61,753 nucleotides of DNA from Candidatus Auribacter fodinae (GCA_003599815.1 QZJZ01000015.1:1-61753); one strand, 5' to 3'; counted from the stretch's first letter, positions 1-61,753 are shown. The notes: generated by a model from the sequence alone, not told the origin. Translations and numbers: made by a program.

Positions 1-767
1 GACAGGATGTCATATAATTTCGGTATTCCAATAAAAATAGTAACTCGTTTTAGAAGAATGCATTTTAAAACACGGGCAAACGGTTTTACTGACCGCAGGG
101 CTACGATTGTTGCGCCTCTGACCACAGGCATCACCATGCATACGGTAAACGTAAATGAATGGAACATTGGCAATATCAGCAGAAGCCGATCTGATTTTGT
201 AATATGAATCATGTTCACACAGGTGGACGCGTTAGAGGATATATTCCTGTGAGTCAGTACTGCTCCTTTGGGCTTGCCAGTCGTTCCTGACGTATAAATT
301 ATCACAGCCGGTTGTTGGGGAGGGAAATCCAGTGAGTCAAATAAGCAAGGAAAAGATTCTGCATTCTCCTGCATTGATTTGAGTGTTATGATGTCGTCCA
401 GTTTTTCACAGGATTGCTCGAGATGTTTAAAATGCGAGGAGTAAGTTTCTTCTGAGATAAGAAAACGCATGTCGCTGTCATTGACGATGTACTCAATTTC
501 GTGCTGTGTCAAAAACCTGTTTATAGGTACGACAACCGCTCCTATTTTCCACAGTGCGTAAACTGAAAACAGATATTCGGGGCAATTATCGAGCAGTATT
601 CCTACGTGGTCGCCCGTACGAATTTTAATTGAATCCAGAAAAAAGCCTGCGTATTTATTCACTTGTTCATTGAATGACTTGTATGATAGAACAGTGTCAT
701 CAAAAATGATCGCTTTGTGGCGGGGATATTTTTTCGCAGTTTGTTCAAGAAAAGCGGCAATATTCAT
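1..767 (-). CDS. AMP-dependent acyl-CoA synthetase/ligase, N-terminal part (cut by window edge)
   Basis: Reading the minus strand from an ATG at 767 gives 255 residues without a stop, and the frame leaves the window at base 1. The protein has the adenylate-forming P-loop YTSGTTGKPKG at residues 158-168, an LPMFHSF motif at 199-205, and a stretch around 81-99 (PINRFLTQHEIEYIVNDS) typical of long-chain fatty acid or other acyl-CoA ligases. These enzymes activate a carboxylic acid as acyl-AMP and transfer it to CoA. The C-terminal catalytic domain is outside the window, so the acyl substrate cannot be judged. It diverges from the CPBP gene at 889; the 121-bp gap must hold both promoters, but I see no convincing pair of boxes. 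Confidence 0.9.
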   Translation of the reverse strand, partial: MNIAAFLEQTAKKYPRHKAIIFDDTVLSYKSFNEQVNKYAGFFLDSIKIRTGDHVGILLDNCPEYLFSVYALWKIGAVVVPINRFLTQHEIEYIVNDSDMRFLISEETYSSHFKHLEQSCEKLDDIITLKSMQENAESFPCLFDSLDFPPQQPAVIIYTSGTTGKPKGAVLTHRNISSNASTCVNMIHITKSDRLLLILPMFHSFTFTVCMVMPVVRGATIVALRSVKPFARVLKCILLKRVTIFIGIPKLYDIL

Positions 768-888
768 AATCAACAATTGTTTATTATGGTTCTCAAGCAA
801 TTAAAGTTGGTTTATTATAAACTTGACCACATTAATATAATAACAGGCAAGTTCGTGTCAACGGATATTTATTGAAAAGCTGACTTCT

Positions 889-1599
889 ATGGCGGTAAAA
901 AGATACTTACGATATACCCATCATCCATATTATGGTTTTTTGCTCAGTATACCTTTAATTATTATTTATGAGGCTGGCATCATCTATTTGCACAAATATT
1001 CGTCATTGATCGTACGAAATCTGTTTGATGTTGTCACCAAGAAGATGATTGTCTGGGTGGGCGGACTTGGCTTTTTCATGATTTCTGTTGCGCTATTGCT
1101 GGGAGTGATATTTCTTCTGCGCCCGAAAAAAGATATGCTGTTGTTTCACGGGTGGTATTTCATTGCTCTGATTATGGAGGCCACTGCTTACGCGATGTTT
1201 TATCTTGGGGCGATGACACATCTTGGACCGTATGCCATGTCGTCCGCGACAGATTATACCTCCGGTTTTTCCGGAGTGATATTATCTTTTGGAGCAGGTA
1301 TTTATGAAGAACTCATGTTCAGGGTTGTTGTGTTTGGACTTCTCATGTTGATTATGCATCGTATTTTTGGGCTCAGGCGTTTTATCTCATTTCTTTTTGC
1401 GGCATCGGTTTCATCAGTATTTTTTTCTCTGGTGCATTACTGGGGGAACGCCGCTGACACGTTTACTGCGTATACTTTCTGGTTCAGGTTTGCAGGCGGT
1501 ATGTTTTTCAGTATCATTTATTTTTTTCGCGGGTTTGCCGCGTCCGTTTATACTCACGCGTTGTACGATGTTCTTATAGCTCTCGCAGTATCAGTGTAA
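889..1599 (+). CDS. CPBP-family intramembrane glutamic-type endopeptidase
   Basis: A 236-residue polytopic membrane protein. It carries the CPBP (Abi/CAAX protease-like) signature: EELMFR with Glu140, Glu141 and Arg145, a second F-x3-H motif (Phe179, His183), and a third H-x3-D motif (His223, Asp227). Family members cleave within or next to the membrane (for example Rce1-type prenyl protein processing or bacteriocin self-immunity), but the bacterial substrate is usually unknown, as here. The ATG at 889 has no good Shine-Dalgarno sequence, so the start is the least certain part. It is separated from the downstream diguanylate cyclase by a promoter and is probably its own unit. A second, unrelated-looking CPBP protease lies at 7824. 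Confidence 0.85.
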   Translation: MAVKRYLRYTHHPYYGFLLSIPLIIIYEAGIIYLHKYSSLIVRNLFDVVTKKMIVWVGGLGFFMISVALLLGVIFLLRPKKDMLLFHGWYFIALIMEATAYAMFYLGAMTHLGPYAMSSATDYTSGFSGVILSFGAGIYEELMFRVVVFGLLMLIMHRIFGLRRFISFLFAASVSSVFFSLVHYWGNAADTFTAYTFWFRFAGGMFFSIIYFFRGFAASVYTHALYDVLIALAVSV

Positions 1600-1627
1600 T
1601 TCCGTCGAACTGTGTGTAAGAAAGTTC

Positions 1628-1656
1628 TTGGATAATGGTTTCCTTTTGCATATAAT
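1628..1656 (+). promoter_or_regulatory. Sigma-70 type promoter for the diguanylate cyclase-biotin operon
   Basis: TTGGAT at 1628-1633, a 17-bp spacer, and a perfect TATAAT at 1651-1656. The predicted transcript starts near 1663, which lies downstream of an in-frame TTG at 1657 and therefore supports the ATG at 1696 as the real start of the next gene. No other promoter of this quality is visible before 13.1 kb. Confidence 0.7.
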
Positions 1657-1695
1657 TTGTCATACTTTCGTTATGATAAGATACTGGAGAAGGGC

Positions 1696-2604
1696 ATGCC
1701 TAAGATTTTAGTTGTCGATGACGATCACGGCCTTGTGGATATGCTACAAATCGGGCTGGAAGCATTGCAGTATGAGACATTGGTTGCATATGATGGTGTG
1801 GAAGCTGTTGCGAAAACAAAAGAGCATATGCCGGATATTATACTTCTCGACGTGAATTTGCCTCTAAAGACCGGATTTGAAGTATGTAAGGAAATCCGGT
1901 CGACAGTCCTGACAACCTACATCCCGATTATCATGATTACTGCACGTGACGATCTTTCCAGCAAAATCGAAGGATTGGATATCGGCGCGGATGATTATAT
2001 AACAAAACCGGTAGACATAAAAGAAGTGCTGGCACGGATAAAATCCATGCTTCGTATAAAAAAATTGCAGGATGAACTGAGAACAACACGTGACGAACTG
2101 CGTGAACTTTCTATCAAAGATTACCTTACAGGTTGCTATAACAGACGCTATATCATGGAGATTTTACTTCTTGAAGTCAAAAAATCAAGACGATATGGTT
2201 TGAGCCTTGCCTGCATTATGGCTGATCTGGATGGGTTTAAAGCCGTGAATGATACCTATGGACATCCGTTTGGTGATGTTGTCCTGAAAAGTATAGCTGA
2301 GGTAATATTCCATAATCTTCGCGATAGTGATATTATCGGCAGGTATGGCGGTGAGGAGTTTATTGCTATTCTTCCCAGCTTGTCACAAAAAGCGGAACTG
2401 GAAGATATCTGTGAACGCATACGTTCTGCTGTGGAACAAAAAAAGTGCTCATCCAATGGGTGCTCGGTCAATGTTACTATCAGTATCGGGGCAACACTTT
2501 TTAATGGTGTTGATATTCCCGATGAAGATAAAATTATTGAAATCGTTGATGAAGCTCTCTATGAAGCAAAACATTCTGGTAAGAACTGTTTTGTCCTGCG
2601 CTGA
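1696..2604 (+). CDS. Response regulator diguanylate cyclase (REC-GGDEF)
   Basis: 302 residues. A receiver domain (1-120) has the acidic pocket DDD at 8-10, phosphoacceptor Asp52, Thr82 and Lys104. A GGDEF domain (about 140-300) has GGEEF at 218-222, the active form of the signature, and RDSD at 209-212, five residues upstream, matching the RxxD inhibitory c-di-GMP binding site. It should make c-di-GMP from two GTP when phosphorylated and be product-inhibited. The start is ATG 1696, preceded by GGAGAAGGG at 1686-1694. It is the first gene of the long operon that continues into biotin synthesis, an odd partner. In a flagellated cell it is a plausible input to the motile/sessile decision. Confidence 0.93.
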   Translation: MPKILVVDDDHGLVDMLQIGLEALQYETLVAYDGVEAVAKTKEHMPDIILLDVNLPLKTGFEVCKEIRSTVLTTYIPIIMITARDDLSSKIEGLDIGADDYITKPVDIKEVLARIKSMLRIKKLQDELRTTRDELRELSIKDYLTGCYNRRYIMEILLLEVKKSRRYGLSLACIMADLDGFKAVNDTYGHPFGDVVLKSIAEVIFHNLRDSDIIGRYGGEEFIAILPSLSQKAELEDICERIRSAVEQKKCSSNGCSVNVTISIGATLFNGVDIPDEDKIIEIVDEALYEAKHSGKNCFVLR

Positions 2605-2669
2605 GGATTCCTTTGCGGCATTTCCCCGCTGAATCCTTTCTGAAAACCGGAGTGAAATTGGTAACTGCA

Positions 2670-3395
2670 ATGAATTATACTTATGAGAACAATAAGAGGG
2701 TGGCGCTGATTACTGGTGGAACCGGAGGGCTTGGCCGTATTCTGGTTGAACTGTTTTTACAGTCTGGATATAGTGTGTCCTATTCTTCGAGGCAGTCTGC
2801 CGGCACGCAAAGTGAGATGGAACTATGGCGGTGTGTTGATGCCGGAGACAGCACTGGGCACGTCCGGTTTGTGGAAGAAATCGTTTCTCGCTGGGGGCGA
2901 ATTGATGTGCTGGTGATTAATGCGGGAGTGACTGTCGATAAGGTTATCCCTCACCTTAGTGACTCAGATATGGATCGTATGCTTGACACTAACCTAAAAG
3001 GATTTTTCACCGCAGTTAAAGCCGTACTGCCGATTATGAAGCAGCAACAATCCGGGCACATAATCGCGGTCTCATCGTTTGCCGCGACAGCAGGAACGTA
3101 TGGGCAATCGGTCTACGCCGCGACTAAAGCGGGTATTGAAGGCGCAGTTAAATCCGCCGCCCGTGAAGCGGGGGAGTATGGTGTCCGTGTGAATGCTGTA
3201 ATGCCGGGATTCATGGATACAGGTATGGGAAACAAAGTTGCGGATGCGGTTCGTGAAAAAGCCCGTCAGGAAAATGTGATGAAGCGGTTGTCCTCTGCTC
3301 GTGAATCGGCATCATTCATTGTTTTTCTTGCGGGAATGAAACAGGTTTCAGGCCAGATTTTTAATCTGGATAGTAGAATAACAGGATGGCTATGA
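2670..3395 (+). CDS. FabG-like 3-oxoacyl-[ACP] reductase (SDR family), biotin-cluster paralogue
   Basis: A classical short-chain dehydrogenase of about 241 residues. It has the NAD(P)-binding TGGTGGLG at 15-22, the NAG motif, and the catalytic Ser136, Tyr149 and Lys153 (YAATK). Sequence and neighbours fit reduction of 3-oxoacyl-ACP. The start is uncertain: ATG 2670 is used, but in-frame GTG 2652 and TTG 2613 are possible and none has an ideal ribosome site. Its stop overlaps the start of the fabF-like gene as ATGA, so the two are translationally coupled. Because it sits ahead of bioF-bioA-bioD rather than in a fab operon, I infer a role in making the pimeloyl precursor of biotin. General fatty acid synthesis remains possible. 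Confidence 0.85.
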   Translation: MNYTYENNKRVALITGGTGGLGRILVELFLQSGYSVSYSSRQSAGTQSEMELWRCVDAGDSTGHVRFVEEIVSRWGRIDVLVINAGVTVDKVIPHLSDSDMDRMLDTNLKGFFTAVKAVLPIMKQQQSGHIIAVSSFAATAGTYGQSVYAATKAGIEGAVKSAAREAGEYGVRVNAVMPGFMDTGMGNKVADAVREKARQENVMKRLSSARESASFIVFLAGMKQVSGQIFNLDSRITGWL

Positions 3396-4588
3396 ACAGA
3401 GATATTGTGATAACCGGATTAGGGGTTGTATCAACTCATGGAGTAACGCTGGACAGGTTCTGGCAGGCAGTTAAAGAAGGATGCCCATGTGAGGAAGGCG
3501 ATTTTGCCCAGCCGTATAAAAAGTCTGTTTTCATTGATGATAAAAAACTGCGCAAGGCAGGTCAATTCATTAATAAACGCAAATCATTTTCTGATGACCG
3601 CCGCGCGTTTGTTTTTGAAGCGGCGGGCAGGGCATTGGAAGACGCCGGTGTGAGCGACCGGTTTGATCTCGGCGTTGTCATCGGTTGTTCCAAGCCGACT
3701 ATGGGGCGCGCTGAACGCTGGATGGAAGCAGTGAAGGCAATGAAAAAATATGAAGAGAGTTCCGTCTATAATGTGCCTATTGCCGGAAGCGTAGAAATAC
3801 CTTCGTTGTATCTTGTGAAAAAGATGTTCCTGACCGGGCCTTCGCTTAATGTTACAGCCGGATGCGCGACCGGCCTGATGTCTGTTAATACCGCGTGCAG
3901 GTTGATTATGATGGGTGACGCTGATATAGTTATCGCTGGCGGCGTTGAAGTTATCCCTGAAACGACATTTTATGCATGTTACGAGAATATGGGCGTTTTA
4001 ACCGATTCTTTCAAACATTTTCGTCCGTTCCATAAAGACCGTAACGGGTTTATCATTGGTGAAGGTTGCGCTGTCGTTGTACTTGAAACGGAAGAATCCG
4101 CTCGTAACCGGGGCAGGAAACCTTATTGTAAAATTGAGAAATGGGCGGCGTTGAATGATCCGACAGGTTATACTAAAATGAATCCTGATGGAGCAGTAAT
4201 AAGCGAATTGATCAACCGGTTGACAAATAACAATGCGTATCCTATTGACTATGTAAATACTCACGGAACGGCTACCAGAATGAATGATCCTGCGGAACTC
4301 CGGGCTTTCAAACGTTCGTTTAATGATAAGGCGGGGTCTATGTCGTTCAGCGCCACAAAACCAGTTACCGGACATATGCTCGGAGCAACCAGTGCAGTTG
4401 AATTGGCGATTTGCGTGCTTGCTTTACAGCATCAGGCCGTACCGCCTACAATTCGCCTTGATGAGCCTGACGCGGAATGCACAATAGATCTAACTCCTCA
4501 GAAGGCGCGGCATAAAAATCTCGAAAGAGTCATGACTCTCTCCTACGGCTTTGGCGGCCCGATGGCGGGAATCGTGTTGAAAAGGTAA
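3392..4588 (+). CDS. FabF-like beta-ketoacyl-ACP synthase, biotin-cluster paralogue
   Basis: 398 residues with the condensing-enzyme fold. Active-site residues are Cys158 (in AGCATG), His291 (in NTHGTAT), Lys323 and His328 (KPVTGH), the Cys-His-His set of KAS I/II enzymes. It elongates acyl-ACP with malonyl-ACP by two carbons. ATG 3392 is preferred over ATG 3386 because AGGA at 3383-3386 is correctly spaced only for the former. That start gives a 4-base ATGA overlap with the upstream reductase and leaves 3 bp before bioF. The arrangement suggests a specialised synthase for a C7 dicarboxylic acyl chain. Catalytic residues are intact, so it is not a decarboxylating or chain-length-factor remnant. 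Confidence 0.88.
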   Translation: MNRDIVITGLGVVSTHGVTLDRFWQAVKEGCPCEEGDFAQPYKKSVFIDDKKLRKAGQFINKRKSFSDDRRAFVFEAAGRALEDAGVSDRFDLGVVIGCSKPTMGRAERWMEAVKAMKKYEESSVYNVPIAGSVEIPSLYLVKKMFLTGPSLNVTAGCATGLMSVNTACRLIMMGDADIVIAGGVEVIPETTFYACYENMGVLTDSFKHFRPFHKDRNGFIIGEGCAVVVLETEESARNRGRKPYCKIEKWAALNDPTGYTKMNPDGAVISELINRLTNNNAYPIDYVNTHGTATRMNDPAELRAFKRSFNDKAGSMSFSATKPVTGHMLGATSAVELAICVLALQHQAVPPTIRLDEPDAECTIDLTPQKARHKNLERVMTLSYGFGGPMAGIVLKR

Positions 4589-4591
4589 ACT

Positions 4592-5791
4592 ATGTCAGAT
4601 ATGCGGGATGCTTTGAATGATGAACTGAATGCGTTTCGGGCAAAACATCTTTATCGCTCAGTCCGTGATGTTAACCCGCCTGCCGGAAACCATGTGTTTA
4701 TCGATTCAAAGGAATGCGTGAATTTTGCTTCTAATAATTATTTGGGGCTGGCTCAGGATACTCGGATTATCTCTGCGGCGAAAGACGCTATGGACAAATA
4801 TGGCGTTGGGGCCGGAGCATCGCGCCTTATATCTGGCAGCGGAATATTGCATGCACAACTTGAGGCACGGCTTGCAGTATTCAAAAAACAGGATGCCGCT
4901 CTTGTCTTTCCAACCGGATTTATGGCGAATCTTGGCATTATTACTTCATTGATGGATTCGGAACATGACCTTATTCTTGCCGATCGATTAATACACGCCA
5001 GCCTGTTTGATGCCTGCTCATCAGCTAAGGCGTTGTTCAAAATTTACCCTCATAATGATACTGAGGCGCTACAAAGATTGCTTTGCAGGTATACTGATAA
5101 GCGGCGCGTGCTAATAGTTACTGACGGAGTGTTCAGTATGGATGGCGATATCGCTCCTATCCATGAACTAGGAACAATTGCCGCTGAACACAACGCATGG
5201 CTGATGGTAGATGACGCTCACGGAACAGGGGTACTCGGAGTCAATGGAGTCGGAAGCGCGGAAGAATGCGGAGCTCATGATCTTGTAACCATTCATATGG
5301 GGACATTCAGTAAAGCTTGCGGTGTGATGGGCGGTTTTGTTGCTGGCCCGCAAGAGCTTCGCGAACTGCTTATCAATAAGGCGCGCAGTTTTATTTACAC
5401 AACCGGCATTCCTCCGGCGCTATGCACGGCATGTATAACTGCGCTGGATATTATTCGCGATGAGCCGTGGAGACGAGTTCGCTTGCGTGATCTGTCAAAA
5501 TATGTTAGAAATCATTTGCATGGAATAGGGTTTACGGTACCGGATGGCATTACGCCGGTTATACCTGTCATCCTTCATGATAACGAACTTGTTATGAATT
5601 ATTCACGGATCATGATGGATCTTGGTGTGTTTGCTCCCGGTATCAGGTATCCGACGGTACCCCGGGGGCAGGAGCGGTTACGGGTAAGTTTGCAGGCAGT
5701 TCATACTGACGACGACATTGAGTGTCTGTTATCTGCAATGGAAAAATGTGCGAAAAGGTATGGCACAGGTACCACAACGATTAGCGGCTAA
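4592..5791 (+). CDS. bioF: 8-amino-7-oxononanoate synthase (biotin biosynthesis)
   Basis: 399 residues, a PLP-dependent alpha-oxoamine synthase. It has NFASNNYLGL at 44-53, GAGASRLISGSG, VDDAHGTGVLG (aspartate that contacts the PLP ring) and GTFSKACG with the Schiff-base lysine at 241. It condenses pimeloyl-ACP or pimeloyl-CoA with alanine to give KAPA, the first dedicated step of the biotin ring pathway. Other alpha-oxoamine synthases (Kbl, HemA, Spt) are close in sequence, but the bioA and bioD neighbours settle the call. It starts 3 bp after the fabF-like gene. Confidence 0.93.
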   Translation: MSDMRDALNDELNAFRAKHLYRSVRDVNPPAGNHVFIDSKECVNFASNNYLGLAQDTRIISAAKDAMDKYGVGAGASRLISGSGILHAQLEARLAVFKKQDAALVFPTGFMANLGIITSLMDSEHDLILADRLIHASLFDACSSAKALFKIYPHNDTEALQRLLCRYTDKRRVLIVTDGVFSMDGDIAPIHELGTIAAEHNAWLMVDDAHGTGVLGVNGVGSAEECGAHDLVTIHMGTFSKACGVMGGFVAGPQELRELLINKARSFIYTTGIPPALCTACITALDIIRDEPWRRVRLRDLSKYVRNHLHGIGFTVPDGITPVIPVILHDNELVMNYSRIMMDLGVFAPGIRYPTVPRGQERLRVSLQAVHTDDDIECLLSAMEKCAKRYGTGTTTISG

Positions 5792-5800
5792 GGAGTTTTC

Positions 5801-8900
<3,100 letters not shown>

Positions 8901-8910
8901 GGCTTTTGGT

Positions 8911-9423
8911 ATGAAAAATCTTGTTCTGTTCGGGTTTATGGGAACCGGTAAGACACTGATATCAAAAAAATTAAGTAAATTATTGCCTCTTTCTGCTGTC
9001 GACATGGACGCGTTGATTGAGGACAAGGAAAAGACATCGATATCCTCGATTTTTGCGGATAAGGGCGAACCGTATTTCAGAGAGCTCGAACGAGTTATGG
9101 CTCAGGAACTGTCGAAAAAATCAGGATTGCTGATATCAACAGGCGGTGGTGTTGTACTTAATCCGGAAAACATACAAAATTTATCGAAAACAGGAGTCTG
9201 TGTGTGTCTTACCGCTTCGCCTGAAACAATATATGAAAGAGTACGCCGTCATTCACACCGTCCTCTGCTCAATACCGAAGACCCGCTCGCTACCATAAAA
9301 ACGATGCTGTCCGCGCGTCAATCGCGTTATGATGCGGTGCCTTACCATGTTGCAACAGATGCCAAGTCGCCAGAACTCATTTGCGAAGAAATTATCGCAT
9401 TATACAATAAGCATGCGGGATAA
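8911..9423 (+). CDS. aroK: Shikimate kinase
   Basis: 170 residues, the normal size for the family. P-loop GFMGTGKT at 8-15, the DMDALIE shikimate-binding aspartate region, FR in EPYFRELE, the GGG of STGGGVV, and the LID-region arginines (RRHSHRPLL). It phosphorylates shikimate to shikimate-3-phosphate in chorismate synthesis. It starts 10 bp after the CPBP gene and is followed by mtnA after 16 bp. Confidence 0.93.
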   Translation: MKNLVLFGFMGTGKTLISKKLSKLLPLSAVDMDALIEDKEKTSISSIFADKGEPYFRELERVMAQELSKKSGLLISTGGGVVLNPENIQNLSKTGVCVCLTASPETIYERVRRHSHRPLLNTEDPLATIKTMLSARQSRYDAVPYHVATDAKSPELICEEIIALYNKHAG

Positions 9424-9427
9424 ATTT

Positions 9428-9433
9428 AAGGAG
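9428..9433 (+). promoter_or_regulatory. Ribosome binding site fixing the mtnA start
   Basis: AAGGAG, six bases before ATG 9440. It shows that the open frame upstream of 9440, which runs through aroK in another frame, is not translated as part of mtnA. Confidence 0.75.
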
Positions 9434-9439
9434 ATAGAT

Positions 9440-10483
9440 ATGCCTGTCCCTACGATACTATGGGAAAATGAAGAGCTGACTATAATTGACCAGACAAAAC
9501 TGCCGCTTGTTCTGGACAGTATAACTCTGAAAACGGTTGAGGACGTCTGGGACGCTATCCAGAAACTGCGTGTACGCGGTGCGCCTGCTATCGGTGTTGC
9601 CGCGGCTTTGGGTGTTATTGTCGGTATACGGAATTTTCAATTTGATGACAGGACTGCTCTTGTTGAAAAAGTTAAGCAGGTCGCGGATTACCTCGCTACA
9701 TCAAGGCCGACTGCGGTAAATCTCTTCTGGGCTCTTGACCGGATGAAAGCCGTGTGCGACAGGTATTCTTCCGCGACAGCCGCGGAACTGATGGCTAAAT
9801 TGAAAAGGGAAGCGGTAACCATTCTTGAAGAAGACAAACTGATCTGCAGAGCGATAGGCAGATCAGGCAGCGACCTTGTTCCTGATGACAGTACTATTCT
9901 CACCCATTGCAATGCCGGAGGGCTCGCTACGGTTGATTACGGAACAGCGTTAGGTGTTATTTATGCCGCTCATGAAGCGGGCAAAAATATTACGGTGTAT
10001 GCAGATGAAACACGTCCTCTTCTTCAAGGTTCGCGCCTGACGGCGTGGGAACTGAAAGAATCCGGCATTCCAGTAACCCTGATTTGCGATAACACTGCCG
10101 CTAAGGTTATGCATGAAAATAAGATAGATTTGGTTATCGTCGGCGCTGACCGTATAGCGGCAAACGGTGACACTGCGAATAAAATCGGTACCTACATGGT
10201 TGCGGTTCTCGCCAAAGCGCATGGTATCCCATTTTATGTTGCGGCTCCGTCTTCCACGTTTGATTTTTCTTTGAGTTCTGGTGAACGTATTCCTATTGAA
10301 GAGCGTGACCCTATCGAAGTTGTGCATGGAATGGGCAAACAAACCGCTCCAGATGGAATAAATGTGTATTCTCCGGCGTTTGACGTGACTCCGGCGAACC
10401 TTATAACAGCATTCATAACGGAAAAAGGAAATATTTTTCCTCCGTTTACTGAAAACATCAGATCGACAATCGGGACAAAGTAG
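9440..10483 (+). CDS. mtnA: S-methyl-5-thioribose-1-phosphate isomerase
   Basis: 347 residues, eIF-2B alpha-like isomerase. Family landmarks: RGAPAIGVAAALG near the N terminus, the catalytic cysteine in THCNAGGLAT, VYADETRPLLQGSRLTAWEL, the catalytic aspartate in VGADRIAANGD, and NKIGTY. It converts 5-methylthioribose-1-phosphate to the ribulose form, in methionine salvage or in the related 5'-deoxyadenosine and MTA shunts. No other salvage gene lies nearby, so the pathway cannot be told from context. The start is ATG 9440 with AAGGAG; a longer in-frame opening at 9329 lies inside aroK and is rejected. Confidence 0.92.
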   Translation: MPVPTILWENEELTIIDQTKLPLVLDSITLKTVEDVWDAIQKLRVRGAPAIGVAAALGVIVGIRNFQFDDRTALVEKVKQVADYLATSRPTAVNLFWALDRMKAVCDRYSSATAAELMAKLKREAVTILEEDKLICRAIGRSGSDLVPDDSTILTHCNAGGLATVDYGTALGVIYAAHEAGKNITVYADETRPLLQGSRLTAWELKESGIPVTLICDNTAAKVMHENKIDLVIVGADRIAANGDTANKIGTYMVAVLAKAHGIPFYVAAPSSTFDFSLSSGERIPIEERDPIEVVHGMGKQTAPDGINVYSPAFDVTPANLITAFITEKGNIFPPFTENIRSTIGTK

Positions 10484-10488
10484 CGACT

Positions 10489-11430
10489 ATGTTTTTTTCG
10501 GAAACTGATCTTATAGCTGGCATAGCGTCAAGGGCAAAGTATCCGTCTTCCATAGTTAAAGGAATCGGGGATGATACTGCGGTGCTGAAGTCAGCTGATC
10601 CTGACAAATACCAGTTGTTTACGCAGGATTCCATAGTGCTGAACCAGCATTTTTTCCTGAAAGATGACCCTCAGGCTATAGGATGGAAAGCGTACGCAAG
10701 AAATGTGAGTGACATTGCCGCTATGGGCGGCATTCCGTCTTGCGCTCTGGTTGCGCTTGGCTTGCCGAAGTCATTGGACGAAGGATGGGTTACACGGCTG
10801 TATGACGGAATATTTTCCTGTGCTGATACCTTTTCCTGTCCTGTTGTAGGAGGCGATATCACCGCTGTTGAAAATGAATTATTTGTATCGGTATCAATGA
10901 TTGGAGTTGTTTCCAAACAAAAGCTTTGCCTGCGAAACGGGGCGAAACCGGGCAATATGGTGTGCGTCACGGGGTTGTTGGGCGGGAGTATCCGTTCAAA
11001 GCACCTTAATTTTATGCCCCGGTTACGTGAAGCGCAGTGGTTGGTAAATAATGTGCATATAACATCAATGATCGATCTCAGCGATGGATTGGCTAAAGAC
11101 CTGTTTCATATCGGTGAGGCAAGCAGCGTTGGTTTTGAACTGAATAAGAGTGAGATACCGATTTCGTCCGATGCAGTCGCTCTTGCGGCGGAAACAGGAA
11201 AGGCTCCGATCTGGCATGCCTTGAATGACGGTGAGGATTTTGAATTGTTGTTTACAGTAGCGGATAACGAAAGTGACATTAAATCAGTTTGCACTGAGTT
11301 TCAGGAGCTTTTTGGCTTCAGGTGTTCCGTCGTAGGGAGGGTGATTGATCAGGGGGAGGGAGCTTTCATTGTTGACGAAAAGAATCGAAGGGGACAATTG
11401 TTTCCCGGAGGGTTCGATCATTTTGCGTAA
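10489..11430 (+). CDS. thiL: Thiamine-monophosphate kinase
   Basis: 313 residues, PurM/AIRS-like fold. GIGDDTAVL at about 25-33, the VSDIAAMGGIP segment, the VGGDIT metal-binding loop and IDLSDGLAKDL are characteristic of ThiL, which phosphorylates thiamine monophosphate to the active diphosphate cofactor. Other AIRS-family members (SelD, HypE) lack this combination. It is placed 5 bp after mtnA and overlaps tsaE by 8 bp. The thiL-tsaE neighbourhood is common in bacteria. Confidence 0.93.
   Translation: MFFSETDLIAGIASRAKYPSSIVKGIGDDTAVLKSADPDKYQLFTQDSIVLNQHFFLKDDPQAIGWKAYARNVSDIAAMGGIPSCALVALGLPKSLDEGWVTRLYDGIFSCADTFSCPVVGGDITAVENELFVSVSMIGVVSKQKLCLRNGAKPGNMVCVTGLLGGSIRSKHLNFMPRLREAQWLVNNVHITSMIDLSDGLAKDLFHIGEASSVGFELNKSEIPISSDAVALAAETGKAPIWHALNDGEDFELLFTVADNESDIKSVCTEFQELFGFRCSVVGRVIDQGEGAFIVDEKNRRGQLFPGGFDHFA
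11407..11412 (+). promoter_or_regulatory. Ribosome binding site for the TTG start of tsaE
   Basis: GGAGGG inside the end of thiL, ten bases before TTG 11423. No ATG exists near the conserved N terminus, so this site supports a TTG start. Confidence 0.55.
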
Positions 11431-11875
11431 CGAATACATATCACATTCACATCGTCAAACTGTGCAAATGGGCAAACGCATTGGCGCTCAGCTCAAAGGC
11501 GGAGATGTTGTTGCTTTATGCGGTACGCTTGGCGCGGGGAAAACAGCGTTTTCCCGGGGACTCGCAGATGGGCTTGCAGTGAATAGGTCCCTACCGGTAA
11601 CCAGCCCGACGTATACGATTGTAAACCAGTATGAAGGGCGGTTTCCTGTCCATCATATTGATTATTACCGTCTGCGCAGTGAGGATGAGTTTTATCTCTC
11701 AGGGCTGGAGGAATGTTTTGCATCGGATGCGGTGACTATTATTGAATGGGCGGACAGGTTTCCAAATACACTGCCGCCAGATGCCTTATGGATTCATATT
11801 GATTTACTTGATCTTAAAAAACGCTGTATAAAAATTTTATATGCAGGGAACAATCATGAAAGATTTAATTTGTAG
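11423..11875 (+). CDS. tsaE: tRNA threonylcarbamoyladenosine (t6A) biosynthesis ATPase
   Basis: About 151 residues. The Walker A motif GTLGAGKT, followed by SPTYTIVNQY, HIDYYRL and IIEWADRF, is the standard TsaE series. TsaE works with TsaB and TsaD to place threonylcarbamoyl on A37 of ANN-decoding tRNAs. The start is inferred as TTG 11423, overlapping the thiL stop as TTGCGTAA; another in-frame TTG at 11345 would add 26 unconserved residues. The last 20 bases overlap the following TPR gene, so the genes appear coupled. Confidence 0.9.
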   Translation: MRNEYISHSHRQTVQMGKRIGAQLKGGDVVALCGTLGAGKTAFSRGLADGLAVNRSLPVTSPTYTIVNQYEGRFPVHHIDYYRLRSEDEFYLSGLEECFASDAVTIIEWADRFPNTLPPDALWIHIDLLDLKKRCIKILYAGNNHERFNL

Positions 11876-13115
11876 GCTTGTAATTGTGTTTTCCATTTTG
11901 ACAACTGCAATGCTATCTGATGCACCTTATGCACAGGATGAAGCCGCTGATGATCTGGATCAGCTTGATCAGATGATTGAGCATGAAAAATGGAATGAAG
12001 CAATCGCCCTGACTACCCGTTTGAAAGAAACAGATCCGCTCAATCCGTTATACAATTACTATTATGGAATGATTCTTAACCGAACCGGACAGTTTTCGCA
12101 AGCAATTGAACCATTGTCATTCGCTGTACGGGAAAAACCTGATGTGCCGGAGGAATATATTGAACTGGCTGTTGCTCTGCGCAATATTGACCGCGATAAC
12201 GATGCGCTGAAAATGATTGAGCAGGCAATCGAGTTATGGCCGACTGATCCCGCACTGTATTTCCACCGCGGATCGATTTTTGTCAAACTGAATAAAATTG
12301 ACGATGCGATTAAGGATTTCAATGCTTTTCTTGAGAAGAGTCCTGATCACCCTGAAGCCTTTTTTATGCTCGGTTTGTGTTACAAAATGAAGAAAAATTT
12401 AGATGAAGCTGAGACCTATTTTTTTAAGACACTTAATTATCAGCCTAAGCATTTTGGCGTGTATTTTAATCTTGCTGATATTGCGTTGGAACGAGGAGAC
12501 CTCGTTGAAGTCAATAGATATTGCGAGAAGGCTATTGCTTTAAATCCTAAATTTATCGATACGTACTGGATTCAAAATGAAAGCTACATTCGCGAGCAAA
12601 GATACGAGGAAGCAAACCAAAATATGTTCTCTCTATTGAAGATTGATCCTGAAAATGCGCGTGCGTATCTTATTCTATCCAAGATATATATTCAGATGGA
12701 GCGCTGGAAACAGGCGGCATTGACCGCTCAAAAAGCTGTGGAACTAGACCCGTCTTTAGCTGAAGGATATTTCAATGTAGGTGTTATAGCCGCTTACTTT
12801 GATGAACAGGACAAGGAAATTGAGGCGTATCTAAAAGCTATTGAATTACAGCCTAACTATTTGCCCGCACATATCAATCTTGGGCTTGCCTACAAAGCCC
12901 GTGGTGAGTGGGAAGAAGCATTACGCTATTTAAGGCACGCTTTGCAGATCATGCCTGATGACACTTTTGTTCTCTTTCACATGGGGGAAATATATGTAAA
13001 TACCCAGAATGTTTCCAAGGCAGAGGAAATCTATTCCGAGCTAGTGAAACTTGAGCCTCAATCGGCACAGGAATTACGTATAATCATTGACAAAAGCGGC
13101 ACTCCGTCACGTTGA
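11856..13115 (+). CDS. Exported TPR-repeat protein
   Basis: 419 residues with a signal peptide (hydrophobic segment at about 4-22, probable cleavage after the AYA-Q or similar site near residue 26), then about ten tetratricopeptide units from residue 35 to the end (recurring W/Y-x2-L/I-G-x2-Y-A-x8-Y-x4-A/P spacing, for example near NYYYGMILNRTGQFSQAIEP). TPR proteins are scaffolds; the partner is unknown. ATG 11856 is chosen over ATG 11841 because AGGGA lies between them. It is the last gene of the long operon; no hairpin terminator is visible after it. Confidence 0.85.
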   Translation: MKDLICRLVIVFSILTTAMLSDAPYAQDEAADDLDQLDQMIEHEKWNEAIALTTRLKETDPLNPLYNYYYGMILNRTGQFSQAIEPLSFAVREKPDVPEEYIELAVALRNIDRDNDALKMIEQAIELWPTDPALYFHRGSIFVKLNKIDDAIKDFNAFLEKSPDHPEAFFMLGLCYKMKKNLDEAETYFFKTLNYQPKHFGVYFNLADIALERGDLVEVNRYCEKAIALNPKFIDTYWIQNESYIREQRYEEANQNMFSLLKIDPENARAYLILSKIYIQMERWKQAALTAQKAVELDPSLAEGYFNVGVIAAYFDEQDKEIEAYLKAIELQPNYLPAHINLGLAYKARGEWEEALRYLRHALQIMPDDTFVLFHMGEIYVNTQNVSKAEEIYSELVKLEPQSAQELRIIIDKSGTPSR

Positions 13116-13171
13116 AAATTTCACTTGTTGTACGATATCTCTACATATTAAAAGACCTGTATCTATAGTGT

Positions 13172-13310
13172 GGGGCGGTGAAAAAGTCACGAAGGACTCT
13201 TATTGCGAAGTCACCGGCAATTTCAGATATAGTTATTTTCAGATCAACACGTCGCTAACATTCCTCGTGATGATTTCTTCAAAGAGAAACTTATAAACTT
13301 TTTCAGTACT
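13172..13310. repeat. Degenerate palindromic repeat, copy A
   Basis: This stretch of the 309-bp gap aligns with 26037-26185: shared blocks include GCGGT-(A)-AAAGTCAC, GGCAATTTCAG, AGATCA-CACG-CGCTAAC, CTCGTGATGAT (with one change) and AAACTTTT. Within each copy the left block (ATTGCGAAG...GGCAATTTC) is an imperfect inverted match of the right block (GATCAACACG...CGTGATGA), so each copy can fold into a long imperfect hairpin. No coding potential. The rest of the gap (13116-13424) holds only the sigma-54 promoter. Confidence 0.7.
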
Positions 13311-13361
13311 CCCAGTGTAATAGCCCTGCAAATTTTTTCCTGATTTCAAATATTGTGGTGA

Positions 13362-13377
13362 TGGCATAATAAATGCG
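13362..13377 (+). promoter_or_regulatory. Sigma-54 promoter of the surface-sugar operon
   Basis: TGGCATAATAAATGCG: GG at 13363-13364 and GC at 13375-13376 separated by exactly ten bases, matching TGGCAC-N5-TTGC. It lies 48 bp before the first glycosyltransferase start. The same box type precedes flgB, fliF, fliK and the LysM operon. Confidence 0.75.
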
Positions 13378-13424
13378 TAATGGCTTCCTGTTAATAAAAA
13401 TGTCAACTATATCAGGAGGCTTTC

Positions 13425-15047
13425 ATGCATATTGTAATTGTGGCTGACCAAGGTATTCCGCTCCATGGACAATTCGCTCATCCGAAGAGCCTTCGGGTGT
13501 GGAGCCTTGGTGCATTTTTAAAAGGAAAAGGGCATGTTGTTTCATATCTGGTTCCATGTTCTTCTTCGCATACCCGGTTGACTTCTATTGATGACCCTGT
13601 TTATTTTTATGCGGCTCATGACCTTAACTCATTGATAAAAACTCTCAAGCCGGATTGCTTGCTTGCCTGTGATTGGCGACTCGCGGAGAAAATACAAACG
13701 CGTTCCATACCTATGATAATTGATCTTGATGGAAATAGCGCAAATGACAGTTGCCCGTGCGATATAAGTTCTCAGATCAATAAAATAAACGCATTGCGCA
13801 AAGGCGATTATTTTCTGTGTGCTACTCAACAGCAGAAATATTTCTATATGGGCTGGCTTATGCACGCCGGATACACGTCTGCCGATCAGCTGATAGCGGT
13901 GGTTTCACCTCCTGTTCCATCATTAACAGAAAACCGGGCTAAAAATGATGATCTGACATTTGTCAGCTTCTGGGATTCCGGCTATAAAGATTTTAACAGG
14001 TATGTTAAGTCGCTGTTGGTTCCATTTGAACAGGCTGGGTACGGAAAATTATCGTTTTTATGCGGTTCTTCTTCTTTGAACGATACGTTGCAAAACACTG
14101 TTTTTTTAGATGATAAGTTTCTCATTGAGTCATCGTATTTTTCATTAACCGAGATTTTCAGGTGGAATGAATTGACCGAGATGGTTTCTTCCTCTCACGC
14201 ATCTATATGTATTGATGACGGTAATACGCTGGACAATATGACCATACCTCAGTTTGCCTTGTTAAGTTTGTCAATGGGCGTACCCGTTATTTGCCGTCAG
14301 GGAACTGTGTTGGCAGAACTCGTACAGCGGTATGAAGCCGGCTGGAGCATAAACGTTGATAATTGTCTTAACCTGCGTAAACATATATCCGCTTTACTCA
14401 GTTCCAACAGAGATTTTGAAGCTGTAGAACATGGGGCTTTGGAACTTTATACAGCGTTAACCCGCAATTCAAAAGGATTGCAGGATCTGGCGGAATTCTG
14501 TTCACACCCTCATAAATACGCGGGTAAAACGGATGGTATTGTTTCACATTTCCTTGATCACTCACATACCATTTTAAATATCAATAACCCTTTGCTGAAT
14601 GATATTTATATTGATGAAATACTGTTATTTGTCAGTAATGAATGGGATCATTTGTCTCAATGTCTTGAGGCAATAGACATATTGTTTCCGCTGTCGACAA
14701 TTACTCTTTTGTGCCCTGCTGATAAATTGTGTGATGATGTGGAACTAACTCCCAACTGCAATCTTATCATTTATGAACATGACGAGTTTGCTCCTGAAGC
14801 TGTTAAAGAAATACTGATTGATAACGAATCATGCAGGTTTGACCTTGGGATAGCGTTATTCAATAATCAGTTTGGAGAAGGAAATGAAACTTTAAAAAGC
14901 GCTCTTTTATCTTCGGGTGCGAAATATAAAGTCGGTTTTACGGAAAGCCAGAACTTCATTATCTTAGAAGACAGTATAGAGAAGTGTATCTCTGATATAC
15001 TTGCTGATGTTCCAGAGATGCCCGGCACACGAAACACAACCCCATAG
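13425..15047 (+). CDS. GT-B fold glycosyltransferase-like protein with C-terminal extension
   Basis: 540 residues. The first 370 look like a GT4-type glycosyltransferase: an N-terminal Rossmann start (HIVIVADQGIPLHGQFAHPKS), a middle linker, and a second domain with SMGVPVICRQGTVLAELVQRYEAGW, the region that in GT-B enzymes holds the donor-binding loop. The usual E-x7-E motif is not clear, so activity is unproven. Residues about 375-540 form an extra alpha/beta domain (IDEILLFVSNEWDHL onward) reminiscent of the N-terminal half of GT9/heptosyltransferase-like proteins. AGGAGG precedes ATG 13425. It is the first gene after the sigma-54 promoter, followed by three GT2 genes, and probably acts on a surface or flagellar glycan. 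Confidence 0.65.
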   Translation: MHIVIVADQGIPLHGQFAHPKSLRVWSLGAFLKGKGHVVSYLVPCSSSHTRLTSIDDPVYFYAAHDLNSLIKTLKPDCLLACDWRLAEKIQTRSIPMIIDLDGNSANDSCPCDISSQINKINALRKGDYFLCATQQQKYFYMGWLMHAGYTSADQLIAVVSPPVPSLTENRAKNDDLTFVSFWDSGYKDFNRYVKSLLVPFEQAGYGKLSFLCGSSSLNDTLQNTVFLDDKFLIESSYFSLTEIFRWNELTEMVSSSHASICIDDGNTLDNMTIPQFALLSLSMGVPVICRQGTVLAELVQRYEAGWSINVDNCLNLRKHISALLSSNRDFEAVEHGALELYTALTRNSKGLQDLAEFCSHPHKYAGKTDGIVSHFLDHSHTILNINNPLLNDIYIDEILLFVSNEWDHLSQCLEAIDILFPLSTITLLCPADKLCDDVELTPNCNLIIYEHDEFAPEAVKEILIDNESCRFDLGIALFNNQFGEGNETLKSALLSSGAKYKVGFTESQNFIILEDSIEKCISDILADVPEMPGTRNTTP

Positions 15048-15056
15048 TTCAGCCCA

Positions 15057-16394
15057 ATGAAGTCAATTTGCGAATCAGATAAAGCCATTGAAACCTCCAT
15101 TTCAGTTTGTATTGTGAACTGGAATACAAAAGATTTTCTGTATGAATGCCTGACTTCGATTACACCATATCAGCAACCGGAAAAACTAGAGATTATCGTG
15201 GTGGATAACCATTCCGATGACGGGTCTGCGGAAATGACACGCGAAAAATTTCATTCAATCAGATTAGTTGCAAATCAGGATAACCGGGGGTATGCTGCCG
15301 CTAATAATCAGGCAATAGAAATTGCTCAGGGTGAGTATATCCTTCTCCTCAATCCTGATACCCGCATTCCAGCGAATATTTTTCCCGTATTGAAACGAAA
15401 AATGGAACAAGACCCGAGTATTGGGCTGATTACCTGCCAGTTGCGTAATTTTGACGGATCAATACAGGGCTTTTGTTCCGGTTTACCTACTCTTGCTGAT
15501 GAAATATTTCTTCAGACAGGTTTCGATCAGTTTTATCCTGATAATCCTGTGGCGGCTCATAGGACGATGACATACTTTGATTATGAATCTGAAGCGGAAA
15601 TTGAACAGCCTCCCGGTACATTTATGTTTTTGCGCAGACAGGTTCTCGAGACTGTCGAGGGATTTGATGAGCAGTTCCGCATATTTTTTAATGATGTTGA
15701 CCTCTGCAAACGTATCCGAGATGCCGGCTGGAAGGTACTCTATACTCCTGATGTATATATATATCATCACAAGAGCGCCAGCATTAAGAAAAATCTGGCA
15801 CAGCACCTGACTGACGCCTTTTATATGCGGAGAATCTATTATCGGAAACATTACGGCGCGTTTTGGCAGAGATTGCTGTCATTTTTTGCGCCCTTTCCTA
15901 ATACCGGAAAGGCAAGTTACATTTTGCCTACTTCACCCGGCATAAAGTCCATACTGTTTGTGAGGTCTAGTTTTGATGCGCATTTTGCCGAATCCCTCGA
16001 ACTGGTACGAACATCGTATCCTGACACGCGCATTGATCTCCTGACAACACGTTATCCTGATACTGAAAATCCCGAGTTATGCAGTATTTTCACAAGGATT
16101 CATCTTTATAATGGAAAACGCCGGAAAATATATTATTCGCTTACCAATTCTCTCTTAAAGAAGACGTTAAAAAATCAACAGTATGATGTCGTTTTTTTTC
16201 CGCACGCTGCTGTTGACGGAGCCGGCTACTGGAACATCATCTTTTTTGCTCTTGCGCTGTCAGCCCGTTTTATTGTTGGTCATGGCGTTGATAAACGTTT
16301 GACCAGAGTATACCCGCATCTTTTTTTTCAATTCAAATATATCTTCGTTTACCTTTCGGCACACTTATTGCTTTTCATTAAATCGAGACAATAA
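15057..16394 (+). CDS. GT2 family glycosyltransferase with heptosyltransferase-like tail
   Basis: 445 residues. The first 280 are a family 2 GT-A domain: SVCIVNWNTKDFLYECL, VDNHSDDGSAE, LLLNPDT (metal-binding DxD position), GFDEQFRIFFNDVDLCKRI (acceptor and catalytic ED-type region) and YHHKSASI, as in rhamnosyltransferase-like enzymes. Residues from about 295 (SILFVRSSFDAHFAESLELVR) look like the start of a GT9/ADP-heptose transferase-type domain, but the frame ends before a complete GT9 domain, and three C-terminal hydrophobic stretches follow. This is either a true fusion or a scaffold. It begins 9 bp after the previous gene. Confidence 0.8.
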   Translation: MKSICESDKAIETSISVCIVNWNTKDFLYECLTSITPYQQPEKLEIIVVDNHSDDGSAEMTREKFHSIRLVANQDNRGYAAANNQAIEIAQGEYILLLNPDTRIPANIFPVLKRKMEQDPSIGLITCQLRNFDGSIQGFCSGLPTLADEIFLQTGFDQFYPDNPVAAHRTMTYFDYESEAEIEQPPGTFMFLRRQVLETVEGFDEQFRIFFNDVDLCKRIRDAGWKVLYTPDVYIYHHKSASIKKNLAQHLTDAFYMRRIYYRKHYGAFWQRLLSFFAPFPNTGKASYILPTSPGIKSILFVRSSFDAHFAESLELVRTSYPDTRIDLLTTRYPDTENPELCSIFTRIHLYNGKRRKIYYSLTNSLLKKTLKNQQYDVVFFPHAAVDGAGYWNIIFFALALSARFIVGHGVDKRLTRVYPHLFFQFKYIFVYLSAHLLLFIKSRQ

Positions 16395-16431
16395 ATTTAT
16401 ACAAATAATAGCGCATTTTAAAGGTTCAGTG

Positions 16432-17358
16432 ATGTCAAAAGGTATCTCAGTCTGCATAGTTAACTTAAACGGCGAAGAGCTGATTGCCGCATATCTCCCA
16501 AAAGTTATTGAAAGCATGGATAATTATAAATGGGAACTGATTTTTTTTGACAATGGCAGTGATGATAACAGCATTAATATTGTTCGGGAATTATATCCTC
16601 CGGCACGGGTTTTAACCTCACCAATTAACCTCGGCTTTTCCAAAGCGAACAATATCGCGATTAAATTCGCATCGTATGATTATGTACTTCTGCTTAACAC
16701 AGATGTTGTCCCCGATAAAGATTTTCTCGCGCCATTACTGAAACACCTTGAGAGTGAAACAGTATTTGCTGTTGCTCCAAAGATGTACCGATTTACCGAT
16801 GAGCTTGATGACGGTATACGTTTTGCAGAGTTTAGGACAGGACTGCTGACTCCAATCCTTAATGTTGAAAAATCATTGAGAAACGAAACTTCGTTCACCA
16901 CTTTTTTCTGCGGAGGCGCGGTTTTGTTTAAAAAAGATATTTTTCTCGATCTTGGCGGGTTCGATATCATCTACAGCCCGTATAGCTGGGAAGACCTCGA
17001 TCTGGCATATAGATGCTGGAAACGGGGATATCAGGTTATATATGAGCCTGCAAGCGTTGTGCACCACTACCGCGAAAAAACGGCACGCAAGGTGTTTTCA
17101 GATTCATATATGCGCGTGATGGTATGGAGAAACAGGTTTATTTTTATGTGGAAAAATTTGTCAATGCCATGCCTTGCCCAGCACATCCTGCATTTGCCGG
17201 TGAAGCTGGTTAAATTTTTGTGTACAGGCAGGTCGCTGTATGTGGTGGGTTTTTTGTGGGCTTTGAATCTTCTGCCTGCTGTTATGTACCGCAGGGCGGT
17301 GGAACGTAAATATATCAAACGTTCCGATTACGAAATATTTAATTTAACGGGGGCATAA
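16432..17358 (+). CDS. GT2 family glycosyltransferase
   Basis: About 308 residues, a single GT-A domain. SVCIVNLNGEELI at the N terminus, FFDNGSDDNSI, LLLNTDVVP (DxD position), a glycine-rich FFCGGAVLFKKDIFLDLGGFD, and SWEDLDLAYRCWKRGY (ED motif followed by Y/W-R). Fits an inverting transferase adding a sugar to a lipid-linked or protein-linked acceptor. ATG 16432 with AAGG seven bases upstream is preferred over the adjoining GTG 16429. The downstream GT2 gene starts at the base after its stop. Donor and acceptor are unknown. Confidence 0.88.
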   Translation: MSKGISVCIVNLNGEELIAAYLPKVIESMDNYKWELIFFDNGSDDNSINIVRELYPPARVLTSPINLGFSKANNIAIKFASYDYVLLLNTDVVPDKDFLAPLLKHLESETVFAVAPKMYRFTDELDDGIRFAEFRTGLLTPILNVEKSLRNETSFTTFFCGGAVLFKKDIFLDLGGFDIIYSPYSWEDLDLAYRCWKRGYQVIYEPASVVHHYREKTARKVFSDSYMRVMVWRNRFIFMWKNLSMPCLAQHILHLPVKLVKFLCTGRSLYVVGFLWALNLLPAVMYRRAVERKYIKRSDYEIFNLTGA

Positions 17359-18339
17359 ATGAACGGCGTAAGTTTTGTTATCCCGAACTGGAATGGACTG
17401 CAAAAACTGCGGAACACATTGCCTAACCTGATTGAAGTACTTAAGTCATTTCCGTATCCGAATGAAATTATCATTGTTGATGATGCCAGCACAGACGGCA
17501 GTCTTGATTATATACGCTTATTTCCGCAAGTTATACTTGGCAGGAATATATCCAATCAGGGGTTCAGCCGTACCGCAAACAGAGGTGTAGAGCTTGCCAG
17601 CTATGATGTTGTTTTTATCATGAGTAACGATATCATAATAAACCCTTCTATGAGTGTTATTTTCGATCACTTTATATACGACACGACATTTGCAGTGTCA
17701 CCATCTGTTTACTGGATGCAGAGCAAATCTTTTGCGTATGGAAAAAGAGGGGTGAAATGGGAAAAAGGCTGTTTTAAAGTGGTTGAATACCCAGAGTCCA
17801 ACTCGCCGGTCTATACTTTGTTTGCATGCGGAGGTTCAGCGGCTTACGATAGGCGCCTCTTTCTCGATCTTGGCGGGTTTGATGTGCTTTACCATCCTTT
17901 TTATTGGGAAGAAATCGATCTGTCGTACAGGGCGTGGAAAAGGGGATATGCGGTGATACATGATCCGCGAGGAAAAGTCTATAATGACAATACAGGCGTC
18001 ATCAAAGAACGCCATCCGCGCTGGCATATTCAACAGATATCAGGAAGGAACAGCTACCTGTTTGTCTGGAAAAATATTTTAAATACGGAAATGATACGTG
18101 AACATGTTTATAACCTGCTTCCTCTATTGTTCACAGATCTGCTGAATGCCAGATTTCGATTCCCTCTTTGTTTCCTTCGTGCGCTTGTCCGTTTAGTTTC
18201 TGTAATCAATGGCAGGCGGGAAGAAGTGCTGGGTGCTTTTGTCGATGATGTGGATGTTATATCTTTAGTGAATGCGAATAAACAACTTACGGTAGAACAA
18301 TGCACGCGGTTGAAGGACATGGCAGGGACGGTATTATGA
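17359..18339 (+). CDS. GT2 family glycosyltransferase
   Basis: 326 residues, paralogue of the preceding gene. SFVIPNWNGLQKLRNTL, VDDASTDGSLDYI, the DxD position here reading MSNDIIINP, ACGGSAAYDRRLFLDLGGFDVLY and FYWEEIDLSYRAWKRGYAV. The acidic EE-D segment expected for catalysis is present. The strongly matching GGFD-x-W/YEE(D)-DL-YR blocks in this and the preceding gene indicate duplication. Its stop overlaps the next start as ATGA. Substrates unknown. Confidence 0.87.
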   Translation: MNGVSFVIPNWNGLQKLRNTLPNLIEVLKSFPYPNEIIIVDDASTDGSLDYIRLFPQVILGRNISNQGFSRTANRGVELASYDVVFIMSNDIIINPSMSVIFDHFIYDTTFAVSPSVYWMQSKSFAYGKRGVKWEKGCFKVVEYPESNSPVYTLFACGGSAAYDRRLFLDLGGFDVLYHPFYWEEIDLSYRAWKRGYAVIHDPRGKVYNDNTGVIKERHPRWHIQQISGRNSYLFVWKNILNTEMIREHVYNLLPLLFTDLLNARFRFPLCFLRALVRLVSVINGRREEVLGAFVDDVDVISLVNANKQLTVEQCTRLKDMAGTVL

Positions 18340-19061
18340 AAGTAGCGGCTATTATTCAAGCCCGGATGGGGTCAGAGCGTCTTCCGGGCAAAGTGATGCG
18401 TAAACTGAAAGGGCAAAGCATATTGTGGCATATAGTAAAGCGATTGCGCCATGCGTTGAGCGTCAGTGAAATTGTAGTCGCGACCACAGATAATGATTCT
18501 GATAATATGATTGTCAATCAGTGCAAACTGATGGATGTCCCGGTTTTTCGCGGCAGCGAGGAAGATGTCCTTAATCGGTATTATTTTGCATCTAAAGTTG
18601 TTAAATCGGATTATATATGCCGGATAACATCAGATAACCCGCTTGTCGAACCCGGCTTTATAGATATGGCAACCGCTCGCATAACCTTTTCCGGCGAAGA
18701 CTATATCGCTATCGACGGATGCCCTCTGGGAACAGGAATAGAGCTTTTCACAAAAGAGGCTTTGAACATAGCGGCGGAAAAGGCTCGCAAGCCGTCTGAT
18801 CGTGAACATGTCACTCCTTACATTCGCAATCACCCTGATACGTTCCGTATCGGTTATATTGAAGTGCCGTTATCCCTGATGTACCCTGATCTGCGCCTGA
18901 CTGTAGACACCAAGGATGATTATGCCCTGCTTCAAATGATCTATAACCGACTGTACAGGGAAGGGAGCATAATATGCATCCACGATGTGATAAAACTCAT
19001 GCTCAATGAGCCTGAACTCATTCATATGAACGCACATGTACAACAGAAACTTGTTGGATAA
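18336..19061 (+). CDS. SpsF-like cytidylyltransferase (nonulosonate or surface sugar activation)
   Basis: 241 residues. The N-terminal nucleotidyltransferase signature AAIIQARMGSERLPGKVM is the hallmark of the SpsF/acylneuraminate cytidylyltransferase-like group, which transfers CMP to an acidic nine-carbon sugar or acts in spore-coat-type polysaccharide synthesis. ISTDNP-like SDNPLVEP and the LTVDTKDDY region near the C terminus fit the family. The start is ATG 18336, overlapping the GT2 stop as ATGA; an in-frame ATG at 18300 lies inside the previous gene. Placement directly before the synthase gene supports a CMP-sugar product. Confidence 0.87.
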   Translation: MKVAAIIQARMGSERLPGKVMRKLKGQSILWHIVKRLRHALSVSEIVVATTDNDSDNMIVNQCKLMDVPVFRGSEEDVLNRYYFASKVVKSDYICRITSDNPLVEPGFIDMATARITFSGEDYIAIDGCPLGTGIELFTKEALNIAAEKARKPSDREHVTPYIRNHPDTFRIGYIEVPLSLMYPDLRLTVDTKDDYALLQMIYNRLYREGSIICIHDVIKLMLNEPELIHMNAHVQQKLVG

Positions 19062-19073
19062 AAGGGGGAGACT

Positions 19074-20132
19074 ATGAAATACATTCAGCCGGTTAGCATT
19101 GGGAACTATACCATAGGGCCCGGCCATCCGCCATTCATTATTGCGGAAATCGGTGTAAATCATAATGGCGACCGTGAGGCCGCCAGAACCATGATTCGGG
19201 CGGCAAAACGTGCCGGGGCTCATGCCGCTAAACTCCAGTCATTTCGCGCAGACTCTATCGCTGACCGGTACCTTATTGAAAAAAAAGATATTGAAGGGAT
19301 AACCGGTGGTTCAAAGTCTGCCTATGATATGTATAAAGCTTTGGAAATAAGCGATGAGGCACATATGGAACTGTTTTCGTATGCGCTTGATGAAGATATT
19401 GTTCTCCTGACTTCTGTATTCGATGAAAAAACAGCTGATTTTATTGACGCATGCGGTGTGCCGGCATTTAAGATTGCCTCCAGCGATTTAACTCATCTGC
19501 CGTTAATCCATCATGTAGCGAAAAAAGGGAAACCGGTTATATTATCAACAGGAATGGGAACTTTACGCGAGGTTGAAGACGCTGTGGAAACCTGCTATAA
19601 AGCTGGTAACACTGATATCGTATTGCTTCATTGCGTCAGCAGTTACCCTCCGCCTGATTCTGATATAAACCTCCTTTCAATACGAACATTGCAGGAACAT
19701 TTTCCCCATCCGGTAGGATATTCCGACCATTGTGAAGGCATGACTGCCTGTTTTGTTGCCTGCTGTCTTGGCGCCATGGTTATAGAAAAACATTTTACGC
19801 TTGATGTTGACTGGCATGGGCCGGATCAGCGTATTTCAGCCACCAGTGACCAGCTGAAATGGTTTATTGATGACGTAGCGCACCTGAAAGTTCTTCTTGG
19901 TGATGGTATTAAGCGCCCTGGCGTATCGGAGCAGGAAGGCGTTGTGCCCAGCCGCCGAAGCCTGCGCATTAAAGGAACTATACGGCAAGGTGAAGTTATA
20001 ACGGAAGATAAAATAATAGCGCTGAAACCTGAAATAGGTATAAAACCTGCTTACATACGAGATGTTGTTGGGAGAAAAGCGCGTGTCTCTATGGGGAACC
20101 ATGAACCGATAACATGGGACAAAATCGAGTAG
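19074..20132 (+). CDS. NeuB/SpsE/PseI-family nonulosonic acid synthase
   Basis: 352 residues. NeuB TIM-barrel features: PFIIAEIGVNHNGD at about 16-29, AAKLQSF, PAFKIASSDLTHLPL, KPVILSTGMGT, LLHCVSSYPPP, VGYSDHCEG and IEKHFTLD. The last 60 residues form a SAF (antifreeze-like) domain (RRSLRIKGTIRQGEVIT...). These enzymes condense phosphoenolpyruvate with a six-carbon amino sugar to make sialic, legionaminic or pseudaminic-type acids. The exact product cannot be told from the sequence. It is flanked by a cytidylyltransferase and a 4,6-dehydratase, two other steps of such pathways. The 2-epimerase, aminotransferase and acetyltransferase are not in the window. Confidence 0.9.
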   Translation: MKYIQPVSIGNYTIGPGHPPFIIAEIGVNHNGDREAARTMIRAAKRAGAHAAKLQSFRADSIADRYLIEKKDIEGITGGSKSAYDMYKALEISDEAHMELFSYALDEDIVLLTSVFDEKTADFIDACGVPAFKIASSDLTHLPLIHHVAKKGKPVILSTGMGTLREVEDAVETCYKAGNTDIVLLHCVSSYPPPDSDINLLSIRTLQEHFPHPVGYSDHCEGMTACFVACCLGAMVIEKHFTLDVDWHGPDQRISATSDQLKWFIDDVAHLKVLLGDGIKRPGVSEQEGVVPSRRSLRIKGTIRQGEVITEDKIIALKPEIGIKPAYIRDVVGRKARVSMGNHEPITWDKIE

Positions 20133-20157
20133 GCTGTTGCCTTAAGGAGTTGAGATA

Positions 20158-21219
20158 ATGGATGACTTGTTTGCCGGTAAGAAAATTTTGGTCACCGGCG
20201 GTGCCGGATCGATAGGAAGTGAGATTGTACGCACACTGCTGAAATCCAAGCCTGATGTTATTCGTATATATTCGCGTGGTGAATCGGAACAGTTCGAGTT
20301 ACAGCACGAGTTATCCAAACACAAAAATATTCGTTATCTCGTGGGTGACGTCAGGGAAAAAGCGCGTCTGGCCAAATCCATGAAGGGGATTGATTACGTT
20401 TTTCATGCGGCGGCTTTGAAGCATGTTCCTGCATGCGAATATAATCCGTTTGAAGCGGTAAAAACCAATGTTATTGGGACTCAAAATCTTATAGAGGTCG
20501 CCGCTGAAGAAGGAGTGGAAAAAGTTATATCCATCAGTACCGACAAAGCATGCAGTCCGACCAATGTAATGGGAGCAACCAAACTTCTTGCCGAACGACT
20601 GGTGGCGGCGGCTAACTTTTTTCAGTGTGAGCCGGATACCATTTTCGCTTCAGTACGGTTCGGAAACGTAATGAATTCACGCGGGTCGGTGATTCCTCTG
20701 TTTTGCCGTCAAATTCTGTCCGGCGGCCCGGTCACTGTTACTGACCCTGAAATGACGCGGTTTATGATGACTATACCACAGGCAATCAAACTGGTTTTTG
20801 AAGCTACCCGTATTGCCTTCGGCGGTGAAATTTTTATTCTTAAAATGCCTGCGTTACGATTGATTGACCTTGCAGAAGTGATGGTTGAGGAGCTGGCTCC
20901 TATGGCTGGGTTGAAACCCTCTGATGTGCCGATCCATATTATAGGGAGCCGTCCCGGCGAGAAAAAGTATGAAGAACTGCTCAGCGCTGAAGAAGCAAAA
21001 CTTGCCGTTGAGCGGGATGATATGTTTATTTTATCATCACGCCTGCGGGAACAGCATGAAACGGATGCCGTCATACCGTCCATTGTTTCAGCATATAAAT
21101 CAAATATTGTTGACCTGATGACAAAATCAGAAATCAGAAAACTGCTCGCAACTATCGGCATTATTCCCTCGTGTACCAGTAATCGTCTTTCAATGAATAA
21201 GATGCGGGTTGCTCTGTAA
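20158..21219 (+). CDS. PseB/CapD-like UDP-N-acetylglucosamine 4,6-dehydratase
   Basis: 353 residues, extended SDR. The NAD(P)-binding VTGGAGSIGSE lies at about 12-22, AAALKHVP marks the active-site loop, and ISTDKA followed by NVMGATK shows the catalytic TDK and the M-x3-K variant that replaces YxxxK in inverting 4,6-dehydratases such as FlaA1/PseB. In flagellated Campylobacter and Helicobacter this enzyme starts pseudaminic acid synthesis for flagellin. AAGGAG is 9 bases before ATG 20158. Capsule or O-antigen dehydratases (CapD, WbjB) are alternatives. Confidence 0.88.
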   Translation: MDDLFAGKKILVTGGAGSIGSEIVRTLLKSKPDVIRIYSRGESEQFELQHELSKHKNIRYLVGDVREKARLAKSMKGIDYVFHAAALKHVPACEYNPFEAVKTNVIGTQNLIEVAAEEGVEKVISISTDKACSPTNVMGATKLLAERLVAAANFFQCEPDTIFASVRFGNVMNSRGSVIPLFCRQILSGGPVTVTDPEMTRFMMTIPQAIKLVFEATRIAFGGEIFILKMPALRLIDLAEVMVEELAPMAGLKPSDVPIHIIGSRPGEKKYEELLSAEEAKLAVERDDMFILSSRLREQHETDAVIPSIVSAYKSNIVDLMTKSEIRKLLATIGIIPSCTSNRLSMNKMRVAL

Positions 21220-21265
21220 ATAAATAGTTTTAACATGAATAAACCGTCATGCATTCAGGAGGAGA

Positions 21266-22054
21266 ATGGTGGACTTTTCTATCTTCAAACAGAAAAAAGA
21301 GGGGCTGACCCGTTTTGTTGATAATCGTCAGGATATAGTGCGAATGATACGGTTTTCGTATCTTTTACTCCGGACGGGTGAAGAATATCATCTTGCTGGC
21401 AGTACGGCACATGAACAGGCAATTATATTGCTCTCTGGGGCAATGAGTATATTTTGCGATGGATATGAATCTATGCTTGGCCCTCGCAGGAATGTTTTTC
21501 TTGATAAGGCGTGGGCGGCATATGTTCCGCTTGGTGAAAGCGCAGTGATACGTACTGAATCCGGATGCGAAGCGCTTGTCTGTGGTGTTATGTGCAGTGT
21601 CCGGCATCCTTTCGCGGTGGTTACCCCCGGAGACGTCAGAGTGAAAACTGTTGGTTCCGGAGCGTATAAGCGTTCAGTGCATGACATTTTCCCATCCGAT
21701 TTTCCGGCTCATCGCATTATTGCCGGCGAGACATTTAACCCGGCAGGGAATTGGTCAAGTTTTCCGCCGCATAAACATGATACTGACAGAACCGGTGAGG
21801 ATCGCCTGGAAGAAGTATATTACTATCGCCTGTACCCTGAAAATGGATTCGGATTTCAGAGAATATATTCGCCTGAACGTAATTTCGACCGGGCGTACGT
21901 GATAAAAGACCATTCTGTGGTTATGATACCGTTCGGCTACCATCCTGTCGCGGCATCACCCGGGTATGACCTGTACTATTTCTGGCTTCTTGCAGGCAGC
22001 GCGCGCAGGTTGAATCCATATACCGATCCGGAACACAAATGGTTATTAAAATAG
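21266..22054 (+). CDS. IolB/KduI-family sugar isomerase in a glycan operon
   Basis: 262 residues of double-cupin type. The C-terminal half carries the IolB signature: NWSSFPPHKHD with metal-binding histidines, EEVYYYRLYPENGFGFQRIY with the metal-binding Glu, and VMIPFGYHPVAASPGYDLYYFWLLAG with another His. True IolB isomerises 5-deoxy-glucuronate in myo-inositol breakdown. No other iol gene is nearby; here it sits between a 4,6-dehydratase and a FlgN-like chaperone, so I infer isomerisation of a surface-sugar precursor. AGGAGG at 21257-21262 is closer to ideal spacing for GTG 21269 than for ATG 21266; the two starts differ by one residue. Confidence 0.82.
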   Translation: MVDFSIFKQKKEGLTRFVDNRQDIVRMIRFSYLLLRTGEEYHLAGSTAHEQAIILLSGAMSIFCDGYESMLGPRRNVFLDKAWAAYVPLGESAVIRTESGCEALVCGVMCSVRHPFAVVTPGDVRVKTVGSGAYKRSVHDIFPSDFPAHRIIAGETFNPAGNWSSFPPHKHDTDRTGEDRLEEVYYYRLYPENGFGFQRIYSPERNFDRAYVIKDHSVVMIPFGYHPVAASPGYDLYYFWLLAGSARRLNPYTDPEHKWLLK

Positions 22055-22065
22055 GAAACACAGTC

Positions 22066-22476
22066 ATGAATGATCAGCTACGCCTTCTCCTTGAAATAAA
22101 ATATTGTCTCGAGCATATTGCCGCGATCGGTGAAGAGCAGTCGCGTGAAATTGTTCAGGGAAATGCTGCTCAATTGAATACATTGCTTGAACGGAAAGAT
22201 GAACTTATACGCAGGATTCGTGAACTCTACAAGACGCTTAATAGTCAATTAAGCAGAGGCTCATTGAAACATCCTGATATTGCCGAGGTGTTGTCGGAAA
22301 TTGACACGTTAACCGGCAGAATCATCAAAGATGAACATAAAAGTTTGCACAAAACTATGTGCCGCAGACAGAAAGTGAATATCCTGCTTCATCAGGCATC
22401 AAATGGAAAGAAGGTGTTGGATTCATATGTCCGTCTGTCTCGGAAAAAGAAATCGGATTTGCACTGGAAGGGATAA
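22066..22476 (+). CDS. FlgN-like flagellar export chaperone (probable)
   Basis: 136 residues, all helical. The N terminus LRLLLEIKYCLEHIAAIGEEQSREIVQ followed by LNTLLERKDELIRRIREL matches the FlgN pattern (leucine-spaced helix, reQ-x-I-V-x-N/D, then a charged Leu-rich helix). FlgN proteins hold hook-filament junction proteins or filament subunits before export. The call rests on pattern only, because the family is weakly conserved; FliT-like chaperones are an alternative. Start ATG 22066 (AGGA upstream) is used instead of ATG 22039 inside the previous gene. It ends the sugar operon and is immediately followed by a sigma-28-type promoter that overlaps its stop region. Confidence 0.6.
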   Translation: MNDQLRLLLEIKYCLEHIAAIGEEQSREIVQGNAAQLNTLLERKDELIRRIRELYKTLNSQLSRGSLKHPDIAEVLSEIDTLTGRIIKDEHKSLHKTMCRRQKVNILLHQASNGKKVLDSYVRLSRKKKSDLHWKG

Positions 22477-22500
22477 ATTTTTATCTCAAAGTGCCGAAAA
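22474..22500 (+). promoter_or_regulatory. Sigma-28 (FliA) type promoter of the REC/PP2C/STAS operon
   Basis: TAAATTTT at 22474-22481, an 11-bp spacer, and GCCGAAAA at 22493-22500, against the consensus TAAAGTTT-N11-GCCGATAA: seven of eight matches in each box with exact spacing. Transcription would start near 22508, 31 bases before the receiver gene. Confidence 0.65.
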
Positions 22501-22538
22501 CTAGATATGAAGAAATAGTCAAATATTAGGATGAAATA

Positions 22539-22946
22539 ATGGGCTGGGCAAAAGTTTTACTGGTAGATAACGAACCGAAGTACCAAAGGCACCTTTCAAC
22601 ATTTCTGCGAATGTTTGATTATAAGGTATTCGTCGCCGCAAATGGACTGGACGGGCTTGATAAAGTCCAGCAGGAGCGTCCTGATATTATTATCATGGAT
22701 CCCGTTTTGCCGGTAAAGGATGGAATATCACTATTTCAGGAGATGAAAAGGGATAAGAATCTGAACTCCATTCCTGTTGTAATGCTGGTTACCTCGGGCG
22801 AACAGACCGATGTCGTTAGACAGCCGGGAGTAAGCGGGTTTGTGGCTAAAACATCACGTCTGGTTGATATTGAAAAACGTATTCGTCATATTGTTGAGGA
22901 TAAACGGTCGCAGAAGGAAAAAGCCGTTCATCATCGCTCAGAATAA
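22539..22946 (+). CDS. Single-domain response regulator (atypical CheY-like)
   Basis: 135 residues, one receiver domain and a basic tail. The acidic pocket is reduced to D-N-E (LLVDNEP at 7-13), the phosphoacceptor is the Asp in IIIMDPVLP (about residue 54), the switch residue is Thr in MLVTSGE, and the conserved Lys is in FVAKTSRL, where the usual Pro after Lys is Thr. It may still be phosphorylated, but its output surface differs from CheY. With a sigma-28-type promoter and a PP2C phosphatase in the same operon, it is a candidate signal input to partner switching or a motor-binding protein. Confidence 0.8.
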   Translation: MGWAKVLLVDNEPKYQRHLSTFLRMFDYKVFVAANGLDGLDKVQQERPDIIIMDPVLPVKDGISLFQEMKRDKNLNSIPVVMLVTSGEQTDVVRQPGVSGFVAKTSRLVDIEKRIRHIVEDKRSQKEKAVHHRSE

Positions 22947-22968
22947 TTTTTAAGGAAACGCAAGTTAT

Positions 22969-23226
22969 ATGGACCACATTGTAAAAAAGCAAAATTTAAC
23001 AGTTCAGAAATCGGCCGAAAAAAGCAAATTTGAGCAGATGCAGAAAATAGTGAAAAAAGATTGCGTCATTTTTGAGGAAACGCCCTTTAATGTTAATAAA
23101 TCACTGAACAAAAAAACAATAACCGACGCGGAAGTAATACTTAGAAAAAACGGAGATGTATTGACTTCTATTGAAGTTATATGCCCCTGCGGAAATAAAA
23201 TAGAGATTTTATGCCAGTATGATTAA
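22969..23226 (+). CDS. Small conserved-looking protein with C-terminal CPCG motif
   Basis: 85 residues that I do not recognise. The first 55 are Lys-rich and polar; the end reads VICPCGNKIEILCQYD, three cysteines that could hold a metal or act in redox. AAGGAAA about ten bases upstream of ATG 22969 and an 8-base overlap with the PP2C gene (which starts at ATG 23219 inside its last codons) indicate a real, coupled gene. No signal peptide or membrane segment. A link to the PP2C phosphatase is inferred from coupling only. Confidence 0.65.
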   Translation: MDHIVKKQNLTVQKSAEKSKFEQMQKIVKKDCVIFEETPFNVNKSLNKKTITDAEVILRKNGDVLTSIEVICPCGNKIEILCQYD

Positions 23227-24529
23227 TACGCAATATACTCATTCCCAGATGAATTGCCAGGATACTTTACGTGTTCTGGTTGTGTCGTTTAAACCCGGGG
23301 AAGAGATGCGGAAAGTTTCGTTTTTAAATAATCGGCTTTCCCGTATAGATGTATTCAAATGGAATCCTCTTATTACAGAGACGCCGGAAGGCGCTTATGA
23401 TATGGTCATAATATATTCGCCCTTTCCCCGTCAGTCCTATCTTTCAAAATTACGGGAGTTGACAACACGAATAGAGCCTGCCGTAAGAGCGGTATTCGGT
23501 GTTTTTGACAATATCGACCCTGAAGAAGCGGTAACCCTCCTAAGCGGCGATTTTTATGATGTGCGCATTATTCCCTCGTCGCCGGAAAAGTTTTCACAAT
23601 GCATTCTGACATGGTACGATTTGTTTCGCAAAGACCTGCTTGGCATGTTGCAGAAAAAGCGCGAACATTATTGGAAAAAGAAAGCCGTGAGAAGGCGGTC
23701 TGCTATTCATAATGAGTTTAAATTGTTGAATCAGAGAATATGCGGGATGCAGGAACAGCTTCAGGCTCTTAATTTATGGCAGCAGGGAAGCAGGCTTGAC
23801 CGCGAATTAAAAATTGCCCACAATATTCAGCTGGGGCTTTTACCAAAGAAGATTCCATGCATATCCGGTTTTGAATTTGATGCGGAATACCAGCCTGCAC
23901 GAGAAATAGGCGGTGACTTTTTCGACTTTTTTCGTATTAGTAAACATAAACTTGGCTTTATAATAGGCGACGTGGCAACCCGAGGTATACCTGCGGCGTT
24001 AATGATGACTCAGATTCGAGGGATGTGGCGTGCGCTGATGAATACGAGTATTTCGCCCCGTTCAGTGGTTTCCAGATTGAATTACCTGCTTCATCAGGAT
24101 TTCAAAAAGATGTGGGGGATGTATGTATCTGTTTTTTGTAGTGTGGTTGACCTGAAAGAAAAGGTCATTACCTACACAAATGCCGGGCACTGCTACCCCG
24201 CTGTGTATCGTGCGTCTGATGATTCCTTTACCGAATTGAAAGAAGGCGGAGCTGTTCTTGGAGTATCACATAAAACGTATTATCGCGAGCAGGCGTTTTC
24301 ATTGATGCCGCAAGACCTCGTTGTTTTTTATACGGATGGCATCACAGAGTCTCATACACGGCCGGATGCCTTGTTTGGGAAGGATACCTTGTATGCAATT
24401 ATACGTCATCAGGCGGGTAACGCTATATCTGATATTAAATCATCGGTTTTTGCTGAAATCGATGGCTTTTTAGGCACATCCGATTTTCATGATGATAAAG
24501 CTTTAGTTTTATTAAAATATAAACCGTAG
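23219..24529 (+). CDS. PP2C/SpoIIE-type serine phosphatase with degenerate receiver domain
   Basis: 436 residues. Residues 17-135 follow the receiver pattern (LRVLVVS, YDMVIIYSPFP, VRAVFGVFD, YDVRIIPSS), but the acidic pair, phosphoacceptor Asp and Lys are replaced, so it looks like a pseudo-receiver. A coiled-coil linker (about 140-190) leads to an RsbU/SpoIIE phosphatase: IGGDFFD at 230-236, GDVATRG at 250-256, NAGHCYP, VFYTDGITE and a terminal DDKALV. It should dephosphorylate a STAS protein; the STAS gene 12 bp downstream is the obvious substrate. No kinase of the HATPase type is in this sub-operon. Confidence 0.87.
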   Translation: MINTQYTHSQMNCQDTLRVLVVSFKPGEEMRKVSFLNNRLSRIDVFKWNPLITETPEGAYDMVIIYSPFPRQSYLSKLRELTTRIEPAVRAVFGVFDNIDPEEAVTLLSGDFYDVRIIPSSPEKFSQCILTWYDLFRKDLLGMLQKKREHYWKKKAVRRRSAIHNEFKLLNQRICGMQEQLQALNLWQQGSRLDRELKIAHNIQLGLLPKKIPCISGFEFDAEYQPAREIGGDFFDFFRISKHKLGFIIGDVATRGIPAALMMTQIRGMWRALMNTSISPRSVVSRLNYLLHQDFKKMWGMYVSVFCSVVDLKEKVITYTNAGHCYPAVYRASDDSFTELKEGGAVLGVSHKTYYREQAFSLMPQDLVVFYTDGITESHTRPDALFGKDTLYAIIRHQAGNAISDIKSSVFAEIDGFLGTSDFHDDKALVLLKYKP

Positions 24530-24541
24530 CAGGAGGATCAA

Positions 24542-24859
24542 ATGAAAATTACGTCCGAAGAACTGTCAGGCACAGCGTTGGTTTACAGGATTGCAGGGAA
24601 AATTAATCTTGAAAGTTCATCACAGCTAAAACAGGAAATCAAAGAAGGTTACGAAAGCGGAGCAAAAAAAGTATATCTTGATTTTGAGCACGTTGACTAC
24701 ATGGATACGTCCGGGCTTGGTTCGCTTATCAGTATACTGAAGCAAGCACGCAAAAATGAGGTCGAACTGGTTATTGTTAAGCCTTCAGGGTTTATTAAAG
24801 GATTATTCCGGTTAACAAAAATGGACAGGATTTTTACGATTCAGGAAGATCTGGCATAA
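24542..24859 (+). CDS. STAS-domain anti-sigma factor antagonist
   Basis: 105 residues, SpoIIAA/RsbV-like. The phosphorylation loop MDTSGLG puts Ser57 (or Thr56) at the regulatory site, preceded by the beta strand VYLDFEHVDY. In partner switching, the dephosphorylated form binds a kinase or anti-sigma partner. AGGAGG precedes the ATG. It directly follows the PP2C phosphatase that should activate it. Its binding target is not identified here; the HATPase domain encoded at 30312 is one candidate, flagellar regulators another. Confidence 0.9.
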   Translation: MKITSEELSGTALVYRIAGKINLESSSQLKQEIKEGYESGAKKVYLDFEHVDYMDTSGLGSLISILKQARKNEVELVIVKPSGFIKGLFRLTKMDRIFTIQEDLA

Positions 24860-24896
24860 CAGTTTGTAGGTGCCTCTGAACCGGGAATGTGACTAA

Positions 24897-25955
24897 ATGG
24901 CGGAACAGAAACAGACTGATTCAACAGCAAAAGAAAAAAAAATAAAGGCTAAAGTTAAAAAGCCGGTCAATAAATCGGCAGAAAAACAGTCTTCTCCGCA
25001 GGAGCTTAACTCGAATAAGCTTTTTTGTAACACGACAATAACTACTGTGGTGGGGCGTTTTACTGCGTATATGCTGCTGCTCGGCATTTTGTTGACTGTT
25101 GACTACCCTGATTACATTCGTTTTATGGCGTCGGTCAGTATTATTTTTATTGCTCTTGCCTCAAATTTTTACTTGCTTTTAGCTCAGAACCTTAGGCCGA
25201 TTGTAAAAAATTACCTTCGTGGGGCGCTGGCTATTTTTGACACAGGCATAATTACATTGCTTATATTTATTCAGGGGAGTTCGCTTAATGCGATCATCCT
25301 TATGTATCCGATTCTTACATGGACGTATTCCTTTAACGGTATTAACCTCGCTTTGCTTTGCGTATTTTTGTTCAATATGGTGTTCTACTACATATCTGGT
25401 ATAATGTTTAACCCGGTCGGAATATTTACCTTCAACATATACATCGGTATTGCAGTTCATCTTGGGCTTGTATTATGGATATTTTCTTTCAGCGGGCTGT
25501 TTAAGCTTGCCAATAAAAAATACAGTTTGGGCTATCGTTTCATTGAGTATATGGAAAAAGTACTGGATTTCCTGCCGGATTCCATCTCTTCTAAATTACA
25601 GTTATTTTGCCAGACAAAAAACTTCAGGATTCTTGAAGATGAATTTAGGAAAAAAGCTTCCGAATTGATATCGATTATACAGACCAAGGAGGCTGAAATC
25701 TGCCTCTACAAGGAACACCTTGAAACGTTAAATTCCACTGATGAACCTGATGAAGATATAGAAATGGCATTTAGCGAGATCAATTCTCTGCTGGAGATGG
25801 AAAACCTCACCCTCAAGGAAGCCAATAAAAAACTTACCGAGACAAACAAGGATCTTGAAGAGCGCATTAACACGCTCAGCGAGGAACTGGAAATCGCTAA
25901 TGTCGAACTGGAGCGCATTTATTCCTCTATGCAGGATTCGACCAAGGATAGTTAG
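24897..25955 (+). CDS. Membrane protein with C-terminal coiled coil, unknown function
   Basis: 352 residues. A Lys-rich cytoplasmic N terminus (1-45) is followed by five to six transmembrane helices (about 52-210) and a long charged coiled coil (about 245-345, rich in Leu-x6-Leu heptads such as NLTLKEANKKLTETNKDLEERINTL). No catalytic motif is visible. The layout is that of a membrane anchor or sensor without its output domain. It is the last gene of the sigma-28 unit; the following 287-bp gap holds a degenerate repeat and no clear terminator. I do not recognise the family. Confidence 0.75.
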   Translation: MAEQKQTDSTAKEKKIKAKVKKPVNKSAEKQSSPQELNSNKLFCNTTITTVVGRFTAYMLLLGILLTVDYPDYIRFMASVSIIFIALASNFYLLLAQNLRPIVKNYLRGALAIFDTGIITLLIFIQGSSLNAIILMYPILTWTYSFNGINLALLCVFLFNMVFYYISGIMFNPVGIFTFNIYIGIAVHLGLVLWIFSFSGLFKLANKKYSLGYRFIEYMEKVLDFLPDSISSKLQLFCQTKNFRILEDEFRKKASELISIIQTKEAEICLYKEHLETLNSTDEPDEDIEMAFSEINSLLEMENLTLKEANKKLTETNKDLEERINTLSEELEIANVELERIYSSMQDSTKDS

Positions 25956-26036
25956 TTCTCCATCCCACTATTTTTCTGTTTACTTTCCCAGAGATATTGT
26001 GTATGAATGTTACTTGTTGTTTTTTTAAACAAATTG

Positions 26037-26185
26037 GGAGCGGTAGAAAGTCACAAAAGAATGGCATTGTGAAGCCCGAAGGGACTGTGGCAATTTCAGT
26101 TCTATTCATTTTGAGATCACCACGCCGCTAACGCTCATCGTGATGATATCTGAAAAGCGAAATTTAGAAACTTTTCCGCAAATTC
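26037..26185. repeat. Degenerate palindromic repeat, copy B
   Basis: Second copy of the element at 13172-13310. Here the arms read GCATTGTGAAGCCCGAAGG...TGGCAATTTC and GAGATCACCACGCCGCTAACG...CGTGATGAT, an imperfect inverted repeat. The style (CATTGCGAAG...GGCAAT) resembles palindromic elements dispersed in many bacterial genomes and is distantly like the copies at 57.6 and 61.5 kb. It sits between convergently unrelated operons on the same strand. Confidence 0.7.
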
Positions 26186-26242
26186 CAGATTTTGTTTTAG
26201 TATCTTGTCTTTGTAAGGGTAATTTGGAAATAAGGAGTTACT

Positions 26243-27787
26243 GTGCAGCGTAAAGATGATGGCGTAATGGTTTTTGATTTTCTCAATCAGCTTGAATCAA
26301 TGTCATCTTCTGGCGGCCAACATGCATCGATAGAGCAGAATTTATGTTCAGTTCTGGTCAATGCACTTGGTATCAAGAAATTAGCCGGTATTAAAGTGTA
26401 CATAAACTCAGGGATAGTTATTGATTACCGGACAGGGTATCAGGATATTGAACTTCAAAGTATAAAAAACTATCTGACTGACAATACGTGCCCGGAGCTG
26501 AACGATTCGTTTTCTCAATGGGACAATACAGGTATGCCCGAAGTATACGCTCTCAAAATTGTCGGAGATGAGTTTTTTTATGTTCTCATTGCATCTATGG
26601 AAACGCCCCCTGCTCTTTCCACGCAGGCAGTGATTACATCAGTTGTTGATGCATTAAAAACTGTGGTTCGTTCCGATTCATATAACCAGCCCCTCATTCA
26701 GCAGTTTAATGATCTTGTACTGAATAATATCGTCAGCGGCATAATTGTGATAGATAAGGATTCCGTAGTGCGGTTTATTAATCATGCCGCTGAGATGATC
26801 TTAGGCTACCGTCCTGTGGAACTCATTGGACAGCAGTGCGGCATGTTGTTCAGGGAAATTGACCGTGACCAGAACTGGTTGTCCTTTACTTTAACCACCG
26901 GCGCTCAGTCGATGCGGACAAAAATAGTCATGATGCGAAAAGACGGCATTGAAATAGCCGTGGGGGGCACTGCATCGCTACTGAAAAATATGGCTGGTGA
27001 AATCCTTGGCGTCATCGGAATTTTTAGAGAATACGAGGATTACGAATCTGATCAGAGATTCAAAAAAGAACTCAATAAAATGTCTACGCTCTCAAAATTG
27101 TCCGCAAGCATAGCTCATGAGATACGCAACCCGCTGGCAGGAATAAGCGCTACCGCACAGGTTCTTGCAGGGAAGTTTGAAGCGGACGACCGGAGACAGC
27201 GATTCGTTACAGTTATTCTGGAAGAGATCGACCGTATTAATCGAATCATTAAAGAATTGCTCAATTTTGCGAGTCCCTCTAAAGCCTCTTTTCTTCAATC
27301 TAATATCAATAAGATACTGGAACACGCTCTTGATTTACTCCACAAAAAAATTCAGAAACAAAATATTGAGGTTGTGCGTGAATATGACCGTGACCTTCCT
27401 GACATATTATGTGATGAGAACCAGCTTAAGCAGGCAGTGGTCAACATAATGATGAACAGTGTGGGAGCAATGCCGGAAGGAGGCATGATAACAGTTGTTT
27501 CCGAACGAATAACCGTGAATTCCGAAGATTGGATTCAGATTGTGATACAGGATACCGGGTCAGGAATACCAAAAGAAGTTCTTCAGGAGTTGTTTACACC
27601 GTTTACAACGACAAAGACACAGGGGTTAGGCCTTGGTCTGACCATAACAAAAAATATTATTAAAACGCACCGTGGTAAAATTACCGCGGAAAACATCGAA
27701 GGAAGAGGAGCTCGCGTGGTGGTGAAACTGCCCGTAAAAATTGTACCTCTTGATACTGAAGAACAACCGTTTTTGCCCTTCGAGTAA
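26243..27787 (+). CDS. PAS-domain sensor histidine kinase, NtrB-like
   Basis: 514 residues, no transmembrane segment, so probably cytoplasmic. Residues 1-150 form an uncharacterised GAF-like region, then PAS (about 155-262), HisKA with His292 in SIAHEIRNPLAG, and HATPase (N box QAVVNIMMNSVGAMPEGG, G1 DTGSGIP, F box FTPFTTTKTQGLGLGL). It should phosphorylate the sigma-54 activator encoded 24 bp downstream. GTG 26243 has AAGGAG five bases upstream. The input signal is unknown. Confidence 0.9.
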   Translation: MQRKDDGVMVFDFLNQLESMSSSGGQHASIEQNLCSVLVNALGIKKLAGIKVYINSGIVIDYRTGYQDIELQSIKNYLTDNTCPELNDSFSQWDNTGMPEVYALKIVGDEFFYVLIASMETPPALSTQAVITSVVDALKTVVRSDSYNQPLIQQFNDLVLNNIVSGIIVIDKDSVVRFINHAAEMILGYRPVELIGQQCGMLFREIDRDQNWLSFTLTTGAQSMRTKIVMMRKDGIEIAVGGTASLLKNMAGEILGVIGIFREYEDYESDQRFKKELNKMSTLSKLSASIAHEIRNPLAGISATAQVLAGKFEADDRRQRFVTVILEEIDRINRIIKELLNFASPSKASFLQSNINKILEHALDLLHKKIQKQNIEVVREYDRDLPDILCDENQLKQAVVNIMMNSVGAMPEGGMITVVSERITVNSEDWIQIVIQDTGSGIPKEVLQELFTPFTTTKTQGLGLGLTITKNIIKTHRGKITAENIEGRGARVVVKLPVKIVPLDTEEQPFLPFE

Positions 27788-27811
27788 ATATGAATTGTGG
27801 AGGTCTTATTT

Positions 27812-29251
27812 ATGCCTGCGACTGTTTTGATCGTAGATGATGAGTCATCAATAATATTTTCACTGAGCGAAGCAATGCAAGATGCGGGATACAGAACTCT
27901 TACTGCAACACGGGGAGAAGAGGCTATACGCGAGGTGAAAGAATCGTCTCCTGACATTGTCCTGCTGGACATGAAATTGCCTGATATTGACGGACTGAAA
28001 GTATTAAAACAGATAAAATCTCATGTACCGGAATTGCCCGTCATTATGATGAGCGCTTATGTTGATGTGGCAACTGCTGTGCAGGCAACCAAAATCGGGG
28101 CAGTCAATTTTATCGAGAAACCCCTGAATATTGAAAAAATTAAGATCGATGTAAATAATACGCTTAAAAACGTCGATGTTCTTAAACAGCTCGATTCAGT
28201 CAAAACCGAACTTGAGCAGTTCAAGGAAATTGAACGGTTGCGCCAGAAAGTCCAGAATCCTCTGGATGCTATTCTTGGTAATTCCAAGGCAATCCGAGAC
28301 ATGAAAAAAACCATAAAAAAAATTGTAGACAGCAGTGCTACCACTGTGCTGGTTCAAGGTGAAAGCGGAAGCGGAAAGGAACTCGTCGCACGCGCTATTC
28401 ATTACGCCAGTAACCGCAAAGATAAACCATTTATTGATGTGAACTGTACCTCCATTCCTGATGAGCTTCTTGAAAGCGAGCTGTTCGGACATGAAAAAGG
28501 CGCTTTTACCGATGCAAAAAAAGAGAAAAAAGGACTCTTTGAACTTGCCAACGGCGGAACCTTGTTTCTCGACGAGATTGGCGATATGAAATTTTCTATG
28601 CAGGCGAAGTTACTGCGGGTACTGCAGGAAAAGTTTTTTAAGCGGGTTGGCGGCACAAAAAATATCAATATTGATGTACGCATTGTTGCCGCAACCAACA
28701 AGGATTTATTAAAAGAAGTGGAAAAAGGCAATTACCGTGAAGACTTATACTATCGCTTGAATGTTATTCCGATCTATTGCCCTCCGCTTCGCCAGCGTGG
28801 TGACGATGTTATTCTTCTCACCAAATCGTTTGTTGAGCATTTTAACAAACATTTCGGCAAAAATGTGACCAATATAGATTCCCGGGCTGAAGAACTGCTT
28901 CTATCATACTCATGGCCTGGAAATGTTCGTGAATTGCGTAATATTATTGAACGGGCGATTTTGCTGGAAAGCGAAGACGTATTATTGCCTGAACATCTGA
29001 GCATAACGCCGTCAGCTTCTTCTGTTGCCGCGAGATTGGATGATGATGAGGAGGAAATAACCCTTTCAGACGCAGATTTCGACGGTGAACCGGAATTTAA
29101 TGAAAGCTGGACACTTGACGATATGGAAAACTGGTTTATCCAAAAGGTGCTTGTTAAATACAACTGGAATAAAAACCTCGTAGCTAAGAAACTTGGCATT
29201 AACCGGACAACGCTTTATACTAAAATCAAGAAATACAATCTCGAACGGTAG
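27812..29251 (+). CDS. NtrC-family sigma-54 dependent response regulator
   Basis: 479 residues. Receiver (Asp53, Lys near 103), a linker coiled coil, AAA+ domain with Walker A GESGSGKE at 183-190, and a Fis-type helix-turn-helix at the C terminus (NKNLVAKKLGINRTTLYTKIKKY). The sigma-54 contact loop reads GAFTDA (230-235) instead of the usual GAFTGA; this single change is seen in some active family members but is worth noting. The real start is ATG 27812 after GGAGGT; an upstream in-frame GTG at 27797 overlaps that ribosome site. A sigma-54 promoter lies 122 bp after its stop and is a likely target. Confidence 0.92.
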   Translation: MPATVLIVDDESSIIFSLSEAMQDAGYRTLTATRGEEAIREVKESSPDIVLLDMKLPDIDGLKVLKQIKSHVPELPVIMMSAYVDVATAVQATKIGAVNFIEKPLNIEKIKIDVNNTLKNVDVLKQLDSVKTELEQFKEIERLRQKVQNPLDAILGNSKAIRDMKKTIKKIVDSSATTVLVQGESGSGKELVARAIHYASNRKDKPFIDVNCTSIPDELLESELFGHEKGAFTDAKKEKKGLFELANGGTLFLDEIGDMKFSMQAKLLRVLQEKFFKRVGGTKNINIDVRIVAATNKDLLKEVEKGNYREDLYYRLNVIPIYCPPLRQRGDDVILLTKSFVEHFNKHFGKNVTNIDSRAEELLLSYSWPGNVRELRNIIERAILLESEDVLLPEHLSITPSASSVAARLDDDEEEITLSDADFDGEPEFNESWTLDDMENWFIQKVLVKYNWNKNLVAKKLGINRTTLYTKIKKYNLER

Positions 29252-29372
29252 CCGTTCTTTAAAAATAGCAGTCTCTCATCCTAACCATAATCGTGTGGCA
29301 AAACTATACACGTTTGGTGGTGGTCTTTGTCTCTAGCGCTTCATACCTTTTTCTGCAAGAGTGAATATTTAG

Positions 29373-29388
29373 TGGCATAATTATTGCT
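29373..29388 (+). promoter_or_regulatory. Sigma-54 promoter of the LysM/HsbR-like operon
   Basis: TGGCATAATTATTGCT: GG at 29374-29375 and GC at 29386-29387 with ten bases between, an almost perfect TGGCAC-N5-TTGC. The predicted start near 29399 is downstream of an in-frame TTG at 29384 and so supports ATG 29432. A short dyad, CGTGT-N11-ACACG at 29292-29312, lies about 60 bp upstream, where an activator could bind. Confidence 0.8.
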
Positions 29389-29431
29389 TCAACTGCAACT
29401 GTTACTTTTTACAAATGAGGTGAAAATAAGT

Positions 29432-30301
29432 ATGAAAAGATCAAATTCCTATCTATTGATGGTAAGTTTTTTCGCAGTTTTTTTTGCCGTGCCTTCTGAT
29501 ATTGTGTCGCAGGATGACAATTTCGGTATGGGTGATGAATCTCAACAACAGTCCGCTCCTGCTTCCTCAGGTTATCTTGAGGAAGGCGCGCCGATTTATG
29601 GCATAGAGGCTGAACAGCAGCCTGTCGATTCTCCCCTTGCGGAAATTCGTATGCTGAAAAAACAATATTTTCGGGAAGTAAAACGTCGGGAAGAACTTGA
29701 ACAAATGAACGCTACGCTCAGCCAGCAGATCGAGGAGTATAAAATACTTCTGGCCAAACGGGATGAAACGATAGACGAACTGAAACGACGGCTGGTTGAG
29801 GCTGAGTTTAAGTATGTTGCCTTGGAACAGAAACTTACCAATATAAAACTGGCAATTTTGCGCAAGAAACTTATACGCGAGTCGCAATACCCTCCATTTT
29901 ACGAAGTCAAGAAAAATGACAGTTTATGGAAGATAGCTGGCCGGAACAAGATATACGATAATAATTACAAGTGGCAGGAGATTTACTATGCCAATCAGGA
30001 AAAGATTGCTGACCCTGATTACATCTATCCTGGAATGGTGCTTAGAATACCTCGCCCGGAACTTGAATACGAAGACTGGACAGCTGATGGGCTGGATCTT
30101 GATAAGGCATCAAAATACATTAAAGGTATTCACGCAGGTGACGTAAATATTTCGACCGAAAATATTGATAAGGTTATGCAGGAATTCGCAAATGAACTGA
30201 TTCCCGGATATGGCCAGCAATTTGACAATGAAGGGAATGTTATTCAGGAACCTGTTGAAGAATTGCCTGGCAACGATATACGTGATCAGACAAATGAATG
30301 A
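29432..30301 (+). CDS. Exported coiled-coil LysM protein
   Basis: 289 residues. Signal peptide (SYLLMVSFFAVFFAVPSDIVSQ, about 6-27), a coiled coil (about 80-150), then one LysM domain (about 160-205: YEVKKNDSLWKIAG ... PDYIYPGMVLRIP), which binds peptidoglycan glycan strands, and an acidic tail. GAGGTG stands nine bases before ATG 29432. It is the first gene of a sigma-54 operon that continues into a partner-switching module, which suggests an envelope role tied to flagellar assembly or cell-envelope stress. No catalytic domain. Confidence 0.85.
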   Translation: MKRSNSYLLMVSFFAVFFAVPSDIVSQDDNFGMGDESQQQSAPASSGYLEEGAPIYGIEAEQQPVDSPLAEIRMLKKQYFREVKRREELEQMNATLSQQIEEYKILLAKRDETIDELKRRLVEAEFKYVALEQKLTNIKLAILRKKLIRESQYPPFYEVKKNDSLWKIAGRNKIYDNNYKWQEIYYANQEKIADPDYIYPGMVLRIPRPELEYEDWTADGLDLDKASKYIKGIHAGDVNISTENIDKVMQEFANELIPGYGQQFDNEGNVIQEPVEELPGNDIRDQTNE

Positions 30302-30311
30302 GGAATCTGTT

Positions 30312-31856
30312 GTGTCCAGAATTTTGATAGTTGATGATGAAAAAGCGATTGTTTTTGCCCTTGAGGAAGCATTGCTTGACGACGGGTATGACGTCAGAAC
30401 TGCACATTGTGCTGAAGATGGGCTCGACCTTTTTAAAGACGCGCCTGCTGATGTTGTTCTTACCGATATGAAAATGCCTGGAATGTCAGGTATAGAGTTA
30501 CTTGGAAAAGTAAAAACGATTAAACCAGATACTATGGTGGTTATCATTACTGCCTATGGCACTTTTGATTCCGCGGTGGAAGCCGTACGGCTGGGGGCTT
30601 TTGATTATATTCAGAAACCCTTTAATATACAGGAAGTCAAGCAAATCATTCGCCGTGCGATTGCTGAGCTCAACGTTGACATGACTGCGAAACCTGCTCT
30701 TTTTCAGCCTGTTCAGGCGCCGCTCGACATCAGGGAACGAATTCTTTCCGGTGGGGAATCCCTGTCTGGTGCGGTATCTATAAATGTTAAGTCAATACCT
30801 CTGGAAGGCATAGGTGCTGATTTTTATGATTATTTTCCTGTTGAAAATGGGAAGATCGTGATTACGATCGGGGATGTCAGCGAAAAAGGTGTTGACGGGT
30901 CTTTCATCATGATAATGGTGAAAAGCCTAATTCGTTCTGAAGCGAGCCATTCCGAGAATCCGTCCGAAATATTGACTCGTGTTAATACTCATATTCGAAG
31001 TCAGGGAGCGACTGTTCCTATTACTATTTTTCTCGGTATACTCGATATCACGTCCGGAACATTGGAGTATGTTAATGCCGGACACGAACGTCCGTTATTT
31101 TACCAGCAGAACGGAATACTTAAGCCGCTCGCAGAAAACGGGACATTTATCGGTTTATTTGATAACCCGTCATACGAGCCAGTTACTTTATCACTGAATA
31201 ATCAGGACACACTTCTTTTTTTTACAGATGGGCTTATTCGGGCGGTGGAACATAAATTTACCGGACAGAATCCCTATGATATCCTTGAGTCGGTAGTACT
31301 CCATTCTGCAGAGCAACAACATTATCGGCTGGCTGATTATCTTTACAGCACATTTATAGAGAACAGCTCTTCCCTTGATGATGATATAGTCATCCTGTCG
31401 GTATGCCTTAATAGCGAACTTGTTCGAGAAAAAGAAGTTGTATGTGCGTGTGATAAAGACTCGCTGGTACTTGTTCGATGTGCCGCTGAAGAAGTCCTGA
31501 GGGGCATACCAGTTGCAAACAATGACAGGCATGCAGTGTTAACCGCTTTGTATGAGGGAATGATTAATGCGCTTGATTTCGCATATCCTGAACGAAATCC
31601 GGGGGATGTACGTGTACTCTTTTCATATGATGATACCAAGCTTGCAATTCATATAGAAGATTATGGTGTCGGTTTTGATCTTGGAACATATGTTCCGCCT
31701 GATAGCGAAACATATTCAGGATTGGTAAAAGACCGGGGCAGGGGGATATTCCTGATGAGAAATCTTATGGATTCTGTCCGTATTGATACTGCGCCGGGCA
31801 AAGGAACATGCCTCATTCTTGAGAAAACGCTGGCAAACTCTGGTGCGGAGAAGTGA
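30312..31856 (+). CDS. HsbR/CrsR-like switch protein: receiver, PP2C phosphatase and HATPase kinase domains
   Basis: 514 residues. Receiver at 1-120 (Asp52), PP2C/SpoIIE phosphatase at about 155-365 (GADFYD with Asp170, GDVSEKG from 186, NAGHERP, FFTDGLI, terminal DD at 356-357), and an RsbW-like HATPase at about 375-510 (Asn419 in EGMINALDFAY, DYGVGFD at 450-456, GRGIFLMRN). One polypeptide thus holds both the phosphatase and the kinase for a STAS partner, with the receiver setting the balance, as established for HsbR of Pseudomonas and CrsR of Shewanella. The partner gene follows after 4 bp. GTG 30312 with GAGGA is preferred over ATG 30294, which lacks a ribosome site. Confidence 0.88.
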   Translation: MSRILIVDDEKAIVFALEEALLDDGYDVRTAHCAEDGLDLFKDAPADVVLTDMKMPGMSGIELLGKVKTIKPDTMVVIITAYGTFDSAVEAVRLGAFDYIQKPFNIQEVKQIIRRAIAELNVDMTAKPALFQPVQAPLDIRERILSGGESLSGAVSINVKSIPLEGIGADFYDYFPVENGKIVITIGDVSEKGVDGSFIMIMVKSLIRSEASHSENPSEILTRVNTHIRSQGATVPITIFLGILDITSGTLEYVNAGHERPLFYQQNGILKPLAENGTFIGLFDNPSYEPVTLSLNNQDTLLFFTDGLIRAVEHKFTGQNPYDILESVVLHSAEQQHYRLADYLYSTFIENSSSLDDDIVILSVCLNSELVREKEVVCACDKDSLVLVRCAAEEVLRGIPVANNDRHAVLTALYEGMINALDFAYPERNPGDVRVLFSYDDTKLAIHIEDYGVGFDLGTYVPPDSETYSGLVKDRGRGIFLMRNLMDSVRIDTAPGKGTCLILEKTLANSGAEK

Positions 31857-31860
31857 TGCC

Positions 31861-32271
31861 ATGGGTATACGCGTTAATAAAAATGACAAAGCGGTGATTT
31901 TAAATGTCCTTGATGATGTTATCCTTGATACTGTTCAGGAAATACAAAATGAGGTCAATATCCTGATTAAAGAAAGGCTGTGCTGTATTGTGATGGATCT
32001 GTCAGCGATAGAATTTATTACCAGCAGGGGATTAGGCGCTGTCGGCAAGGCGATGGATGCATTACGCAAACAGGGCGGAGACCTGAAACTATGCGGTCTG
32101 AAACCGGAGGTACGCGGTATTTTTGATATATGCGGACTTGCGAAGATTATAGATATATACGATAACCCCGGCGATGCTGTAAATAGTTTTGGCGCAAGTG
32201 TCAGCGCGGTTGAAAAACGCCTGCTTTGGAGTATAAAACCTCATGAAGATACAAATTCCACTTCAGAATAA
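31861..32271 (+). CDS. STAS-domain protein, HsbA-like partner of the upstream switch protein
   Basis: 136 residues. STAS core with IVMDLSAIEFITSRGLGAVGKAMDAL. The phosphorylation loop reads T54-S55-R56-G-L-G, so the residue directly before GLG is Arg; Ser55 or Thr54 would be the phosphosite. A C-terminal extension of about 30 residues follows the STAS fold. Start ATG 31861, with GGAG upstream; a longer in-frame opening lies in the previous gene. In Pseudomonas the equivalent HsbA binds either the anti-sigma factor FlgM or a diguanylate cyclase, linking motility and c-di-GMP; whether this one does so is inference. Confidence 0.85.
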   Translation: MGIRVNKNDKAVILNVLDDVILDTVQEIQNEVNILIKERLCCIVMDLSAIEFITSRGLGAVGKAMDALRKQGGDLKLCGLKPEVRGIFDICGLAKIIDIYDNPGDAVNSFGASVSAVEKRLLWSIKPHEDTNSTSE

Positions 32272-32956
32272 GTTTAATAAACAGTTGATGTATCATGCTA
32301 TTGGTATACTCGTGCTGGTAGTCATGTTGTGTGCTGTGACGCTGCCTACTCTTTATTATATCCGTTATAAAAACGGGGCATTGTTGGATTCTTCTCAAAT
32401 TAAACTATATAGTTATGAACAGTTTGAACTTGATTTAGCGGAAGCCGGAGAGTTTCTCGAAAGAGGATTATACGATAACGCCATAATACTGCTGAGAGAA
32501 TCGGCGCGTAATTCGCTGAAGCGGTATTTTGCGGCGGAAGCTCTCACCCGGATAGCGGATTTGCTTTATTCTTCAGAGGAAATTCAAAATCAGGATCGCT
32601 ATGTGCAGGCACTGGAGTTTTATGGTGTGGCAATGAGTTTTTCCGAAGACCAGCAGGCACGGATTTGGAAATCGTTTCAGATAGCCAACTGCCACTTTAA
32701 AACATCGAGCATTGATAGTGCAATTGCATTATACAAGGATTTCATCAATAAATATCCTGACTCGGAATATTGTGTTGATGCACAATTGAACTTGGCATCT
32801 TTATATTTAAAACGTAACAAGTTCTCGCTTGCGCGCGAAACACTGCAGGTGGTGTTGAACACGGCGGTATCGGAAAAACAGTTTTCTTTAGCAGTGTTTC
32901 AATTGGCTAATTCGTTTATGCAGGAATCTGAAAAGGAAACAATCATATATCAATGA
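32243..32956 (+). CDS. Membrane-anchored TPR-like protein
   Basis: 237 residues. One N-terminal transmembrane helix (about 17-40) leaves the rest outside the cytoplasm. From residue 55 it is helical repeat (FLERGLYDNAIILLRES, ADLLYSSEEIQNQD..., ANCHFKTSSIDSAIALYKDFINKYPDSE), typical of TPR/Sel-like scaffolds. It overlaps the STAS gene by 29 bases and the next TPR gene by ATGA, so all three should be made together. The start has no good ribosome site. Function unknown; possibly an envelope scaffold. Confidence 0.75.
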   Translation: MKIQIPLQNKFNKQLMYHAIGILVLVVMLCAVTLPTLYYIRYKNGALLDSSQIKLYSYEQFELDLAEAGEFLERGLYDNAIILLRESARNSLKRYFAAEALTRIADLLYSSEEIQNQDRYVQALEFYGVAMSFSEDQQARIWKSFQIANCHFKTSSIDSAIALYKDFINKYPDSEYCVDAQLNLASLYLKRNKFSLARETLQVVLNTAVSEKQFSLAVFQLANSFMQESEKETIIYQ

Positions 32957-34725
32957 TTAAATCCGTTCGATTATTAACTCTACTTGTCTTATGTTTCTTC
33001 ATAACCTGCAGGGAGGTATCTCTTCATGCTGATGATGAGAGTGTCACGCATGAACACCATCAGGAACTGTCCAACGATTCTCTCGATCAGTCATTATCCG
33101 CAAAAAAAACACGTTTGGTGTCCATAACCAGCGAAGAATTCATCTTTAAAGATATTCCTGATTATATTGTGGCTAACGCGAAACGAAAGTTCCTGCAGGA
33201 ACGGGCAATTGTACTGTATGAGTATTATATACGTGAATTTCCTGATGGAGAGTTTTACTCAAAGGCGCTTTATAATGTGGCGAATCATTATTTTCTCAAG
33301 AAAAATTATACGGAGGCGATGTCGCATTACAAAGACTACATAAAAGCTGAGGGAATAGAGGGGCATACTCAACAGGCGCGCTTTAATGTGGGCATGTGCC
33401 TGATGGAAGCAAATCAGTTCGAAGAGGCTATACCCATTTTTAATCAGGTGCTGGATTATTATACACTGAGCGATCTTCATTTTCCTGCCTATAAACAAAT
33501 TGCAGAGTGTTATAGTAAATTGAATGATGACAAACGGCGTATCATGACATATGAAAATGCCGCGGGCTTCTTCACTGATCCCAATATAAGGGCAGAGTGT
33601 TATATCAGAATTGCTGATGCTATGATGAATAAAAAACAGTATTATGATGCGGTCTGGTATCTTAAACAGGTTAGTGAACGATTTAAGCAAAGCAAATTCT
33701 ATTTTGAATCGCTTTTCCTTATGGGCGAATGTTACGAATTCAGCGGCGAACTAAAACAAGCACAGGCATCTTATCAGCAGATTGTCCAGGATCATTCCTA
33801 TGACAATGATTTCCAAGAAAAAGCACTTTATGCTCTAGGCTACTCATTGTACAAGGAAGAGAATTATAAAGACGCTTCCATTACTTTGTACACAGCAATA
33901 AAAAAGTATCCATCGTATTCGGGATTGAACGATGCGCTGTTTAAACTGGCGGAATGTTATATGCAGTTATCGCTGCCTGACTTGGCGTATGATATTTACA
34001 CAGAGCTCAGTAACAAACGGCTTCATTTCAAAAGAAAAAATACGATTTTGTTTCGGCTTGGCGAACTGAATTATAAACGTAAGGATTATTCCTCTGCAAT
34101 TGAAGTATTTCAACGCATTAAACTGATTAATGACAAAACCATGGATGACCAGATAACTTTTTATGTCGGCATGTCGCATTATTATATGGAAGAGCACCGG
34201 TCCGCCTTTGAAAAATTTTTGCATTTGAAACATCAGGCCGCCGATACACAAATTGTTGTCGAATCACTATATATGCTCGGCAGGATTCTGATTGATGTTG
34301 GAAAATTTGAATCTGCAGTGCCTTATTTTGAAGAATGTATAGCAAATGTCAACAGTATTATTGAAAATAAAAACACTGAAGTATCCGATCAGCCTACCGA
34401 AACAGTTATTACGCCTGAAACAATAGCGTTTTTCAGATCTATCAAGCAGAAAGCACTTTATGCATTGGGAAACGCTTTTTTTAAACACGAAATGTATAGC
34501 AATGCGGCTCAATATTATCAGCAAATTGATAATTATGAGCTCTCCTCACATGATCGGGCATGGCTTTTGTATAACATAGGTAAATGTTATGAACACACAA
34601 GGGATTATGACAACTCAAAAGTGTATTATAACAAGGTCGTAACCCTGTATCCCGAGATAGACATTGCACAACAGGCCGCATGGGATTTGAAGAATATTCA
34701 ATGGAAGGATAGGTTCTCTAAATAA
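32953..34725 (+). CDS. Exported TPR-repeat protein (periplasmic or outer-membrane scaffold)
   Basis: 590 residues. Signal peptide (MIKSVRLLTLLVLCFFITC); the Cys at 19 is not preceded by a convincing lipobox. Residues 65-585 are tetratricopeptide units of the BamD/YbgF style (repeated YPD/FPDGEFYSKALYNVANHYFLKKNYTEA pattern, about twelve copies). Such proteins hold outer-membrane or cell-division complexes. It starts inside the stop of the preceding TPR gene (ATGA). Together with the LysM protein it surrounds the partner-switch genes, suggesting an envelope assembly under sigma-54 control. The specific partner is unknown. Confidence 0.8.
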   Translation: MIKSVRLLTLLVLCFFITCREVSLHADDESVTHEHHQELSNDSLDQSLSAKKTRLVSITSEEFIFKDIPDYIVANAKRKFLQERAIVLYEYYIREFPDGEFYSKALYNVANHYFLKKNYTEAMSHYKDYIKAEGIEGHTQQARFNVGMCLMEANQFEEAIPIFNQVLDYYTLSDLHFPAYKQIAECYSKLNDDKRRIMTYENAAGFFTDPNIRAECYIRIADAMMNKKQYYDAVWYLKQVSERFKQSKFYFESLFLMGECYEFSGELKQAQASYQQIVQDHSYDNDFQEKALYALGYSLYKEENYKDASITLYTAIKKYPSYSGLNDALFKLAECYMQLSLPDLAYDIYTELSNKRLHFKRKNTILFRLGELNYKRKDYSSAIEVFQRIKLINDKTMDDQITFYVGMSHYYMEEHRSAFEKFLHLKHQAADTQIVVESLYMLGRILIDVGKFESAVPYFEECIANVNSIIENKNTEVSDQPTETVITPETIAFFRSIKQKALYALGNAFFKHEMYSNAAQYYQQIDNYELSSHDRAWLLYNIGKCYEHTRDYDNSKVYYNKVVTLYPEIDIAQQAAWDLKNIQWKDRFSK

Positions 34726-34746
34726 TTCATAATGGAGAGTATTTAG

Positions 34747-34935
34747 ATGAAAGTTACTATTGAGCGAAACAAAGTTCACTGCCCATGCATCAACACTACT
34801 ATCAACCACATGGAATGCAACGATGAATGTGCGTATTTCAAGGGATGTGCGATAATTGAAAACCAGTTCACAATCAGTTGCTCTTATTCGCTGAAACAGA
34901 AATTGACAAATGAACGGACTCCTGTTTGTTCATAA
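34747..34935 (+). CDS. Cysteine-rich mini-protein
   Basis: 62 residues with seven cysteines at 12, 14, 24, 28, 34, 45 and 61 (HCPC ... ECNDEC ... GCAII ... SCSYS), a spacing suitable for metal binding. GGAGAG upstream of ATG 34747, a position between two same-strand genes, and a 27-base pair arrangement with the next reading frame support a real gene. No signal peptide. I do not recognise the family. Lying before a FlgN-like chaperone and the FlgS/FlgR-like pair, it may be a small flagellar regulator, but this is speculation. Confidence 0.55.
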   Translation: MKVTIERNKVHCPCINTTINHMECNDECAYFKGCAIIENQFTISCSYSLKQKLTNERTPVCS

Positions 34936-34948
34936 GAGGGCTTTTACC

Positions 34949-35368
34949 ATGATAACAAGGAAAGACACTCCGATTGTAGCTTTTATTGATCATCTCAATA
35001 CACAGAAATCGCTTTATGAGCAGATACTCATCCTGTCTGATCGGGAGTCGGGTATAATAAAGTCAAAACCTTTTTCCATGGCACGGGTTCTTGAAGTGCT
35101 TCAAACTAAAAACACGCTGGTTACCCGGATACAGGTGATTGAACAGCAATTAGCTGAACAACGGTGCCAGATTGATTTTAACGATATATCCGTTTCATTG
35201 AAAGAGGAAATTTCAGGACTGATTCAATACATTGGGTCATTATTGCGGAAATTATTAGCGCAGGACTCTGCAAATGAGGAAATGCTCAGAGAATGTGTGT
35301 GTTCAGGAAATAAACCGACAGTTAATACTCACTATGCAATGAAAGCGTATGGGGCGTATGCAAAATAA
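34949..35368 (+). CDS. FlgN-like flagellar chaperone (probable)
   Basis: 139 residues, helical. The pattern IDHLNTQKSLYEQILILSDRESGIIKS followed by LEVLQTKNTLVTRIQVIEQQ matches FlgN-type chaperones, and the C terminus (HYAMKAYGAYAK) resembles the Tyr-Gly end found in that group. ATG 34949 after GAGGG is chosen; an ATG at 34910 lies in the previous gene. The gene overlaps the histidine kinase by 20 bases. With the similar protein at 22066 the window may hold two specialised export chaperones. Weak family conservation limits confidence. Confidence 0.55.
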   Translation: MITRKDTPIVAFIDHLNTQKSLYEQILILSDRESGIIKSKPFSMARVLEVLQTKNTLVTRIQVIEQQLAEQRCQIDFNDISVSLKEEISGLIQYIGSLLRKLLAQDSANEEMLRECVCSGNKPTVNTHYAMKAYGAYAK

Positions 35369-36746
35369 CCTGAATGACACTCACACTTTAGAAGCCCCTA
35401 TCGCACAACTAGAGGATGCATTCAAATATTTTACCCTCACTACTGACCGCCTGACCAACGCGTATAACAAGCTCGAGGAAGAATTTTCGAATATTAATGT
35501 TGAACTCGAACATAAAAACGCTGAACTTAAACATAAAATCGAAGAAGTTGATCATATTCGCGGGCATCTCGAAAATATTCTGCAGAGTATGTCTACCGCT
35601 GTTATAGCGGTAGATCTCAGGAAGCGGATTACCCTTATAAATACAGCGGCGGAAAATTTGCTTGATGTTTGCGGAAATGACTACATCGGACAGACAGTGG
35701 AATCAGTACTGAAAATGGAAAACTTCTCAGTTGATCTTCTATTCCAGAGTGTTGCAGATGCTTCTGTCATAAATGAGCACGAAACAGAGATACTGTCATC
35801 ATCCTCACTGAAAATTATTGCAGGCGTAAGTGTCTCAGCCATAAAGGCAAGTAATAATATTGCTATTGGCTATATGCTTTTAATCAGAGATTTGCGTGAA
35901 ATTAAACGCCTTGAGGAAAAAGCGCGGCGGGCTGACCGTCTTGCGTCTCTGGGCGAAATGGCGGCGCGGGTAGCCCATGAAATACGCAACCCGCTCGGCG
36001 GAATTGAAGGGTTTGCTTCTCTTCTGGCGCGGGTTTTGGAAAATGACGAAAGTAACCGTCCCCTTGCGCAATATATTATTGACGGGGTCAGGAGTGTGAA
36101 CCATATTGTGACCAGCCTTCTTGATTACGCCCGTCCTGTGTATTGCACGAAGAATTACTTTAAAATTGATCACATCCTGCGCGAAATATCGCTGATGAGT
36201 TCCAATGCGGGGATTGAATACCCGGTTTCTTTTGGTATTGAAAAAGTTTGCCGTGAAATTAATCTGATGTATGCTGACCGCATACTTGTTCAGCAGGTTA
36301 TATGGAATCTTATCATGAACAGTATGCAGGCAGTAAAACCGCAGGGTAAAGTCCGGCTCGTCTATGATGTTCGGGGCCCTATTAAACAATCCGTTGATTC
36401 ATCGCTCCTCTATTTTTGTCGTGACCTGAATGGGGATGACGATGAGTTCTTTTATCCATACAGTTTAAATCACATGTATAATGGCGTGCCGCCGGATATT
36501 CACTACTGGCATGCGTTAAGCGTTGTTGATAATGGAGAAGGCATACCCGCGAGCGTTCAGGATAAAATATTTTATCCCTTCTTTACTTCAAAAGAGAACG
36601 GGACGGGACTTGGATTATCGACAGTATATAAAATCGTTGAAGAACATGGTGGAAAAATCGGGGTGCGGACAGAATCGGGTCGTGGAACATTTATTACCGT
36701 ATACCTCCCCGGTCATGCAGAAATACAGGAGGGGGCTGTAATATGA
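35349..36746 (+). CDS. FlgS/FleS-like flagellar histidine kinase
   Basis: 465 residues, soluble. N-terminal coiled coil (about 35-75), PAS (about 75-185), HisKA with His210 in VAHEIRNPLGG, and HATPase with QQVIWNLIMNSMQAV, VVDNGEGIPAS and FFTSKENGTGLGLSTVYKIV. An insertion of about 40 residues separates the N and G1 boxes. Soluble PAS kinases next to an NtrC-type regulator control the sigma-54 flagellar regulon in Campylobacter, Vibrio and Pseudomonas. Starts at ATG 35349 or ATG 35358 are possible; neither has a clear ribosome site. Its stop overlaps the regulator as ATGA. Confidence 0.88.
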   Translation: MGRMQNNLNDTHTLEAPIAQLEDAFKYFTLTTDRLTNAYNKLEEEFSNINVELEHKNAELKHKIEEVDHIRGHLENILQSMSTAVIAVDLRKRITLINTAAENLLDVCGNDYIGQTVESVLKMENFSVDLLFQSVADASVINEHETEILSSSSLKIIAGVSVSAIKASNNIAIGYMLLIRDLREIKRLEEKARRADRLASLGEMAARVAHEIRNPLGGIEGFASLLARVLENDESNRPLAQYIIDGVRSVNHIVTSLLDYARPVYCTKNYFKIDHILREISLMSSNAGIEYPVSFGIEKVCREINLMYADRILVQQVIWNLIMNSMQAVKPQGKVRLVYDVRGPIKQSVDSSLLYFCRDLNGDDDEFFYPYSLNHMYNGVPPDIHYWHALSVVDNGEGIPASVQDKIFYPFFTSKENGTGLGLSTVYKIVEEHGGKIGVRTESGRGTFITVYLPGHAEIQEGAVI

Positions 36747-38143
36747 CCATAGACAGAGTATTAATCGTTGATGATGAAATTCTGATGCGACGGTTTCTTG
36801 AGGAAACACTGGAACGGTTGGGTATCACTGTTGACAGCGCTAAAAATGGGTTTGATGCTATTGACCTGCTGGAAGATACTGAGTACGACATGGTGTTTAC
36901 TGACATCAATATGCCTCAGATGAACGGTATTGAAGTGCTGAAACGGGTTAAGGGACAATACCCGGCGGCTGAAGTCATTGTGATGACAGCGTACGGCACT
37001 ATCGAAACAGCTGTGGAAGCCATGAAGGTCGGTGCGTTCGATTATATCCTGAAACCGTTTTCAATTGACCAGATTGAGCTTATCTTGAAGAAGGTTCAGG
37101 AGCGTAAGCGGCTTATCAACGAGAATACGTACCTTAAAAAAGAGCTGAATGACAAATACCGGTTTAATGATGTCATCGGAACCAGTGGTTGTTTTCAGCA
37201 GATTCTTGATACGGTCGAAACAGTCGCCGCCTCACGCGCGACAGTCCTGATACAGGGCGAAAGCGGTACTGGTAAGGAAATGATTGCTCACGCTGTGCAT
37301 AAAGCCAGTGACCGGGCGAATGGGCCCTTTATCAGACTAAACTGTGCCGCAATGCCTGAAAATCTGATGGAAAGTGAATTGTTTGGACATGAAAAGGGCG
37401 CGTTTACAGGAGCGCATAATAAACGGCTTGGGCGGTTTGAACTTGCCAATGGCGGCACAATCCTCCTTGATGAAATATCCGAAATTCCTCCGAGCCTTCA
37501 GGCAAAACTCCTGCGGGTTATACAGGAACGTGAGTTTGAACGTGTCGGCGGAGAGAAATCCATTAAGGTCGATGTGCGAATTATCGCTACAACCAACCGT
37601 AACCTGATACAGGCTGTCAGAGCTGGTGAATTTCGCGAGGATTTGTATTATCGTCTTAACGTAGTGCCGATTGTTCTTCCACCATTGCGAGAGCGTCCTG
37701 ATGATATCGAGGAACTGGCTCAGTATTTCGTTGACAAATACTGTAAGGAAAATGGTGTTCCTTCGTTCAATTTAAAACAAGCCGTACTGGATAAGTTGAA
37801 AAGCTACTCATGGCCGGGTAATGTTCGTGAACTGGAAAACGTAATTGAACGATCTGTCGTTATGAGGCGCGATACAATCATCATGCCTGATGAGATCGGC
37901 ACTGGCGAAACATTGGCGACAACGTATTCTCACGATAAACAGCAGGCAGGCGTTCAGGTAGGCACTACAGTCCGGGAAATGGAAAAAATGCTGATTTTTG
38001 AAACACTGAAATCAAATTGCTGGAATAAAACTAGAACTGCGGATGTTCTGCAAATCAGTATACGCACCTTGCGGAACAAATTGAATGAATACCGCCAGAA
38101 TCAGGAAATACCCGACGAATATATGGTGTTAGTAGCCAGTTAA
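36743..38143 (+). CDS. FlgR/FlrC-like sigma-54 activator of flagellar genes
   Basis: 466 residues. Receiver with Asp54 and Lys104, AAA+ domain with Walker A GESGTGKE at 172-179 and the canonical sigma-54 loop GAFTGA at 219-224, then a Fis-type helix-turn-helix (NKTRTADVLQISIRTLRNKLNEY). Coupled to the kinase by an ATGA overlap and followed by a terminator. It is the prime candidate for activating the sigma-54 promoters ahead of flgB, fliF, fliK and the sugar operon; the other NtrC-type protein (27812) is the alternative. Confidence 0.92.
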   Translation: MTIDRVLIVDDEILMRRFLEETLERLGITVDSAKNGFDAIDLLEDTEYDMVFTDINMPQMNGIEVLKRVKGQYPAAEVIVMTAYGTIETAVEAMKVGAFDYILKPFSIDQIELILKKVQERKRLINENTYLKKELNDKYRFNDVIGTSGCFQQILDTVETVAASRATVLIQGESGTGKEMIAHAVHKASDRANGPFIRLNCAAMPENLMESELFGHEKGAFTGAHNKRLGRFELANGGTILLDEISEIPPSLQAKLLRVIQEREFERVGGEKSIKVDVRIIATTNRNLIQAVRAGEFREDLYYRLNVVPIVLPPLRERPDDIEELAQYFVDKYCKENGVPSFNLKQAVLDKLKSYSWPGNVRELENVIERSVVMRRDTIIMPDEIGTGETLATTYSHDKQQAGVQVGTTVREMEKMLIFETLKSNCWNKTRTADVLQISIRTLRNKLNEYRQNQEIPDEYMVLVAS

Positions 38144-38170
38144 AAAATAAAAATAAAAACACTTTGACGG

Positions 38171-38205
38171 CTCCGTTTCTCATTGAGGGAAACGGAGTTT
38201 TTTTT
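38171..38205 (+). terminator. Rho-independent terminator after the FlgR-like gene
   Basis: CTCCGTTTC (38171-38179) pairs with GAAACGGAG (38189-38197) around a 9-base loop, followed by eight T. Confidence 0.85.
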
Positions 38206-38330
38206 GTGTCTCCTGATTCGAAAGTTTCTTCAATAGATCCAGTTATTAGCTGTTTTCTTTACTGAAATTTTTATTGCCCGCATCCTGTTATCTCGTTACA
38301 ATGGCACTTCATAGTTACTCAAGGAGTTAT

Positions 38331-39719
38331 ATGCTGAAGGCCATACTGTTATCTTTTTGTGTTATTTTTAGTGCGGTTACTATATTTTTTGGGTTGGACG
38401 GCAGTCTTAGAGACTGGGATGAAGCAGTTTACGCTCAGGTTTCCCGTGAAAACACCGTTCATTCAGACTGGATGAACCTTCGCTGGAACGGACAGCCGTG
38501 GATTGATAAACCTCCATTAATGATCTGGGCGACAGCGATTGTTTACGATTTGTTCGGAGTAGGCGAATGGCAGGCGCGTATCTCTTCAGCGGTATTATGC
38601 TGGCTGAGCATACTTTTGGTTTTGGCGTGGGGATCTCAAACAGGATCTGTGTATACAGGCATCATTGGCGCGTTGATTCTGCTCGGGACACCGCACTTTA
38701 TACGTGTAGGCAAAATGGGACAGCTTGACGTACCTGTGGCGTTTTTTATAACGGCATCATTGTATTTTTTTTATCATGGACGGAAAAAAAACTGGTGTTA
38801 CCTGTTGTCCGGACTATTTACCGGATGTGCTGTAATGACAAAATGGACAGTAGGTCTCTACGCTCCGATCATACAGGCTGTTCTTATGCTCTTTTCCCCA
38901 TACAGGGCGACATTCCGCTCTTTGTGGTGGTGGTTGGGGCATCTTGTATGTATTGCGTTTTGCGCACCGTGGGTACTTTATCAGGTTAGTCATAATGGAG
39001 ATTTATTTATAGCTCATTTCATGTTTGCCAAAACAGTAGCTTTTGTCGATTCGCCTGTATGCGGGCATGGAGGGCCGCTATTTTTTTATCTGACCCTTAT
39101 GTTCCGCAAATCGAGGCCGTGGGTTTTTCTCTTTTTTCCTGCAGTTGGATATTTACTATGGCTGTATAAAAGGAATAAAGATGAAAACGCGCTTTTTTTG
39201 AGCGTCTGGACAATTATAGTTCTTGGGTTATTTAGCGTTGCCACCACAAAACTGCACTGGTATATTATGCCTGCGTATCCGGCATTGGCTCTTGGGACAG
39301 GATATTGTATAACCCGCGTAGTGCAAAAAGAAAAGATTCGTTCCGGGATTATTGCGGCGGCTGTATGCGTTGTTGCTGGTCATATGCTTTTCAGCAGGGG
39401 ATATATCTCACTCGACCTGAATCCGGAAGCCAAAAGTCTATGTGCACTTATCAGGCGGGACTTTCCAGAAACCAAAGAGGTTGTTGTTTTTCAGGGAACA
39501 TCTTTTCCTTCGATCCGTTTTTATTCTGATCAGAAAGTTTTTTATTGTGTTCAAGATAGAAAACTCCGGTCGTTCATTCAGGAACTTGAACGTCCGTTAT
39601 TACTGCTGTCTGCACCTGAATACGACGCGCGAATCCGGAGTGTGCTTCAGTCTATCGGACAGAAACCATCGGTAGCGAGAATGGTTTCTGATGAGTATGT
39701 TGTATATAACTTCCCATGA
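38331..39719 (+). CDS. PMT/ArnT-type membrane glycosyltransferase
   Basis: 462 residues with roughly ten transmembrane helices. After the first helix comes the external loop LRDWDEAVYAQVSRENT, whose acidic residues mark the GT-C fold of PMT, ArnT and related enzymes that use polyprenyl-phosphate sugars, and QPWIDKPPLMIW is the usual second motif. The acceptor could be lipid A, a protein or a glycan. Start ATG 38331 with AAGGAG is used; an in-frame TTG at 38274 is rejected. It follows a terminator and precedes apbE by 13 bp. Confidence 0.85.
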   Translation: MLKAILLSFCVIFSAVTIFFGLDGSLRDWDEAVYAQVSRENTVHSDWMNLRWNGQPWIDKPPLMIWATAIVYDLFGVGEWQARISSAVLCWLSILLVLAWGSQTGSVYTGIIGALILLGTPHFIRVGKMGQLDVPVAFFITASLYFFYHGRKKNWCYLLSGLFTGCAVMTKWTVGLYAPIIQAVLMLFSPYRATFRSLWWWLGHLVCIAFCAPWVLYQVSHNGDLFIAHFMFAKTVAFVDSPVCGHGGPLFFYLTLMFRKSRPWVFLFFPAVGYLLWLYKRNKDENALFLSVWTIIVLGLFSVATTKLHWYIMPAYPALALGTGYCITRVVQKEKIRSGIIAAAVCVVAGHMLFSRGYISLDLNPEAKSLCALIRRDFPETKEVVVFQGTSFPSIRFYSDQKVFYCVQDRKLRSFIQELERPLLLLSAPEYDARIRSVLQSIGQKPSVARMVSDEYVVYNFP

Positions 39720-39732
39720 AAAGAGATGATCG

Positions 39733-40773
39733 ATGAGTCATGAATATCAAACACGAAAAATTATAGTCATTGCTGTTATAGTTATTTTTCTTGTCGGAAT
39801 ATTTGTATTAAAACTGTCGCATAACGAGCATGGACAGTATCTTAAGGAAACCCGTTTTATCATGGGCACATATGTTACCATTACCGGGTATCATTATAAT
39901 CATGGGCATTTGCAGGAAAGTATAACTGCGGCATTTCGTGAAATGCAGGAGATTGACCGGCTGATGTCAACCTACAAAGTGAATAGTGAACTGACAATCC
40001 TGAACAATTCACCTAAACCCGGAACATATCCAGTTTCGGAGCTTTTATACGAGGTTCTGAACATATCTGATATTGTGTATAGAGAAACCGACGGCGCTTT
40101 TGATGTGACGATAAAGCCGCTGATGGATCTTTGGAAACAGGCAGGGGAGAATAATAGTTTCCCCGACCAGCGTGATTTGAATGCGGCATTGAATACTGTT
40201 GGATGGACGCACATTGCTTTAAACGGCAGAGAGACATCCGTGTCGTTTGGCAAGGCAGATATGCAAATCGTCCTTGGCGGAGTGGCAAAAGGCTATGCCG
40301 TCGACCTTGCTTCTCAGTCTTTAAAGAAGGCTGGTATTCAACATTTTATGGTTGATGCTGGCGGCGATATTTATTGTTCGGGGCATCCGCCACGCCGTGA
40401 AGCATGGATAATTGGCGTGCGTGATCCTATTAATACATCCGACATACTGAATAAACTGCGCATTACTAATCAATCTGTTGTTACCTCGGGGAATTATGAG
40501 AGATTCTATACGATTGACGGTAAACATTATTCACAAATATTTTATCCTGAAACAGGTATGCCCGTGGAAACTATTTTAAGCTCCACTGTAATTGCCGATA
40601 CTGCCGCTCGTGCTGACGCATGGGCTACTGCCCTGATGGTTCTTGGTCCTGAAAAAGGATTAGAACTAATAAATCAGCACCCTGACTTGGAAGCGTTTAT
40701 TATTGCCACATCTTTTGATGGAAAAGTTACATATTCTAAATCAGAGCATTTCGATTCATTTATCAGCGAGTAG
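39733..40773 (+). CDS. apbE: FAD:protein FMN transferase
   Basis: 346 residues. N-terminal signal anchor (about 9-29), then ApbE blocks: FIMGTYVTITGY, MQEIDRLMSTYKVNSEL, FDVTIKPLMDLW, VLGGVAKGYAVDLA, MVDAGGDIY, SQIFYPETGMPV and STVIADTAARADAWATALMVLG (metal-binding region). ApbE covalently attaches FMN to a Ser/Thr of exported or membrane flavoproteins such as NqrB/C or RnfG. No such target gene is in the window. It shares a unit with the upstream GT-C enzyme. Confidence 0.92.
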   Translation: MSHEYQTRKIIVIAVIVIFLVGIFVLKLSHNEHGQYLKETRFIMGTYVTITGYHYNHGHLQESITAAFREMQEIDRLMSTYKVNSELTILNNSPKPGTYPVSELLYEVLNISDIVYRETDGAFDVTIKPLMDLWKQAGENNSFPDQRDLNAALNTVGWTHIALNGRETSVSFGKADMQIVLGGVAKGYAVDLASQSLKKAGIQHFMVDAGGDIYCSGHPPRREAWIIGVRDPINTSDILNKLRITNQSVVTSGNYERFYTIDGKHYSQIFYPETGMPVETILSSTVIADTAARADAWATALMVLGPEKGLELINQHPDLEAFIIATSFDGKVTYSKSEHFDSFISE

Positions 40774-40926
40774 GAAAAAACTGCCTGTTTTGGCAATTTA
40801 TTCCTCTCAACCCGGTAAAAATGTTTCAATTTACATTCTTTTTGAACTTAACAACAATTGCTTTTTGCAGGTATTTAAATTGCAAAGGGGAGTTGTTTTC
40901 TGGCATAAATGACTTTTGTTGATAGC

Positions 40927-40943
40927 GGGAATACTATTTGCTT
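40927..40943 (+). promoter_or_regulatory. Sigma-54 promoter of flgB-flgC-fliE
   Basis: CGGGAATACTATTTGCT: GG at 40928-40929 and GC at 40940-40941 with ten bases between. The -24 side (GGGAAT) is weaker than in the other four sites, the -12 side (TTTGC) is good. It lies 35 bp before flgB. A short dyad TGCC-N6-GGCA at 40782-40795 lies upstream. Confidence 0.6.
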
Positions 40944-40962
40944 ATTATTCGGCTGAATAATT

Positions 40963-40967
40963 GGAGG
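40963..40967 (+). promoter_or_regulatory. Ribosome binding site for the GTG start of flgB
   Basis: GGAGG nine bases before GTG 40977. It places the start there rather than at a TTG at 40938, which lies inside the sigma-54 promoter and upstream of any transcript. Confidence 0.75.
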
Positions 40968-40976
40968 TATATAGCT

Positions 40977-41345
40977 GTGTTATCAATATTCGACAGTCAG
41001 ACCCATTCATTATTAAAGAAAATGATGGATCTGTCTACCCAGCGGCACGATTTAATCGCAAACAATATCGCAAATGTGAATACTCCTGGCTTTAAACGGA
41101 GTGAGTTAAGTTTCGAACAGCAGTTGATTTCCGCTCTTGATTCCAGTGATAGTGCGCAGATAGATGATATCACGGCCGACGTCGTAAAACCGAATGTCAC
41201 GCCGGTACGTCATGACGGAAACAATGTTGACCTGAACATTGAACTGGCACAAATGGCTGAAAATACTATACTGTACAAACTCTACGCTCAGTTCATGAAA
41301 AAAAGATTCGACAGCCTTGTTAATGCAATGCACTTACCAGGTTAA
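40977..41345 (+). CDS. flgB: Flagellar basal-body proximal rod protein FlgB
   Basis: 122 residues from a GTG start. The N-terminal rod motif RHDLIANNIANVNTPGFKRSELSF and the C-terminal helix (NVDLNIELAQMAENTILYKLYAQFMKKRF) are typical of FlgB, which forms part of the rod crossing the periplasm. It is exported without a cleaved signal by the flagellar type III system. First gene of flgB-flgC-fliE. Confidence 0.93.
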   Translation: MLSIFDSQTHSLLKKMMDLSTQRHDLIANNIANVNTPGFKRSELSFEQQLISALDSSDSAQIDDITADVVKPNVTPVRHDGNNVDLNIELAQMAENTILYKLYAQFMKKRFDSLVNAMHLPG

Positions 41346-41369
41346 TAGGGCACGAGAGGAGGATTGAAG

Positions 41370-41792
41370 ATGTCTGATACCTTTTCTTCATTTCATATTA
41401 GCGCTTCCGGTTTAAGCGCTGAACGGATGAGAATGAATATTATCTCAAATAACCTTGCTAACGCAAACACAACCAATGGGCCGGGACAAGAACCGTATTC
41501 GCGAAAAATGGTTTTGTTCAAAGAGGTTCTCGCTGATACAGTTGATGTTTCAAATCAGGAAGGACAGGGTGTGGCTGTTGACAGGATCATTGAGAGCAAA
41601 GCACCATTCAAGCGAGTGTATGATCCTTCACATCCCGACGCCGACAAAGACGGGTTTGTCAGTTTCCCTAATGTTAATCCCGTTGAGGAAATGGTCGATA
41701 TGATTACCGCTACCAGAGCGTATGAAGCGAACGTTGCGGCGTTTAATGCGGCAAAGTCGATGGCAATTAAAGCGTTGGAAATGGGGCAATAA
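41370..41792 (+). CDS. flgC: Flagellar basal-body rod protein FlgC
   Basis: 140 residues. N terminus SFHISASGLSAERMRMNIISNNLANANTTNG and C terminus PVEEMVDMITATRAYEANVAAFNAAKSMAIKALEMGQ are the conserved terminal helices of the rod/hook family, with FlgC length and the FlgC-specific D-P-x-HPDADKDG loop (YDPSHPDADKDGFV). GAGGAGG precedes ATG 41370 by eight bases; an in-frame TTG at 41364 overlaps that site and is rejected. Confidence 0.95.
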   Translation: MSDTFSSFHISASGLSAERMRMNIISNNLANANTTNGPGQEPYSRKMVLFKEVLADTVDVSNQEGQGVAVDRIIESKAPFKRVYDPSHPDADKDGFVSFPNVNPVEEMVDMITATRAYEANVAAFNAAKSMAIKALEMGQ

Positions 41793-41810
41793 GAAGGGAG
41801 TTCTTAAACT

Positions 41811-42122
41811 ATGGCTGATCTGAGCCCGATAAAACCAATTGCCGGACCGATTATCCCGGAAATACCGCGTATCGGCAAACCTGTTGCTCCGGGGCAAAAC
41901 GAAAAGTCGTTTTCCAGTGTTCTTACAGATGTCATTTCCGATGTGAGTAAATTGCAGAATTCGGCGGAACAATCCGTGCAGAAGCTCGCTACCGGTGAAG
42001 TAAAAGATGTTCATCAGGTTATGATTGCCATGGGTGAAGCTGACGTGGCTTTCAAAATGATGATGGAAATACGCAACAAACTCATCGGGGCATATAAAGA
42101 AATCATTAAAACGCCCGTTTAA
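41811..42122 (+). CDS. fliE: Flagellar hook-basal body protein FliE
   Basis: 103 residues. The C-terminal segment HQVMIAMGEADVAFKMMMEIRNKLIGAYKEIIKTPV is the FliE signature (V-x5-A-x3-A-x4-M/L-x-IRNK-L/I-x-A-Y-x-EIMR-like end). FliE joins the MS ring to the rod. Last gene before a strong terminator, so fliF needs its own promoter. Confidence 0.94.
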   Translation: MADLSPIKPIAGPIIPEIPRIGKPVAPGQNEKSFSSVLTDVISDVSKLQNSAEQSVQKLATGEVKDVHQVMIAMGEADVAFKMMMEIRNKLIGAYKEIIKTPV

Positions 42123-42157
42123 TTAATTAGCATTCTATATCTGAAAATGTCGTTATC

Positions 42158-42191
42158 AGGCAGTCATTATAAGACTGCCTTTCTTTTTTTT
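42158..42191 (+). terminator. Rho-independent terminator after fliE
   Basis: AGGCAGTC (42158-42165) pairs with GACTGCCT (42173-42180) around a 7-base loop, followed by a T-rich tract with one C. It begins a 342-bp gap that otherwise holds a dyad (42250-42273) and the fliF promoter. Confidence 0.85.
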
Positions 42192-42249
42192 GACAGAAAT
42201 GAGGATATATCCGCAGATGTCTTTTCTTCCTGAACATTATGTGTGTTTA

Positions 42250-42273
42250 TTCCTGCTCAGGTTCTGACAGGAA
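42250..42273. promoter_or_regulatory. Candidate activator-binding dyad upstream of fliF
   Basis: Perfect inverted repeat TTCCTG-N12-CAGGAA, about 115 bp before the sigma-54 box, the usual distance for an enhancer-binding regulator. The right half overlaps TCTGACAGGA (42263-42272), whose exact reverse complement TCCTGTCAGA occurs at 48294-48303 upstream of the fliK promoter. Confidence 0.4.
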
Positions 42274-42388
42274 GTGTTGCAAATTAGGACAATGTGCACA
42301 CCTGAAATTACTGATTATAGCTATTCTTTTTCTGATAATAATCGGAATCAGACATATTATTCATACCGATTATATTAAAAAAGCGCAC

Positions 42389-42404
42389 TGGTATAAAAAA
42401 TGCT
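42389..42404 (+). promoter_or_regulatory. Sigma-54 promoter of the fliF operon
   Basis: TGGTATAAAAAATGCT: GG at 42390-42391 and GC at 42402-42403 with ten bases between. It lies 61 bp before the fliF GTG, after the fliE terminator. Confidence 0.7.
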
Positions 42405-42464
42405 GAAGTACTAAACATCAAGTTAAGCGATGTTCACGAAATTCATTTATGGGAGGCACATAGG

Positions 42465-44048
42465 GTGAAACTGTTTCTAGCTGAGTATCTTCAATACGCG
42501 AAAAGCATCTGGAGCAAACTCGGTATCAATCAACGTATATCACTGGCAATAGTGGTATTGATGGTTTTCGGCCTGTTAATCGGAATTTTTGTCTGGTCAA
42601 GTAAGCCTCAGTATGCACTATTGTATTCTCGTATGGAGCAGACAGATGCCTCTATTGTTGTAGAAAAATTGCGTGATTCAAAAATACCCTATACATTAAA
42701 GAACAACGGAACATCAATTTATGTACCGGCAAATCAGGTATATGATCTTCGCCTTGAATTGGCTGGTGAAGGCATACCGCGCGTTGGAAAAGGTATTGGA
42801 TTTGAAATATTCGACAAAACCAATATCGGTATTACCGACTTTGTACAAAAGATGAATTATATTCGTGCAATTCAAGGTGAAGTTGCCCGCACCATTACAC
42901 AACTGGAAGAAGTGGCGGGAGCACGGGTACACATTGTTCTGCCTGAAGACGAGCTTTTTGAAGCGGATCAAAAAGAGGCGACGTCTTCAATTGCAATCAC
43001 GTTGAAACCCGGAGCTGTGCTTACGGGTGAACAGGTTAATGCTATACGTTACCTGACTGCAAGCGCTGTTGAAGGGCTGGAACCGAATAATATCACCATT
43101 ATTGACCAGTACGGCAATATACTTTCAAAGACTGCGGAGTCTGATTCGCTTGATACTCTCAACGCAAAACAGCTTGAAATGAGGAAAAATATCGAGCATC
43201 ACCTATCGACAAAAGTACAGTCTATGCTGGAAGCGGCTATGGGGTTGGATAACGCTATCGTCAGGGTAAGCGTTGACCTTAATTTCGATCAGCTTGAAGT
43301 CACTGAAGAAAAATTCGATCCGGAAAGCGCTGTCGTCCGGTCTGAACAGATTATGTCGGAAAAGAAATTCGGGCGTAATACTGCCGGAGCGGCAGGCACA
43401 CCATCTAATTTGTCCAACGAAGAAACTGTTCCCGCTGATGAAAACAGTGCGCAAAAGGAAACAATACAGAACACCTATGAAATAGACCGTAAAGTTCAAA
43501 CAAAAATACAGGCCGCGGGTGACCTTAAGAAGGTGTCTGCCGCTGTATTTTTACGTAAGTTACGCGATGCTGAAGGTAATTATATTAACCGGGATGCACA
43601 GGAGATGCAGCAGTTGGAAGATGTCATAAAAAGCGCTATCGGCTATGATGAAAAACGAAACGATCTCGTGACAGTGAAAGAGATTGTTTTCCAGCAGTCT
43701 GATACGGCTAAGGATTCAAACCTGATGAGCATCCGACGGACGGATTTTATTATGACCATAGTAAAGCATTTATCAGTGGTCGCGGTAATTATCATATTGC
43801 TGGTAATCTTTCTTAAACTTATGAAAAATTCACGAATTGATGACGGGATTGTTTCTTCAAAGAAACAGAACGAACTCCCCACTCTTGAGGATGGAGAAGA
43901 ACCAACATTTGATATTCAGCTTCCGCGTGTCGATATGGAAATGCGGCAAAAAAGTTTAATGTATCATAAAGCAATCAGCAAGGTTGCTCAGGATCATCCT
44001 GACAATGTCGTTCAGATTTTAAAATCATGGTTGGCTGATAATAAATAA
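42465..44048 (+). CDS. fliF: Flagellar MS-ring protein FliF
   Basis: 527 residues from GTG 42465, with GGGAGG eight bases upstream. Two membrane helices (about 24-45 and 427-449) flank the periplasmic ring-building domains: YALLYSRMEQTDASIVVEKLRDSKIPY, GFEIFDKTNIGITDFVQKMNYIRAIQGEVARTI and ARVHIVLPEDELF. The short C-terminal cytoplasmic tail that binds FliG is present (KAISKVAQDHPDNVVQILKSWLADN). First gene of fliF-G-H-I-J-ylxF/motE. Confidence 0.96.
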   Translation: MKLFLAEYLQYAKSIWSKLGINQRISLAIVVLMVFGLLIGIFVWSSKPQYALLYSRMEQTDASIVVEKLRDSKIPYTLKNNGTSIYVPANQVYDLRLELAGEGIPRVGKGIGFEIFDKTNIGITDFVQKMNYIRAIQGEVARTITQLEEVAGARVHIVLPEDELFEADQKEATSSIAITLKPGAVLTGEQVNAIRYLTASAVEGLEPNNITIIDQYGNILSKTAESDSLDTLNAKQLEMRKNIEHHLSTKVQSMLEAAMGLDNAIVRVSVDLNFDQLEVTEEKFDPESAVVRSEQIMSEKKFGRNTAGAAGTPSNLSNEETVPADENSAQKETIQNTYEIDRKVQTKIQAAGDLKKVSAAVFLRKLRDAEGNYINRDAQEMQQLEDVIKSAIGYDEKRNDLVTVKEIVFQQSDTAKDSNLMSIRRTDFIMTIVKHLSVVAVIIILLVIFLKLMKNSRIDDGIVSSKKQNELPTLEDGEEPTFDIQLPRVDMEMRQKSLMYHKAISKVAQDHPDNVVQILKSWLADNK

Positions 44049-44065
44049 CAAAGGTTAATAAAACA

Positions 44066-45082
44066 ATGAGTAGCTCAAAACTGACTAACCTTCAAAAGGC
44101 CGCAGTACTTTTGATATCTCTTGGCGCCCGCGGCGCGGCAAAAGTGTTCAAAGATCTATCGGATGAAGAGATCGAACGAATATCCGTTGAGATTTCACGA
44201 CTGAAGCATATTTCCCGTGAAGCACGTCTCTCAGTGTATGAAGAGGCATACCAGATGAGCCTTGCTAATGACTGTATGAATAAAGGCGGTGAAGGTTACG
44301 CTCGCATGGTGCTTGAAGAAGCCGTTGGACCCGAAAAAGCAAGTGAAATTATTGATAAAGTCAGAACTGCGATTGGAAAAGGAGGCCCGTTTGAGCTTCT
44401 TGATAATATGGACACCAATCAGATTACCAGCTTTTTACAACAGGAACAACCTCAGACAATAGCCCTGATCCTTGCTCATCTGAATCCCGAAAAAGCGGCT
44501 GAAATATTGTGCGCGTTATCGGAAGAGATGCAGGCTGAAGTTACTATTCGTATGGCAACTATGACACAGACTACTCCTGAAGTCATTCAGCAGATAGAGC
44601 GGGTTATAAAGGAAAAACTAGCCGGTGCGTTAAATACGAATCTCAGCGCTATCGGCGGCGCCAAATCTGTGGCTGAAGTACTGAACTTTGTTGACCGCAG
44701 TACGGAAAAAAATATTCTTGAGAACCTTGAAGACCGCGAACACGAACTCGCTGAAGAAATCAAGAAACTGATGTTTGTCTTTGAAGACATTGTTCATGTG
44801 GAAGACAGATCCATGCAGAAAGTACTCAAGGAAATTGATACAGGCGAAATTAGCGTTGCTCTGAAAGCCGCCAGCGAAGAAGTAAAAAATAAAATATTTA
44901 AGAATATATCTTCAAGGGCCGCTGAAATGATACGTGAAGAGCTTGAGTTTATGGGGCCTGTCCGCTTGAAGGTAGTGGAAGAAGCTCAGCAGAAAATCGT
45001 GAACGTTGTGCGGCGGCTTGAAGAAGAAGGCGAAATTATTATTGCCGGACGCGGTGGCAGTGAGGATGAATTAATTGTCTAA
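44066..45082 (+). CDS. fliG: Flagellar motor switch protein FliG
   Basis: 338 residues. FliG N-terminal domain (KAAVLLISLGARGAAKVFKDLSDEEIERISVEI), middle EHPQ-like motif region (QQEQPQTIALILAHLNPEKAAEIL), and the C-terminal torque helix with charged residues DDRSMQKVLKEID and SRAAEMIREELEFMGPVRLKVVEEAQQKIV. It forms the rotor face that meets MotA. The end overlaps fliH by 8 bases. Confidence 0.96.
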   Translation: MSSSKLTNLQKAAVLLISLGARGAAKVFKDLSDEEIERISVEISRLKHISREARLSVYEEAYQMSLANDCMNKGGEGYARMVLEEAVGPEKASEIIDKVRTAIGKGGPFELLDNMDTNQITSFLQQEQPQTIALILAHLNPEKAAEILCALSEEMQAEVTIRMATMTQTTPEVIQQIERVIKEKLAGALNTNLSAIGGAKSVAEVLNFVDRSTEKNILENLEDREHELAEEIKKLMFVFEDIVHVEDRSMQKVLKEIDTGEISVALKAASEEVKNKIFKNISSRAAEMIREELEFMGPVRLKVVEEAQQKIVNVVRRLEEEGEIIIAGRGGSEDELIV

Positions 45083-45719
45083 GGTTATCAAACTTGCCAA
45101 ACCAGTTAATCATATCGCGAATGTGTCTGATAAAGTTATCAGCTACATGAGTGACCCTGAACTTAAAAAAGTAATCAATGAACAGATCGACCGCGCGCGT
45201 CATCAGGCATATCAGGAAGGGTATGCCCGAGGTTCTCATGAAGCCCGGGACAAAGAGCAAAAACGGTTTGCAGGCGCGACTTCGCTGATATCAACTGTTA
45301 CAGACCAAATGAATAGTTACATAGATTCTTTACATAAGGAAATCGAACGGGAAATAGTGCTGCTTATCTCTTCACTCTGCGAGAGTGTGATACGACGTGA
45401 GCTGTCATGCCCTAAAGAATTGTCTGCGGTTATTGTTGATTCTGTAAAGAAACTGGGAGAACAAAAGCGCGGCATAATTCTACACCTGCATCCGAATGCC
45501 GCACATTATTTCGAGAAGATTATAGCGGAACTGCAAAAGCAATCCGTTGACCTTACTCAGCTCCATGTGGAAATCGATCAGTCGGTCGGTGATGGCGGAT
45601 GCCTCATTCAGACTGATACATCGGTCATTGACGCCCGGGTTGATAATATCCTTCGGGAAACACGCCAGAAAATAGAGGAACTTATCCGATGGGAACTGCC
45701 GCCTGCTCCACAGCAATAA
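45075..45719 (+). CDS. fliH: Flagellar assembly protein FliH
   Basis: 214 residues from a TTG start at 45075 (GAGG nine bases before), inside the fliG stop region. Pattern: charged N-terminal coiled part with YQEGYARGSHEARDKEQKRF (Gly-spaced as in FliH GxxxG segments), then an ATP-synthase delta/E-like C-terminal half (VLLISSLCESVIRRELSC, VEIDQSVGDGGCLIQTDTSVIDARVDNILRETRQKI). It is the regulator (stator) of the FliI ATPase. It overlaps fliI by 31 bases. Confidence 0.87.
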   Translation: MSKVIKLAKPVNHIANVSDKVISYMSDPELKKVINEQIDRARHQAYQEGYARGSHEARDKEQKRFAGATSLISTVTDQMNSYIDSLHKEIEREIVLLISSLCESVIRRELSCPKELSAVIVDSVKKLGEQKRGIILHLHPNAAHYFEKIIAELQKQSVDLTQLHVEIDQSVGDGGCLIQTDTSVIDARVDNILRETRQKIEELIRWELPPAPQQ

Positions 45720-47050
45720 CTGCTGTTAGAAGAAAAATAACATTCTACGCAGAGGCTATACAATCCTTTGAAACCATTAAGGTTAAAGGTAAAGTTAGCC
45801 GTGTTCTTGGACTCACAATTGAGTCTTCAGGCCCTAAAGTGAGTATTGGTGATATGTGTACTATTGAGCGGCAGGGAGGATTAGAGCCAATCCTTGCAGA
45901 AGTGGTTGGTTTAAAAGAAAATACTGTATTACTTATGCCGCTTGATGCCTGTGCTCAGGTGAGTTGCGGCGATCTCGTCAATCCTACCGGAATTCCTCTT
46001 CAGGTACCGGTTGGATATGGATTGTTGGGGAGAATTGTTGACGGCATGGGCAATCCCCTTGATAACAAAGGTGATATCCCCTTTATTACTAAGTATCCTG
46101 TTTATAACATGCCGCCGAATCCTATGACTCGCCGCCGTATTACTGAACCTATAGGTACAGGTATTCGCGCCATTGATGGTATGATAACAATTGGGAAAGG
46201 CCAGCGTATAGGTATTTTCGCAGGGAGCGGTGTTGGAAAAAGCGTCCTGATGGGCATGATAGCAAAATATTCTGAAGCAGATGTGAACGTTATTGCATTG
46301 ATTGGGGAGCGCGGCAGGGAATTACGGGATTTTATCGAACATAACCTTGGCGAAGAAGGATTACGCAAATCGGTGATTGTTGTTGCTACATCTGATCAGC
46401 CTGCGCTGATACGTCTTAAAGGCGCTCTTGTTGCACATGCCATAGCAGAATTTTTTAGGGATCAGGGGCATAACGTTATGCTGATGATGGATTCCGTAAC
46501 TCGTTTTGCCATGGCACAGCGCGAAATCGGATTGTCCGTAGGAGAACCTCCTACATCAAAAGGTTATACACCATCCGTATTCGCCATGCTTCCCGCATTG
46601 CTTGAACGAAGCGGTACAGCGGAGGCGGAATCAGGGACTATTACAGCATTATACACTGTTTTAGTTGAGTCCGATGACTTTAATGAACCAATCGCTGATG
46701 CGGTCAGAGCTATTCTTGACGGGCATATTGTGTTATCGCGTGATCTCGCGGCATCAAATCATTACCCGGCAATTGATGTGCTGTCCAGTGTCAGCAGGTT
46801 GTTTTCAGATATTGCCAGTGACCCTCATAAAGCGGCGGCGGGAAAATTGCGGGATACGCTGGCAACCTACCGTAAAGCGGAGGACTTAATCAATATCGGC
46901 GCGTATGTTAAAGGCAGTAACCCGAAGATAGATTATGCCATTAAGAACATAGATACCATAACTGCATTTCTTAAACAGGGAATGCATGATGCTGGCGGTT
47001 TTAATAAACATCAGCAGCAGCTTGTATCCATGTTTCAGGAGAAGAAATAA
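45689..47050 (+). CDS. fliI: Flagellum-specific ATP synthase FliI
   Basis: 453 residues, normal length. Walker A GSGVGKS in IGIFAGSGVGKSVLMGMIAKY, LIGERGRELRDFIE with the catalytic Glu, Walker B MLMMDSVTRFAMAQRE, and ALLERSG. It powers or assists entry of substrates into the flagellar type III export gate. GAGGAA is eight bases before ATG 45689 inside fliH. The F1-ATPase beta chain is excluded by the flagellar-specific VGEPPTSKGYTPSVFAMLP segment. Confidence 0.96.
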   Translation: MGTAACSTAITAVRRKITFYAEAIQSFETIKVKGKVSRVLGLTIESSGPKVSIGDMCTIERQGGLEPILAEVVGLKENTVLLMPLDACAQVSCGDLVNPTGIPLQVPVGYGLLGRIVDGMGNPLDNKGDIPFITKYPVYNMPPNPMTRRRITEPIGTGIRAIDGMITIGKGQRIGIFAGSGVGKSVLMGMIAKYSEADVNVIALIGERGRELRDFIEHNLGEEGLRKSVIVVATSDQPALIRLKGALVAHAIAEFFRDQGHNVMLMMDSVTRFAMAQREIGLSVGEPPTSKGYTPSVFAMLPALLERSGTAEAESGTITALYTVLVESDDFNEPIADAVRAILDGHIVLSRDLAASNHYPAIDVLSSVSRLFSDIASDPHKAAAGKLRDTLATYRKAEDLINIGAYVKGSNPKIDYAIKNIDTITAFLKQGMHDAGGFNKHQQQLVSMFQEKK

Positions 47051-47053
47051 CAA

Positions 47054-47506
47054 ATGCCGAAAAAATTTGTGTTTAAACTTGAAACCGTGCTCCATTATCG
47101 TCAGGTGATCGAGGATAAGAAAAAACGTGAATTTTCACAGGCGTTGAGCGCTCTTGAAAACGAAAAACGCAAACTGCAGGATATTGATAAAAAAATAGCT
47201 GATAAAATAGCGGAATTGGCTCATCTTGAACAAAATTGCCACACTGCTGTTGATTTTTTTAATTATCAGGTGTTTGTAACTCATCTGGAGCAGACTCGAA
47301 AAAAACAAATTTTAGTGATCGAAAAGACACAGGCTGTACTCGCTCAAAAGCGTATGGAATATATTGAAGCAACTAAGAATACAAAAGTTTTACTGCGTTT
47401 GAAAGAGAAAGCGATGACAGATTATTTGAAGGAAATGTCATTTCTGGAACAAAAATTTCTAGATGAATTAGCGACACTCCGTGCCGCAAGAACACATGCA
47501 GTTTAA
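47054..47506 (+). CDS. fliJ: Flagellar export protein FliJ
   Basis: 150 residues, one long antiparallel coiled coil. N terminus FVFKLETVLHYRQVIEDKKKREFSQAL is the usual FliJ start (F-x-L-E/Q-x-V-L-x-Y/H-R). FliJ binds FliI and the export gate, like the gamma subunit of F1. Three bp after fliI. Confidence 0.92.
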   Translation: MPKKFVFKLETVLHYRQVIEDKKKREFSQALSALENEKRKLQDIDKKIADKIAELAHLEQNCHTAVDFFNYQVFVTHLEQTRKKQILVIEKTQAVLAQKRMEYIEATKNTKVLLRLKEKAMTDYLKEMSFLEQKFLDELATLRAARTHAV

Positions 47507-47521
47507 CAGGAGAAAGGTATA

Positions 47522-48118
47522 ATGTCCGTACATAATAAGTCTTCAGTTCAGGGGAATGCCGTACTCGTACTGCTGATGGGGATGTGTGCAATTTTGCTGA
47601 CTGCGCTGATGGTAGTTGGGTTTCTCTATTACAAGAAACAGTCGGTAACCCAGCAGTCCACAGGAGGCGAATCGCAACTGTATCTTGATTATAGCTCATT
47701 GCTGGAAGAAATGAAGGAAAAGCGTAAACTCCTGACAGAGAAAGAAACCATATTGGAAGAACAGGATAAACGGATAAAAAAACTGGAAGCGGAATTACAG
47801 AGCGCTCGGCAAAATCTTGAAGTGTTCCAGAAAGAGGTCTCTAAAAATCTTAAGGTGGTTGAAAGCCAGGAACAGAAGAACCTGAGAAAACTGGCGAAAA
47901 TGTACGGTTTGATGGAAGCAGATAAAGCCGCGCCGATTATCGCGGGACTGGATGATGACACTGTCGTGCAAATCCTGATGATGATGAAAGAACGACAGGC
48001 CGCTAACTTGCTGGCGACCTTCTCTGCAATCAATGGCGAAAATAAAAAACGCGCCGCTCTACTGAGCGCTCGGATGCGTACTCTGACATTTGCTCCACCT
48101 GAAACGGAAGAAAACTAA
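47522..48118 (+). CDS. YlxF/MotE-like membrane protein with MgtE_N-type domain
   Basis: 198 residues. One transmembrane helix (about 13-36), a long coiled coil (about 58-130), and a C-terminal FliG-M/MgtE_N-like helical domain (MYGLMEADKAAPIIAGLDDDTVVQILMMMKERQAANLLATFSAINGENKKRAALLSARM). Proteins of this plan are YlxF, found between fliJ and fliK in Bacillus, and the MotE motility protein of rhizobia. Exactly the same position is kept here. It probably assists stator or export function. A terminator follows. Confidence 0.82.
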   Translation: MSVHNKSSVQGNAVLVLLMGMCAILLTALMVVGFLYYKKQSVTQQSTGGESQLYLDYSSLLEEMKEKRKLLTEKETILEEQDKRIKKLEAELQSARQNLEVFQKEVSKNLKVVESQEQKNLRKLAKMYGLMEADKAAPIIAGLDDDTVVQILMMMKERQAANLLATFSAINGENKKRAALLSARMRTLTFAPPETEEN

Positions 48119-48147
48119 TATTTAGAAGAATTAACTCAAATAATCAG

Positions 48148-48181
48148 CGGTTATACAGTTATTGTATAACCGTTTTTTTTT
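48148..48181 (+). terminator. Rho-independent terminator before the fliK promoter
   Basis: CGGTTATACA (48148-48157) pairs perfectly with TGTATAACCG (48163-48172) around GTTAT, followed by nine T. The rest of the 300-bp gap holds only the sigma-54 promoter of fliK. Confidence 0.9.
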
Positions 48182-48340
48182 ATGCAGAAATTGTTGACCG
48201 ATAATCATTGCATAATTATATCCTATTAGCAGGATTACTTTTACGCTTCTTAAAATACTCCCCGGCAGGAATTGCCTTAAAGGGAATTTTTTGTCCTGTC
48301 AGACACGCCGGAAATTAGCAATTTGAACTTAAAATCGATG

Positions 48341-48356
48341 TGGTACAGCGGTTGCA
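48341..48356 (+). promoter_or_regulatory. Sigma-54 promoter of fliK-flgD-flgE
   Basis: TGGTACAGCGGTTGCA: GG at 48342-48343 and GC at 48354-48355, ten bases apart, a near-perfect match. It is 63 bp before fliK. TCCTGTCAGA at 48294-48303 is the reverse complement of a sequence upstream of fliF. Confidence 0.8.
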
Positions 48357-48418
48357 AACAATATGGGCAACTGAAAGTTCAATAACAAAAACGAGTAGTG
48401 ATTAAAAGGAGCATATTA

Positions 48419-50182
48419 ATGATCGAACAGCTTTTCGCAATCCGTTCCCACAATCTACTCCCTCAGACAGAGAGCATGTTTATCTCTCATCGAATGGAAA
48501 ATTTTGAGGTACCTGACCGGAAAAATTACTCTTTTAACGATTACCTTGCCGAATCCGTCAGTCGTCATGAAAATACGTCCGCATTTCAAAATAACCAACA
48601 TACGCAAAACAGTTATGAAAATCATATCAGACGGGAGAGACAGAATAGTGTTGAAAATACTGATAGTTGCGCACGCAAAGATGATGATCTCTCTGGTTAT
48701 GAAGATAAAGTAGTTGGCAGTAATAGTGAAAAAAACGTTTCTGAAGATGAAAAAATAGATGAAGAATCGGTCCTGGGTGAGCGTCGTCAATCGCCGGAAC
48801 CTGATGAAGAGACTGTAGAGCCTGATTCGATACCTGCTGACCCGTCCGAGCCAGAATCCAGTGAATGGGAAACTGGTACTGGCGCTGAATTACAAACCGA
48901 ACAACCGACAGCGGAAATGGTGCTTACAGCTGAACAGATGGAAATCTCAGCTATTATGAATTCAGAACCTGCAAATGAAGGGCTGGCAATTAGTTCCGAT
49001 GTTAGCACAGGAGAACCTGAAATTCAGGATGTTTTGCCCGAAGTTAAAGTTGCAGAGGATCCAGATAGTATTATATCTGAGTCGGTACTTACGGATAGTA
49101 CACAGATGGTACGGTCTGAAAAAACGCAGGCGGTTGATGCTCTATCAGAGAAAGAAACCAATGTGGTCAATAATCAGCGTCAAGAAACTAGCGTAGAAGA
49201 TATGCTTCAAACTGAAGCTAAAAGTATTGCTAAGGAAATTGAAGAAATCGAAACAACTATAGATGAATTGGATTCCGTTCTTGATGAAGTTGAAGATCAG
49301 CTTGATCTTATTCAGAACAATACTGCTCAGAACCCCAAAGTGCAGGAAAATGCTTCTGAAACTGAAGTGTTGAAACCAGCGGCACCGGTTAATGACAAAG
49401 CAGATCCTGTTGCGAAAATAGCGGAAGACAGCGAAGCGCCGCAAGATGGGGACTATGATCTGGCAGAGTCATTTGATGAATCAACCGAGCAGTCGTTGGA
49501 TGATCCTGCGGAAGACCTTATGTTTACCCAGCCTGAACAGGACGTTGAATCATCGTTTAAAGGTGCAAAAGAAGAGTCAACATCTGCGTTCTCGAGTGAG
49601 TTAGACGCATCAGGCGCGAATCAATCTGTCTCTAAAACAGATAAGACAAACGTTCATATAACTCGGCAAACTATAACTGAATCGGCACGGCATGAAGAGC
49701 CTGTATTGGAGAAATTAGTTGAACGGTCGGTCGTTGATCAGGTGAAGGCGCAATTACAGTTGCGTCATGCTGGTGATATTCGTCAGGCGGAGATGACTTT
49801 CAGGCTCCAACCTGAAAACCTAGGTGAAGTGACTACTCGCCTTATTCTTCAGAACAACAACATGATAGCCAGAATGAACGTTGAAAATGATGCCGTTAAA
49901 ACTGCTCTTGAAGCAAATATCGCGGAGTTACGTAGAACATTGGCTGATCAGGGCATAAAAATAGAAAAAATCGAGGTTACTGTAAAGAGTGATACCGAAT
50001 CGGGAATGAGCTTATTTCACGATCATCGCAGTGCTCAGGGGTTTAATGACGCCGCCCGTAAACGGAACGCTTCAAAAAGAAACGGCTATACTCAGAGTGT
50101 GAAATCATCGCATTCAGCGTCTTCCGGCAGTGCCCGGCAAAATTTGAGAATGGAAAATGGTCGTCTGGACTATCTGGTATAA
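48419..50182 (+). CDS. fliK: Flagellar hook-length control protein FliK
   Basis: 587 residues. A long, strongly acidic, Glu/Asp/Ser-rich and probably unfolded middle (about 60-420) separates a short N terminus from a C-terminal Flg_hook domain (about 440-530: QAEMTFRLQPENLGEVTTRLILQNNNMIARM). FliK acts as a ruler and switches export specificity when the hook is complete. It is longer than the Salmonella protein (405 residues), which may fit a longer hook or the unusually large FlgE. ATG 48419 has AAAGGAG; an in-frame ATG at 48398 is rejected. Confidence 0.9.
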   Translation: MIEQLFAIRSHNLLPQTESMFISHRMENFEVPDRKNYSFNDYLAESVSRHENTSAFQNNQHTQNSYENHIRRERQNSVENTDSCARKDDDLSGYEDKVVGSNSEKNVSEDEKIDEESVLGERRQSPEPDEETVEPDSIPADPSEPESSEWETGTGAELQTEQPTAEMVLTAEQMEISAIMNSEPANEGLAISSDVSTGEPEIQDVLPEVKVAEDPDSIISESVLTDSTQMVRSEKTQAVDALSEKETNVVNNQRQETSVEDMLQTEAKSIAKEIEEIETTIDELDSVLDEVEDQLDLIQNNTAQNPKVQENASETEVLKPAAPVNDKADPVAKIAEDSEAPQDGDYDLAESFDESTEQSLDDPAEDLMFTQPEQDVESSFKGAKEESTSAFSSELDASGANQSVSKTDKTNVHITRQTITESARHEEPVLEKLVERSVVDQVKAQLQLRHAGDIRQAEMTFRLQPENLGEVTTRLILQNNNMIARMNVENDAVKTALEANIAELRRTLADQGIKIEKIEVTVKSDTESGMSLFHDHRSAQGFNDAARKRNASKRNGYTQSVKSSHSASSGSARQNLRMENGRLDYLV

Positions 50183-50194
50183 GGAGATCGAATT

Positions 50195-50620
50195 ATGAGT
50201 ATTTCAGCAACTCAGTCAACAAGCACGCAGGAATCGAGTAGCTCAAGCAAATTATTTAGTTCGGAAAGTTCTAATCTTGGCAAAGATGATTTCCTTAACC
50301 TTTTTGTTGCTCAGCTGGCCAATCAGGATCCTATGGAACCATTGAGCAACGAGGAGTTTATCGCGCAGATGGCTACCTTTTCACAGCTGGAACAATTGAC
50401 TAATTTAAATAGTAGTTTTGAGTCGTTTGCCCGCGGACAGATACTTTCAGGAAGCAGTGGGCTTATCGGCAAAACCGTTACCGCTATTGACGGCAGCGGT
50501 GATGAGCAATCTGAAGTGACCGGCGTGGTAAATGCGGTATTATACAAAAACGGCAAGGCGCTCGTTGCAATCGGTGATAAAGAGATATCAATTAATAATA
50601 TTACGGAAATTAATGGATAA
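50195..50620 (+). CDS. flgD: Flagellar hook cap / scaffolding protein FlgD
   Basis: 141 residues, short form. The FlgD N-terminal signature LGKDDFLNLFVAQLANQDPMEPLSNEEFIAQMATFSQLEQL is intact. The C-terminal part contains only the short SH3-like GLIGKTV...INNITEI segment seen in Gram-positive and other short FlgD proteins, without the larger FnIII-like domain. It caps the growing hook. AAGGAG precedes ATG. Confidence 0.95.
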   Translation: MSISATQSTSTQESSSSSKLFSSESSNLGKDDFLNLFVAQLANQDPMEPLSNEEFIAQMATFSQLEQLTNLNSSFESFARGQILSGSSGLIGKTVTAIDGSGDEQSEVTGVVNAVLYKNGKALVAIGDKEISINNITEING

Positions 50621-50651
50621 TATACCAGTCTGCTAAAAGGAGGACAATTTT

Positions 50652-52712
50652 ATGGCAATCAGAGCTTTATACTCAGGTGTTTCCGGTCTTAAAAATTTTC
50701 AGACACAGCTCGACGTAATCGGTAATAATATCTCCAACTCTCAGACGTCAGGATTTAAAGCTTCACGTGTGACATTTTCCAGTTTGATGTATCAGACCAT
50801 GGCCGGCGCTTCCGGTCCTACCGCGACTCGCGGCGGTGTGAATCCCAAACAGATTGGGCTTGGTTCAACAATTAATTCCATTGATCAGGATTTTGAACAG
50901 GGTAACCTGTTGTCCACCGGACGCAAGACAGATCTTGCTATTCAGGGAGGCGGCTTTTTTGCCGTAACGAATGGCGTAAACCAGAACTATACGCGTAATG
51001 GCGCATTTAATTTTGATGAAGAAGGAAACCTTGTCTATGACGGTGGTTATAAAGTTATGGGCGTCAACGCTGAGGACGGTATACTCGGAACTCAGCTTGA
51101 GGCTATCAGAATACCCCGCGGTATTACGCTGGCGGCATCGCCGACAACCTCCATCGACCTTGTCGGCAATCTTGATGCCAGCGCTGAACAGGTCGGTACT
51201 GTTCTCCAGACAGACCAGTTTTATTCTGCTGAACAGGCAGGACAGGACAATACGATGGAAGGGCTTCTTGCCACCGGGTCAGCAAATACCGTTATTGCCG
51301 GACTTGTCGACGGCTCTACCACTGTTACCGTAACTACAGCTTCCGATACAGGGACATATACATATAGTTCGACTCCTGTATCCAGCCCTGCTACATCACT
51401 GACATTTAATTCTCTTGATGATCTTGCGGCGGCAATAGCGGCTGATATCTCGGATATCTCATCTGTTGCGGTAAATACTGACGGGGCATTGGAATTTACT
51501 AGCGGCGCGAATGGAAATACTTTAACTATTACCAGCAACTCTGCAGTACTGCAAACGGCGCTGGCAACCGCCAACCGTGCTTCAGGTGCTTTTGATAATG
51601 CGGTTACTGCTGAATCAGATGAATTTTCTCATCAGGCAAAGTCAACGGATCTGCTGACTACCTTACGCAATTCAAGCGGAGTTGACCTTGGGCTTCAGGC
51701 TGGCGATACTATCACTGTTGACGGCAGTGTTGGTGGAACTGCTGTAACACAGGGGTCTTTGACTGTTGCCGCCGGCACAACACTGGACGATTATACCGAT
51801 CAGATTCAATCAACACTGGGCATTACTACAAGCAATAATGTTAGTATTAGCGGCGGGCGATTGATTATCAATGGCGATGGCGGGTCAGATTATGCGTTGA
51901 GCGCTATGAACGTATCAACTTCAGGAACACGCGCAAATTTTGATGCTATTTTTGACAGTTCGTCAGGGAACTATGCATCAACCCAGGCAGCTTCGGATAA
52001 CCATACCCGTTCATTTACAGCATATGATTCCGATGGCACCGCGCACACAGTTACCGTTAAATACAATATCCGTGAGTCGTCAGGCAATCAGACACGGTAT
52101 GCGATAGATTTTTCCAGTGTCATTACAGCTTCAGGGCAGGCTGACCTTTCGATCACGCCATCTTCCGGTACGGTAGTCGGTAACCCGGACGGTTCTCTCG
52201 CATCGTTTGATCCTCCGACAATAACCATTCAGCCGGCCGGTGTAGGCAACCCGATGGTTATTTCGATTGATCCGGGTACAGCCAGCGGTTTTCTTGGGCT
52301 TGTTATGTTTGAAGGTGACTCCACAGCCGGTGTCCGCAATGTGAACGGCTACGCAAGCGGCGACCTTCAGGACGTTACTGTCGCGTCAAACGGCAATATC
52401 TACGGTAATTTTACCAACGGACAGGTACAAACACTGGCACAGATACGTATTGCGTCGTTTGACAACGATGCCGGGCTTGAAAATACCGATAGCGGTATGT
52501 TTCGTGAAACTGACAACTCTGGAACTCCGGTCATTGATTCACCGGGACTGGGCAACAGAGGGTCACTGGTTGTGAGTACACTGGAATCATCCAATGTTGA
52601 TCTTGCACGCGAATTTGTCAGCATGATAACCGCGCAACGCGGGTTCCAGACAAATTCCCGTGTGATACGAACTGCTGATGAAGTTCTTCAGGAACTTGTC
52701 AATATAGTATAA
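50652..52712 (+). CDS. flgE: Flagellar hook protein FlgE, long form
   Basis: 686 residues compared with about 400 in enterics. Conserved ends: MAIRALYSGVSGLKNFQ with NNISNSQTSGFKASR, and NVDLAREFVSMITAQRGFQTNSRVIRTADEVLQELVNIV. The extra length is in surface domains (about 200-470), rich in Thr, Ser, Ala, Gly and Asp with repeated TVTVTT/TLTITS strands. Such insertions occur in long FlgE of Bdellovibrio, Helicobacter and others. The hook is assembled outside the cell, so the inserted part may be glycosylated or protective. AGGAGG precedes ATG 50652, and a strong terminator follows. Confidence 0.93.
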   Translation: MAIRALYSGVSGLKNFQTQLDVIGNNISNSQTSGFKASRVTFSSLMYQTMAGASGPTATRGGVNPKQIGLGSTINSIDQDFEQGNLLSTGRKTDLAIQGGGFFAVTNGVNQNYTRNGAFNFDEEGNLVYDGGYKVMGVNAEDGILGTQLEAIRIPRGITLAASPTTSIDLVGNLDASAEQVGTVLQTDQFYSAEQAGQDNTMEGLLATGSANTVIAGLVDGSTTVTVTTASDTGTYTYSSTPVSSPATSLTFNSLDDLAAAIAADISDISSVAVNTDGALEFTSGANGNTLTITSNSAVLQTALATANRASGAFDNAVTAESDEFSHQAKSTDLLTTLRNSSGVDLGLQAGDTITVDGSVGGTAVTQGSLTVAAGTTLDDYTDQIQSTLGITTSNNVSISGGRLIINGDGGSDYALSAMNVSTSGTRANFDAIFDSSSGNYASTQAASDNHTRSFTAYDSDGTAHTVTVKYNIRESSGNQTRYAIDFSSVITASGQADLSITPSSGTVVGNPDGSLASFDPPTITIQPAGVGNPMVISIDPGTASGFLGLVMFEGDSTAGVRNVNGYASGDLQDVTVASNGNIYGNFTNGQVQTLAQIRIASFDNDAGLENTDSGMFRETDNSGTPVIDSPGLGNRGSLVVSTLESSNVDLAREFVSMITAQRGFQTNSRVIRTADEVLQELVNIV

Positions 52713-52743
52713 TAAATCCCACACTCTGATATCCTGACCGCCT

Positions 52744-52781
52744 GCATCCGGGAACTTCGGTTCCCGGATGCTCTTTTTTTT
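52744..52781 (+). terminator. Rho-independent terminator after flgE
   Basis: A perfect 12-bp stem, GCATCCGGGAAC (52744-52755) with GTTCCCGGATGC (52760-52771), TTCG loop, then TCTTTTTTTTTT. It touches the next promoter. Confidence 0.95.
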
Positions 52782-52806
52782 AAGTAACTTCTGAATATGC
52801 CGATAA
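52780..52806 (+). promoter_or_regulatory. Sigma-28 (FliA) type promoter of the motA operon
   Basis: GCCGATAA at 52799-52806 is the exact sigma-28 -10 consensus. Eleven bases upstream is TTAAGTAA (52780-52787), five of eight matches to TAAAGTTT. No sigma-54 box exists in this gap. motAB are late, FliA-dependent genes in enteric bacteria. Confidence 0.7.
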
Positions 52807-52880
52807 TATAGATAACTAATTGTATATATTTCACCAAGAGCAGTTATAGCTTTGAAAAATTCCGTCAGGAGGGAGTACGG

Positions 52881-53666
52881 ATGGACATATCAACAGTACT
52901 TGGATTGGTTATCGGCTGTCTGGTTATGGCGCTGGGTATTGTATCCGGTTCGGGCATAAAGGGATTCTTTATGTTTATCGACATTCCGTCCGCGTTTATC
53001 GTGGTCGGGGGTACGTTTGGTGTTATTCTGATTGTCTGTCCTATGGAACAATTTCTGAATACCATGCGGGTTATGGCAAAAGTATTTTTGCATAAGAAAC
53101 AAAGCCCTCAGGAAATTATTGAACAGATGGTATTATTCGCGACACGCGCGCGCCGCGAAGGTATTCTTGCTCTGGAAGAAGAAGCGGACAAAGCCAATGA
53201 CAGTTTTTTGAAACAAGGAATACAGCTTGCCGTAGACGGTACGTCTCCCGAAGCATTGCGAGAAATTATGGAAAATGAACTAAACTCTTTGATGTCAAGA
53301 CATAAAGACGGACAGAATATTCTGATCGCCGGCGGTACATACGCCCCGGCATTTGGAATGATCGGAACGCTTATCGGCCTTGTTCTTATGCTTGCTACTC
53401 TTGATAATCCCGATACTATCGGACCTAAAATGGCGGTAGCGCTTATAACAACTTTCTATGGAGCGCTCATTGCAAACTTCATGCTTCTTCCCATGGCTGA
53501 AAAACTGAAAACACGTTCAAAGGACGAGCTTCTTATCAAAGAAGTAATGATTGAAGGTATTCTCAGTATCCAATCCGGTGATAACCCGCGGCTGGTTGAA
53601 CAGAAATTAAACGCATTTCTGGCTCCTAAGAAACGGTTTGTGTCGACAAACACAAAAGAGGGGTAA
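52881..53666 (+). CDS. motA: Flagellar motor stator protein MotA
   Basis: 261 residues with four membrane helices (about 5-24, 31-50, 149-170, 182-202). The GGTYAPAFGMIGTLIGLVLML and MAVALITTFYGALIANFMLLPMAEKL stretches are the MotA/PomA signature. The cytoplasmic loop between helices 2 and 3 carries the charged residues that meet FliG. Ion type (H+ or Na+) cannot be told. AGGAGGG precedes ATG 52881. Confidence 0.95.
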   Translation: MDISTVLGLVIGCLVMALGIVSGSGIKGFFMFIDIPSAFIVVGGTFGVILIVCPMEQFLNTMRVMAKVFLHKKQSPQEIIEQMVLFATRARREGILALEEEADKANDSFLKQGIQLAVDGTSPEALREIMENELNSLMSRHKDGQNILIAGGTYAPAFGMIGTLIGLVLMLATLDNPDTIGPKMAVALITTFYGALIANFMLLPMAEKLKTRSKDELLIKEVMIEGILSIQSGDNPRLVEQKLNAFLAPKKRFVSTNTKEG

Positions 53667-53671
53667 AATTC

Positions 53672-54439
53672 ATGGCTAAAAAACAAGTCGAAGACTCTGC
53701 CGGGCCGGGCGCGCCTGCGTGGATGGTGACATATGGCGACATGATGACACTTCTACTGTGTTTTTTCGTGCTGCTTCTTTCTTTTTCATCGACCGAGCAG
53801 GCGGCTTTCCAGAAAGCAATGGGGTCACTGAAAGGCGCTTTAGGCATATTGATAAGCCCGAATATGTCTATTCATATTCAGGATGTAACGACTGCGGAAG
53901 TTGTTCCGAAAAATGAGCCGAGTAACCTTAAAGAGCAGGCTGACCAGGATGAATCAGTGGAGGAAAGTTACCTGATGATGCTGGCGCAGGAAATACAGAC
54001 GTCTGCTGAGAAAAGCGGTATCGGCGGAACGATGGATATTGTTAAAGTATTTAACGCATTGCGGATACGCCTGCCGGCAGAAGTTTTGTTTGAAGAAGCC
54101 AAACTGGACTTAAGCCCCATGTCAGCTTCGGTGCTTGGATCTATTATCGATATGTTGTCTGACATACCATACAATATTCAAATTGAAGGGCACACTGATA
54201 ACGTGCCAATCTTTTCCGAACAGTATGATTCCAACTGGGAATTGTCCGGTGCTCGTGCCGTAACTGTTTTGCATTATTTTGTAAAGAAGGGCATCAGCCC
54301 TGAACGGTTAAGTGCTGTTGCATGCGGTGAATTCAAACCGATCGCATCAAACGACACGAACGAGGGCAGAGAACGCAACCGTCGTGTTGAGTTGGTTATC
54401 AGCGCTCAACAAAAAGAGAAAAAAAAGGGTGATAAGTAA
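53672..54439 (+). CDS. motB: Flagellar motor stator protein MotB
   Basis: 255 residues. One membrane helix with the ion-carrying Asp23 in WMVTYGDMMTLLLCFFVLLLSFSS, then a plug/linker and a C-terminal OmpA-like peptidoglycan-binding domain (IEGHTDNVPI ... NWELSGARAVTVLHYFV ... ACGEFKPIASNDTNEGRERNRRVELVI). It anchors the stator. Its stop shares one base with the next start. Confidence 0.95.
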   Translation: MAKKQVEDSAGPGAPAWMVTYGDMMTLLLCFFVLLLSFSSTEQAAFQKAMGSLKGALGILISPNMSIHIQDVTTAEVVPKNEPSNLKEQADQDESVEESYLMMLAQEIQTSAEKSGIGGTMDIVKVFNALRIRLPAEVLFEEAKLDLSPMSASVLGSIIDMLSDIPYNIQIEGHTDNVPIFSEQYDSNWELSGARAVTVLHYFVKKGISPERLSAVACGEFKPIASNDTNEGRERNRRVELVISAQQKEKKKGDK

Positions 54440-55038
54440 TGCCGGACGATTTTATTGATCAGATGGACGCTGAAATGGACGATACCTTTTCGAAGAAAAG
54501 GCGGAAAACAGAAGAAAATGAACCTGCACCTGAAGAACCGCCGTTTTTCGCAAAAACATCTAACATAATACTGTTTATGGTGATGCCTGCATTGATTGCG
54601 ATCCTGCTCTCCAATATTGCAACAGGATATATCAGCTTCAGCCTGACTAAAAAGTTCGTGAAATCTAAATATTATCAGGATGCAAACATTTATCCGGAGG
54701 GAAAATACCGGGGACCGGTTCTTCATATCGAACGAAAATATTACCAGCTTCAAAATGCTGAAGTGCCTTTGTTTCTTGATTTCGAAGCTTATATTGAAAT
54801 TCAGGATCAGTCCATGATTGATGAAGTATGGGAAAAGGAATCCCGTATACGGCATATTGTGAATCAGACATTAACAACGAGCGATGCCGCTAATTTTTAT
54901 TCCCGAAGTGGCATACAACATGCTCGAAGAATAATGATGGAAGAAATCAATAAGATATTTAAGGATGCACGTATAGTAGATGTGTACTTTACTGAGTTTA
55001 AAGTTGTGCAAAATTTAGACATCTCATCAACACAGTAA
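54439..55038 (+). CDS. FliL-like protein, first of two tandem copies
   Basis: 199 residues. An acidic cytoplasmic N terminus, one membrane helix (about 36-60), then a FliL-type domain (VPLFLDFEAYIEIQD ... RHIVNQTLTTSDAANFYSRSGIQHARRIMMEEINKIFKDARIVDVYFTEFKVVQ). FliL rings surround and stabilise the stator. The domain is less typical than that of the next gene, which also ends in YFTEF-VQ. The tandem copies suggest division of labour or a mixed ring. Confidence 0.75.
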   Translation: MPDDFIDQMDAEMDDTFSKKRRKTEENEPAPEEPPFFAKTSNIILFMVMPALIAILLSNIATGYISFSLTKKFVKSKYYQDANIYPEGKYRGPVLHIERKYYQLQNAEVPLFLDFEAYIEIQDQSMIDEVWEKESRIRHIVNQTLTTSDAANFYSRSGIQHARRIMMEEINKIFKDARIVDVYFTEFKVVQNLDISSTQ

Positions 55039-55065
55039 ATTGCATACGGGAAAAGGAGTTATGCT

Positions 55066-55542
55066 ATGCCGGAAGAAAATGATGTAACACAAGCTCAGCC
55101 TAAAAAGAAGTCCTCGCTGAAACTGGTTCTGATAGGGTTGATTGTAATGATATTGGTGCCAGTCATTGGGTTTGGAATTGCGGCGAAAGTCCTTATGTCC
55201 GATTCTGAGAAGAAGACGGATTCTCTCGAGGACAACGAAATGGGCGAAGTATATCCCTTAGAAACAATTGTGGTCAATATAGCCAATACCCACGGAACTC
55301 GTTACTTGCGGGCCGGCATTACATTCGAAGTCAGCGGTAAAGAGGTTATCAAAGAACTTGATAAGCGCAATTCTCAGGTAACAGATATTCTTATCATGAT
55401 ATTAAGCAACAAAGAGCTTAACGACCTGATTGATACTGCCGGGAAAAATCAGATACGGCGTGAAATATTGGACAAAGTCAATGCGAAGTTGACAGACGGC
55501 AAATTGAAAAATATCTACTTTACCGAATTTGTAATTCAATAA
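55066..55542 (+). CDS. fliL: Flagellar basal body-associated protein FliL
   Basis: 158 residues. One membrane helix (about 18-41), then the FliL domain: YPLETIVVNIANTHGTRYLRAGITFEVSG, ILIMILSNKELNDLIDTAGKNQIRREILDKVNAKLTDGKLKNIYFTEFVIQ, the standard end of the family. AAAAGGAG precedes the ATG. It lies directly before fliM as in most flagellar operons. Confidence 0.93.
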   Translation: MPEENDVTQAQPKKKSSLKLVLIGLIVMILVPVIGFGIAAKVLMSDSEKKTDSLEDNEMGEVYPLETIVVNIANTHGTRYLRAGITFEVSGKEVIKELDKRNSQVTDILIMILSNKELNDLIDTAGKNQIRREILDKVNAKLTDGKLKNIYFTEFVIQ

Positions 55543-55569
55543 CAATGGTATTTGGGGTTATCTGTTCTA

Positions 55570-56550
55570 ATGGCTGATATACTTTCACAAGACGAAGTTG
55601 ATGCGCTACTAAACGCGGTCTCAACTGGCGATGTAGGAATAAAAAAGTGCCAGCATGAAGTGCAAAGGCATAAAAAAGACGTAAATGTCTATGACTTCAA
55701 ACGTCCTGAAATGATTTCCAAAGATCAGATCAGAACGCTTCAGATGGTTCACGAGAACTTTGCACGGTACCTGAGCAATTTTATGTCCGCGTATCTGAGA
55801 ACAGTCGTGGAAATCAACCTTGCCGCAGTCGATCAGTTGACGTACGGCGAATTTGTGATGTCGTTGCCTAATCCCACATACATGAGCATACTCAGCATGG
55901 CGCCTCTCGAAGGAAGCACTATTTTTGAAGTCAATCCTGTTCTGGTATTTACTATTGTTGACCGCCTGCTCGGCGGAGTGGGGAAAGCTCCTCATGAAAT
56001 CCGGTTGTTCACGGATATTGAGCAGAGAATCATTGGCAGTGTTATAGAAAAAGCTCTGCACGGACTGACTGAAGCATGGGAACATGTCGCTCATATCAAT
56101 TTTGAAGTTATTGACAAGGAAATGAATCCACAGTTCTGTCAGATTCTGGCTAATAATGAAACTGTGGCATCTATGACGCTCGAAGTGAAAATAGGGGAAA
56201 CAAGCGGAATTATCAGCATCTGTATACCCTATATTTCTCTTGAGCCTTTGATTGATAAACTCAGCGCTCAGCATCTTATTGGCGCATCACAGAAGAAAAT
56301 CACCGACGAACAGAAACGCAACTTGCTTCGTAACATATCTGCGGCGAGCCTTCAAGTGTCGTTTGAAATAGGGCGGACAATACTAACTTTGCAGGAACTT
56401 CTCGATTTGAGAAAAGGCGATGTGATTGTACTCGATAAATCAATAAAAGAGTTAAATACCATGAGCGTAGAAGGAAATCCCAAGTTTCTGGGTGTTCCCG
56501 GGTTGACGGGAACTAAAAAGGGATTTCTGATTCAGGCAGTAAAAGAATAG
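55570..56550 (+). CDS. fliM: Flagellar motor switch protein FliM
   Basis: 327 residues. The N-terminal CheY-P binding peptide LSQDEVDALLNAV, the middle domain with RPEMISKDQIRTLQMVHENFARYLSNFMSAYLR and LGGVGKAPHEIRLFTDIEQRII, and the C-terminal SpoA domain (FEIGRTILTLQELLDLRKGDVIVLDK). All parts are intact. ATG 55570 is used; TTG 55552 is in frame upstream but adds six residues not found in the family. No strong ribosome site. Confidence 0.95.
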   Translation: MADILSQDEVDALLNAVSTGDVGIKKCQHEVQRHKKDVNVYDFKRPEMISKDQIRTLQMVHENFARYLSNFMSAYLRTVVEINLAAVDQLTYGEFVMSLPNPTYMSILSMAPLEGSTIFEVNPVLVFTIVDRLLGGVGKAPHEIRLFTDIEQRIIGSVIEKALHGLTEAWEHVAHINFEVIDKEMNPQFCQILANNETVASMTLEVKIGETSGIISICIPYISLEPLIDKLSAQHLIGASQKKITDEQKRNLLRNISAASLQVSFEIGRTILTLQELLDLRKGDVIVLDKSIKELNTMSVEGNPKFLGVPGLTGTKKGFLIQAVKE

Positions 56551-56573
56551 TCTCATAAAAGGGGGTTAAAAAT

Positions 56574-57020
56574 ATGGTAAACGAACATTTGAGCCAGGAT
56601 GACATTGATGCTCTCCTTGCAGGAGGAATGAGCGATGATATGGGGGCGGGGGACGAATCGAAAAGTGTTCCTGATCAGGGTAATCACCTGATGAAACAAA
56701 CCGCTACAGCCCAGCCCTTGGAGTATTCACAATTGCCGCTTAGCAAAAACGAGTCCGCACCACATAATATTGATCTGATCCTTGATGTCAATGTTGAGCT
56801 GACTGTTGAACTCGGACGTAAGAGAATGCTGATAAAAGATATCCTTGAAGTCGGCCCCGGGTCAATTCTGGAACTGAACAAACTTGCCGGCGAACCGGTA
56901 GACTTGTTTGTGAACAACAAGCTTCTCGCACGCGGTGAAGTTGTGGTTATCAATGAAAATTTTGGCGTTCGTATTATTGACATTATTGTGCCGGAACAAC
57001 GCATCAGAAACTTGAAATAA
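56574..57020 (+). CDS. fliN: Flagellar motor switch protein FliN with FliM-like N-terminal peptide
   Basis: 148 residues. The C-terminal SpoA domain (NIDLILDVNVELTVELGRKRMLIKDILEVGPGSILELNKLAGEPVDLFVNNKLLARGEVVVINENFGVRIIDIIV) is standard FliN. The N terminus starts MVNEHLSQDDIDALLAGG, the CheY-binding motif normally found on FliM, as in FliY-type proteins of other phyla, but without the CheC phosphatase domain. AGGGGG precedes the ATG. It is the last gene of the motA operon and meets yciA tail to tail with no space. Confidence 0.94.
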   Translation: MVNEHLSQDDIDALLAGGMSDDMGAGDESKSVPDQGNHLMKQTATAQPLEYSQLPLSKNESAPHNIDLILDVNVELTVELGRKRMLIKDILEVGPGSILELNKLAGEPVDLFVNNKLLARGEVVVINENFGVRIIDIIVPEQRIRNLK

Positions 57021-57482
57021 TCATTTTTTGAACGAGTGGCAGGCACATTTGGGATGGCTGTTCCTGTGCTCGTCAGGTACTCGGCGAGGTTTGCCGTTGT
57101 CGTCTATAGCGACGTACCTGAAAACCCCTTCCGTAACAATATGACGGTGCTCCTGAAACTCTTCAAGAGGATCTTTGGCCCACACTTCCAGTTTGATATC
57201 CATTGATGTATTTCCAATACGGATAAGGCGCGCGTAAATACAGACTGCGTCACCGACATGAACAGGCCGCAGGAACGTCAGCTTGTCAACCGTGACGGTG
57301 ACTACTCTGCCTCGCGCGATTTCCACAGCAAGCAGTTGGCCTCCAATATCCATCTGAGACATAACCCACCCGCCAAAGATATCGCCGTTAAAGTTGACAT
57401 CGCGCGCCATTGCCTGATTGCGCAGTACAAGTACACCGTCGGGAGTCCTTTCAGGATCTATCTTATTTTTCTTTTCTGTCAT
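57021..57482 (-). CDS. yciA: YciA-like acyl-CoA thioesterase (hotdog fold)
   Basis: 153 residues. VLVLRNQAMARDVNFNGDIFGGWVMSQMDIGGQLLAVEIARGRVVTVTVDKLTFLRPVHVGDAVCIYARL matches the YciA consensus nearly residue by residue, with the catalytic Asp in NGDIFGG. It hydrolyses acyl-CoA thioesters of broad chain length. Start ATG 57482 gives the usual short N terminus; in-frame starts up to 57653 would run through repeat sequence and are rejected. The C terminus carries an extra HPKCACHSF tail. Convergent with fliN; their stop codons are adjacent. Confidence 0.92.
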   Translation of the reverse strand: MTEKKNKIDPERTPDGVLVLRNQAMARDVNFNGDIFGGWVMSQMDIGGQLLAVEIARGRVVTVTVDKLTFLRPVHVGDAVCIYARLIRIGNTSMDIKLEVWAKDPLEEFQEHRHIVTEGVFRYVAIDDNGKPRRVPDEHRNSHPKCACHSFKK

Positions 57483-57536
57483 AAGTGCCTGTCTTTTGTC
57501 AGTGTGTAGTTTTTTCATGATAATAATATTCGGTCG

Positions 57537-57562
57537 GATACAGGATTGACCAGCTTTTTTTG
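57537..57562 (+). repeat. Direct repeat bordering the repeat cluster, left copy
   Basis: GATACAGGATTGACCAGC followed by a T tract and G, repeated at 58063-58089 with one base change (GATACCGG) and one extra C. The two copies bracket about 500 bp. Confidence 0.75.
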
Positions 57563-57610
57563 TTCGGGGCGTGAAAATAACGGTTCTCAACTTGGATTTA
57601 TGAACCGCCC

Positions 57611-57707
57611 GAGCCGAACGCGTCATAGCGGTACGAGAACACCGGGTTGCCAATTAATTACCTGTCATTACGAGAATTTCGCAGAAATTCGTGGTAATCT
57701 CCTCCGC
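57611..57707 (+). repeat. Palindromic-element left part, 57.6-kb copy
   Basis: Matches 61488-61582 closely: GAGCCGAACGCG, CATAGCGGTACGA, AATTAATTA, CTGTCATTACGAGAAT and GAAATTCGTGGTAAT are shared. Inside it, TGTCATTACGAGAATTTCG...GGTAATCTC (57663-57702) is an imperfect inverted match of GGATTGCTTTGTCAC...GCGCAATGACA (57726-57759). Confidence 0.8.
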
Positions 57708-57777
57708 TGATTTTTTATAAGGAGGGGATTGCTTTGTCACTTCGTTCCGCGCAATGACATTTAATTGTTGGTTGCAA

Positions 57778-57797
57778 GGAACAGGCATGCCTGTTCC
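57778..57797. repeat. Perfect 20-bp palindrome
   Basis: GGAACAGGCATGCCTGTTCC is its own reverse complement. It lies in the segment (57708-57835) that interrupts the element whose halves are at 57611-57707 and 57836-57896. Confidence 0.9.
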
Positions 57798-57835
57798 CTA
57801 CGAAAGACTTCCACCGCCGAACCTGTATCAATCTT

Positions 57836-57896
57836 CTCCGCCGGATAGTGTTACGCACATGATATTCCCACGTCACTTCGTTCCTCGGAATGACCT
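57836..57896 (+). repeat. Palindromic-element right part, 57.8-kb copy
   Basis: CCGCCGGATAGTGTT, ACATGAT, TTCCCACGTCACT, CGTTCCTCGGAATGACCT match 61577-61639, where they directly continue the left part. Here they are 128 bp away from it. Confidence 0.8.
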
Positions 57897-58062
57897 GAAT
57901 GGGGATTTAGCGGCTAGACCTCAAGTGCTCAAGCGACAAGAGCAATCAGGCACCCGCCTGTCGCCTGCCTGTCAAAGATCCGTCTTTAATGACATAAACC
58001 CGTTCGCCGTGGATGCAGATTATTGTAATACCATTTTTTCTGTATATAATAATAGATGCTTA

Positions 58063-58089
58063 GATACCGGATTGACCAGCCTTTTTTTG
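58063..58089 (+). repeat. Direct repeat bordering the repeat cluster, right copy
   Basis: GATACCGGATTGACCAGCC plus T tract and G, the partner of 57537-57562. Confidence 0.75.
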
Positions 58090-58128
58090 AAATATTGATT
58101 CAACTTACCATAGTAGGGTGTACAGAAC

Positions 58129-60099
58129 TTATTGCGTGAAAGTATGAAGGACAGAACTGAGTTCGGTTATGGTGACCGGCTTTCTTAAGATACCTTTAAA
58201 GCCGTAGTCCTGAAATTTTGACATGACGGGATCGTTTGAATATCCGCTTGAGACAATGCAATTAGCGTCAGGATTAATTTGCAGTAACTTTGTCACAGCT
58301 TCCTTGCCGCCCATTCCACCGGGAATGGTTAAGTCCATTATGACGACGTCAAAGAAGTCGTTTCGTTCTACTGAATCCCTGTATATTTCAATTGCTTCTA
58401 TACCATCTTTTACGTCAGTAACCTGATACCCAAGATGTGCGACCATGTCTGAAATCGTAGCCCTGACCATAGGGTCGTCATCCATGATGAGAATTTTTCC
58501 GTTGCCTTTTACAATTTCAACAGTATCGGTGTTTTTTTTCTGTATATTTTTTGTTGAGGCTGGAAGGTATATATAAAACGATGTTCCTAATCCTTCTTGA
58601 GATTCGACAGTGATAGCCCCGTCATGTCTTTTTATGATTGAATAAGTAGTCGCAAGTCCAAGCCCTGTTCCGTTATTTTTAGTCGTGAAATACGGATCGA
58701 ATATTTTTGAGAGGTGTTTTTCAGATATTCCGTGCCCATGATCCTGAATAGTAATTTTAACGTATTTGCCTTGTTTTAAGTCAGGAATCTGCTTTTCTTC
58801 CAGAATAATATTTTCGCACCGTACTATAATTTCGCCGCCATCCGGCATAGCCTGGTCGGCATTTATGATCAGGTTGTTTATAACCTGATTGATCTGTCCT
58901 TCGTCAATTTCAACAGGATAAATGGCATCCTGAATAATAAATCTTGGTTTTACATTTGATCCTTTCAGAACAAAATTCACGGAATCCTGTATGAGATCGG
59001 ATATTGATGCGGCTTTTTTTATAGGCGCTCCACCTTTGGAGAATGTGAGTAACTGTTGTGTGAGATCTTTTGCCCTTTCAGACGCTTTTTCAACATTTGA
59101 TATGAATCCGGCATGCGCTTCATCGGGAGTGATAAACTGTTTTAACAGCATAATATTGCCCAGAATAGAAGTGAGGATATTGTTAAAATCGTGAGCTATG
59201 CCGCCAGCTAGAATGCCGATGGACTCCAGTTTTCTGGCTTTCAGTATTTCATTCTCAAGTTTTTCCCTTTCGTACAGTTCCCGTGCCAGTTTTAAATTGT
59301 TATATCCAAGCATAGAGAGGTTTTTAGCAAGCCGCCATAACAAGCTAAGTATTTTTTTAAACTGTTTTATTCCCATTGACGACATCGAATCATAAGCCCG
59401 CATCATTTCGTCAGGATCGACACCGATTTCAATTGCGTATCCTTTAATTCGTGTTCTGTCAACTTTCCCGATATTACTTTGTCCGATCAGCCAGTTTGCT
59501 ACGTGTACACCTTCCACAAATATGGGAGCGCAGGCATCTACGAAACCGCAACTCAGACATTCTTCATATACCGGTTTTTTTAATTTTTCTGTTTTTTCGC
59601 CCAGTATTTTATCCGAGGCAACACATCGTTCACTGCCCTTTTTTGTGCTTCGTATCAATTCGCACACTTTGCAGAAATTGCTCGGTTCTGTGATGGGATT
59701 ACCTTCAACATCCGTAATAATAGAAGCAACTCCTGTTGTTTCCGCGAAGGAGTTTTGTATTTCCTGCAAGGTACTAACATCTATCAGGTCTTTTAGAGAA
59801 AAATCTTTAATGTTTTTCTCCGGTGACAATATATATTCCAGTTTTAGGCGCAGATGCCGCTCGCTGTCTCGCAAGGCTTCTTCAGTCCGCTTCTTCTCTT
59901 CAATTTCTTTTTGTAGCTGTTCATTAACGCGGGCAAATTCCTGAGAACTTAAGTTAAAAGCGTTTTCCATAAGGCTGAGATCACTTTCAAACCCATTATA
60001 CGCATCATCAATGGCTTTGAAAAATTGTTCGGCATTGCCCGGGATTACCGCCATATCGCCGAGATACTTCTTTATCTGACGTGCAAGGAGTTTATTCAT
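58129..60099 (-). CDS. Hybrid sensor histidine kinase with PocR domain and C-terminal receiver
   Basis: 656 residues, no membrane helix. N-terminal coiled coil (about 40-90), PocR sensory domain (about 100-265) with cysteines at 143, 146, 159, 181, 184 and 190 (FCKVCELI, CLSCGFVDAC), HisKA with His303 in AGGIAHDFNNILT, HATPase (NQVINNLIINADQAMPDGG, DHGHGISEKHLSKIFDPYFTTKNNGTGLGLATTYSI), and a receiver at about 535-656 (KILIMDDDP, VVIMDLTIPGGMGG, LRKPVTI). PocR domains are thought to bind small hydrocarbon ligands and the Cys set may hold metal. It follows the FIST gene by 7 bp with AGAGGA before its ATG, so the two are one unit. Confidence 0.92.
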   Translation of the reverse strand: MNKLLARQIKKYLGDMAVIPGNAEQFFKAIDDAYNGFESDLSLMENAFNLSSQEFARVNEQLQKEIEEKKRTEEALRDSERHLRLKLEYILSPEKNIKDFSLKDLIDVSTLQEIQNSFAETTGVASIITDVEGNPITEPSNFCKVCELIRSTKKGSERCVASDKILGEKTEKLKKPVYEECLSCGFVDACAPIFVEGVHVANWLIGQSNIGKVDRTRIKGYAIEIGVDPDEMMRAYDSMSSMGIKQFKKILSLLWRLAKNLSMLGYNNLKLARELYEREKLENEILKARKLESIGILAGGIAHDFNNILTSILGNIMLLKQFITPDEAHAGFISNVEKASERAKDLTQQLLTFSKGGAPIKKAASISDLIQDSVNFVLKGSNVKPRFIIQDAIYPVEIDEGQINQVINNLIINADQAMPDGGEIIVRCENIILEEKQIPDLKQGKYVKITIQDHGHGISEKHLSKIFDPYFTTKNNGTGLGLATTYSIIKRHDGAITVESQEGLGTSFYIYLPASTKNIQKKNTDTVEIVKGNGKILIMDDDPMVRATISDMVAHLGYQVTDVKDGIEAIEIYRDSVERNDFFDVVIMDLTIPGGMGGKEAVTKLLQINPDANCIVSSGYSNDPVMSKFQDYGFKGILRKPVTITELSSVLHTFTQ

Positions 60100-60106
60100 T
60101 GTCCTC

Positions 60107-61249
60107 TTAACATTTTTCTTTAAAGCAGGTTATGGTCATGGTCTGGTTATGCAGTTCCGCTTTCTTCTGCATGCTGTCCATAGGGCATATTTCGCCATAT
60201 GAATAAAACCCAGTAAGAGTAGTGTTTCCGAACTTTTCGCCGATCACTTCAATCTCTTCCTCGGCTCGCTGTTTTAAAATTAATTTACGTCCTACACAAC
60301 TTATCAGGATAGCCACGACAGGCGATTCCTGATTCAAATTGTTGTAACACATTGTAGCCGCGTTTGCCGCTCCTTCAACAAGATGATTGATATTCGCCTT
60401 CATTAAGCGGACATAACTTCCTTCCGGGATGTCGCCAGCGAATGTCATACTTCCATCTTTTTCATTAACCGCCATTACAGTCCGTACCAGATGTTTTTCA
60501 CCGTTGTCCAGGCGAATGGACAGCGGAAATAATAAACCTGTTATCGGTAAGCCGCTTGCTTTTTCACCGAGATATGTCTTGTATAAGTCCAGCGCCAGTT
60601 GCCCGTCCAGTTCATACAGTATATTTCCTTCTGATCGTGTAACGAGCCTGTCTATGCCGAAAGAACTCCATCCGCCCATTGAGCCGTAACTTATCTCAAT
60701 CTCATCGCCATAAAAACCGACACCTGCGATGACATTTTTTTCAGGAACGGTGTCCATAACTACAAGAGTTTCCTTGAAATTCGCCTGGTCTCCAGCCATT
60801 CCGCCAGTTACAGCGACATTTTCAGGCAATCCCTGGCAAAGGCCTTTCGCCAGCGCACTGCCATTAACGTTTAATCCATCTGATAATACAAATACATGCC
60901 GCAGGTTCTCGTCCTGCAATTGTTCAGCCAGCAGTTTGCCGGCGTTGAAACTGTTTTTCATGTCATCAATTTGAACTTTAGCGAATTTCAGTCTTGTCTT
61001 TTCAAAGTAAAGCGCCGTAATAACAAGTGAATTATCAAAAATCTGTTCACCGATAATCTCACCCGCTGTCGAACAACCGACAATCTGTGCCTTAGGATAC
61101 ATCTCTTTTATTTCAACGAGTTGGGCAGTGAGTTTCAGCATATCACCCTGCCCAAAAACAAAGACCAATTGCGCTTTATGTTGAAGCTGGTTCTCTGATA
61201 GTGATTTCCAGCCGGCCTCTTTGCTCCATATTTTTTGCTCCGCTTGCAT
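60107..61249 (-). CDS. FIST sensory domain protein (FIST_N plus FIST_C)
   Basis: 380 residues. FIST_N (AQIVGCSTAGEIIGEQIFDNSLVITAL ... HVFVLSDGLNVNGSALAKGL) and FIST_C (LDLYKTYLGEKASGLPITGLLFPLSI ... VVAILISCVGRKLILKQRAEEEIEVI ... TGFYSYGEICPMDSMQKKAELHNQTMTI) are complete. FIST domains are proposed to sense small ligands such as amino acids and typically couple to kinases or chemoreceptors; here the partner is the PocR hybrid kinase. GGAG is six bases before ATG. A candidate sigma-28 promoter lies upstream. Confidence 0.9.
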   Translation of the reverse strand: MQAEQKIWSKEAGWKSLSENQLQHKAQLVFVFGQGDMLKLTAQLVEIKEMYPKAQIVGCSTAGEIIGEQIFDNSLVITALYFEKTRLKFAKVQIDDMKNSFNAGKLLAEQLQDENLRHVFVLSDGLNVNGSALAKGLCQGLPENVAVTGGMAGDQANFKETLVVMDTVPEKNVIAGVGFYGDEIEISYGSMGGWSSFGIDRLVTRSEGNILYELDGQLALDLYKTYLGEKASGLPITGLLFPLSIRLDNGEKHLVRTVMAVNEKDGSMTFAGDIPEGSYVRLMKANINHLVEGAANAATMCYNNLNQESPVVAILISCVGRKLILKQRAEEEIEVIGEKFGNTTLTGFYSYGEICPMDSMQKKAELHNQTMTITCFKEKC

Positions 61250-61297
61250 ACCAATCTCCAGTTTAACATATTGATAATGATGATATTCTTCTTAGTT

Positions 61298-61324
61298 ATA
61301 TCGGTCATCATTGCTTTAAATTAA
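61298..61324 (-). promoter_or_regulatory. Candidate sigma-28 type promoter of the FIST-kinase unit
   Basis: On the minus strand: TTAATTTA, 11-bp spacer, ACCGATAT. Matches to TAAAGTTT/GCCGATAA are five of eight and six of eight, weaker than the two other sigma-28 candidates. Confidence 0.3.
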
Positions 61325-61487
61325 AGTGAAAATTGAGATACACCTTCATTGTTTATCAGAATTATGCGTTATTTTTGAATTGGTTGTTTGGATAAAGCGA
61401 TATTTATAGGGTGTGATGAATTGAAATGCGTCGGGCTCGTTCATCTCGGCCGCCTGTGCGCCGCTGTATGCCAGACAGCTCACCATC

Positions 61488-61639
61488 GAGCCGAACGCGC
61501 CATAGCGGTACGATAACACCGTGCTGACAATTAATTATCTGTCATTACGAGAATCTCGAAGAAATTCGTGGTAATATCCTACGCCGGATAGTGTTGCAGA
61601 CATGATGTTCCCACGTCACTGCGTTCCTCGGAATGACCT
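61488..61639 (+). repeat. Uninterrupted copy of the palindromic element
   Basis: About 152 bp that combines both parts seen at 57611-57707 and 57836-57896 without the intervening 128 bp. It is probably the reference form of the element in this window. The bases 61325-61487 upstream of it show no gene. Confidence 0.8.
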
Positions 61640-61687
61640 TTAAATTGGGGACACATTGAGGTATCCCGGTATTGACGGACAGTTAAA

Positions 61688-61753
61688 TTAGTGAACAGCT
61701 TGCCTTTCAAACTGCTCTGGTGTCAGATAGTTCAACGACTGGTGTAGTCGTTG
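61688..61753 (-). mobile_element. IS3-family transposase (OrfB), C-terminal end, cut by window edge
   Basis: The minus strand from the edge reads QRLHQSLNYLTPEQFERQAVH and a TAA stop, the well-conserved end of IS3-family OrfB integrases (R-x-HQSL-N/G-Y-x-TP-x-x-F/Y). The rest of the IS element is outside. The sequence just after the stop (61645-61687, GGGGACACATTGAGG...GACGGACAG) probably contains the terminal inverted repeat, which cannot be confirmed without the other end. Confidence 0.75.

Follow-up and report, generated by a model that had tools for sequence, protein, structure and literature searches.

What does a partner-switching pair control when it is encoded among flagellar genes, in one operon with envelope proteins? 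The question is raised by a locus in the window analyzed here, a whole contig of 61,753 bp from a genome of 3.54 Mb that is 92% complete. The first-pass annotation of this DNA had described it as a HsbR/HsbA-type switch under sigma-54 control in a flagellar regulatory block. The reading that we favor, and consider fairly probable, is that of a partner-switch pair in a sigma-54-timed flagellar operon that acts in a way similar to HsbR-HsbA, was assembled separately in one family, and lies within a wider operon frame.

Five tightly packed genes, all on the + strand, occupy positions 29432-34725. The first one (29432-30301) encodes a LysM protein of 289 aa with a predicted signal peptide, a coiled-coil-like region, and a LysM domain at 157-207 (Pfam E-value 3.5e-10, together with hydropathy and conservation); the sequence GAGGTG is located a short way 5' of its ATG. 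The second gene (30294-31856) encodes a protein composed of a receiver (Response_reg, 2e-28), a PP2C phosphatase (SpoIIE/PP2C, 1.1e-34), and a HATPase_c_2 domain (1.9e-21). Its start codon is the GTG at 30312, with GAGG just 5' of it, or alternatively the ATG at 30294. A STAS protein of 136 aa (31861-32271; Pfam STAS, 4.7e-18; NCBIfam ant_ant_sig) is encoded exactly 4 bp past the stop codon of the enzyme gene, and the remaining junctions overlap or almost touch. The last two genes encode TPR proteins identified by Pfam, conservation, and hydropathy: one of 237 aa with an N-terminal membrane anchor (32243-32956) and one of 590 aa with an N-terminal hydrophobic or signal segment (32953-34725). 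Open reading frames and Pfam searches thus bear out the three-domain gene with its adjacent STAS partner and an operon led by a LysM gene and closed by two TPR genes, as had been annotated, but the unit does not end at 32271; with both TPR genes included, it extends to 34725.

Upstream of the LysM gene, a sigma-54 (-24/-12) promoter box, TGGCATAATTATTGCT, was found at 29373-29388 on the + strand, and 43 bp separate its end from the LysM ATG. With 16.2 bits it is the highest-scoring sigma-54 site of the window, and in shuffled sequence the same matrix scan yields about 0.1 site per window at 16 bits or more, these bit scores being relative because the matrix is an approximation. The box had been called near-perfect; it is indeed the best site in the window, but with 10 of 12 consensus positions matched the description was slightly generous.

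To place the operon in context, the flanking genes and the corresponding regions of two sister genomes, G001 and G002, both of the same family (f1), were compared. On the 5' side, and again on the + strand, Pfam and synteny identify a PAS histidine kinase (26243-27787) and an NtrC-type sigma-54 activator (27797-29251). On the 3' side there are genes for a FlgN-like protein that scores under the Pfam cut-off and is assigned with the help of synteny (34910-35368), a FlgS-like sensor kinase (35349-36746), and a FlgR-like sigma-54 activator (36743-38143), the latter two supported by Pfam and NCBIfam, all on the + strand. The same gene order is present in both sister genomes, with an identity between the enzymes of 51-55%. 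In G001 the synteny begins with a GGDEF gene (1657 in the window), glycan genes, a second switch set, and the histidine kinase-NtrC pair, and goes on with LysM-enzyme-STAS-TPR-TPR, FlgN-FlgS-FlgR, PMT, ApbE, and FlgB-FlgC-FliE-FliF-FliG; the contig of G002 is short and covers NtrC to FlgR. In both sister genomes the top sigma-54 site of the scanned stretch is also located directly 5' of LysM (17.5 and 17.0 bits), and further sites at positions matched in G001 lie 5' of 13425, of 16429, and of FliK (48341, the hook operon). Both sister genomes contain rpoN; a search of the window's own assembly, which is incomplete, did not recover it, and rpoB and rpoC likewise had no match there. By comparison of RpoB and RpoC, the family falls close to Omnitrophota and Lentisphaerae, the RpoC tree being badly resolved. 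Box, gene order, and FlgN-FlgS-FlgR flank are therefore all conserved, and the placement in a flagellar regulatory block holds; the neighborhood that the relatives share retains its flagellar genes.

The genome contains three FlgN-like or FlgN-placed genes: two in the window, at 22039-22476 and 34910-35368, both just under the Pfam cut-off, and one at L133 3143-3652, called FlgN from its position 5' of FlgK. Where the flagellar block ends, a PocR-domain hybrid histidine kinase is encoded on the - strand (58129-61249) beside a FIST-domain protein.

Residues expected in the active sites were inspected in an alignment of the enzyme from the three genomes, numbering from codon 30300, and no loss was seen. 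Invariant are D12, D13, D56, T84, and K106 of the receiver; D174/D177, D192, D310, and D361/D362 of the PP2C domain; and E419, N423, D454-x-G456-x-G458, G480-R-G482, and G500-K-G502 of the HATPase domain. The catalytic roles of these residues were assigned from family knowledge and are presumed to apply here. In the STAS protein, Ser55 (codon 32023-32025) is invariant in the three genomes, lies within the motif TSRGLG, and falls in the alignment column of the SpoIIAA acceptor, which we take to be the phospho-acceptor position; nearly all other STAS proteins compared have serine at this position. The C-terminal tail, EKRLLW, is also conserved. Among PDB entries, structures of SpoIIAA and RsbV match a model of the STAS protein that has a pLDDT of 73 and is weak beyond residue 112; the AlphaFold model of the full enzyme is poor (pLDDT 59). 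The general features of a partner switch are thus all present, namely a PP2C phosphatase, a GHKL kinase, and a STAS protein with an acceptor Ser/Thr. Because the catalytic residues and the predicted phospho-serine are invariant, and because order, box, and FlgN-FlgS-FlgR flank are conserved, the pair is expected to work as a phospho-switch within a flagellar operon timed by sigma-54. Elsewhere in the genome, a STAS paralogue (L049; G000:C24:21312-21617) carries YIDSRGLG and thus the same S-R-G motif as the STAS protein of the window.

In the proposed mechanism, the HATPase domain would phosphorylate Ser55 of the STAS protein and the PP2C domain would take the phosphate off, with the balance being set by phosphorylation of the receiver, either from the histidine kinase at 26243 or from FlgS. 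Over its whole length the receiver of the enzyme is closest to that of FlgR (53 of 122 residues, compared with 43 of 125 in the case of the NtrC protein at 27797), whereas its helix 1 is nearer to that of the NtrC protein (8 of 18 residues, and 10 of 18 when the G001 copy is used) than to that of FlgR (6 and 3, respectively). The first receiver helix carries much of the specificity for the kinase. With a receiver that is FlgR-like overall and NtrC-like in its first helix, both kinases are input candidates. Under sigma-54 control, the switch would appear only after assembly of the basal body licenses FlgSR, by analogy with Campylobacter, in which FlgSR turns on the sigma-54-dependent rod and hook genes once the complex of MS ring, rotor, and export apparatus has formed (PMC7064773). 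The likeness to the FlgS-FlgR/sigma-54 programme of Campylobacter and Helicobacter consists in the FlgS- and FlgR-like pair and in the sigma-54 boxes 5' of the hook (FliK-FlgD-FlgE) and accessory operons.

We then asked how the pair is related to HsbR-HsbA of Pseudomonas aeruginosa and CrsR-CrsA of Shewanella oneidensis. With HsbR-HsbA it shares the receiver-PP2C-HATPase protein, an adjacent STAS protein with a phospho-serine, and the proximity of flagellar genes (PMC5085249, PMC6482189). In P. aeruginosa, hsbA, hsbR, and hptB adjoin flgM (PMC5085249), so that a HsbRA-type switch beside flagellar genes is in itself not new. As comparators, seven receiver-PP2C-HATPase proteins of 565-607 aa, picked by architecture and not HsbR or CrsR themselves, were taken from a 229-genome sample from the class of one named gammaproteobacterium. 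Proteins of 560-590 aa with a GAF-PP2C-HATPase architecture (encoded beside STAS and Mla genes) or a HDOD-PP2C architecture were dropped as comparators, since their domain architecture was wrong.

In all seven comparators the HATPase domain contains a long insert that is missing from the protein of the window. In four of them (L220, L228, L229, and L232) a STAS gene of about 100 aa lies upstream and has the motif DS(S/A)(A/G)LGMLL, whereas here the STAS gene lies downstream and has the motif TSRGLG. In a PP2C tree of 65 rows, the f1 enzymes and the comparators stand apart, and a constraint to a single clade was rejected (AU p about 3e-16; branches are long). True membership in the HsbR-HsbA/CrsR-CrsA group, with transfer into the phylum, would agree with the identical three-domain order and the adjacent STAS gene, and the HATPase tree, poorly resolved with a support of 82/83 on long branches, leaves room for such a grouping; given the rejected PP2C clade, the missing insert, and the differing gene order and STAS motif, we regard it as very unlikely. 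Since insert, gene order, STAS motif, and PP2C tree differ, the recipe is common but at least the PP2C ancestry is separate. Of the annotated HsbR/HsbA type, therefore, the domain recipe with its adjacent STAS protein stands and the kinship does not; judged on these sequences, the label holds only as an analogy, that is, as a likeness by mechanism and not by descent.

Measured against these architecture-matched comparators, the present pair also differs from HsbR-HsbA in the EKRLLW tail of its STAS protein, in its LysM and TPR partners, in the sigma-54 box, and in having no adjacent target gene. CrsR-CrsA has the same domain recipe, with a third domain in CrsR that is a kinase and anti-sigma factor, but its target is RpoS, within the general stress response, and the difference in ancestry is as for HsbR. 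RsbU/RsbW/RsbV and SpoIIE/SpoIIAB/SpoIIAA likewise combine a PP2C phosphatase, a GHKL kinase, and a STAS antagonist, to which the structural matches of the STAS model correspond; unlike in those systems, phosphatase and kinase are here fused to a receiver, in an operon that contains no sigma gene. No report of a receiver/STAS phospho-switch within a sigma-54 flagellar operon was found in the literature searched. Our findings suggest that the receiver-PP2C-HATPase/STAS recipe for motility control arose more than once, and such a switch is now placed in a sigma-54 flagellar operon alongside LysM and TPR envelope proteins.

To learn how far the arrangement extends, the genomes of the phylum were surveyed. 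The full PP2C-HATPase enzyme is present in 3 of 44 genomes, all of family f1 (E-values of about 1e-213 to 1e-226; next best 1e-41), and a search of genome contigs with the full-length enzyme profile yielded receiver-domain matches and no whole-protein relatives. The LysM-HsbR-HsbA-TPR-TPR order, for which a survey had been proposed, was recovered in G001 and G002, but in other families the receiver protein has no recognizable PP2C or HATPase domain. There, a LysM homologue precedes the gene for a receiver protein that measures about 450-480 aa (G007 and G022 of family f6, G015 of family f10), and domain searches and profile comparison revealed no PP2C or HATPase remnant in its C-terminal part. 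After the receiver gene, G007 and G015 contain a small gene and then giant TPR/coiled-coil proteins. The small gene of G015 gives a STAS match of 6e-7 with the family's profile, and in that of G007 hardly more than the tail is recognizable; the STAS-like proteins of f6/f10 are highly divergent, and the tail EK..LLW is retained across the families. A sigma-54-like box precedes LysM in all five genomes with upstream sequence, including G007 and G022, where it outscores every other site in the stretch (12.9 bits each). In G007, whose contig is the only long one among these, the block continues over about 25 kb through TPR genes and on to FlgS, FlgR, FlgB, FlgC, FliE, FliF, FliG, FliH, and FliI.

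As judged from these comparisons, the recurrence of a LysM-receiver-STAS-like frame in two other families, behind a sigma-54-like box wherever upstream sequence is available, is a new observation. Because the frame recurs in f6/f10 without recognizable PP2C and HATPase domains, the enzymatic switch belongs to one family, within a wider operon frame, and with a STAS-like protein this divergent the operon can exist without an enzymatic switch; the enzyme was either added to the frame in f1 or lost in the other families. The giant TPR/coiled-coil proteins of G007 (L294 11304-18843) measure 1,710 and 796 aa and follow the receiver-STAS-like pair immediately. LysM homologues linked to FliG and MotAB in f8/f11 were left out of the frame count and may belong to another LysM family. 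These families encode FliG-domain proteins of about 690 aa (FliG_C, FliG_M) with MotA and/or MotB (L299 8402-11482; L297 5073-8949), and in L299 the FliG-domain protein lies directly 3' of a LysM protein, in an unusual motor-like cluster.

The wider frame bears on what the switch acts upon. The STAS or the receiver protein might dock on the LysM and TPR proteins of its own operon, as part of a flagellar landmark or assembly checkpoint with no sigma factor involved, which is possible but not what we would expect. Such a role in assembly or placement would fit the persistence of the frame in f6/f10 where the catalytic domains are unrecognizable, the giant TPR proteins next to it in G007, the box 5' of LysM in every genome with upstream sequence, and the retained STAS tail; it would leave the intact kinase and phosphatase machinery of f1 superfluous if the role were purely structural. 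FimV/HubP proteins unite LysM and TPR within one protein, whereas here the two lie in separate genes. Rather unlikely is the broader proposal that a sigma-54 envelope operon of several families (LysM, receiver, STAS-like, TPR), with a receiver-STAS core, directly steers flagellum assembly or placement, with the STAS protein acting on the assembly machinery instead of a sigma factor, and the enzymatic phospho-switch of one family having been gained there or lost elsewhere. As the frame occurs both with the catalytic domains and without them, it offers a natural comparison of whether STAS proteins in flagellar clusters target sigma factors or assembly.

In the favored partner-switch reading, one form of the STAS protein would bind a regulator. 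This regulator would most plausibly belong to the late flagellar programme, FlgM or some other anti-sigma factor being examples. There is no target gene next to the switch. FlgM and FliA are encoded elsewhere in the genome, FlgM on another contig, G000:C2, and since both are present, a FlgM-type output is possible. HATPase_c_2, the domain matched by the enzyme, is of the RsbW/SpoIIAB type. Alternatively, then, the HATPase domain could itself be the anti-sigma factor, as in SpoIIAB, RsbW, and CrsR; it would then sequester FliA or some other sigma-70-type factor until the unphosphorylated STAS protein releases it. The third domain of CrsR/HsbR, which binds RpoS, provides a precedent (PMC6482189), and the genome contains FliA and other sigma-70 family matches; the operon, however, lacks a sigma gene, and binding cannot be read from sequence, and we consider this output unlikely.

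The phosphorylated form of HsbA activates HsbD. A corresponding output to c-di-GMP, in which the phosphorylated STAS protein would activate the response-regulator diguanylate cyclase at 1657-2604, seems hardly probable: the GGEEF motif of that gene is intact and its position is syntenic in G001, but the gene lies 27 kb away, has a receiver domain of its own, and is surrounded by metabolic genes. Analysis of the window gave no evidence linking the switch to c-di-GMP or to this gene.

A second switch set is located 6 kb upstream, at 22539-25955, and comprises a receiver protein, a PP2C phosphatase, a STAS protein, and a polytopic membrane/coiled-coil protein. The phosphatase (23219-24529, + strand; Pfam, hydropathy, and synteny) has an N-terminal region without a Pfam match and no kinase domain, and the STAS protein (24542-24859, + strand; Pfam and alignment) carries Thr in place of the acceptor serine. 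G001 retains the PP2C, STAS, and membrane proteins. The set encodes no HATPase-type kinase, and as it has none of its own, the HATPase domain of the protein at 30294 would be the nearest candidate kinase, which is an inference only.

Two further loci of the genome, L138 (G000:C60:9659-10267) and L139 (G000:C102:4724-5362), contain sigma-70-like domains within open frames of about 2,200 aa that carry more HTH-like stretches and appear to encode giant sigma-like proteins. The polytopic membrane/coiled-coil protein of the second set fits no known family, and its counterpart in G001 measures 619 aa and has a long N-terminal extension.
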